Shown here piece by piece: positions 1 through 64,000 of a stretch of 64,000 nt of DNA. The position numbers and the translations under genes were made by a program. Position 1 is the stretch's first letter, and each line of letters starts with the position of its first letter. Below the pieces are notes generated by a model. That model saw only the letters and a program-made list of their open reading frames with translations, had not been told where the DNA came from and did not search any database. Location of the stretch: positions 124,001 through 188,000 of the forward strand of contig JACGCN010000030.1 in NCBI GenBank assembly GCA_014905825.1. The letters are read 5' to 3'. The DNA comes from Lyophyllum atratum. Lineage: Eukaryota; Basidiomycota; Agaricomycetes; Agaricales; Lyophyllaceae.

Positions 1-9
1 TTTTCTTAG

Positions 10-3000
10 GACCCATTAGCGAAGGAAATCATCAATCGCGTGGACAATTCCCCGTACGGCGTTAAAGGTCGGAAACGAGACGGAGACACTAAGCCTCGTG
101 CGGGACACCAGGCGTCGAGCTCCGACTCATCCTTATCCGCGTCCCAGAAAACCGCTTCACCCAAAGTCGACCTCACCACCACCCAGTACGTCATCATCTA
201 CCCTGAGTCCATGTCTCAGATTAATCGAAATGAAACTGACCCGGCATCCCACAGTCCATCGAACGAATGGCAGGACCGAGTATCCACGATGCTCCATGCG
301 ACCCTGTCCATTGCCCAGGACGAGGGCGTCATACCCAATGGTCAGACCGATCACCAACGCCTTCGACCGCGGACAAGCGCCCCGGCGATGGCAAATGCCC
401 ATTCAGGCAGCCGTCCTACGTTGCGCGTTAACCCCTCAAGCTCCTCTCTCAGTTTAAGCGGGCACGACGACGGCCACTCACCAGGCCGCCGGACGCGGCG
501 GCGCGTCGGCACCGAAGATGTGAACTTCCACACCCACGACTACCCCCACTCGCGTAGCCCCGCGCCCGACTCTGCTGTCTCACAACGCAGGCGCGGCTCG
601 CCGTCCGGCCAACGCCACGGATACGGCCACGGCAGCCCGTACTCTGCACTCAGCCCAACACGGCGGTGGAGCGTCAGCTCGACGGATAGCCTGAGCTCGG
701 CAAGCGACGATGACCTGACGGGGGCGGTGGGGCAGCTGAGTCTGAACGAGGACGAGCAGGTGCGGTATCATGGGAAGGCGAGCGGCCTGCATCTTCTGGG
801 GAACAAGGAGCGGGTGGATGCGAGGAACGAGGGGGGGATTTGGTGCGCTTGGTTCTCTTATCTTTTGTTCGGGACGTATGAGCTCATCGGGTTCGGTAAT
901 TAGGAGGTTCCCTAAGGCGCGCGTCTGGCCGCCCCTTCCATCATCTGCCTCGACAGCGATGAACGGTGAGGATGAGTACGCACGTCGGCTGCCTGAACAG
1001 TCGGTCCAGGAACATCTGCTCGAACTCTATTTTAAATATGTACATCCTATCCTCCCGCTGGTGCACAAGCGATCCTTCTTTGAAGCGTTTAAAGCTGGGT
1101 ACGTATATAGCAAACTATGCCCCATCCTGATCGCTAACGTGTCTGCATCAGCGGCGAATCACCTCTCTCGCCAGATTCCAGCACGGTTCCTGGCGGATCT
1201 CCGTTCAATCGACGAAGACGCCGCGTCCCTACACTTCTCCTCCTTGCAATGTACGCCACCGCCGCGCGCTACGCCGACGGCACGCCGAAGCCCGTTGACG
1301 CGACTATGATGTGGGAGGCGGGCGACGAGTACCTAAACCAGGCGAAGGTCATCCTCGACGGCTCCTACGCCGCTTCGTGCCCCTCGACATGCCAGGCGCT
1401 GCTCCTCATGGGGTACCGCGAGATCGGCATCGGCGCGATGGCGCAGGCGTGGACCTACATCGGGATGGCGATCCGTATGGCGCAGGATCTGGGTATACAT
1501 CGTAGTGCGGATGGGTGGGCGCGTGCGGATCTGGGAGGGCAGCTGTTCGGGGAGTGGGAGCTCCATGAGAGGAAACGGATATGGTTCACGTGTGTGATTA
1601 TGGACAAATATGTTTCGGCCTATATTGGTGTGTGCTTATTCTGCCTTATCCGTGGATCCATTATTCATTGTTTTAATGTTCTTCTAGGACGACCTCTCAT
1701 GATCTTCGAGAGGGACTTTGACACCTCATTACCCAGTGAAGATGATGTGAGTTTTAGCTTTCATCTACCGGGTTTTTCCGCCGATTAATCTCTGTGTACG
1801 CGCTCAAAGCCGGAAGAACTCGAGGAATGGACGCCTTCATCGTTCCCAAAAAACAGCGATATGCCACCGCCTGTTCCTGGAAGAATCATCTCATGCTTCA
1901 ATGCTTCGGCCAGGCTGTGTATGTCCACCTTTTCTCCGTCTTTGAGCGCTCGAAACTAATTTACCCATGCCCAGCGGGCATCCTGAGCATGATCATCCAA
2001 GCCATCTACGCCGTTCGGCCGGTCTCGAGTCGGCATTCGGAGTCCACGTTTCTTGAAGCCTTGCTGGACAAGTGGTACATCGAACTCCCGGAACACCTTC
2101 GGTACGAGCCCGGATCTACGAAGCGGCCCATCCCACCGCCCCACGTTTTGACGCTCCACATGCAATATTGGTGTGCGGTTCTCCTGCTCCACCGTCCATT
2201 GTGAGTTCTCCAACCGCTTGTTTCGTTCATCTTTGATTGGAGTTAACGCGACTTGCGGCTAGTATTCGGAATGATCTGTATCATTCGAGAAGTAAAAAGT
2301 ATGTCTGTGATGTTCTTCGATCGTATTCAGTCCCCTTACGGTATTTGTCGATAGCCCCGAAGAGTCTGATGACATCGAGGTGCGGGCGCTCGCCGAGAAG
2401 AGTTATGAACTATGTGCTGGCGCGGCGAATCATATCACATCGATAGGTATGTCTTGCCGCATCGCTTCACGTTTATGCCCGTGCTCATCATACTGCTTTC
2501 AGTCACCATTTATTCCGAAGTGTATACCCTTGACCGATGTGCAAACTTCTTGTGTTACTATGTCTTCACTGCTAGCATCATGCATGTGACGAGCCGTGAG
2601 TCGCATCTCGTACGCTTTAAGTTCTTTAACTGATTTAAACGTCGTCGATAGTGACCGCGCATCCTTCCGATCCCCAGGCTCGTATGGGTCTGAGCCGGTG
2701 TATGGACGTCCTCCACATGATGGAAGTTCTTTGGCCAAGCGCAGGCCGAGCACTTGAGCTCCTTCGCGGATCGAAGGTTAACATGCAGGAAATCGATCTC
2801 ACTCTGCTCTCCAGCACCGTCCGTCGCAAGCGCTCGGCGGAACATCCTCTGAACGACCACGGCGCCTTCGATAGGCACATACCCCCCAATACCAACATCA
2901 GTCAAGATTATCTCGAGTTGCGCCCTCCGTATTCCTCTCAGTATAACCCCCACGCGGCCTATACACCAACAGGCCACGAGATTCACCCTCAAGCTGCTCC

Positions 3001-3358
3001 GTCACCCCCTCAACTCCCGTATATATCGTCATATGACCGATGGCCGGCAGAGAACACCCACAACACTTCGTTCGGGTTCCCGGGAACGTTGTCGACATCT
3101 GTTCTCCCTCAGATGTACAGCACGGGCCTCGTAGATGACCGCAATCCCTCTGCCGGCCACCGCGTCGCGTCGCATCACGCTGATCAAACGCGGACGAACC
3201 ATAATGCGAACCGTTACCCCCAATATTGGAACGACTTTTCGACGTTCCCGCAGCTGGGTACTGCGTATAACGGCTACCATGAACCGGCTCCAGTTCCGCA
3301 CCAGCAGCAATCTTCATCGCATATGTATCTAGCAGAACCCTACAGCTTGTATAGTTGA
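10..3358 (+). CDS. Fungal_trans-domain (Zn2Cys6-type) transcription regulator, 5' end cut off by the window
   Basis: Nuclear transcription regulator of the XlnR-like class. The window opens on a splice acceptor (TTCTTAG, ends at 9), so the Zn2Cys6 DNA-binding exon lies outside. Exons that join in frame: 10-842, 904-1098, 1152-1627, 1688-1746, 1810-1918, 1975-2200, 2263-2298, 2355-2446, 2503-2595, 2652-3358. After a Ser-rich linker comes the fungal_trans core. Visible landmarks are LLLLAMYATAARY, the helix AWTYIGMAIRMAQDLGIH (about 1460-1500), ERKRIWF, YIGRPL across the 1628-1687 intron, CAVLLLHRPFI, and LCAGAANHITSI. The C-terminal 200 residues are low complexity. No frameshift was needed. 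The family is clear, but the regulon cannot be told without the zinc cluster; xylanase/cellulase control is only a guess from family resemblance. Confidence 0.9.
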
Positions 3359-3886
3359 GCAACCGCTTCTTATCTTTTCCGAGCATCTACTGACTGCGTC
3401 CGCGTGCTATATAGATCACCAACATCCGAGTCGATAATTCCTGTCCCGCTGTCCGCGGATTGCTTTCCTCTTGTTGTATCTTTGGAACAATTTGTTAGGG
3501 ATATATCGTTGCATTTGCTCTGGCAGGGTAACAAAGTTGTTCGCTTATCGTTGTGTCTAATGATGTACCTGTATTAACTTGAAAAGTTGTCTTGTCCAAT
3601 ATTTACCCTACGGGAAAATACCTTGTATCCTTGGCGGAAGATCATAAGCAAGGTCGCGTAAGGCTTTGATTGTGAGGTAAGGATGAGTGTAGATATCAGC
3701 GAGCCATGCCGGTTGATATGAATGTCGCGTTCATGCAGACAAGATTCTTGCGATACAGTCAACTAAAACTAGACATGGATAGCCCAAGAATGGACATAAA
3801 ACTATGCGAACAAGAAACCACGTTGTATTGGGATGACCCAGCTCGAGTTAATTCGGTACCGTACTAGAGTCAGCTAGAGGTAAAGA
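3359..3886. other. Intergenic, convergent 3' ends
   Basis: This stretch separates two converging genes and presumably holds both 3' UTRs. No repeat, RNA gene or convincing reading frame was seen. Confidence 0.6.
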
Positions 3887-5426
3887 TCAACCAATACCCT
3901 TGGGTCTATCGTTGCTGCCACCGCACTCTTGGATAACCCTGTATTTGTGGAAGCAGGTAATAACTGCAAGGGTGCCTCCAGCACCTTCGTCGTTGTTGGC
4001 CTCGTCGGGTCGATCATCACGATCGTCGATGACGAACTCAAGAAGGAGCGGGCCGAAAACAGGAAGGTGCGGGTCGAAAATGACTTCCAGGGGTAGCTCG
4101 AGGGGCAGGAACATATCTTTGTGCGTCCACGTGCAAGCCTACAGGTAGAACGAAGATGAGCAAAATCAAAGATCATCCTCTGGACTCACAATATGGCCCA
4201 TCCTGATGACTGCCATCATGACTGCTGCAAGTAGGACCTTGAAACCAATGAGTGTAGATATAAGGCTCTAAGGATCCTAGGAAGGAACTTACAACTTCAC
4301 ACCCAAAGACGGGGAAGACCCGATCCACCGCCTCGCGTAGAATCGCCACGACGGCGCAAAATACGAAACCCACAAAAGTGACAGTTCTGACGTCTGTGAC
4401 ACCAACGGTCGTATAATGTACGTTTCTGCCTACTTGGCCATTGGCGCGGAAATGTAGGCGATGATACACGGCCATGTGGCGGTTAGGAAAAATCGCCAGC
4501 CGGTTGATGAGCTCGCATTCGAACACCACAAATAAAACCACCAGAAGACCTTGGAGAACATACAGTCCAACTATGTGGGTGACTGAGTCTATGGCGACTT
4601 GAGCGAAGAGGGAAGGCAAGTATCCGAGTAGAAGGTAGATGGCGATCATGAACACAATCATAGTATGCACGAGAAGGCGGAGATGTTCACCCCGGTATCG
4701 TCGGAAAAGGTGCATCATCAAGGAATAGCTTGTTACCCGGATCGGCTGGGCATGAGGCACGATGACCAACGTCCGAAAACGACCTAACGTCGATTCCGCG
4801 ATGTCGAAAACGGTGGCCACGAGATTACTACAGAGCCCAACCACAGACTGCATCCGTTTGAAGCAAGAAATGAGAAGTGCAGGCATGCATGGCATCCGGA
4901 AAGGGCCTAAGGCCAATTTCGCCATGCGGAGGACCGACCTTGATGAGGTAGACGATGCCTTGGAGAGTAGTAGAACCCAACCGAGCGTTAACTGTGTAAC
5001 GTTGAGAAACGTGCTCAGGAGATTGACGCAGAATTGTTGCCACCGCCATGGCCACAGTAAAAGCGATTTCCGGGAGAAGAACGGCAGCTGAAAACGACCT
5101 GACGTCAATTTCAGGCCAAGGAGGCCAACTCTTCGTAGGCAAGAAATGGGAGAAGAAAAGGGAGGGGGTAACGAATCAGAAGCTTGGACGAGGGTCTCCA
5201 ACAGGGTGGGCGAATCCTCTGTGGGTCTTCCGCTAGGTCTTGGCCAAGTATTGGGGTAGAGGCAGAATGTGCCGATGATGAGGATGACACACACGAAAAT
5301 GGATGCGAGGGTCAATGTGACGTATACCTGCGTATCGACCTGGGATAAAGTCGTGGGTGTTGGTCTCAAAGGTGAAGTCGGGGTACCCGGAGGGAGAGAG
5401 AGATGGTCAAAGAAGGTCGATGACAT
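3887..5426 (-). CDS. Multi-pass membrane protein of unknown function
   Basis: Three exons join in frame: 5426-4293, 4237-4190 and 4138-3887. Both introns (55 and 51 nt) have normal GT..AG ends. The Met at 5426 (MSSTFFDHLS) is preferred because a hydrophobic segment follows (VYVTLTLASIFVCVILIIG). The frame is open back to 5639, so an N-terminal extension of 71 residues cannot be excluded. The middle holds imperfect repeats around an L-x-LG-x-F motif, each with a hydrophobic stretch. Further clear membrane segments are LLVHTMIVFMIAIYLLLGYL, IVGLYVLQGLLVVLFVVFE, VTFVGFVFCAVVAIL and VVLLAAVMMAVI (spanning intron 1). The tail is soluble, acidic and rich in Asp. I do not recognise the family. A diverged copy of its 5' end lies inverted near 9840-9925. 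Confidence 0.7.
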
Positions 5427-5639
5427 GGGGCGCGTCCATCTTGTCGTCCATTGTGCGAGTACTGCGACAATCTTACCGAAGAAAACGGCGGGTGTTCCGT
5501 GTCGACAGTATGGTGGCCCAGGGAAAGAGAGAAGAATTCGGCACAGTTGATGCATTGATGCACGGCACCGGGCGAGGTGGAAGCTTGAAATTTCGCAGGT
5601 AATCGACGACGCGGTGAAAGAAGTGAAGTAGTCAGCCAC

Positions 5640-6079
5640 CGAAACTTGGGGTTTTGGTTTCGATCGATCAAGGCGCCTCGATCACATGAGGTTGGATGGA
5701 TGTGAGAGGCCATGGAGGTAGGGATATCACGGCGCTGTGTAAGACCATGGGAGGAATGACCGATCGTGTCTGTTTAGGAGAGACTAAAGACCATGAGCCT
5801 CCACTGCCAGTAGAGGCCAGTAGGACTGTTTATCAATCAGATAGAACTGAGCAGATAGTCAAGCACGGAGTCGAACCCGAAGTCCCTGTACAAGATCAAG
5901 GATTATGATTGCGACCCCCCAGCTGTAGAATTTCTTCTACCGTTAACCGTTCTGGCGACTTTAAGAAGGTCGTTTACCAATGCGCATGACTCTTTTCGAC
6001 TAGGAGGTGGCTGCAAGTGACCCGGACCGCGAGTACTTGCGCTAACTGGCCTGAGCATCATGGCAGAAACGTTTCCGTA
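5640..6079. other. Intergenic between membrane-protein gene and tRNA
   Basis: Holds the upstream region of the membrane-protein gene. Around 5860-5960 on the minus strand a perfect B-box-like string occurs (GGTTCGACTCC), but no acceptable cloverleaf could be folded around it. It may be a worn tRNA relic. Confidence 0.4.
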
Positions 6080-6174
6080 GTCACTTTGCCGGAGTGGTTA
6101 ACGGGATCGCCTGCTATTTCATAGCCTTCAGCGGTTGGGCTTTGCCCGCGAGTGTTCGAATCGCTCAGGTGACG
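6080..6174 (+). tRNA. tRNA-Ser(GCU) with a 13-nt intron
   Basis: A type II cloverleaf folds without strain. The acceptor stem GTCACTT/AGGTGAC has seven pairs (one G-U), with discriminator G at 6174. The D arm is CCG/CGG. The anticodon stem ATCGC/GCGGT closes on loop CTGCTA-A after removal of an intron. The variable arm is GGGC-TTT-GCCC, and the T arm is GAGTG-TTCGAAT-CGCTC. The anticodon GCT sits at 6113-6115. The 13-nt intron (6117-6129) begins one base 3' of the anticodon, the standard eukaryotic nuclear position. The long variable arm identifies it as serine, decoding AGC/AGU. A TCTTTT run directly after the gene can serve as Pol III terminator. It is not part of the duplicated block that begins about 110 bp downstream. 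Confidence 0.94.
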
Positions 6175-6284
6175 TCTTTTGGTGTGTAAATACTTGGTGT
6201 AGGTCAGAGAAGCCACCATGAAAACGTACTTCCCACGACACCATATCCATCCTCTCTCGTGGGTCGTGGCTACTCCATCCGACT

Positions 6285-8500
6285 CTAGGAAGCCCGGTCT
6301 TCCTTTTCCTTTTCTTTTTTCTCTGCTCTCCTTCGGAATCCTAAGGCGAAAAATGATCAGGAGAAAGCTGATGGAGTAACTGTCAAGAAAGCGGAGGGCT
6401 TGGCAATACAGACGGCCTTGAGAGGGGAAAGCTATAAAATTTCTTCGACTGCATGATGTCTCTTTCTTTCCTTCTTTCCTTCGTGTAATTACTACGTTCG
6501 CCATTTCTTACTGTACATAGCTTAACAGCCCCAGGATGTCAATCTATTCGCTTCGTCGACTTTATTTGCGGGCCCACTCCACAAAACCGTAGTGTCCGCA
6601 TCGTCGATGAACACAGCAAGTTCAGTCACTAGGTATTAGCGCTAAGCCGGTGTTGCTGGTATACATATACATATTTATCGGTTGACTGGAGGCCCAGAAT
6701 CATTTCCGATGAACTGACGTTGGTGCGCGTCATTAGCATGATTCTCGAACAGATAGATCTATTCCGTTGCAAGAATATAGGTCACTATGAGAGCTTGATC
6801 GTCGCCCTCTCAAGGGCAGTATCCACAGGAGCATGCATACCCACTCCTCAGCCACGCATTTCCGAACAGATCGGAAGCGGATGGTCGGTCTTCAGGATCT
6901 AAGCTCAAACATTCCTGAAGGAACTCGACGACCGCCGGGATGTCCTCCTCAGATACACAGCCGGTTTCCGTTAATTCTGCTTGCAGGCTTGTCTCTGGAA
7001 TAAGATGATCGAAGTATCCTTGATAATGTTAACAGGTAAATTGTGAGGTGAATCATAGAGTGAATGTAGCGTAATGTACCATCAGCATCGAAGAATTCCT
7101 TGACGCGCTTGGATTTCAGGGATATGGCTGGATCAAGAAAATCTTCAGTTATAGCCTGCATGCGTGCCAAGTGTTGGATGTCATCTAGCCCTTCCTCGAA
7201 GAGTGGTCGGCCGGTAAGGAGATAATATGTCTGGTATCTATGAGGAGATGTATTTGGAACTGTGTAGAAGTACTCACAGCGCAGCCTAGCATCCAAGTGT
7301 CGACTTTGATGTCGAAACCTGTGCCGAGGATGACCTCAGGTGGTCGAAGAGAAGGGTCGACCGACGTGTCCCAGGACGCGTCCTTCCCTTTCCCTGTTGC
7401 TCTCGCTAGAACAGCGCTTAACGCGAAGGGGATAAAATTCAAATAAACCCATACTTACCGTGCCCAAGATTGTTCAAATAGATCGAATAATTGGCGATGT
7501 TAAAATTGTCATCGTCCCAATGCCATTGATTTCCGCACGGCTCAGAACGCACGACAGGGTATCTCTTCCCATCGACTGTAACATCTTTCTGGACACCGGA
7601 TGGCAGTGAAGCATCCACGATAGGCTGCACATTGACGGCTCTTTCAGATACCCAGAATAAGAGATTGTCGGCCTTCAAAGCTGTTGCGATGTCAGGCTTT
7701 CTCTCTGCTGAACTACAAGAAAAAAGGAAACGTGCCTCCATGGATGATGTCAAGTTCTTCAAAGTCACAAAGTGCCTCCACAGCAGACGCGATCACCTTT
7801 TTGACGGTATGCACCTTCAATGATCTGGTCGGGGACGTCTGTCGGAATGTATCAAGGTCTACGCCGAGTGGATCCAGTGCGAAGCATTGATGTTCCCCGT
7901 GATGGCTTTGCTCTGTAAAGTGGTCTCGTAGAACTGGCAAGTTATCGGAATCCGCTCCGAGACTGATCGCCTGCAGCGCGCTAAGTTCCTGAGATTTTTC
8001 GGCGGTGGCATGAGTTGTAAGTAATTTCAGAGCCACGAATAGCCCGCTGACGCTCCTAAGAGGAGCAGCACCATAAACAGGATTCACCGAAATGACTGTG
8101 GCAATACTTACTGGAGGTCAGAGGCGAGCCACACGGATGATCGGGGTCCAAACCCAAGTTTTCTGATTATCTTATAGCGGCCTTCTTTGAGAAGCAATCC
8201 TGGATGACCAGCAAAGTATCCAAATCCTTGTTCAGTCGACAAGTCAAGAGGTTCCTCGGGAAATTGAGACATGGGAGTAGAATGCTAGATGTCGTTGTTG
8301 TGGGGAGAATTGTGACTTTTCTGATGTTAGACCAGTTGATATAGAATCCTGGGCGCTTTTTGTGACATGATCGACCTCTAGCCTGTCCCTTGGGACCCAC
8401 AGAAAGGCATAGCCTGCAATTGAGGATAGCAGCATCAAGTGAAGGCGTGCAGCGATGACGCCCGTTCTCCATCAAAAACCGGAACCGAGCGGAATGTTAG
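6285..8500. repeat. Segmental duplication, copy 1 (kinase block A)
   Basis: This block matches 12799-14990 in the same orientation. It covers the 3' flank (from CTAGGAAGCCC), the whole kinase-like gene and its 5' flank. The copies differ by scattered substitutions and small indels, so the event is not very recent. The offset between copies is about 6.5 kb. The part between 6285 and 6809 holds no gene that I can support. Confidence 0.85.
6810..8272 (-). CDS. SRPK-like protein kinase paralog A, probable pseudokinase
   Basis: Starts at ATG 8272 (MSQFPEEPLDL) and stops at 6810. Exon 1 (8272-8112) carries the glycine loop KLGFGPRSSVWLA. After a 56-nt intron, exon 2 (8055-7736) carries the ATP lysine in VALKLL and runs to IIHG. 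The next intron (7735-7681, 55 nt) begins with GC and ends CAACAG, with a CTGAC branch site. It joins IIHG to ALKADNLLFW. Later exons give NNLGHA, RPPEVIL (APE equivalent), DTWMLGCA, TYYLLTGRPLF, and a C-terminal part ending ACSCGYCP. Active relatives read HTDxKxDN and DLGHA; here both the catalytic Asp and the metal Asp are replaced (Ala, Asn). The family assignment is firm. Loss of activity is inferred from the sequence. Confidence 0.82.
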
Positions 8501-9364
8501 TTGTCTTATCTAATCGCTTATCCACTACACCGTCCAGTGTGCGTCTTCAACGTTTCAACTGTAGGGATGTTGACTGCACATAGGCCTCGAATTGCTACTT
8601 TCGCCCTTGCCCCAAGACATCCATTCCGGAGTATTTTTACCTTCCAAGCCCGATGTCGGACCTTATCAAACCAAAGCCCCAGGATGAAAAGCTGAAGGTG
8701 CGTCTTCAAGCCCTTTACGGAATCTAACACTCTACCGACCGCCGCATAAGATCTAGCGGGCACACTTCAAGCTCACTCTTCCTGGTAAGATCTTAAACCA
8801 TTCAATGAATCCGCTTCCAGTGATACCGTGACATCTGTTATAGATAGGCATTAATCGCGAAGAATGCTCCTCCTCTTAAGACACTTCCATGAGTGTTGAT
8901 CTATGTGGGGTATGATGATTGTGACAGATGTATGGCCTGATAGATTGGCGCTGAGCGGCACTGTCGCCACTGGTGGTGGCGATGATCACACAATCACGGT
9001 ACGCCCACGGACACACTCTCACTCCGTTCTTCCGTTCAAATGTTACAGAATACCTCGTTTCGGCTGTAGAATCGGACTACTCGATGGGACCCGGTTTTGG
9101 TCTCGCAAACTGTAAGGCTCGAGATGTATCCCACATGTGTCATCGCTCCGACTCGGAAGATCATCATTATACTTACCCCAAGAGAGCTCATTACGCCTTT
9201 TCATGTGCGACCCAAGGCAGATGTTTACATGGATCAAAATTCAAGTTACGTATGTTAGGTATGTTCGGAACGACAGAATATCCCTCCCTTCGAAATTCAG
9301 CATAACATGATAGCGGCGAGGAATGGACGGACGAGCGATGTTGGAAAGGTGACTAGTGCGGCGG

Positions 9365-9470
9365 ATCCTGGCTTGTCTCCTGGTACATTGACAGTGGTAG
9401 TCGTACATTCAGCACGTCATGCTGGCCGCAAAGACCAATACTCAGCTCACGAATTGAGGTGGGACATTTC
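9365..9470. repeat. Relic of a kinase-gene 5' flank
   Basis: The stretch from CCTGGCTTGT through CAGCACGTCATG to the CGCAAAGACCAA string matches 12035-12115, upstream of kinase C, in the same orientation. No kinase body follows, so it may be what is left of a deleted fourth copy. Confidence 0.6.
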
Positions 9471-9839
9471 TTCCGTTGAACGGCAGGCTTGCGGATATCA
9501 GGATTCTAGTCACACCGTCCGAATTGCTCAGTACTCACATTTGTGAGAACTCGTTAGTCTCTCTCCCTCGTCTCATAGTGGTCAAATTCTTACTTGCGGC
9601 ACATGCCCTACAGAATAGGTAGTTCCAGGAAAATTTGACACCGACGTATGGATCCTACCTGGACCTATGCTACGAACAAGCCCTCCGGATCTGGTATGAG
9701 GCTGGCGCCTAAGTCTCTTGAAGAAATTCATGATTAACTCTTCTCTGTCACGCCTATCCGATCGACACATTGTTCTATCACTGGCTATACTCTCGCACAT
9801 GTGCAAGATCCCCCTCTCCAAGTACTTTCGTTTTCATTG

Positions 9840-9925
9840 GCCGTAATGTAATCGACGCGCCTCGATCGATCGATCGAAACAAAATACGGAAGCTTCGGTG
9901 GCTGACGGCTTCACTAGTGGATGGT
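9840..9925. repeat. Inverted partial copy of the 5' region of the membrane-protein gene
   Basis: The plus strand here reads IDRN...RWLT-SL in one frame. The minus strand at 5710-5620 gives the same peptide fragment (IDRNQNPKFRWLTTSL). The shared DNA includes CGATCGATCGAAAC and TTCGGTGGCTGAC. Nothing of the rest of the gene is present. Confidence 0.55.
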
Positions 9926-10323
9926 TATAAGACTGCGGACACGGCCATCGCAAAAACCCCTAGTAGGTGGGATATTGGAGAATGCTACGGATATATCATG
10001 TCTTCGCTGATGATGATTAGCTTGTAGTCTTGTAGTACTTTTGCGATCTTGAGGCATACCTTCTTCCGGATGTTGAACACACGTCGGAAGACTGGGCAAC
10101 TCAGAACGCGTGCCCATTGTTCGCCTCATGTTATGTGACGGAGCTTTTATATTTGCTGCTCAGCATCGGTAGTGAGAAACCTCTATTCGTATTTGCTACC
10201 ATGGCTTACGCCGCCCAACTCAGTCATCGTTATAACGGCAACGTCGTATGCAGTCGCCATACGCCCGAATGGGCAAATACTATTCCGCCGAATTTACAAA
10301 GTACGATCGAAACTTGACCGTTT

Positions 10324-11793
10324 TCAATGAACTTTGTCCGTGACGGTCCCATAGCCGATAAACCCGCAGGAGCATGCATACCCAATGCGCACCCACGCGT
10401 GTCTCGCCAGATTCGAAGCAGTTGGACGGTCTTTAGGGTCTAAGCTCAAGCATTCTTGAATGAACTCGACGATCTCCGGGATGTCCTCCTCTGATACGCA
10501 TCCGGTGCCTTCTAATTCTGCTTGCAGACTTATATCCGGAATAGGATGCTCGAAGTACCCTTGATAACATTGGGGCATCCATCGTGAGGTGCATCATCAT
10601 ATCAGTAAAAAAGACGTACCATCAGCATCGAAGAACTCATTCAAGCGCTTCGACTTTTTAGCCATGGCTGTGCTGAAGAGATCCCCGGCGATAGCGAGCA
10701 TACGTGCCAAATGTTCGGCGTCACTAAGTCCATCAGGGAAGAGTGGTTTTCCGGTAAGGAGGTGATACGTCTGCTATCGATGAGAAGGTGTGGTCGAGAC
10801 ACAGTAACAGTACTTACAGCGCAGCCTAGCATCCACGTGTCGACCTTCGTGTCATAACCTGTCCCGAGGATAACCTCAGGTGGTCGGAGACAAGGGTCAA
10901 GGGATGTGTCCCAGGCCGCTTTCTTTGATACCATTCTTGCTACAGTTGCGTTTAACGACAAAAATGGGAAGGCAAAAAAATAGATGTACCATGCCCAACA
11001 TTATTCAAGTAGATCCCGTAATTGGCGATGGCTTCAAACTCATCGTCCCATTGATGTTTATGAGCGAGTGGCTCAGAAAGAACGAGTGGGTATCTCGTCC
11101 CATTCACTATAACTTCTTCCTGGATAACAGACGGCGGTGACGCATCCAGGATAGGCTGTATGTCGACGGCTTGTTCTACTGCCGAGAACAAGAAATTGTC
11201 CACACGGACAGCTGTTGTAAACGTCAGATCTTCCGAGACGTGACCTATAGGAAAGAATAAACGCGCCTCCATGGATAACCCCACATCTTTTGAGGTCACA
11301 AAGTGCCTCCAGAATACGTGCGACCACTTTTTGGACGGTATGCACTCCCAATGATCTGGTAGGGGCAGTCTGTCGGAATTTGTCGAGATCAGGGCCAAGT
11401 GAATTCAATGCGAAGCACTGATGTTTCCCATGATGGCTCTGCTCTGTGAAGTGGTCCTGTAGAACGGGCAACCTGTAGTATGGACGAATCAATTGCAGTA
11501 CGTGAAGTTCCTGAGATTTCTTGGAGGTGGCATGAGTTGTCAGTATTTTCAGAGCCACGACATGCCCCTTCTCATCCCTAAGAGGAACAACTCTTTCAAT
11601 AAGATCCACTTGAATGACTTTGCGATGCTTACTGTAGGTCAGAGGCGAGCCACACGGATGAGCGGGGTCCAAACCCAAGTTTTCTGATTAGTTTATAGCG
11701 GCCTTGTTTGAGAAGCAATCCGGGGTATCCAGCGAAGTATCCGAATCCTTGTTGAGTCGACAAGTCGAGAGGTTCTTCGGGGAATGGAGACAT
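10324..11793 (-). CDS. SRPK-like protein kinase paralog C, probable pseudokinase (most diverged)
   Basis: Starts at ATG 11793 (MSPFPEEPLDL) and stops at 10324. The exon plan is the same as in copies A and B. The glycine loop KLGFGPRSSVWLA is kept and the ATP lysine sits in VALKIL. The catalytic-loop intron is again 55 nt with GC..AG ends (11266-11212) and a CTGAC branch site. It yields VIHGAVRVDNFLF, so both the catalytic Asp and the following Lys are changed. The metal-binding motif reads NNVGH. RPPEVIL, DTWMLGCA and TYHLLTGKPLF are kept. The C-terminus runs longer than in A and B, ending FIGYGTVTDKVH. All reading frames stay open, which argues for selection on a non-catalytic role. Upstream it shares about 300 bp of flank with A and B. 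Confidence 0.8.
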
Positions 11794-13313
11794 GGGAGTA
11801 GAACGCTAGATGTTGGTGGGGGGAAAAATGCGACCTTCCTGACCTTGGACGGTGACAGACGGTAGGCCGGCTGATATAGAATTCTGGGCGCTTTTTGTGA
11901 CGGGTTCGATGATCGACTCAGGCTGGAACCTGTCCCTGGAAACCCACAGAGAAGCATAGCCAGCCATCGATGATTGCGGGATCGAGCGGAAGTGTGGAGC
12001 CAGTCGGCAGTCGCGTCTTTCATCGAAACATGTCCTGGCTTGTTTCCTGCCGCACTGACAGTGGTATTCATACATTCAGCACGTCATGTCGGCCCCGCAA
12101 AGACCAAGATTGAGGTGTAACTTCACTCGTGGGGCCGAAGCAGAAAACATGCAAATCAACCGCCCTAATCCCTATCCGAAGGATACACGAAAGTTCAGCG
12201 AGCCTTGAGGTCGAAGTCTTCAGTGTCAAGTCACCACATAGACCGTATCGACCACGACATCATCTAGGAGCGCAAACCGCTCGCTTCTGGATCATTCGAA
12301 AACTGCTAGACACATCAATTAACGTAGGACGTGTCGAGTGGCAGGCCTGCTGATATTTACTGTAGCGCTTGAAGCCCTTGATTGACGATCTGCGAAATGG
12401 ATTCGGAAGGACCATATACTGCAGAATAGTATCAGGAGCGAGGGGTCCAGCGCCATCTTCGACACGTTGAATAATGAGTGGGACCAACGAGCCATGCATG
12501 CGAAGAAAAAACAGATAGGGTTGCAGGACACGGGGCATCGGCTCGATGTCGTTGTGGAAGACACTCAACAAGTTCAAGTTAGCCGCGCTCAGTGCCGAAC
12601 AGCACAGCCATAACCCGTCGGCCCAACAAAAAGCAAAAACCCGACGAGCCTTCGGTGGCAACTCTCCTAAACATGATATACCAACAGCCGAAGCATCAAA
12701 CAGACAATCCCCTCGCCTTTTACTAGGGGATTCCGTGATGCTTCGGCATCCAAATGTTGCGATACAATCTTTGGCAATGCTTCACTCCTTGTGAGTCTAG
12801 GAAGCCCAGTCTTCCTTTTCTTTTTTCTCTGCTCTCCTTCGGAAGCCTAAGGCGAAAAATGACCAGGAGAAAGCTGATCGAGCAGCTATCAAGAAAGCGG
12901 AAGATTTGGCAATACAGGCGGCTTTGAGAGGGGGAAAGTTATGAAAGTTCTTCGACTGCATGATGTCTCTTTTCTTTCCTTCTTTCCTTCTTTCCTTCGC
13001 GTGATTACTTAGTTACTGTACTTAGCATAACGGCCCTAGGATGTCGACTTATTCGCTTCGTCAACTTCATTTGCGGGCTCACGCCTCAAAACCATAGTGT
13101 CCGCATCGTTGATGAACGTAACAAAGACAGTCACTATGTATCAGCGCTAGGGCATCGGTATTACTGGTATACATATTTACCAGTTGACTGGCGGCCCTCG
13201 ATCATGTCCGATGAACTGACGTTGGTGCGCGTCATTAGCATAATTACCTGAACAGATAGATCTATTCGCGTTGCAAGAATACAGGTCATGGCGGACGCAC
13301 GATCATCTCCCTC
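11794..13313. other. Intergenic between kinase paralogs C and B
   Basis: Positions 11794-12115 are 5' flank shared by the kinase copies. An open frame of 133 codons runs 12661-12260 on the minus strand; it has no recognised domain, and I do not count it as a gene. From 12799 the second copy of the segmental duplication begins. Confidence 0.45.
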
Positions 13314-14990
13314 TCAAGGGCAGTATCCACAGGAGCAGGCAAATCCACCCCTCACCCATGGACTTCCAATCAGTTCGGAAGCGGACAATCGGTCTTCAGG
13401 ATCTAAGCTCAGACATTCCTTAAGGAACTCGACGACCGCCGGGATGTCCTCCTCAGATACACAGCCGGTTTCCGTTAATTCTGTTTGCAGGCTTGTCTCC
13501 GGAATAAGATGATCGAAGTATCCTTGATAATTTTAACAGGTTAATCGTGCGGCGAATCATAGAGTGAATGTAGCATAATGTACCATCAGCATCGAAGAAT
13601 TCCTTGACGCGCTTGGATTTCAGGGATATGGCTGGATCAAGGAAATCTTCAGTTATAGCCTGCATGCGTGCCAAGTGTTGGATGTCATCTAGCCCTTCTT
13701 CGAAGAGTGGTCGGCCGGTAAGGAGATAATACGTCTGGTATCTATGAGGAGATGTATTTGGAACTGCGTGGAAGTACCCACAGCGCAGCCTAGCATCCAA
13801 GTGTCGATTTTGATGTCGAAACCTGTGCCGAGGATAACCTCAGGTGGTCGGAGAGAAGGGTCGACCGACGTGTCCCAGGACGCATCCTTCCCTCTCCCTG
13901 TTGCTCTCGCTAGGACATCGTTTAACGCGAAGGGGATAAAATTGAAGATAAACCCATGCTTACCGTGCCCAAGATTGTTCAGATATATCGCATAATTGGC
14001 GATGTTAAAATTGTCATCATCCCAACGCCATTGATTTCCACACGGCTCGGAGCGCACGACAGGGTATCTCTTCCCATCGACTGTAACTTCTTTATGGACA
14101 TCGGATGGCAGCGAATCATCCGCGATAGGCTGCACATTGACGGCTCTTTGAGATACCCAGAATAAGAGATTGTCTGCCTTCAAAGCTGTTGCGATGTCAG
14201 GCTTTCTCTCTACTGAACCACAGGAGAAAAGGAATCGTGCCTCCATGGATGATGTCAAGTGCTTCGAGGTCGATAAGTGCCTCCACAGCACACGCGATCA
14301 CCTTTTTGACGGTATGGACCTTCAATGATCTGGTCGGGGACGTCTGTCGGAATGTATCAAGGTCTACGCCGAGTGCATCCAGTGCGAAGCATTGATGTTC
14401 CCCGTGGTGGCTTTGCTCTGTGAAGTGGTCTCGAAGAATCGACAAGCCATCCCAAGGTCCGAGTCGGCTGATCGCCTGCAGCGCGCTAAGTTCCTGAGAT
14501 TTCTCCGCGGTGGCATGAGTTGTAAGTAATTTCAGAGCCACGAATAGCCCGCTGACGCTCCTAAGAGGAGCGGCACCATAAGCAGGATTCACCGAAATGA
14601 CTGTGGCAATACTTACTGGAGATCAGAGGCGAGCCACACGGATGATCGGGGTCCAAACCCAAGTTTTCTGATTATCTTATAGCGGCCTTCTTTGAGAAGC
14701 AATCCTGGATATCCAGCAAAGTATCCGAATCCTTGTTCCATCGACAAGTCAAGAGGTTCTTCGGGAAATTGAGCCATGATGCTAGATATTGTGGGGAAAG
14801 GTGCGAGCTGATATAGAATCCCGGGCGCTTTTAGTGACGGGCATGATGATGGAGCTGTAACCTTTCCCTTGGGACCCACAGAGAAGCATAGCCTGCAATT
14901 GATGATAGTGGCATCAGGTAAAGGCGTGCACCGATGGCGCCCATCCTTCACTGATAACCGTAACCGAGCGGAATGTTGATTACCTTATCA
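12799..14990. repeat. Segmental duplication, copy 2 (kinase block B)
   Basis: Direct copy of 6285-8500 covering gene and flanks. The protein differs from copy A at scattered positions, and the intron positions are the same. Confidence 0.85.
13314..14777 (-). CDS. SRPK-like protein kinase paralog B, probable pseudokinase
   Basis: Starts at ATG 14777 (MAQFPEEPLDL) and stops at 13314. It keeps the glycine loop, VALKLL lysine, NLGHA, RPPEVIL and DTWMLGCA motifs and ends with ACSCGYCP. The catalytic-loop intron spans 14240-14186, 55 nt, beginning GCACGA and ending CAACAG. An alternative GT donor present in copy A at the same place is mutated to GA here, so only the GC donor is shared by all three copies. 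The spliced loop reads IIHGALKADN, lacking the catalytic Asp. No frameshift or stop was found in the other exons. Function is unknown; a scaffold or decoy role is possible. Confidence 0.82.
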
Positions 14991-15303
14991 GACTGCTTAC
15001 CGATGTGTGCACCCGAAGACACATACGCCCCAAGCCATACTTAGACTATCGACTGGGACAAACGCCACGCGTTGATATAGGTGAGCGCGAATGGAGGGCT
15101 TAAGTCGACCGCCAGATGGCTCTCATCTCATCTCACGGAGAGGTTCTGGCAATTGGAAAACAGACGACACACTTGTCAACTACCCCATATCACGAAGAGG
15201 GACGCGCCACAGAGCCTGATATAATCGAAACTTGTGTTCGCCTTACCCGCTCCAGACAGCCTAGTTTAGAGAACGGTGAGGACGCCAGACTATGCTGATC
15301 GGT
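14991..15303. other. Intergenic
   Basis: No gene or repeat seen. The end of the LPMO gene lies just beyond, on the minus strand. Confidence 0.5.
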
Positions 15304-16511
15304 TCAAAAATGACTCACAGGACCAGGCTGGACGTAGGTGGTCGGGATGGCTGTAAGTATATGTTATTAGGGTGTTATGTACCTGGCGAGAGGTTGAGCC
15401 TTACGATAATAGATGTTGATCACAATTCCGGGCTCCTAAAATCATTTGCCTGCTCGATTTCTGCACTTGAAGAGAAGAGGAGTAACCACTCACGTTCCCA
15501 CTGTAGACACCCGGGATGGCGACCAGAGGTTTAGGACTTCCACTTCCACCACCGGTCACGTTGATCTGTCCGCAACTGATGTAAAATTGGGCTTGCAAGA
15601 AAAACAGTCATCAGAATACAGAGATGGAAATGATGTTACAGTGGGACTTACCACCGCCTGGAGCCGAGGCGGAGTGGAGAGCGATGGCTTCCATTCGGAC
15701 GAGGTACCTGTGTGGAAACACAGTAAGCTCTTGCGTTGGCTGGAGATAGGCGGTGATGGACTCACTGTCCAGAAGGGAGTGACTTGGGGACAGTGAAGCT
15801 GACACTGGGAATGTCTAGCCGGATAATCAGCTATATTTTTGCTTTCAACGGATTCAACGACGTACTGGAACCAGGGAAAGTGATTGCCTTCCCGCCGTCG
15901 GTTACAGCGGGAATTTGGTATACCTAGTAGAAGCCGTTATCCATTTCGGTGTTCCGAATGCGTGAAAGGAAAGGAGGCGTACTTTGAACCACACATTTCC
16001 GGACCCATCCCATGTGGAGACGTTCGAAGGCGCTTTCGCCATGTAGACGTTGACAACCTTGGTAAAGAAAATGATTACCATCCTAATACTACTTCCATGT
16101 CATGTACTCGAGTATACTGCTGCTTACACCAGCGTGATAGATGTTCCCGTTGCTCTTGATGCCAAGCTGTGAGCCAGCTGCGACATTAACAGTGGAAGCG
16201 GTGGCTTGAGTTTCAGATGTGTAGCACCGGAAGTCTGCACTCTTGACGTCCGTGACCTGCCCGGGCGGAGCTGATCAATAAAGGTTTCTGCGAAAGAGAC
16301 GAAGTGACTCACCGGCGCTTGCGAGTTGAAGTTGTTCGTCTTGCGGACGTACAACCAGTCCGTGCTGGCGATGCCGTTCACGATGAGGGATGGGAACGTG
16401 TCTTGAAGACATACGCGTTAGTCCAGCTGGAAAGAGGCGGACTGGGCATGCCTTACAGTGAGCTGACGTGATCGCGCAGAGAGAAAGATTGATCAAGGCA
16501 AAAAGTCTCAT
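15304..16511 (-). CDS. AA9 lytic polysaccharide monooxygenase (former GH61)
   Basis: Secreted copper enzyme that cleaves cellulose (sometimes other beta-1,4-glucans) oxidatively. Ten exons join in frame: 16511-16457, 16401-16313, 16256-16128, 16057-15983, 15923-15866, 15814-15766, 15707-15652, 15591-15494, 15435-15405, 15350-15304. The signal peptide [17 protein letters not shown] is followed by His, which becomes residue 1 of the copper-binding histidine brace ([11 protein letters not shown]). The second brace His is in NIYHAG and the axial Tyr in [16 protein letters not shown]. The conserved IALHSA and NGDVWFK-like VWFKVYQ segments are present. The protein ends after TTYVQPGP with no CBM1, so it is a single-domain enzyme. 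The last exon is the least certain, since a further 29-nt intron could lead to an ending near 15266. Confidence 0.92.
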
Positions 16512-17405
16512 CTTCGATGATGAAAATTACATTGCTCCGGCCCTTCGACTGTCTTTTATACGACGAAGAGATCCGGAGAAAGCGCGTTGCATCATAATGC
16601 CGAGCCCGTCTGGTGACCAGGAAGAAACGATGCCTACTTATAACATAAGAAATGACAATTCCAGGAAGCTCGAGAAAGGCCGTCTGGTGGGCAAGAAGAA
16701 CGGTCGTTGCCTATAGGCTGACATGGTCTATCGTCTAACGGAATAAATCAACACTATAAAAAGACTGGGACATCGATTGAAACTTACCGAAATATACACG
16801 AGGCTGGGCCGACCAAAGTTCAATGCTCCTTCCTAGTCGCCCTATGACATTCAATGACTTACGGAATGGGCCAGGGATACTCAAGCGACCATGCGTGTAG
16901 ATCGTCAAGCGTGATTCTTCCCTCTCTGGAGCGTTCCCCGAGTCGAACCCGTTCAACTAGAGCGCCATGGGTTGTTCTCGGTGTATCAAGAATGCCGAGC
17001 CGCTTCGAAATCTGAACATGATCTGCCGTCGACGAAGGAAAAGCCGCGATGTCAGCGGGGTTAGCAACAGGTTCTGACGATGACGTTTCCGAGGCGATTG
17101 GGCATGGATGACGCTAGCAAGAAAAATCCGGGATGACAGCGGGTCTGCACAAGGTCGATGAGACAAGTACCGAACGCGGCCAGAGCAGAAAAGGACATGT
17201 GGACTTTCATCGAAGGCCAGATCCTGTCGAACTATGAGTGAAGCGATTATACCGCTAACTGTTCTGACTCCGCTGCGGGCGACCTATCGTCTTCGATCGT
17301 GGTCAATCTTGCAATGTCTTTGTGTCGAGCTGATTGTAGTCTGTAAAAGGTACATCGGGTGTATCGAGAACTGCCTGGTATGTGGGGAATAATTACAAAA
17401 TATCA
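16512..17405. other. Intergenic upstream of the LPMO gene
   Basis: Contains the LPMO promoter side and the 3' flank of the HMG-CoA lyase gene. Short open frames are present, none convincing. A B-box-like string near 16930 has no cloverleaf around it. Confidence 0.5.
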
Positions 17406-18636
17406 TCAAAGCTTGGCCCTGACATCAACGTCCCGCTCCTCGCGTTGCTTGCTCGCACGAAGGGCGCGTCCTGCGCGACTGACACTTTCGCGGCCCAGCT
17501 TCTCGCTAATCCACCATCCAATCTTCACCATCTCGTCCAGGTTGATCGTTCCGTTATTGGAGCCCGCGATGTGGTACTGCGAGTCCTTGAGCGCGTAGAG
17601 GACGTCTTCTGTTGCGACGTTCCCTGTTGCGCCTGGCGAGTATGGGCATCCACCGAGTCCTCCGACGGAGGAGTCGATGGTCCTGATACCTTGGCCGAGC
17701 GCCGCGAAGACGTTGGCGACGGCGGTGCCGTACGTGTCATGGAACTGTAGTATTATTAGCAGCAATCTCCAACGATAGAACACCTGGACTAACATGACCC
17801 TGAAACATAAATTAGCCATGCGAGGGAATACAATGCAGCTGAGAAACTCACAGCAAGTTTCTCGACTGGTACACTCTTCTTAACTTCCTCAATCATCTCC
17901 GCTACCTTATTTGGCGTTCCCTGACCGACCGTATCACCAAGACTGACTTCATAGCATCCCATGTCCGCCAACGCCTTCGCGACTTCCCTTACGCGCTTGA
18001 AATCCACGGGGCCAGAGTACGGACATGCGATAGCAACGCTGACGTACCCCCGGACCCGCAGTCCTCGATCCAAAGCAGCTCGAGCAACAGGTTCTAGACG
18101 CAGTAGCGACTCCGCCGTTGTTGCGTTGAGGTTCGCACGCGTGAAAGCATCAGTTGCAGCCGTAAATATCGAGATTTCGTCCGAGACTGGCGGTGAGAGC
18201 TTCGTCTCGTCAAGTAGGGCGAAAAGATTGTCGAGACCCTTCTTATTCGGTACCAGGACGGCATAATGTACACCAGGCAGACGTTCCATTTTCGTGATGA
18301 CCTCCGAGGTGCCACCCATCTAGTGCGTACGATCAACACTGGTAGTCTGACCGTTAATCAAATGTAAACACTCACTTGTGGGACCCACTTCGGGCTCACA
18401 AAGCTCCCTGTCTCGATGTTCTGAGCTCCGGCCCTCGCCAGTCGGTTTATAAGCTCCACCTTGACATCGACTGGTATGACTCCTTTCTCGTTCTGTAGAC
18501 CATCTCGAGGCCCAACTTCAACAATATTGACCAAGTTATTCGCCGCCGCTGCCGTTGCGAACGTCCTCCCGCAGTGAGCATGCTTGAGGACTCGGGAGGC
18601 CCGCATAGCGCATCGTGCTGTTTGTGAAGGGAGCAT
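17406..18636 (-). CDS. HMGCL: Hydroxymethylglutaryl-CoA lyase
   Basis: Cleaves HMG-CoA to acetoacetate and acetyl-CoA in leucine degradation. Exons: 18636-18376, 18319-17852, a 6-nt microexon 17799-17794, and 17744-17406. The N-terminus ([17 protein letters not shown]...) is basic and Ser/Arg-rich, as in mitochondrial presequences. The barrel starts [16 protein letters not shown]. The microexon supplies Gly-His so that the product reads LAGHFHDTYG, a metal-binding segment. The signature [20 protein letters not shown] with the active-site Cys is intact. The C-terminus is -RAKL, a plausible PTS1 peroxisomal signal, so dual mitochondrial and peroxisomal location is possible. About 350 residues, normal for the family. 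It shares a short divergent promoter region with the small frame at 18905. Confidence 0.95.
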
Positions 18637-18904
18637 TGAAATAACTGGTACGAGAGGTATGATCCTGTTTCATGGAGGCCTTATATGTCGGACTAGAGCC
18701 GAAATCATGGTTTTGACGACGTACTGAAGTGAATCAGAACAGGACTTGCAAGTGGGAGGAGTGACGGATCTGGTCCGGTTCGGCCGAAAGGGAGATTGTG
18801 GTTGGCAAGTGGCATCGGCCGATTAGCCGAGGTCCCCGGAAGCTGCTACCAAACACGGAAAAATAACGCGCAATGGGCGCCTTGACTCTGAGGCTCTCCA
18901 AGGT

Positions 18905-19165
18905 ATGGCGGTCTCATCAGATCTGTTTAAACAGCGTAGGGTATCTTTTAGGCTGACATTCAATATGTGCGACACTGCCCTACGTGTAATCGTTGACCGT
19001 GAAGCCACGTTCGAAGTACCTCAAGAAGACTTTGAACTCCATCATACTTTGAATTCAATCTCTCTCATCTTCATCCTGGCTGTCGCAGTGTGGGTCGTAC
19101 TTGGGTCGTACGGCATGTTCAGCGCACCAGCGAGTCAGGCTAAGGAGGAAGAACGCGCCGAATAG
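18905..19165 (+). CDS. Possible small single-pass membrane protein
   Basis: An open frame of 86 codons, or 66 from the second Met. One clear hydrophobic segment is present (SISLIFILAVAVWVVLGSYG), with an acidic C-terminal end (KEEERAE). It sits 268 bp from the start of the HMG-CoA lyase gene in divergent orientation. No family is recognised and no intron is needed. It could be chance, but the membrane segment flanked by charged ends is of a kind seen in real small proteins. Confidence 0.35.
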   Translation: MAVSSDLFKQRRVSFRLTFNMCDTALRVIVDREATFEVPQEDFELHHTLNSISLIFILAVAVWVVLGSYGMFSAPASQAKEEERAE

Positions 19166-19530
19166 GAGAAACAGTCAGGGCGAGGACTAAGTCTATAGTG
19201 GCAGAGCCGAGCGGCGGGCGCAGCCTCGTCAAGAATGGTGTTCCGCGAACCTGCTATACGACTTTGACTTCACCCGGGGCTACCAAGTGTCGTCAACCTT
19301 ACCCCTGGTCGAAAAATGATTGTATCTCCTGTCAAATATATTACTGCGTTTAGTGACGCTATATAGCTGCTTTAAGAGCCTCATTCGAGCTAGCACAGAC
19401 AGGCCGGGGAAAGGCAATGACGCGTAGTACTAAATGTTGTGGCGTACTGTCGTGACTGATCACATGGCTGTCGTCGACACGTGCGCGTGAACGGCCAGCT
19501 CGCTTAGCCTACGCGAGCTTCACCTCTGTC

Positions 19531-19712
19531 GAGAACCTTCCGTACGCGTCTACAATGTTCTATACGCGCCTCCGACGTTCTGTGTGCATCTCCGACGTTC
19601 TGTGCGCCTCTCCGCCATTCGAGCGGACGTCGCTGACTCAACTCCACAATAGCGCGTCCGGCCACGTACAACAAAGCATTACTTGTCAAGAGCTATGGCC
19701 TGGACTATAAAA
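19531..19712 (+). promoter_or_regulatory. Promoter of the BAG gene: phased TTC array (HSE-like) and TATA box
   Basis: Five successive 20-bp units run from 19531 to 19630, each with TTC at unit positions 8-10 (CTTC, GTTC, GTTC, GTTC, ATTC). The first contains GAACCTTC (19533-19540), an inverted GAA/TTC pair as in heat-shock elements. A TATAAAA box follows at 19706-19712, about 80 bp before the preferred ATG at 19791. Heat-shock control would suit an Hsp70 co-chaperone; that link is inference. Confidence 0.55.
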
Positions 19713-19790
19713 CCTGGGCGCGATGCAACGGTCAGGTCCCATATTCTCTTCCCCGAATACCCACTCACAGTCCCATCTACAGAACTAAAC

Positions 19791-21956
19791 ATGTCGCACT
19801 ACTTGTCTTATCCTCGTCTCCCAATGGCGTCCTCTTACGCTCCAACGCCCTTGGGAACTCCTCGCGATCGGTACCTCGCCGCAGTTGCAGAGGTCAAAGC
19901 TGCAGAGGCCGAGTATCTCGCTGTTGAAGCTCTCCAGCGCGAGGAAGAAGCTCTCAGCCGGCGTTTGGAGGAAATACAGTTGCATAAACAGGAGCAGGAG
20001 CTCCTTCGTTCCAGCTACGGTCAAGCGCCTTACCATCCTTCCACTCGAATATTCAACCCAGACCACTATTCCCCCGCTGGCTACGGTCGTCTCGCAGCCC
20101 TTCCTCGCCAAGTCGGTGAGCAGGAACGCCGGCGTCGTATTCTGGAGGCCGAGCTGATCCAAGAACGTCGTCATCAGACAGAGGCAGCCCAGCTGCTTCC
20201 TTTCAGCCGCCAGAACCGATTGCCACGGAACGTGGCCCTTAGCCCCCCCTGGAAGGCACTTCTCGATCCGCAGACGAAACTGTATGCCCGTACCCAGTCG
20301 TCTTTTGTCAAGCCCGTATGTTATTACCCCCCAGTTCCCGTCGTTTCGTCGCTCACGCCCGCCGTCCAGAATTCATCACTGGAGCCTACAGGCAATTTCG
20401 GCGTTCAAGATCTACTCAACCAAATTCTTGGGGGTTCGAAACCCGAGACTTCAGATGAACCTACTCCGGCTGAAAAAGAAGTACTCCGACAAGTGGCCGA
20501 TCTCTTCATTCCTCCTTCCAAACCAACCAAGGCTCCCGTGCATACTCGAGAGTCTGCGTCAGATGAGCCTACTGCGGCTGAAAAACAAATGCTCCAGCAA
20601 TTCGAGGACTTATTTAAATATCCTTCGATCACACCCAAGGCGCCCTTTCCTGCTCGCATGCCTACTCCGGCTGAAGAAGCAGCGCTCAAATCGCAATTCG
20701 CCAACCTCTTCCTTCACCCTTCTGCGCCAGCTCAGTCTACCGCTCAAACTTCCATTCCTTCCAAGGTGCCCGCCGCGTGTTCAGCTGCGCCACTTCGTTC
20801 GAAAGGCGCTGACGCATATCTCAAAGAACAACTTGAATCGCGTCTCCACGAGGAGTCTTCCCCTGAAGTAAGGCACGTCATTCAGGCCATCTTCGCCTCA
20901 CCACAGGACACTGACTCTCATCCCATGACCTCTTCCTCTCCCGCCCGCGACCCAGTCGGGACCTGCAAAGGGAAAGCCAAGGCTACAGGCACTTGGGCTG
21001 GTCCATCACCTTCCGCCCCCTCCGCTATCGACAAGGACATTGTCAACTCGGTGAACGAAATCCGCAACATCGATGCCGCTTTCCAAGCCCTACAGGCCGA
21101 CTTCACCTTCCCTGCCCACGTCGATTTTCTCCCTGCCTACGTCATTTCCGGTAGCAGTGGCATCCCAGGGTTGTCCAGTTCGGAAGCATCCGCAACCGCA
21201 CACCTGGCATACACCTCGCCCAACCAGGCTGTGCGCTTGTACGAGCAGTCTTTGTACGCGCTCCTGGCCCAGCTGGATGGCGTCGAGAGTTTTGGGAGTG
21301 ATAAGCTGCGGGGGATGAGGAAGGAGGCTGTGAATAGAGTTGAGAAGGCGCTTGATGAGCTGGAGAGGGAGGTCAGAGGTCGGTGGAAGGCTGAGGGTGT
21401 TGACGTCGAGGTGACGGGGACTATACCAAACCAGCCTGCTGCTGCTTCGGAGGAGTCGGTGACACCTCCTTCGGAGCTGGTGTCCTCCCAGGACGACTCT
21501 GTTGCGATCCCTGATTCTTCTAAAGTGCCGATCGAGGGTACCATTGAGACCGCAGTCTCGGAAGATCCATCCACGCCTGTCCCCGCAGCCGGCGTCGGAT
21601 CTGAGCCATCCAACGCCCCTGTGCCGGCCGTCTCCCCCTCCGCGACATCCGATACAGTCTCTAGGCCTGCACATACATCCATGACCCATAACATTGACTC
21701 TATCACCAACCCACACTCCACCCACGCCGAAACACTGTCTTCCACCGCGTCCCTGTCGACCTCTTCTGCCGCGTCATCATCCGTTACCATCGCCGACTCT
21801 ACTACCGCTCAGAAGCCCATCCCCCCTATGGAACTGGAGTCCGCTGACACATTCCTACTGTCCGCCTCGTCTGCCGACGCGGACTCGATTTCGAAGCGTC
21901 CTAACAGCAAGGATAGGGATGATGCCAGGAGCGAGTGGTCGGAGGTTGAAGCTTAG
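19791..21956 (+). CDS. BAG-domain protein (Hsp70 nucleotide-exchange co-chaperone)
   Basis: Intronless frame. The ATG at 19791 (MSHYLSYPRLP, context AAACATG) is chosen because the TATA box at 19706 lies between it and the upstream in-frame ATG at 19683. An N-terminal charged coiled coil (about residues 30-85, EAEYLAVEALQREEEALSRRL) is followed by three imperfect repeats of about 40 residues built on PT(P/A)AE(K/E)..L..QF.(D/N)LF (20455-20740). The BAG domain lies at 21200-21390 (AVRLYEQSLYALLAQLDGVES through NRVEKALDELEREV). The last 180 residues are Ser/Thr/Pro-rich and disordered. BAG domains bind the Hsp70 ATPase domain and speed ADP release. The repeats may be client- or partner-binding short motifs; that is inference. 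Confidence 0.85.
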   Translation: MSHYLSYPRLPMASSYAPTPLGTPRDRYLAAVAEVKAAEAEYLAVEALQREEEALSRRLEEIQLHKQEQELLRSSYGQAPYHPSTRIFNPDHYSPAGYGRLAALPRQVGEQERRRRILEAELIQERRHQTEAAQLLPFSRQNRLPRNVALSPPWKALLDPQTKLYARTQSSFVKPVCYYPPVPVVSSLTPAVQNSSLEPTGNFGVQDLLNQILGGSKPETSDEPTPAEKEVLRQVADLFIPPSKPTKAPVHTRESASDEPTAAEKQMLQQFEDLFKYPSITPKAPFPARMPTPAEEAALKSQFANLFLHPSAPAQSTAQTSIPSKVPAACSAAPLRSKGADAYLKEQLESRLHEESSPEVRHVIQAIFASPQDTDSHPMTSSSPARDPVGTCKGKAKATGTWAGPSPSAPSAIDKDIVNSVNEIRNIDAAFQALQADFTFPAHVDFLPAYVISGSSGIPGLSSSEASATAHLAYTSPNQAVRLYEQSLYALLAQLDGVESFGSDKLRGMRKEAVNRVEKALDELEREVRGRWKAEGVDVEVTGTIPNQPAAASEESVTPPSELVSSQDDSVAIPDSSKVPIEGTIETAVSEDPSTPVPAAGVGSEPSNAPVPAVSPSATSDTVSRPAHTSMTHNIDSITNPHSTHAETLSSTASLSTSSAASSSVTIADSTTAQKPIPPMELESADTFLLSASSADADSISKRPNSKDRDDARSEWSEVEA

Positions 21957-22389
21957 ACTCGGGATTTGGGGTTCATATGGGATTCTTACTTGGACCAAAA
22001 TGGTTCACGATCTATTTATGTGATATGACGATGCCATGTATTTACTGTTCTTCAGAACGTAGTGTACTTCTAGATGTACTCGTATCGTTTGACCACCAAT
22101 TTGATGACTGTAATCTCATAATTTATCCAACTGTGCCGTGAGTGATCGTGAACGCAAATTATCGCCAGGCAAGCAGCTCCAGACTCGATTCAGATATTTA
22201 GCATACTTACTATCAGGGTCGTTTGCTTGTCATCACAGGATCATAGGCGTTGGTTAGGTCGGCAACTCGTGATGCCGGTGTTGTTAAACAAGTGTTTTGG
22301 CTTTACCACGCTTTACCTGGTTCCGTGATTGCTTTTCACATAATCTCTGGCTCCTGCCACAGTATGTCCCTTGCGTTCCCCTCACCATC
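21957..22389. other. Intergenic
   Basis: 3' flank of the BAG gene and promoter of the hydrolase gene. Nothing else seen. Confidence 0.5.
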
Positions 22390-23733
22390 ATGACCACGTC
22401 CTCGCGATCCTACACGTTCGATCCTCGACCCAGCTACCCTCTAGTCATCACCGCGAAGCGCTGCTGGAAGCCCGATTCACCGTACCTAAACGACCCCTCA
22501 GCCATTACCCTCATTTTCACCCACGGAACAGGCTTTCACAAGGAGCAATGGGAGCCCAGCATGGATGACTTGTGGGCCCTACTGGGTGGCAACAATGACA
22601 CCGTCAAAGTGCGGGAAATGTGGGCGATTGACGCGCCGAACCACAGCGATGCGGCTATCTTGAACGAGGAAGTCTTGCAATACGGATACGACCAAGTATG
22701 TGCGTGCTTCACTTGGCATTTGAAACGTAATCTATCTCATGCTGAAACCACAGTCGCATGGGAAGAATACAGCCGCTCTATACACGCGTTTCTCACAGGG
22801 TTCGGAACTGGTGTAGACGTCGATTTTAGTACGCGTCGGTTGGTGGGAATCGGTCACTCCATGGGTGGATCTTGTTTGTAAGTCCCGACGTATTCTATCT
22901 CCAACTGACTGCTGACTATTTTTCAAGACTAATGTCATACGGCTACTCCCCAGCCATCAGATTCGAGTCTTTAATTCTGTGCGAACTCATGTCCATGAAC
23001 AACAAATTCGCTGAGAAGCCGCCAAATATGCTTGAACGAGGTTCGGTCAATCGCCGCGACATCTGGCCATCCCGCGAAGAGGCGTACAAGGCATTGAAGA
23101 GTCGGCCTGCCTGGAAAGTATGGGATGACAGGGTCTTGAGGATTTTCGTTGTGCGTTTTCACTAACCCCCATTTATCAGTCAAACTGATCCTTTTCAGAA
23201 CGATGGAATGCGGCCACTGCCTACAGCGGACTATCCAGACAAGACCGAAGGCGTGACATTGAAATGCAGTCGTAAACAGGAATCGGTGGGTCGGGTATAC
23301 CATTTGCATGTCAATGTTCTCAACGTCACGTTTAGGCGTGCTATCGCGACCCCCAAGGGATGGAACGCGCCTATCGCCTCCTAGGTCCCGTCGCAAAACG
23401 TGTCCCTGTCCATATGATATTTGGCGCCATAAATGATTATATGTAAGAGTTCAGCCAAGCTCGAATACTTTAGGACTCAACGCGCTTTGCAGACCTCAGC
23501 AGGTCAAAGATGACCTTGTGACGAACGCCGCTGGAGGGCTGGAGAATCTAGCATCGTTTTCGCGGGTCGAGGGCGCCGGCCATCTTGTGAGACTTGCCTG
23601 CCTGAGACTCCGATTTGCTGTCCTGATTTCTGTGATTCCTTGGCCTTAGATCGTCCAGATGAATCCCCAAGGAGTCGCTCAGAAGATCTATGACGCGCTC
23701 GCTCGTCCGCCACGGGCGACAGCGAAGCTCTGA
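22390..23733 (+). CDS. Alpha/beta hydrolase with peroxisomal C-terminus
   Basis: Seven exons join in frame: 22390-22699, 22754-22877, 22928-23150, 23199-23285, 23336-23442, 23493-23586, 23650-23733. The start MTTSSRSYTFDPRPSYPL follows ACCATC. The oxyanion region is FTHGTGFHKEQW. The nucleophile elbow is GHSMGG (Ser about residue 140). The late His lies in EGAGHL, with an acid near FGAINDY. About 340 residues, normal for this fold. The last three residues are AKL, a canonical PTS1 signal, which fits the peroxisomal lipase-like or toxin-biosynthesis-like hydrolases of fungi. The substrate is unknown. The first donor site (GTGCGT after GTAT) was chosen because it alone gives the frame DQVFAWEEYSRSIH. 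Confidence 0.85.
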
Positions 23734-24291
23734 CGTTTGGACATTCAGCGTTTTCTCAGAGTTGACAGTCGTCTATCATCTCAATATCGCATCATACCAG
23801 GGTGATTCGATTAATGGTTTTACGCCCTCGGGCTGTAGCAGGGCCCGTTCGCGGACCTGGATATGGGTATTCAGAGCTCTGGGTTCCAGCCTCGAACTTT
23901 GGTCAGTGACGGATCCTGCTTGGGTGGATTCGAGGGTCGAAGAATGGACCAACAAATAGTATCGAAAGCCGCCACTACAGAACGGCACGATATGCATAAC
24001 AGTTCGTAGAGCGGAACAAGTCCATGTAAGCATCAGCGTAGGGAAGTGACTAAGTACAGATGCGATGTAAGTGAGAATGGCAGAGGTAACAACAGTACAC
24101 GGAACATAGATGACGGTGATATACGAGGCGCATGTCTGCCATACCAGTGAAGACAATTGATATTTGAAGCAAAAGAACAGCCTCCACTACAACGGCTGGG
24201 AGGATAGTACACGTCATCGCTGAACGAAAAACAATATGATTATCGGAACACGCAGGATACACCAATGCACAACGTCCAAACCCCACTCATC
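23734..24291. other. Intergenic, convergent 3' ends
   Basis: Lies between the hydrolase and copper-fist genes, which converge. No gene or repeat seen. Confidence 0.5.
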
Positions 24292-26374
24292 TCAGTCCTT
24301 ACAACACCTCCGCACATTAACCCCGCCATCGGCCGAAACATATCCGTCCGAGTCTATTGGCACGCTCCGTGCCGGCGACCCACCGCTGGCAGGTGACGAC
24401 GCACCCGACCACGAGTTGTTCATCTCCGTCTGCAATCTCAGCCCCAGGTTCGGGGAAGACATGGACGAGAGGCCGGCGTAGAAGGGAGCCCGAACACGCC
24501 CGAGCGGTTGGCCCGGGAACGAGTAGTCCAACGACAGGGGTTGCGTGGTGAACGGATTCTGCTGCGGAGCTTGGGCACGGCTGGACTGGCACGAGGACGA
24601 CCTGGAGGAGCAGCGGCTGCGGGGAGCATCGGGGGTGGCGAGATAGGGCGTTTGCACTGGTCCTGCATCAATGTAGGCGCCGTCGCCGGAAAGGCCGTTC
24701 AGAGCACCGAACAGGGTGGCGTCCACGTTCCTCGAAGACGTGTCGGACGGTGAGTAGGATCGCTCACCAGACGCGGCGAACGTCGGTATCAGCATCTCCT
24801 TTCTGCAGTCGTACCCGCCTTCGTCATCGATGTCGCAACCACAACTCTCTGGTGAACACTTGCACAGAACGCCGCAGCATGGCTGAACGATGTAACCGAA
24901 GTTGTCAGGCGGCAGTAATGGTTCTGCGATTGGGGGTAAAAACCCATCCCATGCAGGCTGCTGCTCGCCTGGGCCTAGCCCAACGATTCCGACCTGAGGT
25001 GGAGTGACAATGCCGGACGACGGGCGAGGAAGCGAGGAGACCTGACGGATCCATTCATCAATCGACTCTGTTTGGTAAGCGTCGTATATTGATAAGGAAG
25101 TATCTGGTGGCAGCGATGCGGGGAGAGAAAGGATGGTACAGTCGATGCATGTAGTGCATAAACCGGGATTTGTGCAGGAAGAATAGGCGGAGGAGGCAGG
25201 GCTCGCACCAGGATTGTGCTGGAGACACCCCGGACAGCGACAAGCATCGCCGCAGCCGCAGGTCGATGGGAAGGATGGGACGACCAGGTCCGATCCTTGG
25301 GGTGCCACCCAAGAAGAAGCGGTGGCACCTGCCAAGGCATGAAGCTGGTCACGAAAGATTTGCTCGTCGGTGGGAAATATGGAGGAAGGGGGGATGGAGA
25401 AGTTGTTCTGGGACATGTTACTCTGGTGCTCATTTTCAGTATCGTCGAATTGCTGCGTGTTATCGTATGCACGCCCGTAAGGGCTATAGTGCAAATTTTC
25501 GTGGGAGCGACGACGGACAGGATGTCCATGCGCGATGCTCGATGAAGGATCGTGCAATGGCCCGCTATTTGAGCCAGAGCGTTGACGGTAAGAAGAAGGG
25601 CGTGGAAGCACAGGGCGCAGCTCAGCGAGGCGCGCTAAGACGTGCGACGGGTTTCTAGAACCAACGCTACTCAGAGTGTCGTGCGAGTGACTGCCCGCGA
25701 GCTGTGGAAGTGTAGCGTCTTTCTTCCGGTGTCTGGGGGCGCTCTTCCTTGGAGTACAGCAGTGACAAGGGCCACCTGTTTTACACCGGCAACTGTTTTC
25801 TATCCCTGTGGTTCGGTCAGCATGCTAGGGACACGACGGATCGCCTAGCAGGAGCTGCATACCACCATGCTCGGAGGGAGATGCTCCCTCCGAAATTTGT
25901 ATTGCGACCGACGCCCCCAAGGCTTCAGGCAAGCCGAGCGGGAACGTGGCGCTGTCTGGCATCTTAGTATGACCTGTGTGCAGAAGCATTCTTATGGCTA
26001 AGCTGACGGAGACTCGGTCAGTCTTATGGTGAGACACACCTTTCTTTGTTCCCGATGATTGATTCACCGGGTGATATTCTTTCAATTCACATATACATTT
26101 AACGTGAACTTGCTTAGTTTTTCGTAACTCGCGGCAATGATTGCATTGGGTAACTGGGCGACCTTTCTTTTTTATTTCGAATAGCGGTCGGTCGGTATGT
26201 CGACAGGTAGATGACCTGTGACCTTTGATACATGTTTCGCTAATCGACGTTCGTCAAATATTTCGGGTAAGATTTTAATCGAAACTCACCATGCGTATTT
26301 CTCGCCATCAACCAGAACCTGGAATTAAAAACGTTCACAGCCTGCGTCGAACCACGATTGTTAGGACTCACCAT
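24292..26374 (-). CDS. Copper-fist transcription factor
   Basis: Copper-sensing DNA-binding regulator of the Ace1/Mac1/Cuf1 class. Exons: 26374-26372 (the ATG alone), 26318-26290, 26239-26040, 25973-25835, 25792-24292. The copper fist begins MVLVDGEKYACETCIKGHRS, then TCRHTDRPLFEIKKKGRP and TQCNHCREL, with the zinc-binding C-x2-C-x8-C-x-H pattern complete and the minor-groove KKGRP hook. After exon 4 comes a first Cys cluster, SCRCKTGGPCHCCTPRK. Two more lie in the long last exon: CGCGDACRCPGCLQH, matching the C-x-C-x4-C-x-C-x2-C-x2-H copper-sensing type with one residue less, and CCGVLCKCSPESCGC. The C-terminal part is Ser-rich. Such factors control copper uptake or detoxification; with an LPMO and other copper enzymes in the genome this is plausible, but the direction of control cannot be read here. 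Confidence 0.93.
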
Positions 26375-27014
26375 AGTAGCTTGAAGGGGCGCTATAGGAT
26401 TACACCCTACAACGACGTGGACAGCGCGTGTTATTGAGAGACGAGCGCAACTGAAGGGTGCTGGGGAAGTTTGAACAACATCTGCGGGTTAGTAAAGGGG
26501 GTGTGTTGACGAAGGTTGACAGGCCCGAATTCTCCTTATGTGCGCACAGACCAGCACTGCATCTGTACAATCAATATCAATAACCACAAACACTTTATCT
26601 AATCGCCCATCACACGTGCGTCACGCTTAGATCTGTCCGTTTTCTCCAACCCCGAATTCTGTTCCATGTTCACTACTATACTAGTGCTGTTGAAGTTCGG
26701 AAACCTATCCAATGCACTCCCTGCTGATCTACACTCTTCACTACTGGGAGGAATATTTTGACGCGGTAATCAGAGCCCTGTCCGTATTGACCTGAATTCT
26801 CTGCATCAGGTTATTGTGTGAAAAATGATCTTGTCTGCTCTTGCTATATCAGGGCATCTTTGACGATCGAGACAAGCATTTTGATGGGAAGATCGATATA
26901 GGTGTACATTGATAGGTGACATTGACGATCTCATCGACACAGTATCATGATGACTGCATTGATCAGGTCTTCATCAACTGGCAACCAAGTGTCTGCGCTG
27001 TCTCTCTGGTTGCC
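26375..27014. other. Intergenic upstream of the copper-fist gene
   Basis: Promoter side of the copper-fist gene followed by sequence with no gene that I can support. Confidence 0.5.
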
Positions 27015-28128
27015 TGTACCTCAGGAATCAATGTTTTCACAGCGATACTCGGTATCCTTTCTATGCAACATGTCTAGCTTATCTTCATGGTAGCCTGGAC
27101 TGGAAGTGTCAATGTTTCGACAGAGAAACTCCACATATTTTTTACGGCGCAAGTCTTTTGTGGTTGCCTATACCTCGAGGACCTTTTTCACGATAGGTGT
27201 CTCCCTCATCATTCCGAATGCATGTACCTCAGGAATCAATGTTTTCACGGCGATACTCGGTATCCTTTCTATGCAACATGTCTAGCTTATCTTCATGGTA
27301 GCCTGGACTGGAAGTGTCAATGTTTCGACAGAGAAACTCCACATATATTTGACGGTGCAAGTCTTTCGTGGTTGCCTATACCTCGAGGACCTTTTTCACG
27401 ATAGGTGTCTCCCTCATCATTCCGAATGCATGTACCTCAGGAATCAATGTTTTCACGGCGATACTCGGTATCCTTTCTATGCAACATGTCTAGCTTATCT
27501 TCATGGTAGCCTGGACTGGAAGTGTCAATGTTTCGACAGAGAAACTCCACATATATTTGACGGTGCAAGTCTTTCGTGGTTGCCTATACCTCGAGGACCT
27601 TTTTCACGATAGGTGTCTCCCTCATCATTCCGAATGCATGTACCTCAGGAATCAATGTTTTCACGGCGATACTCGGTATCCTTTCTATGCAACATGTCTA
27701 GCTTATCTTCATGGTAGCCTGGACTGGAAGTGTCAATGTTTCGACAGAGAAACTCCACATATATTTGACGGTGCAAGTCTTTCGTGGTTGCCTATACCTC
27801 GAGGACCTTTTTCACGATAGGTGTCTCCCTCATCATTCCGAATGCATGTACCTCAGGAATCAATGTTTTCACGGCGATACTCGGTATCCTTTCTATGCAA
27901 CATGTCTAGCTTATCTTCATGGTAGCCTGGACTGGAAGTGTCAATGTTTCGACAGAGAAACTCCACATATATTTGACGGTGCAAGTCTTTCGTGGTTGCC
28001 TATACCTCGAGGACCTTTTTCACGATAGGTGTCTCCCTCATCATTCCGAATGCATGTACCTCAGGAATCAATGTTTTCACGGCGATACTCGGTATCCTTT
28101 CTAGGCAGCATGTCTAGCTCATCTTGTA
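27015..28128. repeat. 208-bp tandem repeat, about 5.3 copies
   Basis: The marker string TGTACCTCAGGAATC recurs at 27015, 27223, 27431, 27639, 27847 and 28055, exactly 208 bp apart. The middle units are identical by eye. The first differs at a few positions (TTTTTTACGGCGC against TATTTGACGGTGC), and the last is partial and diverges at its end. Open frames of about 105 codons start in each unit, but 208 is not a multiple of three, and each frame only crosses into the next unit and stops. I read it as a noncoding satellite. Confidence 0.95.
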
Positions 28129-29942
28129 ACCAAGTGCTAATACATTCTATACAAAATAACTCCTGCACACATACAACATGTCTTCCTGAGCAACATTCAA
28201 CGTGATTAGTTCGTTAAGATATATTTGCGACTCAGACTAAGGCATTACATTGGACACAACACAAAGCAGACATAAAAATAACTATCGGACTACAACGTAA
28301 TAGTACTAGGAAAGACAGAACAGCATACTCCATTTGACCTTCACAGAACAACTCAAACCCTCATAAACATACCGCCTGCACAGTGCGAAAGCTAATGCTG
28401 TAAACAGACAACCTCGTCAACAACACAGAATTTGGCAAGAATCTTAACACGTACCAGGTCTAACGTGAAACGACTGTGCACAGACGCTAGGAAATAGAAA
28501 GGCGCTGGGAAATCGAGATGGGCCTTGGCAGCAGACCGGGAGGACTTGATTGATGAAGGGAGCGTACCTGGTAGCTAACATTATATACCTTCTGTAGGTG
28601 GTCCGTGCACATCACATGTGACTGATGGGGGTTCAATCATGCCAATGGTCCTCTGCCCTTGAAGTCGGAACTAATGACACCACGGGTAGGGCACCGTCCC
28701 CCCGCAGAGCCTGCTAATTTCTGCCTTTCATTTGTAGACATCTACATGTACTGCTTCTCTATACTAGACTATAGACTTTCTCCCCACCAATCCTGAGCTG
28801 GGATTTCTTATCGTTTGCGGTGTCCTCTCGACTGCACGATGCCAAAGACATATCAGATTTGACGTCTCTACGCTCCACAACGCCCCGACCTTCTGCTCTC
28901 TCCGTGCCTCCTTGATCGTGCTCATCACCTCGGCCGCCCCCGTCTCAGCAGTTCCCGGCTGTCTGTCCTCTTCTGACACTCTTTTCTAGTGCCTGGATCA
29001 AAGACGCTGCCAGAGTCAACACCTCATATGTGCTACATGGAAAGGCATCGTTTGCAAGCAGGGTCGGATGGTGCAGAACGCTCTTCCCCTCCGCCGCCCT
29101 GTTCTCCATCCCGTTTCCTTCCCAATCCTTTCACGGAGTCGAATGACCATTAATTGACGTGCTGCAGTACACTCTTCCCCTGTAACGGTATTGTCTTGCA
29201 GTGATCTTTGGAGTTCGAGGAATCGGTACTGGGCTTGGGGCAGCTATTGGCGAGTTAGTTGATGTCGAAGAGCGGTGGGCTAGAGTTGGAGGTGGGGGAC
29301 AGGATGTTCAAGGGGCGGCGTGATGGTCAGGGGTGAGTCAGAGTCCGGCGTGCTGAGGGTAAGGGGTCTTGGATAGGGATAGGAGCTTTGTGCAGCCCTC
29401 GATCGTGGGTGAGTCCTCTCGCTGATGTGGGCCATTACGATGTCTGCATCCTTTTGTAGGAATATGATCTTGCCCGTCTGCCGGTCAGCACCGACAACAA
29501 TCCCCATGCGCTTAGATCCGGAGGTGAATGGGAAGATGTTGAGTACGTCCAAGGAGATCCGTGATCCAGATGGGGGTTTGGAAGGTCTATCCCTGTGCGA
29601 TCGCTGAAGACAAGGGTGCAGAGGCTGATGGATTGTGTCCAGTTACGATAGCGACTTCATCGCGTGAGGAAGTGTGGGAGTTTACCACGTAAACTGTGGA
29701 ACCATGAGCTCGACTCATGCATGACAGGGAATCAACGAGGAGAAGAGGATCAGAAATCTAAACACATAGATGTACCATGGGCCTTGCAACCCGTTCAGCA
29801 CGACCAGCACAATCGACAATACGAAACTGACAGCACACAGGATCTATATGCCACAGCACATTCTCGACCGTCAACGGTGACAGAAGGCTGGAGAGCGTCG
29901 GATAGGTGAACACAGAAGCTCGCAATAAAGAAATGTCACATA
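28129..29942. other. Gene-poor stretch after the satellite
   Basis: No reading frame with domain support on either strand. It may hold old transposon debris, but no terminal repeats or known coding motifs were seen. Confidence 0.5.
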
Positions 29943-30775
29943 CCTCGGAAGGGCTCAACGAGATGAGGATCTTGTTGATTCCCTTTGCCGCAGCCTGTGC
30001 TTTGGCATCTCCATGAAGAACTATAGTCCGGCGCTCTAGTCTTGGGGCTGCTGAGAATCTCAATGTCGTGGAGCGAAGCCGCAGCTCCCTTTGATTTGAC
30101 ACCCAGAGACTTGAAGACAGCCTCTTTGCCAGCCCAACGTGCAGCGAAAGACGAGGCAGGGGATGGTTGTGCTTGGCAGTAGGCGGTCTCAGCGTCAGGT
30201 GCGGCAGAAGGAGACTTGTCGGGAGCGGTAGGCCACATCGAGGATGGGAAGCGGGTGCTTTGAAGGAACCTCGCGGGCGACACGGAGAGCACCTTTTCCA
30301 GGCGCAGGAACGGAACGGCCAGCTTTGTCACTGATACGATCATAGAGTTGAGATATGGACAGCGAGTGAGAGGGTTAAACTTACGTCGAGGTAGAGCTGA
30401 ATGCCAGAATACCACGAATGGGGGCGCCAAGTTCGAGCGCCGTCTTTGCGTTCATGATGATGTGAACACCGGTGCCTTGTGCCTCCATGAACTACAGAGA
30501 GTATATTAGTGTCATGGGATGGAGTAAAAGACAGAGACCGACGACTTACCCCTGCGCGGGAGGTTGTAGCAAGACGAGACATTTCAGTAGGCTCGCGTCC
30601 CATAGCAAACTCAGTTTCAACTGCATTGCTTGTTGCCTTCATGTTGGCGAACTCGTAGATTGCTGATGTCATCGAAGCCACCAGCAATCATGACCTTCGC
30701 CTTTCCGGATAGGATGGTATCGCAGGCGATTTCTAACAACTGAAGGGCGGGTAGCACTGAACAGATGTTAGGAAG
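29943..30775 (-). pseudogene. FAS2: Fatty acid synthase alpha subunit, multiply deleted remnant
   Basis: Reading the minus strand, three pieces of FAS alpha are recognisable. First is ketosynthase sequence ([20 protein letters not shown], then FDDIS). A small deletion with a frame change leads into [19 protein letters not shown] and [18 protein letters not shown] normal-looking intron follows, then [20 protein letters not shown] and [14 protein letters not shown]. Next is [19 protein letters not shown] and [11 protein letters not shown]. Then, out of frame, comes the C-terminal phosphopantetheinyl-transferase domain ([32 protein letters not shown]), with another frame change before [14 protein letters not shown] sequence and ISLSPSE. 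The intact subunit has about 1,900 residues; here fewer than 300 remain. It cannot be functional. The intact gene must be elsewhere. Upstream it runs straight into a minisatellite. Confidence 0.9.
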
Positions 30776-30824
30776 AAGTAGCTACAAAGTAATATAAGAA
30801 CGTACCAAGCACCAACTCGCCCCA

Positions 30825-31480
30825 GCCATGGATGCTGGAGGTCCTAGAGGAAGGTTTGGTGCGGTGGAAGGGCAGGTGGGGGTGCGTTGGAAGCGGTGGG
30901 GAGGGTCGTTAAGTGGGGTGGGCCTACTCAGCGCAGACGACATCCCCGACGACGAAAGGGATTCGCATTTGCGCGAATCGCCCGGGGGTGGGCCTGCTGG
31001 GCACATACGACGGTGCTGACGACGAAAGGGATTCGCGTTTGCGCGAATCGCCCCATCCTTGGGTGCTGGGGGTGCTAACAAAGTCGTTGGTGGGGTGGAA
31101 GGGCGGGCGGGGGTGCGTTGGAGGTGGTGGGGAGGGTCGTTAGGTGGGGGTGGGTCTTGGGCACAGACGACGGTGCCGACCATGAAACCGATTCGCGCAA
31201 GCGTGAATCGCCCCATCTCTGGGTGCTGGGTGTCCTAGAGAAGGCGTGGATGGGGTGGAAGGGCGGGCGGGTGGGCGGTGGAAGTGGTGGAAGGTCGTTA
31301 GGTGGGGGTGGGCCTGCTGGGCACGGATGACGTCCCCGACGACGAAAACGACTTGTGCTCGCACGAATCGTACCATCCCTGGATGCTGGGGGTCCTAGAA
31401 AAGGGGTTGGTGGGGTGGAAGGGCGGGCGGGGTGTGCTGAAAGGGGTGGGGAGGTCGTTGGGTCGGGGTAGCAAAGTGAC
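30825..31480. repeat. GC-rich minisatellite, unit about 160 bp, with hairpin core
   Basis: The marker GGTGGAAGGGC recurs at about 30863, 31094, 31253 and 31414. Each unit also carries a palindromic core, clearest near 31030 (GATTCGCG-TTTG-CGCGAATC), with variants near 30960, 31185 and 31350. The first interval is longer (231 bp) because the core is doubled there. The array abuts the FAS2 remnant and stands where its upstream exons should be. Confidence 0.85.
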
Positions 31481-31693
31481 AGTCGTTCATCAATCATCTG
31501 ACCACTTCAAAATATGACCACGACAAGACTGGGAGTGTAATTCACTCAGCTCTTTGGATGGCGACACTGTGGTGGACCTGCTTTTATTCCATCATTCAAG
31601 GATATATATATAAGTAGTAGTTGATTCAAATATTTCACGGGCTTGAACATATTAAATATTAATGACAGTGAATGGACACAGAGTGAAACAAAA

Positions 31694-33337
31694 TTATTCC
31701 GACATGTCTACTAAGTGCTCCAGCCCACAATCCCTCCACAGACTCGTGTGAGTGAAGTGAGGTATGCCCACTCGCTGCCCACCATCCCAGGGCTCGATTT
31801 GGTGCTGAAGCACTCTGCCTCTAATGAGGACAAAATCACCAGGGTGGAGGCGCACCCGGAGATTCAGCTGAGGGAGATGAACATAGCCACCAGTGAACGA
31901 ACCAGCGGCCAACAGCCCAGCGTAGGCTCCAAGAGGATCTTGGGAGTCGGTGTGCAGACCCGACTTCCTATTGAAGAGCAGCTCCCGACCTTCGAACAGC
32001 AGGGGGTCCACCGCGTTGAAAGCCTTCATAACAGGATGCTTGGTTTCTTGAGCTTCTCGGAGGCGCACGAGGTTGGCATGGAAGTCAGGATCAGCCCTAT
32101 AAATGGCCTCATTCACACGTTGGGACACAGGAGTCAACTCTTGATATAGTTGCATCGTGGAGGACAAGATAGTTCCCGTGGACATGCTGTCCTTGGAGGG
32201 CATCAGCATGCCTTTGTTCTGTGGTGAAATGAGTACTGTTCTTATTAGAAGGACACATGGATAACTCACCTCTTGGCCGAGTGCATACCATCCTCTTGCA
32301 AGCCTTATTTCCCCTGCCGTTTCTCCTTTCCGACAGACATACTTACCCACCTTGTCTGCGCTGGTTGCAGATTTGCCTATGTGAGGAACATTGACCTTTG
32401 CATAAGCCATCAGCTTGGTGTTCAAGCGCTCCTGCATGAACCTCATAGTAAATTATCTAGGCCAGGAATAAGATCATGAGGACTTACCACCATGCTGGAT
32501 TGTAGCAGCCCTGGTATGTAGGCCACCAGGGTATGACCATCACTACTGATGGCCTTTCGGGAGATGTCGTCCTCCCAAGTGTCGGGCTTGGTAGGCGGAA
32601 TTGCAGGCTCTTGCGATTGACGCAGACCTCGCACAGCACGCTTGAAATCAAATTTCATCTTTACTACATTGATAGTCAGGTATGATAATAAATCTTACGC
32701 AGAAAGAACTCACCCGTATTTTCTGCTAGTTTAGCAGTTATTTTGCGGACGTGCCTAAGATTATCCTTTTTTCGGATGGGAATGCGGTGGGTAACTTCTG
32801 GACCATTCCTATCAGCCCTCACAGGTGGATAAGGCATTTCGACATATTGAGAGCTATAAATGTACTCACAGAGGTCTAGCGTTCTTGCCAACAGGGTCGG
32901 CTCTAACGCTCTTTTTTTGGGGAGAAGCCTGTAAAAAAAAGAAGGCGGTTAGTACTATATCCTGCCAAAAAACAAAAAACGAAAATGAGAGAAAATAAAG
33001 GACAGCAGGTGGGGAGGTGCGATGTGGGGAAGAGGGAGAGATAGTAATAGATATAGAGGATGTTGAAAAGACCACAGGTTGGTGTAACACTTCCCTGTGG
33101 TCACCCTTTTCGTTGAGTGGTCCGGTGCAACACTTTACGCACTCAAAGGGCTGGGAGGGGAGTGGAGAGGAGGGGAGGAGGGAGAAATAGTAATAGAGAT
33201 AGAGGATGTTGAGAAGACCACAAGTCGGTGTAACACTTTCCTGTGGTCACCCTTTTGGTTGAGTGGTCCGGTGCAACACTTTATGCACTCAAAGGGTTGG
33301 GAAGGGATAATCAGCAGAGAATACACACCTTGGCCAT
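31694..33337 (-). CDS. TET/JBP-family 2OG-Fe(II) dioxygenase (nucleic-acid base oxidase)
   Basis: Relatives oxidise 5-methylcytosine or thymine in DNA; in mushrooms they are expanded and often travel with transposons. Exon 1 is 33337-33329 (MAK), followed by a 400-nt intron. Exons 32928-32870 and 32817-32714, an exon with KMKFDFKRAVRGLRQSQEP, one starting ERLNTKLMAYAKVN, and a last exon from NKGMLMPSKDS to the stop at 31694 follow. The catalytic core is complete: metal ligands His and Asp in GLHTDSQD, the distal His in RVLQHQIEPW, and the 2-oxoglutarate Arg in GGQRVGIPHF. No frameshift is needed apart from choosing acceptors; one 33-nt intron-like stretch near 32340 is undecided. It lies between a FAS2 relic and the large inverted repeat. 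Probably functional. Confidence 0.85.
33005..33300. repeat. Tandem duplication (about 146-bp period) inside intron 1 of the TET/JBP gene
   Basis: Two copies of a unit holding ATAGTAATAGA.ATAGAGGATG, GTGTAACACTT..CTGTGGTCACCC and TGAGTGGTCCGGTGCAACAC. Each includes an inverted pair (CCACAG...CTGTGG). The duplication explains why this intron is about 400 nt rather than 55. Confidence 0.8.
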
Positions 33338-33371
33338 GACAGATGACAGACTCAGATGGCAGTTGCAGGGG

Positions 33372-33442
33372 GAGCGTCAGATTTTGAGCGTCAGATTTTG
33401 AGCGTCAGATTTTGAGCGTCAGATTTTGAGCGTCAGATTTTG
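33372..33442. repeat. 14-bp tandem repeat, five copies, upstream of the TET/JBP gene
   Basis: GAGCGTCAGATTTT recurs at 33372, 33386, 33400, 33414 and 33428 without change, 35-105 bp upstream of the ATG at 33337. A short inverted pair (CCAGCG...CGCTGG) follows at 33443-33468. Confidence 0.95.
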
Positions 33443-33812
33443 CCAGCGGTTCCTGAGCGCTTCGCTGGCAGTAGTAACGGTAGCGACTTGAAAATCTCTG
33501 TCACGGCAGAGTCACAGTAGGCAAAATTTTCCCACATGGTCATGTCTGATGGTCCACTACTATTAACTAAGAACTAGTAGTCATCATCGTAGTAGCAGAA
33601 TGTACTTCGTATGCTGTGTAGTCTACTTTAACTGGGTGTTGTGGGCAGATAAACCGCAAGTCTGAGTTCTGACTCGTTTGGGAGTATTACATTTGTCGAT
33701 CCCGCTTCCACTTCCCTGAGCCTCCTCCTCAGTGCAAATGACTCGACCGCCCAAGCTACACTCCCGCGAACTCTTCGCATTCGCACGTTGCTTCTGATTC
33801 CTCTGCTGGGCC

Positions 33813-36800
33813 TTCACCGCTTCACACCCTTCACATTCAGACACAGCTCCTCCTCCAGCACCCGCGCGAGCTTCTGCAGCCCCACTTCCATGGGTAGCAC
33901 GTCCGTCTCCTCTTCGCTCGGAGCGGGCTGGACGTCGGCGGGGCGGTCGATGATGGAGATGTGGGGTTCTAACCCAGCTTCGATTTCTTCAGTCCCACTC
34001 GAATTGAACGCCTTGGCAAACCATGGTCGTAAAGCCTGTCTTGGATGGAGAGCCTTGGTACAGGCTAAGGTTCAAGAAGCGGACCGCTTCGTCTTTACCC
34101 AGCAGCCGAACAACACGTTCTGTGACAACATTCAGCACTACATCGAATTTCAGCAAACCTCGGAGTGACCGAAAAGGCATGGATGGACGTACCTTACGGA
34201 TACAAAACGAACGACCCGGTCTCGTCCCGTTGCTCCACCGTCCAGGCATATGGCCGCCCGGTCCAGGCATCTCCAGCTCTTCCTATGTCCAAGGCGGTAT
34301 TCCAAAAGCGTATACCCAAGATTTCCGACACCGGAGAAGACGACCGTGCACGCCAGGAGGATCTCGAAGGAATGGAGGTAGAAGCGGTCGAGCTGGGGTG
34401 CGAGCCTGAGGAGGAGGTAGTTAAGGATGGAGCCGACCGTTGCAGCAGCGATACCGTCTACGATGAGGTCGAGTTAGCTTGGAAAAAAGGTCAGAGTCTA
34501 GGTGGGATGTACAATATGAGAACATGTCTGGGAGGGATAAAAATGTATACGTTAGCTTTCTAGTTAGGAAAAGCAGAAAGAGGGAGACCCGTACCGGACA
34601 TCATGCCAATCTTATAGTGAACAGGGGCTCTTGACCACACAAATCCGCGCAGCTGAGGACTGATAGGACCATGCTTCCACCACTTGACCAGCGGGTTAGA
34701 TATAATCTCATTACACCCTACACCCCCACACACACATCAGCAACTGCCCACCCTCCACCAAAGTAAAAAAAAAACTCAAACTCACCATACGCACACTTCT
34801 GCCACCTCGCCAACTCATCCACCACCGTCAACGACACCCCCTCCTTAACCCCCCCCCCCCCCACCCACCCCCCGTCCGATTACGTCGCCCACCTCAGCGT
34901 ATACCCCTTCAACAGCAACCTCACCTCGCTCCACTGCTTCCTCTTCCCGTCCGCGGGGTCCACGAACGCGGCGTCTTGGACAGCGGACCAGCGCAGGAAG
35001 GCGTTCTGCCCGACGAACAGCGTGACCTCGCCATTGGCGCACCCGAGGGAGATGCACCAGTTGATGCGCCGGGTGAAGTGCGTGATGCCATTCTCGAAGT
35101 AGTGGTACGCCACCTGCATCACGTCCGACTCGTGCTGGATGATCGCTACGTCCGGGGACTCCCACATTTCGCGCGCCGCATCATGGAAGCAGTCCTACAC
35201 ACGAAAACCAAGCATCAGTTTGGGGTATGGGTAACTACTACTACTTGGCATGGAGGGGGAACGAACCTCGGGGACGATGGTATCGGAATCGATGATGAGG
35301 ATGATCTCGCCCACGCGCATAGACTTCCCATTCATGCACAGGGCTTCCACATCCTCCTTGTCTCCTCGAAGATCTCCTCCGCAGCCATACGCCTCGCCTT
35401 GTCCTCGAGACAATCGCCCGGGTCCTCCTCTGCGCCCTCTGCGATGAGCTGCGCGAGGAACTTCTCAAGCTTCGGGGAGATAGCTGCATACACGTCAGCC
35501 CTCGTACCCCGGGGAGAACTTCGTAGGAAGCAGACGTACCCAGACCGTAGTTCATACTAAACCCCCAAAAAAATCAACATCGAGAACCTCACACCACCAC
35601 CAAACCAAAACACTCACTTGCTCGCCTTCTTAAACTTCCCCGCCCTCTTGAACCCCCATTCCTTACTCTCATGCCCCGGCCTCGCCACCCACCCAATATT
35701 ATGATTCGCATAAAACCGTAGTTCATACTAAACCCCCAAAAAAATCAACATCGAGAACCTCACACCACCACCAAACCAAAACACTCACTTGCTCGCCTTC
35801 TTAAACTTCCCCGCCCTCTTGAACCCCCATTCCTTACTCTCATGCCCCGGCCTCGCCACCCACCCAATATTATGATTCGCATAAAACACGATCCTCTGCT
35901 CCCTATCCTCCTCCGAGATCAGCTGCAGCCCGTCGTCGCAAACAAAAATGGCCGACATCCCGCCTTGCCGGGCGTATATTTACATGGCTTTTTTGATGGA
36001 GAAGACGGAGGGCCGCTGGGTTTGTTTGTTGGTGTTAGTTGGGAATGGAAGAAAGCAAGGGAGGAGAGGGGGAGAGGGAAGGGGGGGGAACGTACATGAC
36101 GAGCTCAAGGGACTCCTTGTACACGGGGAGCTGGATGGTGATGTGCGGGAGGTTACTGTTGACCTCTGCATTGGGCTCGGGCTTGATGGCGGAGTAGTAC
36201 TGTGAGTTCTCGTGGTACTGTGCCACGGGGCCGAGGCTATACCCAACGAACACAAGCGTAAGAATGGTGTGACGGAACAAGATTGAGGGGAGGGGGGGGG
36301 GGGGAGGTAGACGTACATGAGAGAGAGGTTACCGACGAGTTGGAGGCAGAAGAACTACATGGGCAGGGGGAGGTATGTTTAGCGGGGAAAGCCAGGGTGG
36401 GTAGGAAGGCCAAACGACGTACGAGGGACACGCAAAAAATGATAGGAAGCGTAACGAGCAGCGCGAACCTCCGTGGGTCCCATCCAGCGCGTACTCCTCC
36501 AGCAGCACCGTAACACCGCCCGACATGAAGTCTACACACCATCAGTTTTGCTGCATCCAAGTAAAGGGAACCACCTACAAGTCGAGAGCCCCGCACCGCA
36601 GCCCGCATACAGGGGCCCAAGCAGAATAAGCTTCCTCTCCTTCCTCTTCCCCCTCCCCTTCTCCGGATCCGCGTTCCCACTCGGCGCGGGTGCATCCGCG
36701 CGGGGCTGCAGGCGCCAGCTCCACCACCCGCGTTTCACTGCAGGCTTCTTCTCTGCCATGGGGGCGGGGGCAGCCTCCTTTCCGTTGAGGTCGGCGGTGG

Positions 36801-37614
36801 ACTCGGCGGGTGTGGCAGAGGCGGAGAGGGGGGTAGGAGCAATGGACTTGCGGGCGACCTTGCGGGTGTGCCAGATGTGCTTGATGAGCTTTTCGTCAAA
36901 GTCTTTGCATAGGGGGATCATGGTCTCCAGAGCGTAGCTCCATAGGATGAGAGCACCTTGGTCGCGCTAAAAAAAAGGGGGGGGACTTATATTATGAGAG
37001 GGTGGGAGGGGGGGAGGTACGAACGATGAATGTGCCACATTGGTCCTTTTCGGCTTGGGGGAGGTAGTCGATGCTTTCGAGGATCTGGATGCGCGTGCCT
37101 TGGTCGATGTAGATTGAGTTGTCGCGGGGCTCGCTGGAGTAGCAATGCGTCAGGTGACATCATGCATCAACAGATGGGTGGGAGACTCAGACTGAGGGCA
37201 GCGACGACGGCTGAGCTGCGCAGTTTTACGGCAACGACGGGGTTGAGGCCACGTACGGCGGCTTCGAAGGGGATGAGGGCGGGGTTCTCGTAGGGGAAGA
37301 CCAGCTTACTTCGTGACCACACAGAAATTCACCGTGTTCCGATGCATGTAGCCTTTGTAATACTGCTCAGCATCTGCAAGTGCTTGAGATACAGACGTTC
37401 ATGGGGCAGCTCTATAAACAAAGTTCTGTCGTTCCTTGAGGCTCAAAGATGGGAGAGCAGGATGGATGGGGGACACACCTTTGCGCTTTTTCTTCGCGCC
37501 GGCGCCGTCAGCTGGCAAGGGCATCGGGCCAACATCGTCGTCGTCGTCCTCTACGGGAGCCTCTGGTCGGATATCTTCGGTCTGCGCCATCTCCGTGGGC
37601 TCTTCTCACCGTTA
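33813..37614. repeat. Large inverted repeat, left arm (3.8 kb)
   Basis: The reverse complement matches 46448-51068 almost base for base. The arms differ by an 814-bp insertion in the right arm and by the length of homopolymer G runs. Identity stops inward at 37614 (after TCTCACCGTTA) and outward at 33813. About 105 bp further out (33693-33708) a 16-bp match to the right flank resumes, so one side may carry a small deletion. Confidence 0.95.
34260..37590 (-). pseudogene. Family-2 glycosyltransferase (membrane polysaccharide-synthase-like), broken, left copy
   Basis: The intact family is a multi-pass membrane GT2. Reading minus: N-terminal MAQTEDIRPEAPVEDDDDD, then KDFDEKLIKHIW, LPHITIQLPVYKESLELV, IFVCDDGLQLISEED, ILIIDSDTIVPEDC (metal-binding DxD), YHYFENGITHFTRRINWC, VGQNAFLRW, then WSEVRLLLKGYTLRWAT, and further on RFYLHSFEILLACTVVF and GNLGYTLLEYRLG. 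Defects: a frame change near GAAGTAAGCTG after the sequence for NFCVVTK; a tandem 171-bp duplication of one exon with its intron (35545-35886); apparent loss of the SEDFDMAL-type segment after WSE; an in-frame TAA followed by a poly-G run near 34850; and loss of the last membrane part. The same defects stand in the right copy, so the gene was dead before it was duplicated. Confidence 0.8.
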
Positions 37615-37990
37615 TGGTGCGAGAGGAGCTTGAGAAGCGAAACTGGCATGCAAAGCGATTAGCGAAAGCTCGCCAAGGAGTCTGAGTGGCAACCACTGCC
37701 ACTGGTGATTAGAGTCTATTAGAGTGGAAAGTTGGTAAATAATAATAACAGAAATAAACAACTGCTCAAAGGAGGACTCGTCGCCGCAGCTTCTTCAAGT
37801 GAAGTACACACTGACAGACATAATGCGCATTCAATGATACACATCACTGGCTCCCACCATGCGAGTCGACATAGATGACCATTGACAAGCAAAAGGTCCG
37901 CCATCGTGTTTATTAATAGGAAGTTGATCACTCGCGACGACATTGACAGAAATTATAATGCAGAATGGTGTAACGCAAAGTCGATCATTA
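37615..37990. other. Spacer between left arm and next gene
   Basis: No gene seen. This begins the 8.8-kb unique region between the inverted arms. Confidence 0.45.
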
Positions 37991-38578
37991 CTACAGAACA
38001 ACAGCAGGGGGAGGAGGAGGAGGAGGAGGAGGAGGAGGGAAACCTCTGCGCTTCTTCGTCCTATCATCCTCCGAGAAATCCTCAATATCCGTCTCCCAAC
38101 CTCTTTCCGCCTGTTCTTCCAGAATTCTTCGATCTTTTTTGCTCACTGCCAGTGTACAGGTGCATCGTGAGAGCAAATTTTGGAGAAGTTAGATCTAAGA
38201 CTTACCTCTCTTTTTGAATCTTTTGACATGGCGTAGCGCCTCAAGGCTGCTGGGGTGAAAGCGCGGTGGACCGGGACCGTCAAGATCTGGGTCCGAGGCT
38301 GCAGGCACTCCATACCGCACCGCATAGGGAGACAGCGTCGGAGTCCACCCGGGGGGTAGATGACAACGTTGGTATGGTGCAGGAGGCCCATAGCGCGGAG
38401 GCTCCGGGGCGCCGACAAACTGTTGGACCGTATGCGGCGGAACGTAATCAGAGCCCCACAAGCATGCTGCTAGATATGCCATTCGACCATCGGGATCTCG
38501 TCCGAAGGCATTGTAGTTTGCACCTCGGTCGGGGAATAAGCTTGGGTTGCGGATTGCTGCCTGTCGCTTGGGCGGCAT
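37991..38578 (-). CDS. Unknown small protein with poly-proline tail
   Basis: Two exons: ATG 38578 (MPPKRQAAIRNPSLF) to about 38219, then a 55-60 nt intron and a second exon ending at 37991. The first exon is rich in Pro, Tyr and Gly (PPHTVQQFVGAPEPPRYGPP). The second is charged (KKDRRILEEQAERGWETD, SEDDRTKKRRG) and ends in eleven prolines plus AVVL. The poly-Pro comes from a GGA/GGC-type trinucleotide run (38010-38038). No family is recognised. An in-frame extension upstream to 38755 is open but reads like noncoding sequence. Confidence 0.45.
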
Positions 38579-38769
38579 TGCCAGGCTGGATGTTTTTTTC
38601 TGGGATGCTTGACTCGCATTATAACTGATAAATTGTGTGAGTCCATGCCAGGGTTGCACCCGGAGCATTCTGACTTTACGTTCCAAGTCTGCAGGCTGAC
38701 GGCACCAGCATGACATAGCCACCATCAGGAGCTTTGAAGCATCTAGCTTGCGCAAGATCCCTATAACCC

Positions 38770-39240
38770 CAGTACTGCATCGCCACCGTCATGAGCACTG
38801 GCCCTGAGTGCTGAGCAGGTTTCCGAGCTCACTCACATACATGTTAGCCAGTCCATTCTGATTCTGCGACAATATTTCAAGCCTTTGACAGCGGGACGGT
38901 AGCAGGCCACCATCTATCTGCTTTATTTCTTCAGCCTGCTGAAAGCGATGTCGAGCCCTTGGCTGACCAGCATAACTCCAACATAGCCACCGTTGAGGTC
39001 CCCAAAGCGCTTGGCTTGTGCAAGTCCCGATTCTTAGTACTGCATCGCCACCATCGTGAGATTGCTTGTCAGTTCAGGGCATTGGCCCCTTAAAGTTTGG
39101 GAGCTCACTTCGGTGCGTCTTTATAAGACCACTCTGATTATGAGACAGTATTCAAAACCTCCCCCAGCCCGACGGTAGCAGCATCTAGCCTTGCCCGGAC
39201 GCCATCTATCTGCTATACTTTTTTCATCCTACTGATAGCG
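38770..39240. repeat. Two diverged direct copies of about 250 bp
   Basis: AGTACTGCATCGCCACCRTC..GAG recurs at about 38775 and 39040, followed in both by a GAGCTCACT string, a CATTCTGATT..GAGACA-like string and a GACGGTAGCAG string. They lie just upstream of the DUF6698 gene. The function is unknown. Confidence 0.6.
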
Positions 39241-39355
39241 ATGTCCACCGCTGAGCCTGGGAGCCCCAGCGCTGCCATGACTTCCAGTCTAGGATGCCGC
39301 CAGAGAGCAGACGGGCTTCAGATGGGATCCAGGAAAAAGATGTGAGTTTCGGGAT

Positions 39356-40760
39356 TTGTGGAACATGGGTCCCTGCCAATCAGGATACTCTCCCAGAGCG
39401 AGGGCAGATCCTCTTATCCATCATGGTCGACATTTTGGCCGAGCTGTCTATGCCTTTGCTAATGTCAGGGCCATTATCACCAATGGGCTGGAACACATGA
39501 GCCAGGAAGATGACTCACTCGAAAACTATACAGCAAAGTAGGGGACCACTTAATTCAGTCTTTCAGACCTGACACTTTTGGCTGTTTTCACTGAATTTAG
39601 GGAGCGGCAGGAGCATAACGTCTTTCTAGAACTCCTCAAGCTTTGTCCTGGCCTTGAGCAGCGGTTAGTTGACGCACCGTCATCGGAGCAAATCTATCTG
39701 CTCGCTGACTTGGTACGTCTTTGAACATTCAAATTTGCTGCTTGTATGAAAGCTATGTTACAGATCCAGAAAGGAGCGAGCGCCTCCCGCGGTGACGATA
39801 CTAAAGGGATGAAAGCGGCTGTCATCGACTGGATCACTCCACCGGGTGAAAATTTGAATCCACCCCTCAGCCGACGAGATAAGACGCATCGCGGTTTTCG
39901 CCACGAGGTAACTGGCGCGTTACTTTGCCCCACGGGCATGGACTGGAACGATGCAGAGTGATTTATGCTGATCCCGAATTATTTAGTCTATGCTGATTGA
40001 CTCCTTGTTTCCATCAGAACCAAGCAACACCTTTCTAGTGGTGAAGCCGTCGTCGCTGGGCACAGCTGGCCAGTGTTTCTTTACGAAAACTCCACTTTTG
40101 ATGGGAAGGACCCTTGGAAAGGCTTGCTTCGGAGTCAGTTACTTCTGATGGTATGTCTATCCTGTTCTTCTGATTTGAACGGAGATCTTATGGCTGCAAG
40201 GCTTTTAAACATGTTTTCATTTCGCCTAGTGCTGCTGCTGCCTCCGACGCGTCCATCACAACTAGATCGGGGAATGCGCGCATCCACGGAATGACACGAG
40301 TTACCAAGGCTTCACTTGTTTATGTGGCTACTCAGGTATGGTCTATGGTTCTTGTGCTGCAGGGCGCGGTCCGAGGAGCTTGCTAACATGCTGTTGAATT
40401 GAGGTCCGGTTTGCTCTGTCATCTGCTCATTCCTGGTCGCGCACCGATAAAGTCACAGACTCGGAAACCTTCTATACCACCCTCCTCACCACGCTTGATC
40501 ACCCCCAGAACATTACTCGGGTTGACGAAATTCTGAAGTGGTGGGATAGGCATGTCCCAGTTTCATTCCAAGAAATGACCCATCTCACCGGCTTGACAGG
40601 AGAATCTTCCCTCATTCTCGGCCAGAAGTTGTCATCGTCCCAATGGCTGGCAGTGCTTTTGATCGAATTCGACAACTGCAGCTGGAAGAGGAGTTGGATT
40701 CTAGTCAGGCAGATTCAGGGTCATAAAGGACAGCTGGAAGAACCTCGGTCGTCGATGTAG
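39356..40760 (+). CDS. DUF6698-family protein (mushroom, transposon-associated)
   Basis: Exons join in frame through short introns after ENYTAK, LLADL, MDWNDAE, SQLLLM and VYVATQ. Conserved family features: FGRAVYAFANVRAIITNGLE near the start, PPLSRRDKTHRGFRHEVTGA, GHSWPVFLYENSTFDGKDPW, GLLRSQLLLMAFKHVFISPS, TRSGNARIHGMTRVTKASL, VRFALSSAHSWSRTD and ILKWWDRHV. The function of DUF6698 is unknown; such genes are numerous in Agaricomycetes and lie in repeat-rich DNA. The start is uncertain: a plausible acceptor (CAATCAG) lies just inside the first in-frame Met, so a short upstream exon near 39242-39340 probably supplies the N-terminus. The frame is intact to the stop at 40760. Confidence 0.75.
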
Positions 40761-41069
40761 GGCAATAATGTTGGTGCAACATATCTGGCTTGTCTTGAAT
40801 TCGCATTATATTAATTTTAATCACTTGAAAACATTGACCTTCCAATACGACACAGGATCTTATGCTGACGAGTCATTGACCATAATTTGGTGATTGGCTA
40901 GTACAAGAACTCAGTTACATTATACATATCAGTCAACAGTAGCGACGGTACGTGAGGATGACGAAGAGAACGAAGAGGGTCGCGGTGTCCAGATGAATTC
41001 GGGTGGGGATGAGGTGGGCCCGGTGTGGTGGGGGCCCCGGGGCGAAAATCATAACAAATGGAAATGAAG

Positions 41070-42156
41070 TTAATCGGACGAAAGGATGGGTGCATTCTCA
41101 ACGGCTTTGGCTTTCCCCTTTGGAGAAGAGGAGTCGACACGTTTAAAGGCTTGGAAAATCGCATCTTGCTGTAAGTCGTAGTACGTGATGACTCCTCTCC
41201 TGGTATTGCCCTGAGAAGGTCCTTCGATGAGCTCCATGCTGCTGCCGGAAGGTCGTTCTACAATGAACCCCAGCTCCTTGATTAGCTTCTCAGTACTCTC
41301 TTCGGCAGCCAACTGCAATGCGAGGCCTGCATCACTCGTCGTAGGGAGAGCCTTCAATTCTGCCTCGATCAATTGTGTTTCCAACTTTGATTTCTGCAGC
41401 GCTGCCTCCATATGCAGCCTCTCGCGCTTGAACACCTCTAAGCGGAGGTTCCTAATCGCACCTTCCTGCATAACCAGACTGGCATCGAGACGGTCTCTCA
41501 AGTTACTGCTCGCCTTGGACGCCATCACCAATGCACCCGAGGTTCCCATGGACGGCGGGGCAGTATCCCCTCCTGCCTCATCGCTTGTCCTAGGCGCCGT
41601 CAACAATCCGCCTACACTGGGTGATCCCTATAGCAGTTTTTAGAACTGTGTACAGCGGCGGAGCCTGTAGAATAAAATTACCGTCCTGGCCCAATTCGCA
41701 TCCTTGGCATTCTCTACATTTCCAAGTTGCGCTTTCGCATGCAGCAATAAGGTTGCTTGCTCTTCCACTTGATTCCAGAGGTTGTTGTACGACTGCAGGT
41801 CTTCCCAATATTGTTCTATCTCCTCGTCGGAATTGGAAACACCTTTTCGATGGTAACGGAGCCGGTACTGAATGTGACTGAGATTCAAGATCGGGGGGGA
41901 TCTTTGTAGTGACTCACATTAGGTATATCGATGCAGCACCACTGCTGGCGTTTAGGTTCAACGCGAGGGTCGGAATAGCCGAGAGGATTGAACCGACGAT
42001 AGCCCTTGCACTCCAGGCTTGGGTGGGTCTTAGATAGCTGGGGGCGACGTTTCTTGTACCGGACAGTGTGCAGACGGTGATGCTGAACAGCTTGCATTTG
42101 CAACGGTAGTACCAGAGCTGATTTGAGCGATAGTGATAGCGATAGTAAGTGGACAA
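41070..42156 (-). CDS. Unknown protein with coiled coil
   Basis: Minus strand, three or more exons. The last (41614-41070) reads from GSPSVGGLLTAPRTSDEAGG through a strongly charged helix (LRLEVFKRERLHMEAALQKS, KLETQLIEAELKALP) to KGKAKAVENAPILSSD. It is joined by a 58-nt intron to SNSDEEIEQYWEDLQSYNNLW and QVEEQATLLLHAKAQLGNVE. A further upstream exon joins through a 40-nt gap in the frame ending ASIYL. The first exon and start codon are not secure, since two overlapping frames are open to 42403. No domain is recognised. The helix-rich part looks like a coiled coil. It lies within the spacer of the inverted repeat beside the DUF6698 gene. Confidence 0.5.
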
Positions 42157-43518
42157 GTGGCACGAAGTTCGGAGAGTTAACTAGTTTCCGACTCTGAGAG
42201 CCTGCCCACGTTCGTGTCTCCAACTCCGGCTGCTGACTCCTCCAACCCGCTGGCTCCCGGATCTGCCAGTGACTACCGTGACCATCAATCATGGAACTTC
42301 GCAGCATGATGTTGGCATGATGGGCTAATGATAGCTGTAACGACCGTAGCCGCCGCGGGTACAGCTTGGTCCAAAAATTTGCTGTCTGAAATTGCTCATA
42401 CATCGAGTGGCATACAGTCTGAACTTGTCATCTCTTCCAACCCTTCCTGGGACTCAGGTGTATAACTTTCGTTACCCAGTTCCTCTGCCATTCCACTTGC
42501 TTGCAGGGGCTCTCACCGCAGCAGCTGTGACTGAGCGTTTCACACAAACACCGCCGCCTGGGATATAAGGCATTGAATCGTATCTATCCCGGAGAGAGTG
42601 TCAACCCGGGGCTGCATCAGAATCAGCTGTCCTATGGTTGTTAATCCTTCATGATGCGGTGACTATAGTGCGGTCAGGATTACTAGTGGATGAATTCCGG
42701 TAAGGATCTGACATCATCAGGCGAATTCTGGCGATGTTAGATGGTCATTTGCGGAGATGCGGGTCGAAATTTCAAATTCAAAGTCGTGGTCAGACTTTCG
42801 TTAGATTCAAGAATCTGACAGAGGGTCCCTATCGTGGTTAATCCTTCATGATGCCGTGACTTCCAGTCTACCAATCATCATGTTTCTATCGTGTTTCTCT
42901 GATCTTCTCAGGCTGGTGATTCAGATTCCCCTTCAATCGGGGACGCTCTCAGGCTGTCAGAGTAAGAAGTGGGAGAACTTGGAGTAGAGGTGCCTGCAGC
43001 CCCGTTCTCCGCTTTTGCTTCGTTCTGGAAGACATTGGGTGATTACATCTTCTCTGCTGGCAGTGACGGGCAACTTAGAAGTCAGCATCAGGGGAATTGC
43101 CAACGGCACGGCCGCTGTGCTGGGATGTTTAATCAACATGATCAATGTCGGTTTAGCGCCATCTTCCCACCCCGCTGCTCATGCCCTTGCTTCCAGGCCG
43201 TGAGTCGTTCACACGATACACTGGTGTAACGCACGATTAAAAATACACAGGGCTGGGACAATCTGAATGGGGGTGCTGAATCATACCACCATGTCCCACT
43301 ACGGTATCAACTTCTGACCAGACTCGTCAATGATCATCACAAACTGGGAAATGAAGTTGAACTTACGGCAGTGTTCAATTCAGTTGGCCTGCACGGTGGC
43401 TATGAGATTCTGAGACGCTGCAATGACAGTTGAGAGCAGGGAAGAAGCTAAAAGTACTACTCCCTGCCCACATACTACTGTTCTGATTCTTGCAAGTACT
43501 GACGCTTCAAAATCCAAC
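42157..43518. other. Spacer with short direct repeats
   Basis: Contains the string GGTTAATCCTTCATGATGC.GTGACT twice, near 42640 and 42838. The continuation of the second (GACTTCCAGTCTA) also occurs near 39278. No gene is supported apart from the open frame noted under the preceding minus-strand gene. Confidence 0.45.
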
Positions 43519-46031
43519 ATGAGCGGAGCACCCGGGCCCAGACGATGGCGGTACACAGACCTCATGGAAAATTCCCTATTCTGGGGCGACGTCACAAATC
43601 CCCCTAACCCCGCTGTCCCCGAGCACCCACATGTGGCACTCGCCCGAGAGCAGAGATGGAGATGCCTTTGTCAGGTAAGCAGAAAATTCACTACTAGTAA
43701 TTTCCCCTCACTTCTGCTGGAAAGGTGATCCATGGCTATCCGCGCCGCCTCATCTATTCAGATGTGCAATGGGCATTGGCGTGGCCTACAATCCTTAACA
43801 GTTTCATTTACTACCGTATGAGGGGCGTAGACATCCAAATGGTCTTGGTCCCTGAAGATACTCCCACAGGTCAGCCTTCAAATCGTCATAGCTTGCTAAT
43901 TCAAGTCTTAATTATTTTTTTTAGACGTCCTCGCTGAAATATTTGACCCGATATTCAGAGGTATTTCTTCACCCTTAGTATCCCATTATTTTATACAATA
44001 GTCAAGTTTTCTTCAGGGATCATAGACCTCTTTGGTCGGTTAGAAGAGGACTCCAATAACGATGACTATGAGTTTAAGTCAGCTAGTAAGTAATGCAATT
44101 TTTTGTAAAATTTGTACATTGTCACGACTTGTATTCATGAAGTCATTTTTTAGGCACCCAGGAAGTGGCCGACGTACTGTTTGCTGGCCACCATTATCTC
44201 CCTCCGTCTAGGGATGGCCTGGGCTTGGACAGCTACTTGGTAACTCCACAACCGCGGCAGGAGAGCACCGTCTGGGACCCAGGCTCTGACTTCAGGACCC
44301 GTGTGGAGAAGCTTTATCTGGACTTCAGTCTTCCGAGTCATGACTCACATCCCGGAGCTAGTAGCTTCACCACTATAACACAGGCCATCATCATGAATGC
44401 AACGGATGCTGGGCGGCATCAAGCGTCAGCCAGTGCAGCCCAGGTGCTTCGAGAGACGTATTTGGCAACACTTGCCTTACCCCACAGGCCCAGGTATTCA
44501 TTCATCAACCATACATGTGAGTTCATACCACCACTCCTACCCAGTTACGTTCATTGACGGAAGCTGCTGTGATTTCAAAACAGTCACCGCAGCGTGCATC
44601 ACTTGGAACCACTTGCCCCTTAGATTCCAGGACTATGAATTCATTGAGCCGGCGGCAGTCTCCACGTACCCCCCGCATGTCCACCCTAATCTTTCTTCCC
44701 AGCAGGGGATGTGGCTCGGGTCTGAGGATTTCATTGATTACCCCTCTTTAAATGTAACGCTGGAGGTTGAGACTTTCATATTGTCATGTTCAATATGGCG
44801 GCTGCGCCTGGAAATCACCCTAGACATCATGAGATCGTCGGTTATGAAATCTTTCAGATTTATCCCACCCCTTCGCCTAGACATCGACATGGTCATTTGG
44901 ACCCTGCACGAGGCGTCCCAAATCCTTGCAGAACGAAGTAACGGAGAGATGTTGGATCCGGAACCAGAAGGTATAGTAATGTTCTCAACATCTACGCTTG
45001 ATGAGACATTGACTCTATTCTGTATTATCATTTACTATAGCCATCCTCCCAGTCCAGGAGGGAGTAGGACCAGGCTCTGTGACAACCTACTGGAAGCGGG
45101 TGGCACTTGGCTCAATTGAGCATCCTGCACCCATGATCCTGAAATTTGTAAGTCATCTATCGGTCTAACTTGAACTTGTTGGTGAGAGCCCTTGCTCATT
45201 TGTTGTGGTCACTGTTATGGTGACTAGTTACTTTTTTCATTATCACAGTATCGTGCCATCGTGGTGGAAACTCTAGGTGCTTCCCTTTTCAGTAGCATGC
45301 TTACCGGCCAGCTCTTAGGCCGAACCGATGTGCAGCAGATACACAATCTGAAGGATCCTGGTGGCACCATCAGGCTGGACAACTTCCTGCCGCTGGTGCC
45401 GTTGGCATACATTGGTTCTGAGGCGTTCACGGGCATCTTTATTCACAGGTTTATTCAAGAACTTGTCTTAAAAGGGGACTACACGATCCTACACCACCCA
45501 CATCGGGTAACCAGGCCACCCCCTTCCACTGGCCGCCGCACAAAGGCAAGCGACCCCCCCCGGGATCCCCAAATACCTTGGCCGGTGGTAGCGAATGTGG
45601 ACGCCATCCTAAGCTACATAGCCGTTCGGCTGTCCGGAGGCTACACTCACCAAGAGACATTCTGGCAACCGCCTGGTGGTATATTCCACGCCTTCGACAA
45701 ACACCAACAGGTCAGTGCGAGAAAAGCTCTTAAGTTATACAGTAGCGCCTCCTCCCGACCTCATATTCAAAGCCTGGAGGGCCAATGGATGGTGGATGCA
45801 GGGAGCGGTGTTGATGTTACGTCTAGGTGGAAATCAGTCGCGATGCCGTCGTCAGATGTAGACATGACTCAGCATCTCACCTTTCGAAACCTGGTGGCCA
45901 ATCCTGACCCTTCAGATGGAGCCGCCATTTGGGCATTGATTCCGTTCGAGGACCCACGCCAGGCAGCCCTCGGAATAGCAGACCGTGATGAGGTGCGGGT
46001 ACTGGAAGGGGTTGAACTTCAGGAATATTAA
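43519..46031 (+). CDS. Unknown protein of about 640 residues, intact multi-exon gene
   Basis: ATG 43519 (MSGAPGPRRWRYTDLMENS). Exons join in frame after WRCLCQ, EDTPT, DPIFRG, FKSAS, FINHT, LDPEPE and MILKF, all through short introns with good GT..AG ends. The gene stops at 46031 (EGVELQEY). Landmarks are QWALAWPTILNSFIYYRMRG, VLFAGHHYLPPSRDGLGLDS, a long middle part without repeats, and near the end IRLDNFLPLVPLAYIGSEAF and a RRTKASDPPRDP linker. There is no signal peptide and no membrane span. I recognise no domain. The open frames over eight junctions argue that it is a real, expressed gene. Its place inside the spacer of the inverted repeat and beside DUF6698 suggests an accessory gene of a mobile or repeat-rich segment. 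Confidence 0.65.
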
Positions 46032-46447
46032 CCTTACTAGCACGTGCCTAGAAGGGCGTAAGTGTCTCATTTACCTAGTATTGATATCCTGCAGCTCATA
46101 TGCCGATTTGTTTAGGTGCTGAGTGAGGAAGAAAGGCGATTTTAGCAGCTGAGGAGAAGGAGGCGGCCGAGAAGAAGGGAGATTGCATTGTGATGTAATC
46201 CCCTTGGATTTATCTTACTTGACCTATCATTTGGACCCAATTTATACGCGATACCCTGTCGTTCTACCTGGACATGAATTCTAAGTAAATGATCTTGAGA
46301 CTGCTCTGAGTGAGTCAGTGAACTTGGCTCGGGTAGACTCCATCCGGCGGACTCCGATCCATCTCAACGCTCACGCCAACTTCCATCTTTGACGCATCCT
46401 CCATGTCTGACACGGAACAGGACGTGTCTGTCCTAGGCACACAAGGC
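46032..46447. other. Spacer between the unknown gene and right arm
   Basis: No gene seen. The right arm begins at 46448. Confidence 0.45.
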
Positions 46448-46473
46448 CGTAACGGTGAGAAGAGCCCACGGAG

Positions 46474-49400
46474 ATGGCGCAGACCGAAGATATCCGACCA
46501 GAGGCTCCCGTAGAGGACGACGACGACGATGTTGGCCCGATGCCCTTGCCAGCTGACGGCGCCGGCGCGAAGAAAAAGCGCAAAGGTGTGTCCCCCATCC
46601 ATCCTGCTCTCCCATCTTTGAGCCTCAAGGAACGACAGAACTTTGTTTATAGAGCTGCCCCATGAACGTCTGTATCTCAAGCACTTGCAGATGCTGAGCA
46701 GTATTACAAAGGCTACATGCATCGGAACACGGTGAATTTCTGTGTGGTCACGAAGTAAGCTGGTCTTCCCCTACGAGAACCCCGCCCTCATCCCCTTCGA
46801 AGCCGCCGTACGTGGCCTCAACCCCGTCGTTGCCGTAAAACTGCGCAGCTCAGCCGTCGTCGCTGCCCTCAGTCTGAGTCTCCCACCCATCTGTTGATGC
46901 ATGATGTCACCTGACGCATTGCTACTCCAGCGAGCCCCGCGACAACTCAATCTACATCGACCAAGGCACGCGCATCCAGATCCTCGAAAGCATCGACTAC
47001 CTCCCCCAAGCCGAAAAGGACCAATGTGGCACATTCATCGTTCGTACCTCCCCCCCTCCCACCCTCTCATAATATAAGTCCCCCCCCTTTTTTTTAGCGC
47101 GACCAAGGTGCTCTCATCCTATGGAGCTACGCTCTGGAGACCATGATCCCCCTATGCAAAGACTTTGACGAAAAGCTCATCAAGCACATCTGGCACACCC
47201 GCAAGGTCGCCCGCAAGTCCATTGCTCCTACCCCCCTCTCCGCCTCTGCCACACCCGCCGAGTCCACCGCCGACCTCAACGGAAAGGAGGCTGCCCCCGC
47301 CCCCATGGCAGAGAAGAAGCCTGCAGTGAAACGCGGGTGGTGGAGCTGGCGCCTGCAGCCCCGCGCGGATGCACCCGCGCCGAGTGGGAACGCGGATCCG
47401 GAGAAGGGGAGGGGGAAGAGGAAGGAGAGGAAGCTTATTCTGCTTGGGCCCCTGTATGCGGGCTGCGGTGCGGGGCTCTCGACTTGTAGGTGGTTCCCTT
47501 TACTTGGATGCAGCAAAACTGATGGTGTGTAGACTTCATGTCGGGCGGTGTTACGGTGCTGCTGGAGGAGTACGCGCTGGATGGGACCCACGGAGGTTCG
47601 CGCTGCTCGTTACGCTTCCTATCATTTTTTGCGTGTCCCTCGTACGTCGTTTGGCCTTCCTACCCACCCTGGCTTTCCCCGCTAAACATACCTCCCCCTG
47701 CCCATGTAGTTCTTCTGCCTCCAACTCGTCGGTAACCTCTCTCTCATGTACGTCTACCTCCCCCCCCCCCCTCCCCTCAATCTTGTTCCGTCACACCATT
47801 CTTACGCTTGTGTTCGTTGGGTATAGCCTCGGCCCCGTGGCACAGTACCACGAGAACTCACAGTACTACTCCGCCATCAAGCCCGAGCCCAATGCAGAGG
47901 TCAACAGTAACCTCCCGCACATCACCATCCAGCTCCCCGTGTACAAGGAGTCCCTTGAGCTCGTCATGTACGTTCCCCCCCCTTCCCTCTCCCCCTCTCC
48001 TCCCTTGCTTTCTTCCATTCCCAACTAACACCAACAAACAAACCCAGCGGCCCTCCGTCTTCTCCATCAAAAAAGCCATGTAAATATACGCCCGGCAAGG
48101 CGGGATGTCGGCCATTTTTGTTTGCGACGACGGGCTGCAGCTGATCTCGGAGGAGGATAGGGAGCAGAGGATCGTGTTTTATGCGAATCATAATATTGGG
48201 TGGGTGGCGAGGCCGGGGCATGAGAGTAAGGAATGGGGGTTCAAGAGGGCGGGGAAGTTTAAGAAGGCGAGCAAGTGAGTGTTTTGGTTTGGTGGTGGTG
48301 TGAGGTTCTCGATGTTGATTTTTTTGGGGGTTTAGTATGAACTACGGTTTTATGCGAATCATAATATTGGGTGGGTGGCGAGGCCGGGGCATGAGAGTAA
48401 GGAATGGGGGTTCAAGAGGGCGGGGAAGTTTAAGAAGGCGAGCAAGTGAGTGTTTTGGTTTGGTGGTGGTGTGAGGTTCTCGATGTTGATTTTTTTGGGG
48501 GTTTAGTATGAACTACGGTCTGGGTACGTCTGCTTCCTACGAAGTTCTCCCCGGGGTACGAGGGCTGACGTGTATGCAGCTATCTCCCCGAAGCTTGAGA
48601 AGTTCCTCGCGCAGCTCATCGCAGAGGGCGCAGAGGAGGACCCGGGCGATTGTCTCGAGGACAAGGCGAGGCGTATGGCTGCGGAGGAGATCTTCGAGGA
48701 GACAAGGAGGATGTGGAAGCCCTGTGCATGAATGGGAAGTCTATGCGCGTGGGCGAGATCATCCTCATCATCGATTCCGATACCATCGTCCCCGAGGTTC
48801 GTTCCCCCTCCATGCCAAGTAGTAGTAGTTACCCATACCCCAAACTGATGCTTGGTTTTCGTGTGTAGGACTGCTTCCATGATGCGGCGCGCGAAATGTG
48901 GGAGTCCCCGGACGTAGCGATCATCCAGCACGAGTCGGACGTGATGCAGGTGGCGTACCACTACTTCGAGAATGGCATCACGCACTTCACCCGGCGCATC
49001 AACTGGTGCATCTCCCTCGGGTGCGCCAATGGCGAGGTCACGCTGTTCGTCGGGCAGAACGCCTTCCTGCGCTGGTCCGCTGTCCAAGACGCCGCGTTCG
49101 TGGACCCCGCGGACGGGAAGAGGAAGCAGTGGAGCGAGGTGAGGTTGCTGTTGAAGGGGTATACGCTGAGGTGGGCGACGTAATCGGACGGGGGGTGGGT
49201 GGGGGGGGGGGGGGGTTAAGGAGGGGGTGTCGTTGACGGTGGTGGATGAGTTGGCGAGGTGGCAGAAGTGTGCGTATGGTGAGTTTGAGTTTTTTTTTTA
49301 CTTTGGTGGAGGGTGGGCAGTTGCTGATGTGTGTGTGGGGGTGTAGGGTGTAATGAGATTATATCTAACCCGCTGGTCAAGTGGTGGAAGCATGGTCCTA

Positions 49401-49815
49401 TCAGTCCTCAGCTGCGCGGATTTGTGTGGTCAAGAGCCCCTGTTCACTATAAGATTGGCATGATGTCCGGTACGGGTCTCCCTCTTTCTGCTTTTCCTAA
49501 CTAGAAAGCTAACGTATACATTTTTATCCCTCCCAGACATGTTCTCATATTGTACATCCCACCTAGACTCTGACCTTTTTTCCAAGCTAACTCGACCTCA
49601 TCGTAGACGGTATCGCTGCTGCAACGGTCGGCTCCATCCTTAACTACCTCCTCCTCAGGCTCGCACCCCAGCTCGACCGCTTCTACCTCCATTCCTTCGA
49701 GATCCTCCTGGCGTGCACGGTCGTCTTCTCCGGTGTCGGAAATCTTGGGTATACGCTTTTGGAATACCGCCTTGGACATAGGAAGAGCTGGAGATGCCTG
49801 GACCGGGCGGCCATA
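46474..49815 (+). pseudogene. Family-2 glycosyltransferase, broken, right copy
   Basis: Same gene and same lesions as the left copy, in plus orientation: the frame change after the NFCVVTK sequence near 46755, a 171-bp tandem exon duplication (about 48176-48517), the shortened stretch after WSE, the TAA near 49183 followed by poly-G, and a missing C-terminal membrane part. The GT2 landmarks LPVYKESLELV, DSDTIVPEDC and QNAFLRW are present. Poly-G length changes shift some frames relative to the left copy. Confidence 0.8.
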
Positions 49816-50089
49816 TGCCTGGACGGTGGAGCAACGGGACGAGACCGGGTCGTTCGTTTTGTATCCGTAAGGTACGTCCATCCATGCCTTTTCGGTCACT
49901 CCGAGGTTTGCTGAAATTCGATGTAGTGCTGAATGTTGTCACAGAACGTGTTGTTCGGCTGCTGGGTAAAGACGAAGCGGTCCGCTTCTTGAACCTTAGC
50001 CTGTACCAAGGCTCTCCATCCAAGACAGGCTTTACGACCATGGTTTGCCAAGGCGTTCAATTCGAGTGGGACTGAAGAAATCGAAGCTG

Positions 50090-50903
50090 CACAGGGTGCG
50101 AAGAACAATATTTTCATGAAAGGTATCTTGAACAAATAGTGAAGGAACACCTTATATGTTCAGATTATGTAGAGGTATCATATTGTGAATCAAACATTGA
50201 ATTTCATACAAGAAAATATAGTGAGCAAAGTTATTATATTATCAGAGAACATATTCTGAATAAATTCACTGTATTTTCAGTAAAAAAGCAAGCATTACAT
50301 GATGAATATAAGCTATATTCTTCCAAGATAATCGTATGAAGGACAAAGTGAAAATATACTTCATATTTGCAGCATATGTCCCCTGAATGAATTCAAAATA
50401 TGATCACACTATTTTCACAATATGATCAGTGGAGAAATTGTAAATATATCTGCAACATAGTGAGATATTCAGAATATCTTCACCATATTGCTAGATATTT
50501 AGAATATTTTCACCACGTTGCGATTTGATCCTGAGGTATGGTGAAGGTATTTTGAGATCTTCCCTAATCATATTGTGAAAATAGTGTGAAGATATTTTGA
50601 ATTTTATTAGGGGTTATATGCTACAAATATGAAGTATATTTTCACCATTTCTTCTATGAAGTTATTTTAAAAGGATATACCTTATGTTTATCATATAATG
50701 CCTGCTCTTTTTCTGAAGATATGATGAATTTATTCAGAATATGTTCTATTATAAGATCATAATTTTGCTCACTATATTTTCTTAGCTAAAACTAAATATT
50801 TGATTTACAATATGATGCCCTTGCATAATCTCAGTATATAAGGTATTTCTTCACTATTTGTTCAAGATACCTTTTATGAAAATATTGTCGCTTGCACCCT
50901 GTG
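50090..50903. mobile_element. 814-bp AT-rich MITE with about 54-bp TIRs and CTG target duplication
   Basis: The left end reads CACAGGGTGCGAAGAACAAT and the right end, inverted, CACAGGGTGCAAGCGACAAT. Both continue with ATTTTCAT(G/A)AAAGGTATC and TTGAACAAATAGTGAAG, giving terminal inverted repeats of about 54 bp. The element is flanked by CTG on both sides (50087-50089 and 50904-50906). The left arm of the inverted repeat (near 33977) has the empty site with one CTG. The interior is AT-rich, with many TATTTTCA/TGAAAATA motifs and no coding capacity, so it depends on a transposase in trans. CAC-type ends with a 3-bp duplication point to the CACTA/Plavaka-like group. Confidence 0.93.
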
Positions 50904-51068
50904 CTGGGTTAGAACCCCACATCTCCATCATCGACCGCCCCGCCGACGTCCAGCCCGCTCCGAGCGAAGAGGAGACGGACGTGCTACCCATGGAAGTGGG
51001 GCTGCAGAAGCTCGCGCGGGTGCTGGAGGAGGAGCTGTGTCTGAATGTGAAGGGTGTGAAGCGGTGAA

Positions 51069-52450
51069 AGCGGGATCGACAATCGGGTGCGCGGTGTGGG
51101 TGAATCAGGGATAGGGAAACATTGCTGATGACATCGAGTTCGGGAGGTTTTGCCCCCAGTACGTGTCTCTTTCTACGTGTCATTGGATGTTTTACTCATC
51201 ACCATCGACCCACTAGCCTCTATTTCTGATACCCTCGACTCCGCACCCCGTGCATCCTCCTTTCTGAACCTGAGGCTCCTTGCTGACGCACTGTGGGCTT
51301 ATGTTTCCGCTCTCATTCGTTTGTGCAAGACCCACACTACTACTCCGAAAATCTATGTGCTGCATGGCATATCGGAGTTTCGCACCCTGGATCAACCAGT
51401 GGCATCGAGCCCCGCACCAATCTGTGCATCTGCAAGATGTGCCTTGGCGGAGTCCCAAGCGTACTCTGGCTCTGGCTTTAACATTACATAGCTTGGGTCT
51501 GATTAACGGCCTTTGTCCTTCATCTCATGCCCCCCTCAAACTTCCAAGTAAGCCTCCATTTATAAGAGCGAAGTTTTTCACTGCAAAACTGATAAGGATC
51601 CTAGCTCGTTCGAGTGCCCCGCCGCCGCCACACCACCCATTCAGATAACCTACCTATCATCCGCAGCAGGCAGAACACCGTTGGCTCTGGCATTTTTCGC
51701 CTCAGGTTTTCCTTCAATAACTCAGGATCTACCCTGAAGTACACTTTACTTGTTTATGCTGCCGATAATCCAGAGCCGTGCACAGGCGATGATGCTCGTT
51801 CCACGGAATCCACGGTATCTTGCAGAGCTTGCTCAACAATTTGTCCGACAAAGTAAAGAGGGTCCGTCGACCGGGAGAGACCAAAACCCGGAGAGCACCC
51901 GGGCTGCGGCAGGATCATCGTTGCCTTTCAGGCGTTCAAGAATGCCTATATGTAAGGTCATATTCCATGAACTGTTTCACCTCAGCTGATTTGCATTATA
52001 TAGGTGGAACGAATGTATTACTTTCCCAATACTGTATGGCGACATGCCTCTTAGCTCTCATATTACATTTCACACCCGCACTTCATAAACACACCTCCAC
52101 ATTTATACCTCCCCGATGACCACTTGCCCTCAGGACACATGCTCACTTAGACTCAGACTCAGACTCGGATGACACGGCGCTCCCCTCCACCCACTTCCTA
52201 CCTTAGCTTATCATCCTGCAGGATGTTTTGTAGTATTGGTTGACAATTGACTGCATGAATACATACACCACAAGTTATTTACTCACAAATGTAAGGTCAC
52301 GGTCATAGGCTAGTGACCGTCAACCGCTTCGAACTTCGCTGAGCGCTGTGTGCGAAGCGTGTCTTTCCGTTGTCTTTGTTTGTGGTGTAAATAGAGACAC
52401 ACTGCGTTCGGACTGGTAGCGAGTCTAAACATTAGTAACAGGACGTCGAC
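51069..52450. other. Intergenic, no supported gene
   Basis: Short open frames exist on the plus strand between 51150 and 52119, but none carries a recognised motif or a consistent exon chain. This could be decayed mobile DNA. Confidence 0.45.
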
Positions 52451-55400
52451 ATGGCGGATTACCCGCTGGTGGAAGAAGAAGAGTCAAGCACTTCCACAGC
52501 AGGTACTGCATCCCAGGCAGACGATTCTTATAGATTATCTATAGAACGATTCAACGCATTCGATACTCAAATCTCTGTGTTGTGTCGATCTCGCTCGCCG
52601 AGCCTTCGACGATCACCCACGCCACCGCCTGTCGTGCCCCCTCTGGAGCTATTGGGAGAGGAAGCACAGATTACCACGAACACCGCCTCCTTTCTCCAAC
52701 CTCCCGCGCAACCTTCACCACCTTTACCCAACCCATTGTACAGCTTTGGCCTACCGAGGACCCAGAGGCTGGCCTCCGGAACTGCTGGCCGAGACGAAGG
52801 GCGTCAGACTGATCCCAGAAGGCTACCTCATGAGTCACACAGTCAGGGTGAGGGTTCGCGAGGTAAGTTTATTGTCCCTATTACATATTCTAGGTTGTTC
52901 AAGTCACCTTTATCTCCAGGCTTCGCCGATGATCTACCTCACAATGACGAAGTGTGGAACCGAGACACGCATGATGTGCGGTCGACTGGGGCTCGTGCTT
53001 ACCAAGCACCCTGGTCTTACTGGCCCCCCAGCGCAGAGCTGGAGCATGACAACGACGAGGACGTGCATCCGCAGCCGCTCAATGTCAGATCCGAGAGCCC
53101 CGTTCCTGCAATCGGAGAATTGCGGTCTCCATCACCGTTATTTGACGATCTTGAGGAATTACAGCCTACAAGGACCAGGAGGGCAAGTGAGCATACTCCT
53201 CCGATATTGCCTCCCATCCACGACCATGACGAAACGTGGGAAGACCCTCTGGAAAGTCTCCAAATGTTCTCCTGGAATGGGTCGAGGCCACAATCATCAT
53301 CTCATACAACCCAACCTCCTTCTCTATCTCGCATCTCGATACCGAGAGAGATCCTATCTTTGCATGAACCCACTGAGGAGAACCATTCGATTGGTTCGGC
53401 GGCAGCATCTTCGAGCTCGGGCACCATGCCCAGTCTCATCCTCTTCCCTCCGTATTTGCCCGAGATCTTGCTGGATGGTTGGATAACGACTCTGCAAATC
53501 GCTGGTTCAGTCCTTCAGCGAGGGAGGAATCAAATTCTTCTCCGCTCCCCAGGACCACCAACACCAGCTCGAGTGATCCTCCGAGCGGCAACAATGGAGC
53601 CAGTTCCTCCGCTCTCCTGGATTCCTATACCGCATCGCGCCTGGAGGCGCTACATGGTATTGCGGAAGCACTGCAAGGTATCGGGTGTGTTCTCCAAGAG
53701 AGTGAGATGACACTGCGACCATTCTTGATGGAGACTTCCTCGCTAGGAGAGAATGGTGGCTCTAGCAGCTCAACCTGGTCGTCTTTGAGAGGAAATCCGA
53801 ACACCGAAGGTCGTGCGAGCGGTTGGAGGTCCATTACTGGTCCAAGTACAAACGCTGGTAGATCTGAAGCCAATCAGGACAATAGAGAGAGCTCGGCAGT
53901 ACCCCGATGGCTCAGACTCAGCGCCCTAAGTCTGCCATCGCCTTTGGAGGATCACATGTGGCCGTGGTTAGCAGGTTAGTCTTCGTGGCGAACTATCTCT
54001 GCTTCTGTGTTTATTCACATTGGTACCTCTTTTTTAGATAGTCAGAGGAAAAGTCGTGAAGAGGATGACTCACCGGCGCGAGTTGACACTCAGACCACGT
54101 CGGATCGCTATCCCGTTGCTGGGTCATCATCAAGAACCGCTGACACCCGGCCTACTCCCCATCATTACCGTCCCTGCTATGGCCATTCAAGCAACTGAAG
54201 CATGGGTGATGCTGCACTGTTTGCAGCACGTCCGGCGACGACAGATCCATCATCCTCATACTCATCTGCGGCAACGACATCATACGTATCCACTCCGAGC
54301 CGAGTCTTCTCCACCTGCGGTCGCGCCCCTATGTCAGCCAATTCAGCACGCATACACACGCCCACTCCCATTCTCTGTCTTCTGTACGTGGTGATGACCC
54401 GCCCGCTTCGTTCTCTGAGAGCGCCTATGACGGCCGGCGTCGAATTGCGCGCCTTGGACTAATGCAGATGCAACGCCAGACTAGGACAAGAACACCTCCC
54501 ACTGAAGCACCCGCAGTACCGACCTGGATACCCCTCTCGCATGAAACCAACCTCACTCAATCATCACCTCGACCTCGTCGCGTCTCCCCGTGACATCGCA
54601 TAACACCTTTTAGTCAACTACTTGCCGAAGAGCACGAACGAGCGAGAATGCGCACGGTAGCTGAGCGTCATGTCAACGTGCCTTCTGGCTTTTCATCGGC
54701 CGCCTCCCATAACCTCTTTGATGACGCGGTGGACTTGGACAGAGATAGACATTCCCGGTCCAGCAGTACGAGGATAGGAACGGCAACTCCTGAGCGTTTC
54801 CATCGGCCAGGCCTCCGCCTAGGCCAGCGTTCGCACGATAGATTTGGAGAATCGATGACTTCCGCAGGCGACCAACAATCAATGTTGATTTGCGAAGACC
54901 TCATGAGCAGAGGTCATCTAATGCCTTCTCGGGACGCGTAGCGCCCCCCAACCCTCCCGAAGGCCTCAGGCGCGTCACTGGTCGCCCGTGCGACCAACAC
55001 CGCCACCTTCACGTCCTGTGCAAAGGGATCTCAATCCCGAATCTTTCACACTGGGCCATTCCGAATACTATTCAGAGATTCTACGAGGCGAGGAATCGTC
55101 TTGGCAGATCCCAGACCCAGGCACAGTCGCAATCTCCTTACATTCCGCCTTCCATTCCGCCACTCGCCTTTGAAGAAGAGGATTTTGATGGCCAGGAGAG
55201 TGATGAGCGGGTACGTCTTGTATCAGTCAACCATACGATTTGATTTTGACTCCAGTGTTCTTTTGCTATAGTTCCAGGCTTTCCTTAGCTATTACGTCAA
55301 CCCAGGCCAGGGCGAGACGACACAACCTCCATCTCCCGACGACAATTCACCATCGATTGCTGAACGTCTTGACTGGATCTATAACGATGACAGTGGACGC

Positions 55401-57907
55401 AGACCCCGGCCTGTTGCTCGACCTTCAAACAGCACCAGCACCACTGCCTCTGAAACATCGACCCGGCCTTCCGACCTCCATAACTTTCTCTCCCGCCGTC
55501 CCCGCATGGAAGCGTCTAGATCAGACAACCCAGACGACTCCAGACAGTCGGCATTGCGAGGGGACGAAGCTGGATTTACCGATGCCCTTGAGGTCCTGCG
55601 GCACGATGGCCTGAGTATTCCTCGCTCCCAGGAACTCATTAATCGTTACCACCGTGAGCGGCCAGCGCACATTCACGGCGCCGGCTTCACCGTGGGGTAT
55701 TGTCGAGCAAGGTAGCGGGCCATCTCGTCGGACGAGCGAAACAACGACGGGCGAACCACCAGCACCGCGTACCTGGAGGAGGAGGGCACGAGAGGATCCA
55801 TACAGCTTTGACAATGGGGAAGACGATGCGGAGACGGCGTCGAATCGCGATGCAGACCGGGTAAGATTCGCAGCGCAAAGACGCCTCAGGAGACCGAACT
55901 TCGAGTTTGGACCTGTCTCCCCGCGTGGTGTTCAGGAGTCCATTAGAATGGGAGGAGCCAGAAGGGGCAGGCCTCTGGGTGATTATATGGTGTGTTCATT
56001 ATAGCTCCGTACATCAGCAATGTCGGAGTTTTGATCATAGAAGCCTGTAGCAAACAAAGCCAAAACCATAGAGAGCCATAGTAAACAGAGCCAGAGCTAT
56101 AGAGAGCCATAGTAAACAGAGCCGAGGCCATAGAGGGCCGTAGAAAATAGAAAATTACGTAGCATCCATAGTGAATGAACATATCCTTACAGAAGTTCAT
56201 CAGTTGGAGAAACTTCATTACCTACAGTTGGGGATTTATTTTTGCCTGTTAAACAATATAGGGCACAATTATGGGATGACCATAATTTCTACATTAATGT
56301 TTCTTGAGCTTTGGATATGGTAACACTTTCCTTCGAAGTTCTTTGGTTTTTGTTGATTTTGTTGATTTTCGTTGATTTTTGAAATCAACGAAATCAACGA
56401 AAAATCAACGAAATCAACGAAGTCATGTGATGCAAAAATGGATATCGCCACTTCCAATTTCAGAATTTGCAGAACTTTGTGCTGACTTATTTCTGCCTGC
56501 CCTAATCTTGCTTCAAATTTGGACCACCCTTGAGTCGTGCTCTTCTTTTCCATACAATCACCGACATTGCTTTTTCCTCCTAGTCACCACTCAACCACTC
56601 TATCCACATGCCACCCAACTCCAACCACATCAACGACAGCCTCATTGACACATAATGCCATGGATGTAGGACAAGGAGCGGGAGTAGAATAGAAGGGCAG
56701 ACCCTAAGAAGGGGAGAGCCGCAAGGTATGTCGCCCAGCCCACTCAGCATGTACAACAACTAAGAGACGTCTCTGTAGGTAGTATTCAAGTAGGGCATAT
56801 GTTCTTCTGCACCCCACACCGCTTGCCACATCACTCCTCAGTCTTTCGTCAATCAGGTTCTGCCACGTCACTCACCCCCACCCCATAGCAAACCATGTAA
56901 CTGGTGGAAAGCGAGGCCAGTGTTTTGGCGAAGGTAAGGCAGGCGTGTCAGGGCTATAATTTTTGTATATCTATTTAGTGTAGTATATGTATCCATTGTA
57001 CTAGAAATTCTCTCAATATACAATTCTTGCGGCATTGTACAGATGTGATTGACCATGACGGAAACCAGAATCGAAATTTGATTTTGACTGCTTCCAGCTG
57101 AGCCTATGGCATGCTATGGAGCAAACACGACGCTCTATATAGACCCTGATAGACTTGGCAGGGTTCTATATCGCTCTATGTGGCTAAAGGAGTAGTCTAT
57201 GGTTCTATGGCACTATAAAGCTCTACATAGTACTAGTAAGGGAGGTCTGACATTGCTGATGTATGCGTTCACTTTGCTGAGTCTTTCACAGAGATGAAGA
57301 CTTTGATAAATCGTATGAGAGCCTTCTGTCTCTTGCTGCATCGCTCGGAGAAGCGAAACCACGATGCACGCCGGATAGTGTTATCGCTGGCCTGGAGACA
57401 GGTTTGTACGAGGATTGGAAAACTGCGGACAGTGACCACCGGTGCCAGGCTATCTGTTTGGATGACGTAAGCCTATCCTGCTGGTATCAATCGCCCTTCA
57501 ACTGACTTCATTCGTGTCCAGTATCAAGCGGAGGATGGTCTGTTGAAGCTTGCCGATTGCTCGCACTGGCTACATTGGGAATGTCTACATGTCTGTTGCA
57601 CTTTTTTCTCTGGCTACTGTCGCGTACTGACTCAATCTTTTAGCAATGGCTCAGGAGTGCAAGCACCTGTCCTGTATGTCGTAAGACAGTCGGCGGAACC
57701 TCTACCTCTACCCGACGACGGCACTACGACCCCTCGAACGAAGCTGGTCCTAGCCGTAGGACAGGCAACCCGAGAAACGGGCCTGGTGGCAGCGGTGGTG
57801 GCACTTCTAACGGAAACACATCTAATGATAGGCCAGGGATAGGCGAGGGAATTTTGGCCCATCCATCTCGAAATGAAGGCTCTAGGTTAGCAGGAGGGAG
57901 ACGCTGA
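52451..57907 (+). CDS. RING-finger protein with long disordered N-terminus (probable E3 ubiquitin ligase)
   Basis: Begins MADYPLVEEEESSTSTAG at 52451. Several exons are clear: 52451-52862, then FADDLPHNDEVW to about 53447; a 59-nt intron joins to PSAREESNSSPLPRT, and MWPWLA joins to DSQRKSREEDD at 54041. Between about 54200 and 55250 the coding frame changes several times and exon limits could not be fixed, so errors or decay are possible. The frame resumes with ERLDWIYNDDSGRRP and RRPNFEFGPVSPRG. The last exons encode DEDFDKSYESLLSL, EDWKTADSDHRCQAICLDD, DCSHWLHWECLHQWL, STCPVCRKTVGG and a Gly/Asn-rich tail ending LAGGRR. The RING-H2 cross-brace is complete but has three residues instead of two between its first two Cys (C-QAI-C). 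The intron before DEDFDKSY is about 1.3 kb long through insertion of repeats. Confidence 0.65.
55979..57293. repeat. Repetitive DNA swelling an intron of the RING gene
   Basis: The intron can be read from the GTGATT donor at 55979 to an AG at 57293. It holds a threefold run of CATAGAGAGCCATAGTAAACAGAGCC-like units (about 56036-56140), the GTTGATTT palindrome, and a CTCTATA/TCTATG-rich stretch (57130-57240). No terminal repeats of an element were identified. Confidence 0.6.
56345..56421. repeat. Long palindrome built of GTTGATTT/AAATCAAC units
   Basis: The left half repeats TTGTTGATTTT and TTCGTTGATTT. The right half, after a TGA centre near 56381, repeats AAATCAACGAA. The halves can pair over more than 30 bp as a hairpin or cruciform. 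Confidence 0.85.
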
Positions 57908-58709
57908 GACTTGTAGAATCATACACTGTCATGCTCAGCTAGATCGAGGAGCCCCATGCACACAAGACGGGGTGTGCACAGCTTCATAGTCACTTCAAGT
58001 TGTGGCTGCAGTGGTTGGTCGGTTGTTCAATTGGTGTTGGTACGGTTCAGATCGCATCCGAGTCAGCTACCCGATTCTCATTCCTCTCTGCACTCGATCA
58101 GACAGCTAATCCACGTGTGTCATCATACAAGTGGGTTATGTCGGACTCGGACATGCTGCCTCTCATGCATATTACTGAGGATGATATGATACGTTGCCAC
58201 AAGCGAGTTGTCGGCCAGCTCATTCTGCGGAGCCAAGTGGGTATCTGCCAAGGGCTGTAGTAACATGGGGTAAGTCGTTATTCCTTACCGAATCTGCCTA
58301 CAATTGACGGGCAGGATTTGACAGGTGGAGTGGATGCTTGAAGCATAGAGTTGTTGCACGGTATGCTCTTGATTGGTAGTTTGCCACTGAGCTCAGAATA
58401 CATATCACATTGAACTTGTTCCATCGGAGACTTCTGTGGCTGCGAGTTCGACTGAGCGCTCGACCTCGAACCCTGACTCTGGAACCAAGTCATCAATGTT
58501 ACTATCCCGCAACTCGACCGGAACTCTTGCCAGCAGTGCGTGAAGGCGCCTATGGTCCCATGATCTGTCTGGTATAAAATGCTTCTTGTTCAAGTTCCGT
58601 CATAACCAACTCATACAGCCCGTCATCGACTGTAACAGTCTACTAGCCCCATTATTCACCATCCCGTTATCGTGACGTGCGGCTGCTACGCTAGCGCGGG
58701 CGGGAATCC
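57908..58709. other. Region between the RING gene and the transposase
   Basis: No supported gene. The left end of the Plavaka-type element should lie here, but I could not fix its terminal inverted repeat. Confidence 0.4.
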
Positions 58710-61700
58710 ATGGACCTCGACCCCAACAACCCAACCACGGCATACAACCAGACCTGCATCTGCAACAGAACGTTCAGCTCTCCAGCTGCCTTTAAGAACC
58801 ACGAGAACACCTGTTCCGCCAAGAAGCAGAACCTTTCAGAGGTTCTGGCAAATGTCAAGAAACGGCGTGCACAGAAGATATTAGCATCAACTGCCACTGG
58901 GCATAGTGTGCAAGCCACAGAACCCCACACTGGAGAGGAGTCTGGACTGGCGGGACCTATCGACGAAGGCAATACGGTCAGAAAGACACCATCTTTGAAT
59001 ATGCCCCATGTGCTGATGATTGCATAGCAGGGTCCTACTAGGGGTCAACAACTGAATGAAACAACACCATCAAACGACGATCACAGCTCCCAGGCAGATC
59101 CCCCTCCCGCGAAGCGACGCCGAATGCTTCCGGTTCACCTGCGTAGTTCTTCGTTCATCATGCATGATAAAACATTACGGGATGTTCTACCCCAACCCCT
59201 CGCTCCAGTGTCTGGAGCAGCCGCTGGGTCCATTCCTACCCCTGTCTCGGGCAGAGTTTTGCCGGCGACATACGAGTCCTTAGGCTCCATAACACCAAGT
59301 ACTAGAGAGGCTGCCCCCATTGATACAGGAAAAAACGAGTTTGGCATGTTCAGGCGATATCACCATAGGTCGCTACCTTCTCATGACCCTGAGGCGCAGG
59401 CAAATATCACTACCCTTTCTAATATCCAACCTGCTATGGTGTCCGCTAAAAGGCTTCCCGCCTATGGACCCTATCCTAACGAGAATGCTTTCAAACTGGG
59501 AGACTGGTTCTGGAACGATGGAGCACAAAAGTCACAGGAAAGCTTCCGAAGGCTCGTAGAAATTGTCGGGAGCGAGACTTTTGTGCCAGCAGAGGTAAGG
59601 AACATAAATTGGAGGCATGTCAATGCGCAGCTCGGTCTCAATGATTGGGACCAAGAGGAATGGGAAGATGAAGATGCTGGGTGGCATGAATCATCCGTCA
59701 AGATTCGGGTTCCATTTCACCGTCATATAAAGCTTCATGGAGTCCGTGACTTTATAGTCAAGGCCTTTTACCGCCGGTCCTTGGTCTCCGTTATACGGGA
59801 AAAGCTCACGCTCAAGAAACCCGATCTTCCTCATTTCCACACTGAACCCTATGAATTGCTGTGGCAACCTAATGCGGAAGACGATCCAGTCCGTCTTCAC
59901 GGAGACCTCTACACGTCACCAGCTTTTTTAAAAGCCCATCAAGAGTTACAGAACTCCCCCACAGAACCGGGATGCAATCTACCTCGTGTTGTTGTCGCTC
60001 TAATGTTCTGGTCCGATGGTACCCATCTCACCGACTTTGGCAATGCAAACCTTACTCCAGTCTACATGTATTTCGGCAACGAGTCTAAATACCGACGCTG
60101 CAAGCCGACCTGCAACTTAGCTGAGCATGTTGCTTATCTTCAGGAGGTACGCCATCACTCTGCAGTTTAATCATGATATACGGTCAACTGATAGATGCAT
60201 GGTTATAGCTGCCGGACGAATTCAAGGATTTTGTTAGCCACTACACTGGCAAAAAGAAGATCGATCCAGACCTTATGACGCACTGTAGGCGTGAGCTTTT
60301 TCATGCTCAGTGGCGACTGCTGTTGGACGACGAATTTGTCCATGCCTATCAACATGGACTAGTAATTCAATGGGAAGACGGGACAGCTAGGAGGTTCTAC
60401 CCCCGTATCTTGACCTATTCAGCAGACTACAAAGAAAAGTAGGCCCCACTCCAAGTCTTTGCCATGGCCGCAGCAGTGACTAATTGCCCATCGTACTCAT
60501 TTCCTTTTCTACCAAGGGCTGTGGTTGCTACCATCCGGCAAAACGGCGCATTTCCTTGCCCCCGATGCAAGATGCCGTTATCAGATATGCATCTTTTCGG
60601 AACAAAGAAAGACAGGCAAACCAGGATCAAACTTGAGCGATCTGATGACCATAAGTATCGGCGAGCCCTATCAAATGCTCAAGAAGCTATCTATCAGAAA
60701 AACTTTGCTGTTAACAGTGCCTATGTTGAGCGGCAGCTCAAACCAGAATCGCTAGTGCCAACTCTGGTAAGCCCTCTCGAGTCGTCTCTCATGACCAGTG
60801 CATGCTTACAAACCATGGAAACTTGAAAAAGAATGCGTTCGCTGACCGTTTAGGCCCAGAACTGCTCGGTCTGAACTGGTTCAACATGTTTGTGGTGGAC
60901 CTCTTGCATGAAGTTGAACTTGGGATCTGGAAAGCTCTCTTTATTCATCTCCTTCGCATCTTGGATTCTCTGGACCAAACATTACTGCATGAGCTGGATC
61001 GCAGGTAATTCCTTTCAAACAAGTTATAAAATAACATATACTGATATTTGAATGTTCGCAAAGATTCCGTTTGGTTCCGACGTTCGGTCGGGATACCATC
61101 AGGCGATTCTCTAGAAACTCTTCGGAAATGAAGAAAATGGCTGCCAGAGACTTTGAGGATTTGCTCCAGGTCGGTTATCCTCAGGTTCTTCTGTTTTCGG
61201 AGTCATTGACTATCTCATGAACATCATAACAAGTGTTCAATTCCAGTGTTCGAAGGGCTTATTCCAGAACCACATAACTCGCCTATCCTTGATCTCCTCT
61301 TTCATTTCGCTCATTGGCATGGCTTGGCTAAACTGCGGGTGCACAGTGATCTGACCTTGGAAATCCTGGACAAGGAAACGACGTTTCTCGGGGATAGCCT
61401 CCGAGGCTTTCAGACCAACGTATGCGGATCGTTCCAGACTCACGAATTGGCGCGGGAGGCAGAGGCCCGAAGACGGGCTGAAGAAAATAGAAACAAAACC
61501 AAGGCCGTGACTGTAACTGCGAACTTAGCAAATGCTAAAAAACAGGGCAAAAATAAAAAACCTAGGCCCAGCACTTCTACCGCCACCGGTGCAGAAAGCG
61601 GTCCAGGGTCTTCCCAAGCGGACATTGTGGCAGACGGGACCTCCAAGGGAAAGGCGCCAGACACGGGCATGCGCAGTGGTCGAAAGCCAGTCGCATTCAA

Positions 61701-63498
61701 TCTAAACAGATACAAAGCTCATGCTTTTGGTGACTATGTCGCCACGATCAAGCAATATGGGACTACGGATTCCTATTCTACGGAATCAGTGAGCAGTCCT
61801 GCTGTCTGGAACCATATGCCCTTGCAAACTGATATCGATAACTTTGACTAGGGAGAGCTCGAGCACCGTGTCCCCAAAGGAAATTACAAGCGAACATCGA
61901 AAAAGCAATTCCAGAAACAATTGGCCCAAATTGAGAGACGCCAGTCCCGTTTACGGCGCATAAAGCAGAAACTCATGAACCTTGGTAGCCAGCCAGCTGT
62001 CGCAGTTTCAGGAGGAGCCCCTGCGGCCATTTTCGGCGCAATGGGGAGTCCACAACAGGACTCTGATTCTGCCACTAGTACCAGTGGTGGCAACGCAACC
62101 GCCCATCACCACATAGGCACGTCAGAAAACCTGCCTGAACATGTTGGGACATTCCTCCAAGTGCATGCAGGCGATCCAGCAACGAAGGTCAGTATCCTGG
62201 CGCTGTTATTGTCATTTTCAAATTTGAAGTTCAGGTGACTGACTCGCATCTCTGGGACTATGCAGTTTTTCCTGAAGGATCTTAGAGCGCACCTTCTGCC
62301 TCGCTTAAAATCAATCCTTCAGCTGCCCAGCGATAATCACCCCGCTATAATCGATTCTGATTCTCCAAGTTTCTCTTTGGATGCAGAAACGGTCTACCTC
62401 AGGAAGGATCTCATGTACCGCCATAACCTCCTGAGAGTGAACTACACGACATACGACGTGCGATGTGCGCAAGACACACTTAATCCACGAACAGACCATC
62501 GCGACATCATGCTCCTGTCAACTGACAACAATAGCGTTCACAAATACCGATATGCCCGAATTATTGGAATATTCCATGCCAATGCTATATACTCTGGCCC
62601 GGGAAGGCGAGCCCAAGGCAGTGCTCACCGCTTGGAGTTTTTATGGGTGAGATGGTTCCAACTGGAGGATGAAGTACCACCAGCAACAGCATGGTCTCGT
62701 CGGAAGCTGGATAGACTGAGGTTTGTCGGAATGGATCAGCCCCACGCTTTTGGATTTGTCGATCCAGCGGATGTCCTGCGTGGCTGCCACCTCATTCCAA
62801 GATTTTCTCTTGAACGGCGTCACAGTGATCGAATCGGGCTCTCTGGTTGTGCACAGGACGGTGATGATTGGCGTGCTTATTTTGTGAACCGGTTCGTGTC
62901 CGAAATGCCGGATTTCACCTAATCCCAACACCACCCGTCTGACGATACCGCTTCTAGTTTTGTCGATCGAGATATGGTCATGCGCTACCACTGGGGCCTA
63001 GGTGTCGGTCATGTGTACAGCCGTCAGGCAACTCAGGTCCGAGTCGAACATGCCTCTGAGCTCGAGAAGGATCTCCACACCTCTTTCAACCCTTCCGACC
63101 ATTCAAGTGCTCAAGTCCAGGCGCCGCCTACCCAGCCCAACACCAGTGGTCCCTCTTCGCAACCTGGCAAGGGGCGAGAGACAGATTTGGATGTGTATAT
63201 TGATATAGATGCGGAGGATGCTGTGCCTACTCTTCCTCTTTGTCCTGGTACTGGCACAGCTGACTCTGCACCTGCTGGTGACCACAGCGCGGACTCAGAA
63301 GACAATGAGATTGAGGATAGCAAACCCCAGGGCAATAGCAGTTCCGATGATGAAGATTCCAATATCATTGGCGCATCTGACTTTGAAGGCGATGGGGACT
63401 CCGACTCAGATCATAGCAGTGACGGTGACTCCCAAGGCGAATATCTGGACGAGATGTACGGCGAGTTCAGCGACAATGCCGTTACAAGCTTCGACTGA
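58710..63498 (+). CDS. Plavaka-type transposase, apparently intact
   Basis: Ten exons join in frame: 58710-58976, 59031-60146, 60209-60438, 60517-60766, 60832-61004, 61064-61170, 61234-61788, 61852-62187, 62266-62891, 62958-63498. The N-terminus has a C2H2-like finger (CICNRTFSSPAAFKNHENTC). The core includes YGPYPNENAFKLGDWFWN, WRLLLDDEFVHAYQHG, a CPRC knuckle (GAFPCPRCKMPLSDMHLFG), GLNWFNMFVVDLLHEVELG, GELEHRVPKGNYKRTSKKQ, and near the end RFVDRDMVMRYHWGLGVGH, followed by an acidic Asp/Ser tail. Three in-frame TAG/TAA codons seen in the raw sequence (60438, 61849, 62920) all fall inside good introns, so none is a real stop. Such proteins move CACTA-like DNA elements of mushrooms. The intact frame suggests recent or present activity. 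Confidence 0.88.
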
Positions 63499-63709
63499 AA
63501 ACAATTTGGGGTCACCGTATAAAGTTCAAGTTCATCACCACGGCCGGGGCACAGCAGGGAACGATTTCGCCGCTTAGTACTATGGAGAACTCCTTTTGAC
63601 AAGTTCCTGAAGTGTATACGATGATGTAGAATAGTACTTACTAGTTAATTTGTCTGTACTAAAATGACCGGATGACTGTGGCCAATAATAAGTAGTAGGT
63701 AGTAGGCCC

Positions 63710-64000
63710 CATACCCAGTTCAAATATGATACCGTCAGAAGGAATATCAAGGAGAATGTGTCATGAAACAGTCATAATGCAGTGAGTACTAACCAACTGC
63801 CAGCAGCTTGTCGGGCAGTAGATAGAGGTGTCACCAACATGGCAACAAAGACGGTAGGGAATCAACTCGAAAAATAATTATCAATGGTATATTAGGCTGA
63901 TCCGCAAATATACAAAGAGGAATTGTGAGGGAAGTGTGTCAGGAAATAGTAACAATGAAAGGAGTACCATCAACTACTAGAAGCTTGTGAGGCAGTAGAT
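63710..64000. repeat. Subterminal repeats of the Plavaka-type element
   Basis: Two diverged copies, about 180 bp apart, of a stretch from GAAGGAATATCAAGGAGAAT to CTTGTCGGGCAGTAGAT. The second copy ends at the window edge with CTTGTGAGGCAGTAGAT. The element's right end therefore lies beyond 64000. Confidence 0.65.

Follow-up and report, generated by a model that had tools for sequence, protein, structure and literature searches.

Three tandem genes in a 64,000-nucleotide window of the Lyophyllum atratum genome (the whole stretch analysed, contig JACGCN010000030.1) raise the question of what a protein kinase fold is retained for when the residues of its chemistry have been replaced. Pseudokinases are well known as a class, and we consider it likely that A, B and C are SRPK-derived pseudokinases of gilled mushrooms which go back to one loss, keep the full fold, act by non-catalytic binding and perhaps carry a lipid-tethered tail. 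All three are intact six-exon genes (Table 1), and their frames are open, as an earlier sequence-only reading had claimed. The spliced products of B and C match NCBI proteins P0003 and P0005 at every letter; NCBI P0001 (393 aa) is 98% identical to A and disagrees with it at intron 1. The introns of A total 272 nt. The tandem order is A/C/B, and further copies are found as A', B' and C' on the other haplotype and as a dispersed pair, D/D', so that cluster and dispersed copy are present on both haplotypes. Nine neighbouring ORFs were examined and gave no hint of function. The query in sequence searches, including phmmer, was a 392-aa version of A, and the A and B rows of alignments and trees are likewise 392-aa versions, which differ from the 396-aa models by four residues after NLGH.

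Table 1. Coordinates in the window of genes A, B and C and of their diagnostic features
Feature	Position	Strand	Detail or basis
Pseudokinase gene A	6810..8272	-	6 exons, 396 aa; spliced model
Gene A exons	8272-8112, 8055-7736, 7680-7459, 7405-7278, 7230-7080, 7018-6810	-	
Pseudokinase gene B	13314..14777	-	6 exons, 396 aa; identical to NCBI P0003
Gene B exons	14777-14617, 14560-14241, 14185-13964, 13909-13782, 13734-13584, 13522-13314	-	
Pseudokinase gene C	10324..11793	-	6 exons, 400 aa; identical to NCBI P0005
Gene C exons	11793-11633, 11577-11267, 11211-10990, 10939-10818, 10770-10620, 10559-10324	-	
Intron 2 of A, GC-AG, phase 1	7681..7735	-	former catalytic Asp codon split, G/CT = Ala
Intron 2 of B, GC-AG, phase 1	14186..14240	-	former catalytic Asp codon split
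Intron 2 of C, GC-AG, phase 1	11212..11266	-	former catalytic Asp codon split
Catalytic-loop equivalent of A, HGALKADN, split by intron 2	7664..7742	-	sequence
Catalytic-loop equivalent of B, HGALKADN, split by intron 2	14169..14247	-	sequence
Catalytic-loop equivalent of C, HGAVRVDN, split by intron 2	11195..11273	-	sequence
DFG equivalent of A, NLGH	7460..7471	-	sequence
DFG equivalent of B, NLGH	13965..13976	-	sequence
DFG equivalent of C, NVGH	10991..11002	-	sequence
Cys-rich C-terminus of A, CSCGYC followed by Pro and the stop	6816..6833	-	
Cys-rich C-terminus of B, CSCGYC followed by Pro and the stop	13320..13337	-	
C-terminus of C, CSCGF + 11 further residues, with loss of the third Cys	10327..10374	-	sequence

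The spliced models confirm the loop and DFG-equivalent motifs of the earlier reading: in A, B and C the HRD aspartate is replaced by Ala and the DFG aspartate by Asn, and both aspartates are gone in all eight genomic copies (A, B, C, A', B', C', D and D'). The beta-3 Lys, the alpha-C Glu, the catalytic-loop His and Asn and a PPE motif are retained, which agrees with the claim that glycine loop, ATP lysine and APE-like motif persist; the glycine loop is present in an unusual form, GFGPRSS. Being kinase folds that lack at least one of the beta-3 Lys, the HRD Asp and the DFG Asp, the proteins match the definition of a pseudokinase. Read from these motifs, they would be devoid of catalysis and should transfer no phosphate.

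Intron 2 interrupts the codon that once specified the catalytic Asp; its boundaries had been given exactly in all three genes, and its GC-AG type is added here. An intron in the Asp codon is common to six of the seven tested paralog models that have the Asp (14 were modelled), and most tested Asp-bearing paralogs have a GT-AG intron at the same codon and phase as the GC-AG intron of A, B and C. Counting against the pseudokinase reading, two of seven NCBI models from the same genome (P0002 and P0004) skip the GC-AG intron. Among alternative splices up to 45 nt from the intron 2 ends, the candidates that keep the frame and meet no stop number, with the modelled splice counted, 23 for A, 34 for B and 33 for C, and none of them restores HxDxxxxN. 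In two the HG is followed by Asp with the wrong Asn spacing, namely a B candidate with a 67-nt intron (HGDN) and a C candidate with a 37-nt intron (HGDLTFTTAVRVDN), and the intron meets stops when read through unspliced. The possibility that another splice brings back the Asp, on which the motif reading would founder, was therefore rejected for the computed candidates near intron 2.

The A/B/C coding sequences are under purifying selection. With an NG86-type method (kappa 1), dN/dS was 0.31 for A/B (95% interval 0.20-0.48), 0.38 for A/C (0.30-0.49) and 0.37 for B/C (0.28-0.48), and YN00 gave higher values of 0.35, 0.51 and 0.48, respectively. This comparison between copies had been proposed along with the motif reading, and values below 1 in all three pairs are in line with its suggestion that the genes are kept by selection as pseudokinases. 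We regard it as highly improbable that the copies are non-functional relics heading for loss. The relic reading draws on the allele pairs, in which NG86-type dN/dS is 0.62 for C/C', with an interval of 0.36-1.25 that includes 1, and 0.47 for D/D', and on the corresponding YN00 values of 0.90 and 0.66. For the A and B allele pairs YN00 gives 0.41 and 0.57. However, A/B and A/C dN/dS are clearly below 1, all eight frames are intact with usable splice sites, and the same motifs persist in many mushroom genera. Drift, moreover, would leave stops: in a simulation of substitutions alone along the A lineage (4000 runs), 4.5% of runs stayed stop-free since the A/B split and 0/4000 since the A/C split. 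Decay was thus rejected on dN/dS and the stop simulation. Control allele pairs of active paralogs gave NG86 dN/dS of 0.76, 0.47 and 1.15 (the last with a dS of 0.009) on models with doubtful ends, controls too weak to judge whether constraint is tighter or looser than in active kinases.

A, B and C all match Pfam PF00069. SRPK1, SRPK2 and Sky1 fill rows 1-13 of the phmmer search with A and ranks 1-24 of the Foldseek search of the B model against the PDB, the models of B and C having pLDDT of 90.7 and 92.1 and pTM of 0.91. By sequence and fold the nearest kinases are those of the SRPK/Sky1/Dsk1 family (CMGC group), and the Asp-codon intron is common with SRPK-like paralogs of the L. atratum genome. 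Unlike that family, the A/B/C family lacks the HRD and DFG aspartates and has a Cys tail and a GPRSS loop in addition. Membership in FunK1 was rejected, because no FunK1 model was among the Pfam matches at E<=1, which were PF00069 and PF07714 only, plus a sub-cut-off PRA-CH match for A. The docking-groove acids for RS substrates are D548, D564 and E571 of SRPK1. At the E571 equivalent the clade described below has Ala in 32/50 and Glu in 4/50 rows, yet Glu is present in only 10/34 active rows. The acids thus seem not to be kept in the clade, but Glu at E571 is scarce in active rows too; SR-protein binding may be doubtful, as may a role as an SR-protein decoy acting through the docking groove.

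Relatives with the same altered loop, for which a search had been suggested, were found across many mushroom species and genera. Two homologue searches, with about 8000 candidates scored in each, supplied the best 120 of 146 and the best 120 of 148 hits, so the family size is a lower bound. A tree of 85 rows, built with motif and tail columns removed, contained one clade of 50 (support 99/98) in which the HRD Asp was lost in 49/50, the DFG Asp in 50/50 and the APE Glu kept in 50/50. A larger tree of 137 rows, with the glycine-loop columns removed too, placed A, B and C inside one clade of 101, in which 100 members have lost both aspartates and the sole exception, P0021, has kept HGD and lost the DFG Asp; outside it, the HRD Asp was kept in 36/36 and the DFG Asp in 35/36 rows. 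The loop Asn is kept in 88/101 clade members and the beta-3 Lys in 73/101. Rows left out as short, intron-bearing or ill-fitting numbered 17 of 102 and 23 of 160, respectively; several of them carry the same motifs, and several are unreadable at one motif. The aspartate loss is best explained by a single event before the family spread. Thus, the motif loss claimed for three diverged copies stands, whereas separate losses do not, and A, B and C are not independent evidence. Judged by record names, the clade consists almost wholly of mushrooms and includes one ascomycete record, P0172; apart from this record, the named members are presumably Agaricales. The Coprinopsis cinerea member (P0152/P0076) sits on a long branch and has HGS, Glu in place of the DFG Asp and CDC in its tail. 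A search of the L. atratum genome that ignored introns found no close active sister kinase; the best-scoring non-pseudokinase match of the active sister kinase P0053 was 34% identical, leaving a pairing of pseudokinase and sister in the same genome unsupported, and it was rejected. Nor were members of the second pseudokinase subclade found there, as none of the 7 hits at E<=1e-10 exceeded 33% identity.

The clade is marked by three features beyond its losses: a GxGPRSS loop (88/101 in the clade vs 0/36 outside), a His right after NxG (91/101 vs 5/36) and CxC within the last 30 residues (87/101 vs 0/36). A, B and C each have all three, the third tail Cys being absent in C. A possible if tentative alternative is that the proteins sense nucleotides, binding ATP free of metal in the manner of STRAD-alpha, with the GPRSS Arg and the His after NxG in place of the cation and the nucleotide switching partner binding. 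It agrees with the retention of beta-3 Lys and loop Asn by A, B, C and most members, with PRSS and His as marks of the clade, and with the substitution of Arg215 and His200 for the cation in STRAD-alpha, as given in PMC4718504. PRSS, however, is as common in members without the beta-3 Lys (26/28) as in those with it (62/73), so that the loop is seemingly not tied to ATP binding. VRK3, a human pseudokinase with HGN for HRD and GFG for DFG, is moreover described as not binding ATP, though its glycine loop is degraded; like A, B and C it retains the structural His, Asn and Lys-Glu pair and has lost the functional Asp (PMC2639636). It differs from them in that glycine loop and in its origin in the CK1 group. 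STRAD-alpha and JAK JH2 resemble the mushroom proteins in having altered HRD/DFG motifs on a well-formed fold, and act there as allosteric partners (PMC4718504, PMC2639636 and PMC10211241), but they are not close relatives.

Transfer of phosphate or another group through other residues, as in CASK, POMK and SelO, has these precedents (PMC10211241 and PMC2639636), and the clade has specific conserved polar residues (E102, S104, H136 and H234) and a C-lobe D349 conserved at 80% vs 41% in active rows. Such hidden catalysis is nonetheless very unlikely, both aspartates having gone together in 100/101 members and the beta-3 Lys too in 28/101, and besides D349 no clade-specific Asp stood out among the columns listed.

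In the clade the tail is mostly CSCG[YFW] or CACGW, a form of which we know no counterpart in VRK3. CxC is missing from it in 14/101 members, and it terminates exactly in Cys in only 13/101, which sets it apart from a standard prenylation box. Among the active sister kinases, P0017, P0053 and P0181 have a terminal -CC. Yck1 and Yck2 are active CK1-group kinases. In Yck2 a palmitoylated C-terminal Cys-Cys anchors the kinase at the plasma membrane, and Akr1 palmitoylates Yck1 and Yck2 (PMC2846877); this Cys-Cys resembles the -CC of the sisters, whereas the mostly CSCG[YFW] tail of the pseudokinases differs from it, and their acylation is putative, suggested by likeness of sequence. One could instead take the tail for a metal-binding or redox knuckle on a soluble protein with no lipid anchor, a reading to which we give less than even weight. 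CxCG[YFW]C does look like a metal knuckle, and 88/101 members have no terminal Cys, but the tail has low confidence in both models (pLDDT of 60 and 41 in the last block for B and C) and the -CC of the active sisters is like that of palmitoylated Yck2 (same source).

Returning to the reading that we favour, an SRPK-like kinase would have lost, once, its catalytic Asp (HRD to HGA/HGG) and metal-binding Asp (DFG to NxG/GxG), its fold staying whole while the GxGPRSS loop, the His after NxG and the Cys-rich tail were gained, and the family would then have multiplied by duplication, here as the tandem A/C/B and dispersed D on both haplotypes. Most likely the protein works by binding and not by catalysis, for instance as a scaffold or an allosteric partner within kinase signalling, and is perhaps tethered to a membrane through S-acylation of its tail; the roles suggested earlier, decoy, scaffold or inhibitor, are equally compatible with these data. 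It is a more ambitious and rather unlikely proposal that mushrooms have a membrane-tethered pseudokinase system of their own, in which one ancient SRPK-like inactivation, tandem multiplication and haplotype divergence produced non-catalytic switches or guards (for example in recognising parasites or telling self from non-self) that would bind their partners through a new face formed by the GPRSS loop and the E102/S104 turn of the N-lobe; it takes up the observed inactivation, single clade, duplication and clade-specific residues and is speculative in the rest.

Among the matches listed in open-licence literature, titles and abstract openings gave no description of an Agaricales SRPK pseudokinase family, and MLKL appears in other contexts only in the available parts of PMC8778642 and PMC10197012. 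PMC3591445, citing Martinez 2012, notes an expansion of potential SRPK pseudokinases in filamentous ascomycetes whose role is not understood; the clade found here is, to judge by record names, almost wholly one of mushrooms. A large family still expanding after one catalytic loss is a good natural test of a kinase fold without chemistry, and with at least about 100 sequences, sister kinases having both aspartates and a member in Coprinopsis cinerea, a laboratory mushroom, at hand, the role of fungal SRPK-like pseudokinases becomes directly testable. The motifs also suggest that the label 'non-specific serine/threonine protein kinase' on many such records may be wrong as to activity.

Finally, 6 of 11 environmental full-length frames picked lie on contigs whose spare sequence is shorter than the introns of A: P0012 (7 nt), P0165 (91), P0169 (148), P0010 (181), P0168 (193) and P0007 (259). 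With too little room for A-sized introns, these frames suggest that the family is transcribed, and all six have HGA, HCA or HRA together with Asn at the DFG-Asp position.

The three tandem SRPK-like genes A, B and C retained the Lys, the Glu, both the His and the Asn of the catalytic loop, and the PE of the APE motif. As the sequence-only reading had described, they carried Ala at the position of the catalytic-loop (HRD) Asp and Asn at that of the metal-binding (DFG) Asp. The Ala codon is formed across intron 2, which lies in phase 1 within the former Asp codon (G|CT). Among 14 modelled paralog loci, 7 that keep the HRD Asp were examined for intron position, and 6 of them (L034, L035, L037, L038, L044 and L046, with L034/L035 and L037/L038 looking like allele pairs) possessed a same-phase, GT-donor intron in the Asp codon, while L039 showed no intron at that codon phase. 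This common intron supports the intron 2 splice of A, B and C independently of the sequence-only argument. A splice restoring the Asp had been named as evidence that would overturn the altered loop; HxDxxxxN was absent from all 23, 34 and 33 enumerated splices of A, B and C, respectively, and from the readings in NCBI records P0002 and P0004. One candidate splice of B gave a mis-spaced HGDN and one of C gave HGD with the Asn six residues too late. The intron 2 donor was GC in all eight pseudokinase copies of this genome; a GC-AG intron has been retained through every duplicate at the lost-Asp codon, and the six paralog models are GT-AG. Such a donor may trip annotation, and P0002 and P0004, both from contig C46, translate part of intron 2 as protein. 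Introns of the three genes were 47-61 nt each, and our model of A differs from NCBI P0001 in intron 1. The duplicated segment holding A and B, which are spaced about 6.5 kb apart, reaches beyond the genes (families D6, D7, D8 and D10); protein identity is 91% for A/B and 69% for A/C.

Coordinates of the pseudokinase genes and of other features in the window
Feature	Position	Strand	Remark
Gene A	8272-6810	minus	six exons
Gene B	14777-13314	minus	six exons; identical to NCBI P0003
Gene C	11793-10324	minus	six exons; identical to NCBI P0005
Tet_JBP match, below its cut-off	31697-32452		within the B-D stretch of C76
Inverted repeat, perfect, 3.6 kb arms	33975-37617 and 46447-50089		arms separated by about 8.8 kb
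Plavaka transposase match	59028-60167		within the B-D stretch of C76

Relatives were drawn from three protein searches, two of which contributed the matches listed only, so that clade sizes are lower bounds, and trees were computed with motif and tail columns taken out. In an 85-row tree, every one of the 49 sequences without either aspartate fell, together with P0021, in one clade of 50 rows (support 99/98), whose sister consisted of five kinases with both. In a larger tree of 137 rows (23 of 160 omitted), the clade reached at least 101 members among the matches listed, with 100/95 support that is approximate because it was taken after rerooting; 100 of the 101 lacked both aspartates, by contrast with retention of the HRD Asp in 36/36 and the DFG Asp in 35/36 rows outside, and the sister was six kinases with both. 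P0021 (Coprinellus aureogranulatus; HGDVRPEH) is the sole member with Asp at the HRD position, its loop Asn being replaced by His and its DFG Asp by Gly. The proposed search for orthologs with the same altered loop found Ala at the HRD position in 61 of the 101 and Gly in 33 (Ser 4, Gln 1, Arg 1), the DFG position being Asn in 66, Gly in 30, Ser in 3 and Glu in 2. A, B and C sit together in this clade, and on the simplest reading of the tree the aspartates would have been lost once, not three times as the sequence-only reading's appeal to three diverged copies had implied. By record names, clade members among the matches listed came from Lyophyllum, Asterophora, Galerina, Psilocybe, Flammula, Hebeloma, Gymnopilus, Cyclocybe, Agrocybe, Pholiota, Ephemerocybe, Coprinellus, Coprinopsis, Cyathus, Laccaria, Phlegmacium, Crepidotus and Crassisporium, all 18 of which we take to be Agaricales, and also from environmental records. 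P0172 (Mariannaea sp. PMI_226, an ascomycete) has motifs and a tail like those of Hebeloma and Laccaria pseudokinases, and may represent contamination or horizontal transfer.

Eleven full-length environmental frames were picked and the spare sequence of their contigs was compared with the summed intron length of A (272 nt). In six (P0007, P0010, P0012, P0165, P0168 and P0169) it was only 7-259 nt, and larger in the other five (P0016, P0058, P0163, P0179 and P0182). Given spare sequence shorter than the introns of A, these six frames look like spliced transcripts, although the records do not give their source type and the relatives may carry fewer introns; all six have HGA, HCA or HRA in the loop and Asn where the DFG Asp would be.

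Several further features set the clade apart. In the 85-row set, glycine-loop P43 (47/50) and R44 (43/50) were conserved within the clade and variable in active rows, and E102, S104, H136, the Met-Leu after the alpha-F Trp and the His after NxG (46/50) were far more conserved than in active rows. In the larger set, a PRSS loop (88/101 versus 0/36 outside), the His after NxG (91/101 versus 5/36) and a CxC in the last 30 residues (87/101 versus 0/36) marked the clade, Cys averaging 2.4 in the last 15 residues against 0.2 per 15 residues elsewhere. The active sister kinases P0017, P0053 and P0181 end in -CC. The beta-3 Lys was also gone in 28 of the 101 members, and since 26 of these 28 kept PRSS, the loop probably serves something other than ATP. 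Nearly all of at least 24 Ephemerocybe angulata records (among P0019-P0158, perhaps several assemblies) also carried beta-3 Lys to Gln and alpha-C Glu to Leu, by which motifs they would form an expanded branch that has decayed further.

Pseudokinases are an established class. No published account of a mushroom SRPK-like pseudokinase family was found among the literature matches listed. Excerpts of the literature mention SRPK pseudokinases as possible in filamentous fungi, without detail (PMC3591445), and an SRPK-like expansion in Fusarium whose expanded kinases are of little-known function (PMC6001611). AlphaFold2 models of B and C were confident over the kinase domain (pLDDT 90.7 and 92.1; pTM 0.91) and poorly ordered in the C-terminal tail, and SRPK2, SRPK1 and Sky1 came on top both in Foldseek with the model of B and in a sequence search with A. 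A, B and C keep the structural His, Asn, Lys-Glu and PE and have lost the functional Asp pair, a pattern also described for VRK3 (HGN and GFG), which lacks both activity and ATP binding (PMC2639636, in excerpt). Combined with excerpted accounts in which pseudokinases serve as scaffolds or switches or act allosterically on a partner (PMC10211241), this pattern led us to favour, as most likely, a binding role without catalysis for the family. The main rival would be a metal-free nucleotide switch of the STRAD type (PMC4718504, in excerpt). A search of the Lyophyllum atratum genome that ignores introns found no close active sister kinase that could be named as a partner. By parallel with Yck2 (PMC2846877, in excerpt), the C-terminal tail is hypothesised to be a membrane tail that would anchor the pseudokinase.

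Kinase matches in the assembly (64.8 Mb, 151 contigs) were often paired across contigs as judged by eye, and on contig C46 the counterparts A', C' and B' follow one another as in the cluster on C76, whose positions 124001-188000 make up the window, with similar spacing; on this basis C46 is taken as the probable other haplotype. With kappa set to 1 (2.5 in brackets), the proposed comparison between copies gave dN/dS of 0.31 (0.38) for A/B, 0.38 (0.49) for A/C and 0.37 (0.47) for B/C, and, with the dispersed copy D, 0.41 (0.50) for C/D and 0.37 (0.47) for A/D; YN00 values, from earlier gene models, were higher (0.35 to 0.90). Between alleles, the values were 0.31 (0.37) for A/A' and 0.42 (0.51) for B/B', both over 392 codons because the A' and B' models use another intron-3 acceptor, 0.47 (0.57) for D/D', and 0.62 (0.75) for C/C', which is indistinguishable from 1. 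In simulation, substitutions alone usually led to stops.

The distance from B to D was about 88 kb on C76 (window 14777 to C76:226513) versus about 39 kb on C46 (C46:751200 to 789835), making the interval about 49 kb longer on C76. The inverted repeat and the Tet_JBP and Plavaka transposase matches in this stretch suggest a large mobile insertion. A 1 kb probe from one arm of the repeat had no C46 match among the matches listed, though C46 has the allelic kinase cluster. On contig C35 the probe matched at 100% as another inverted pair.
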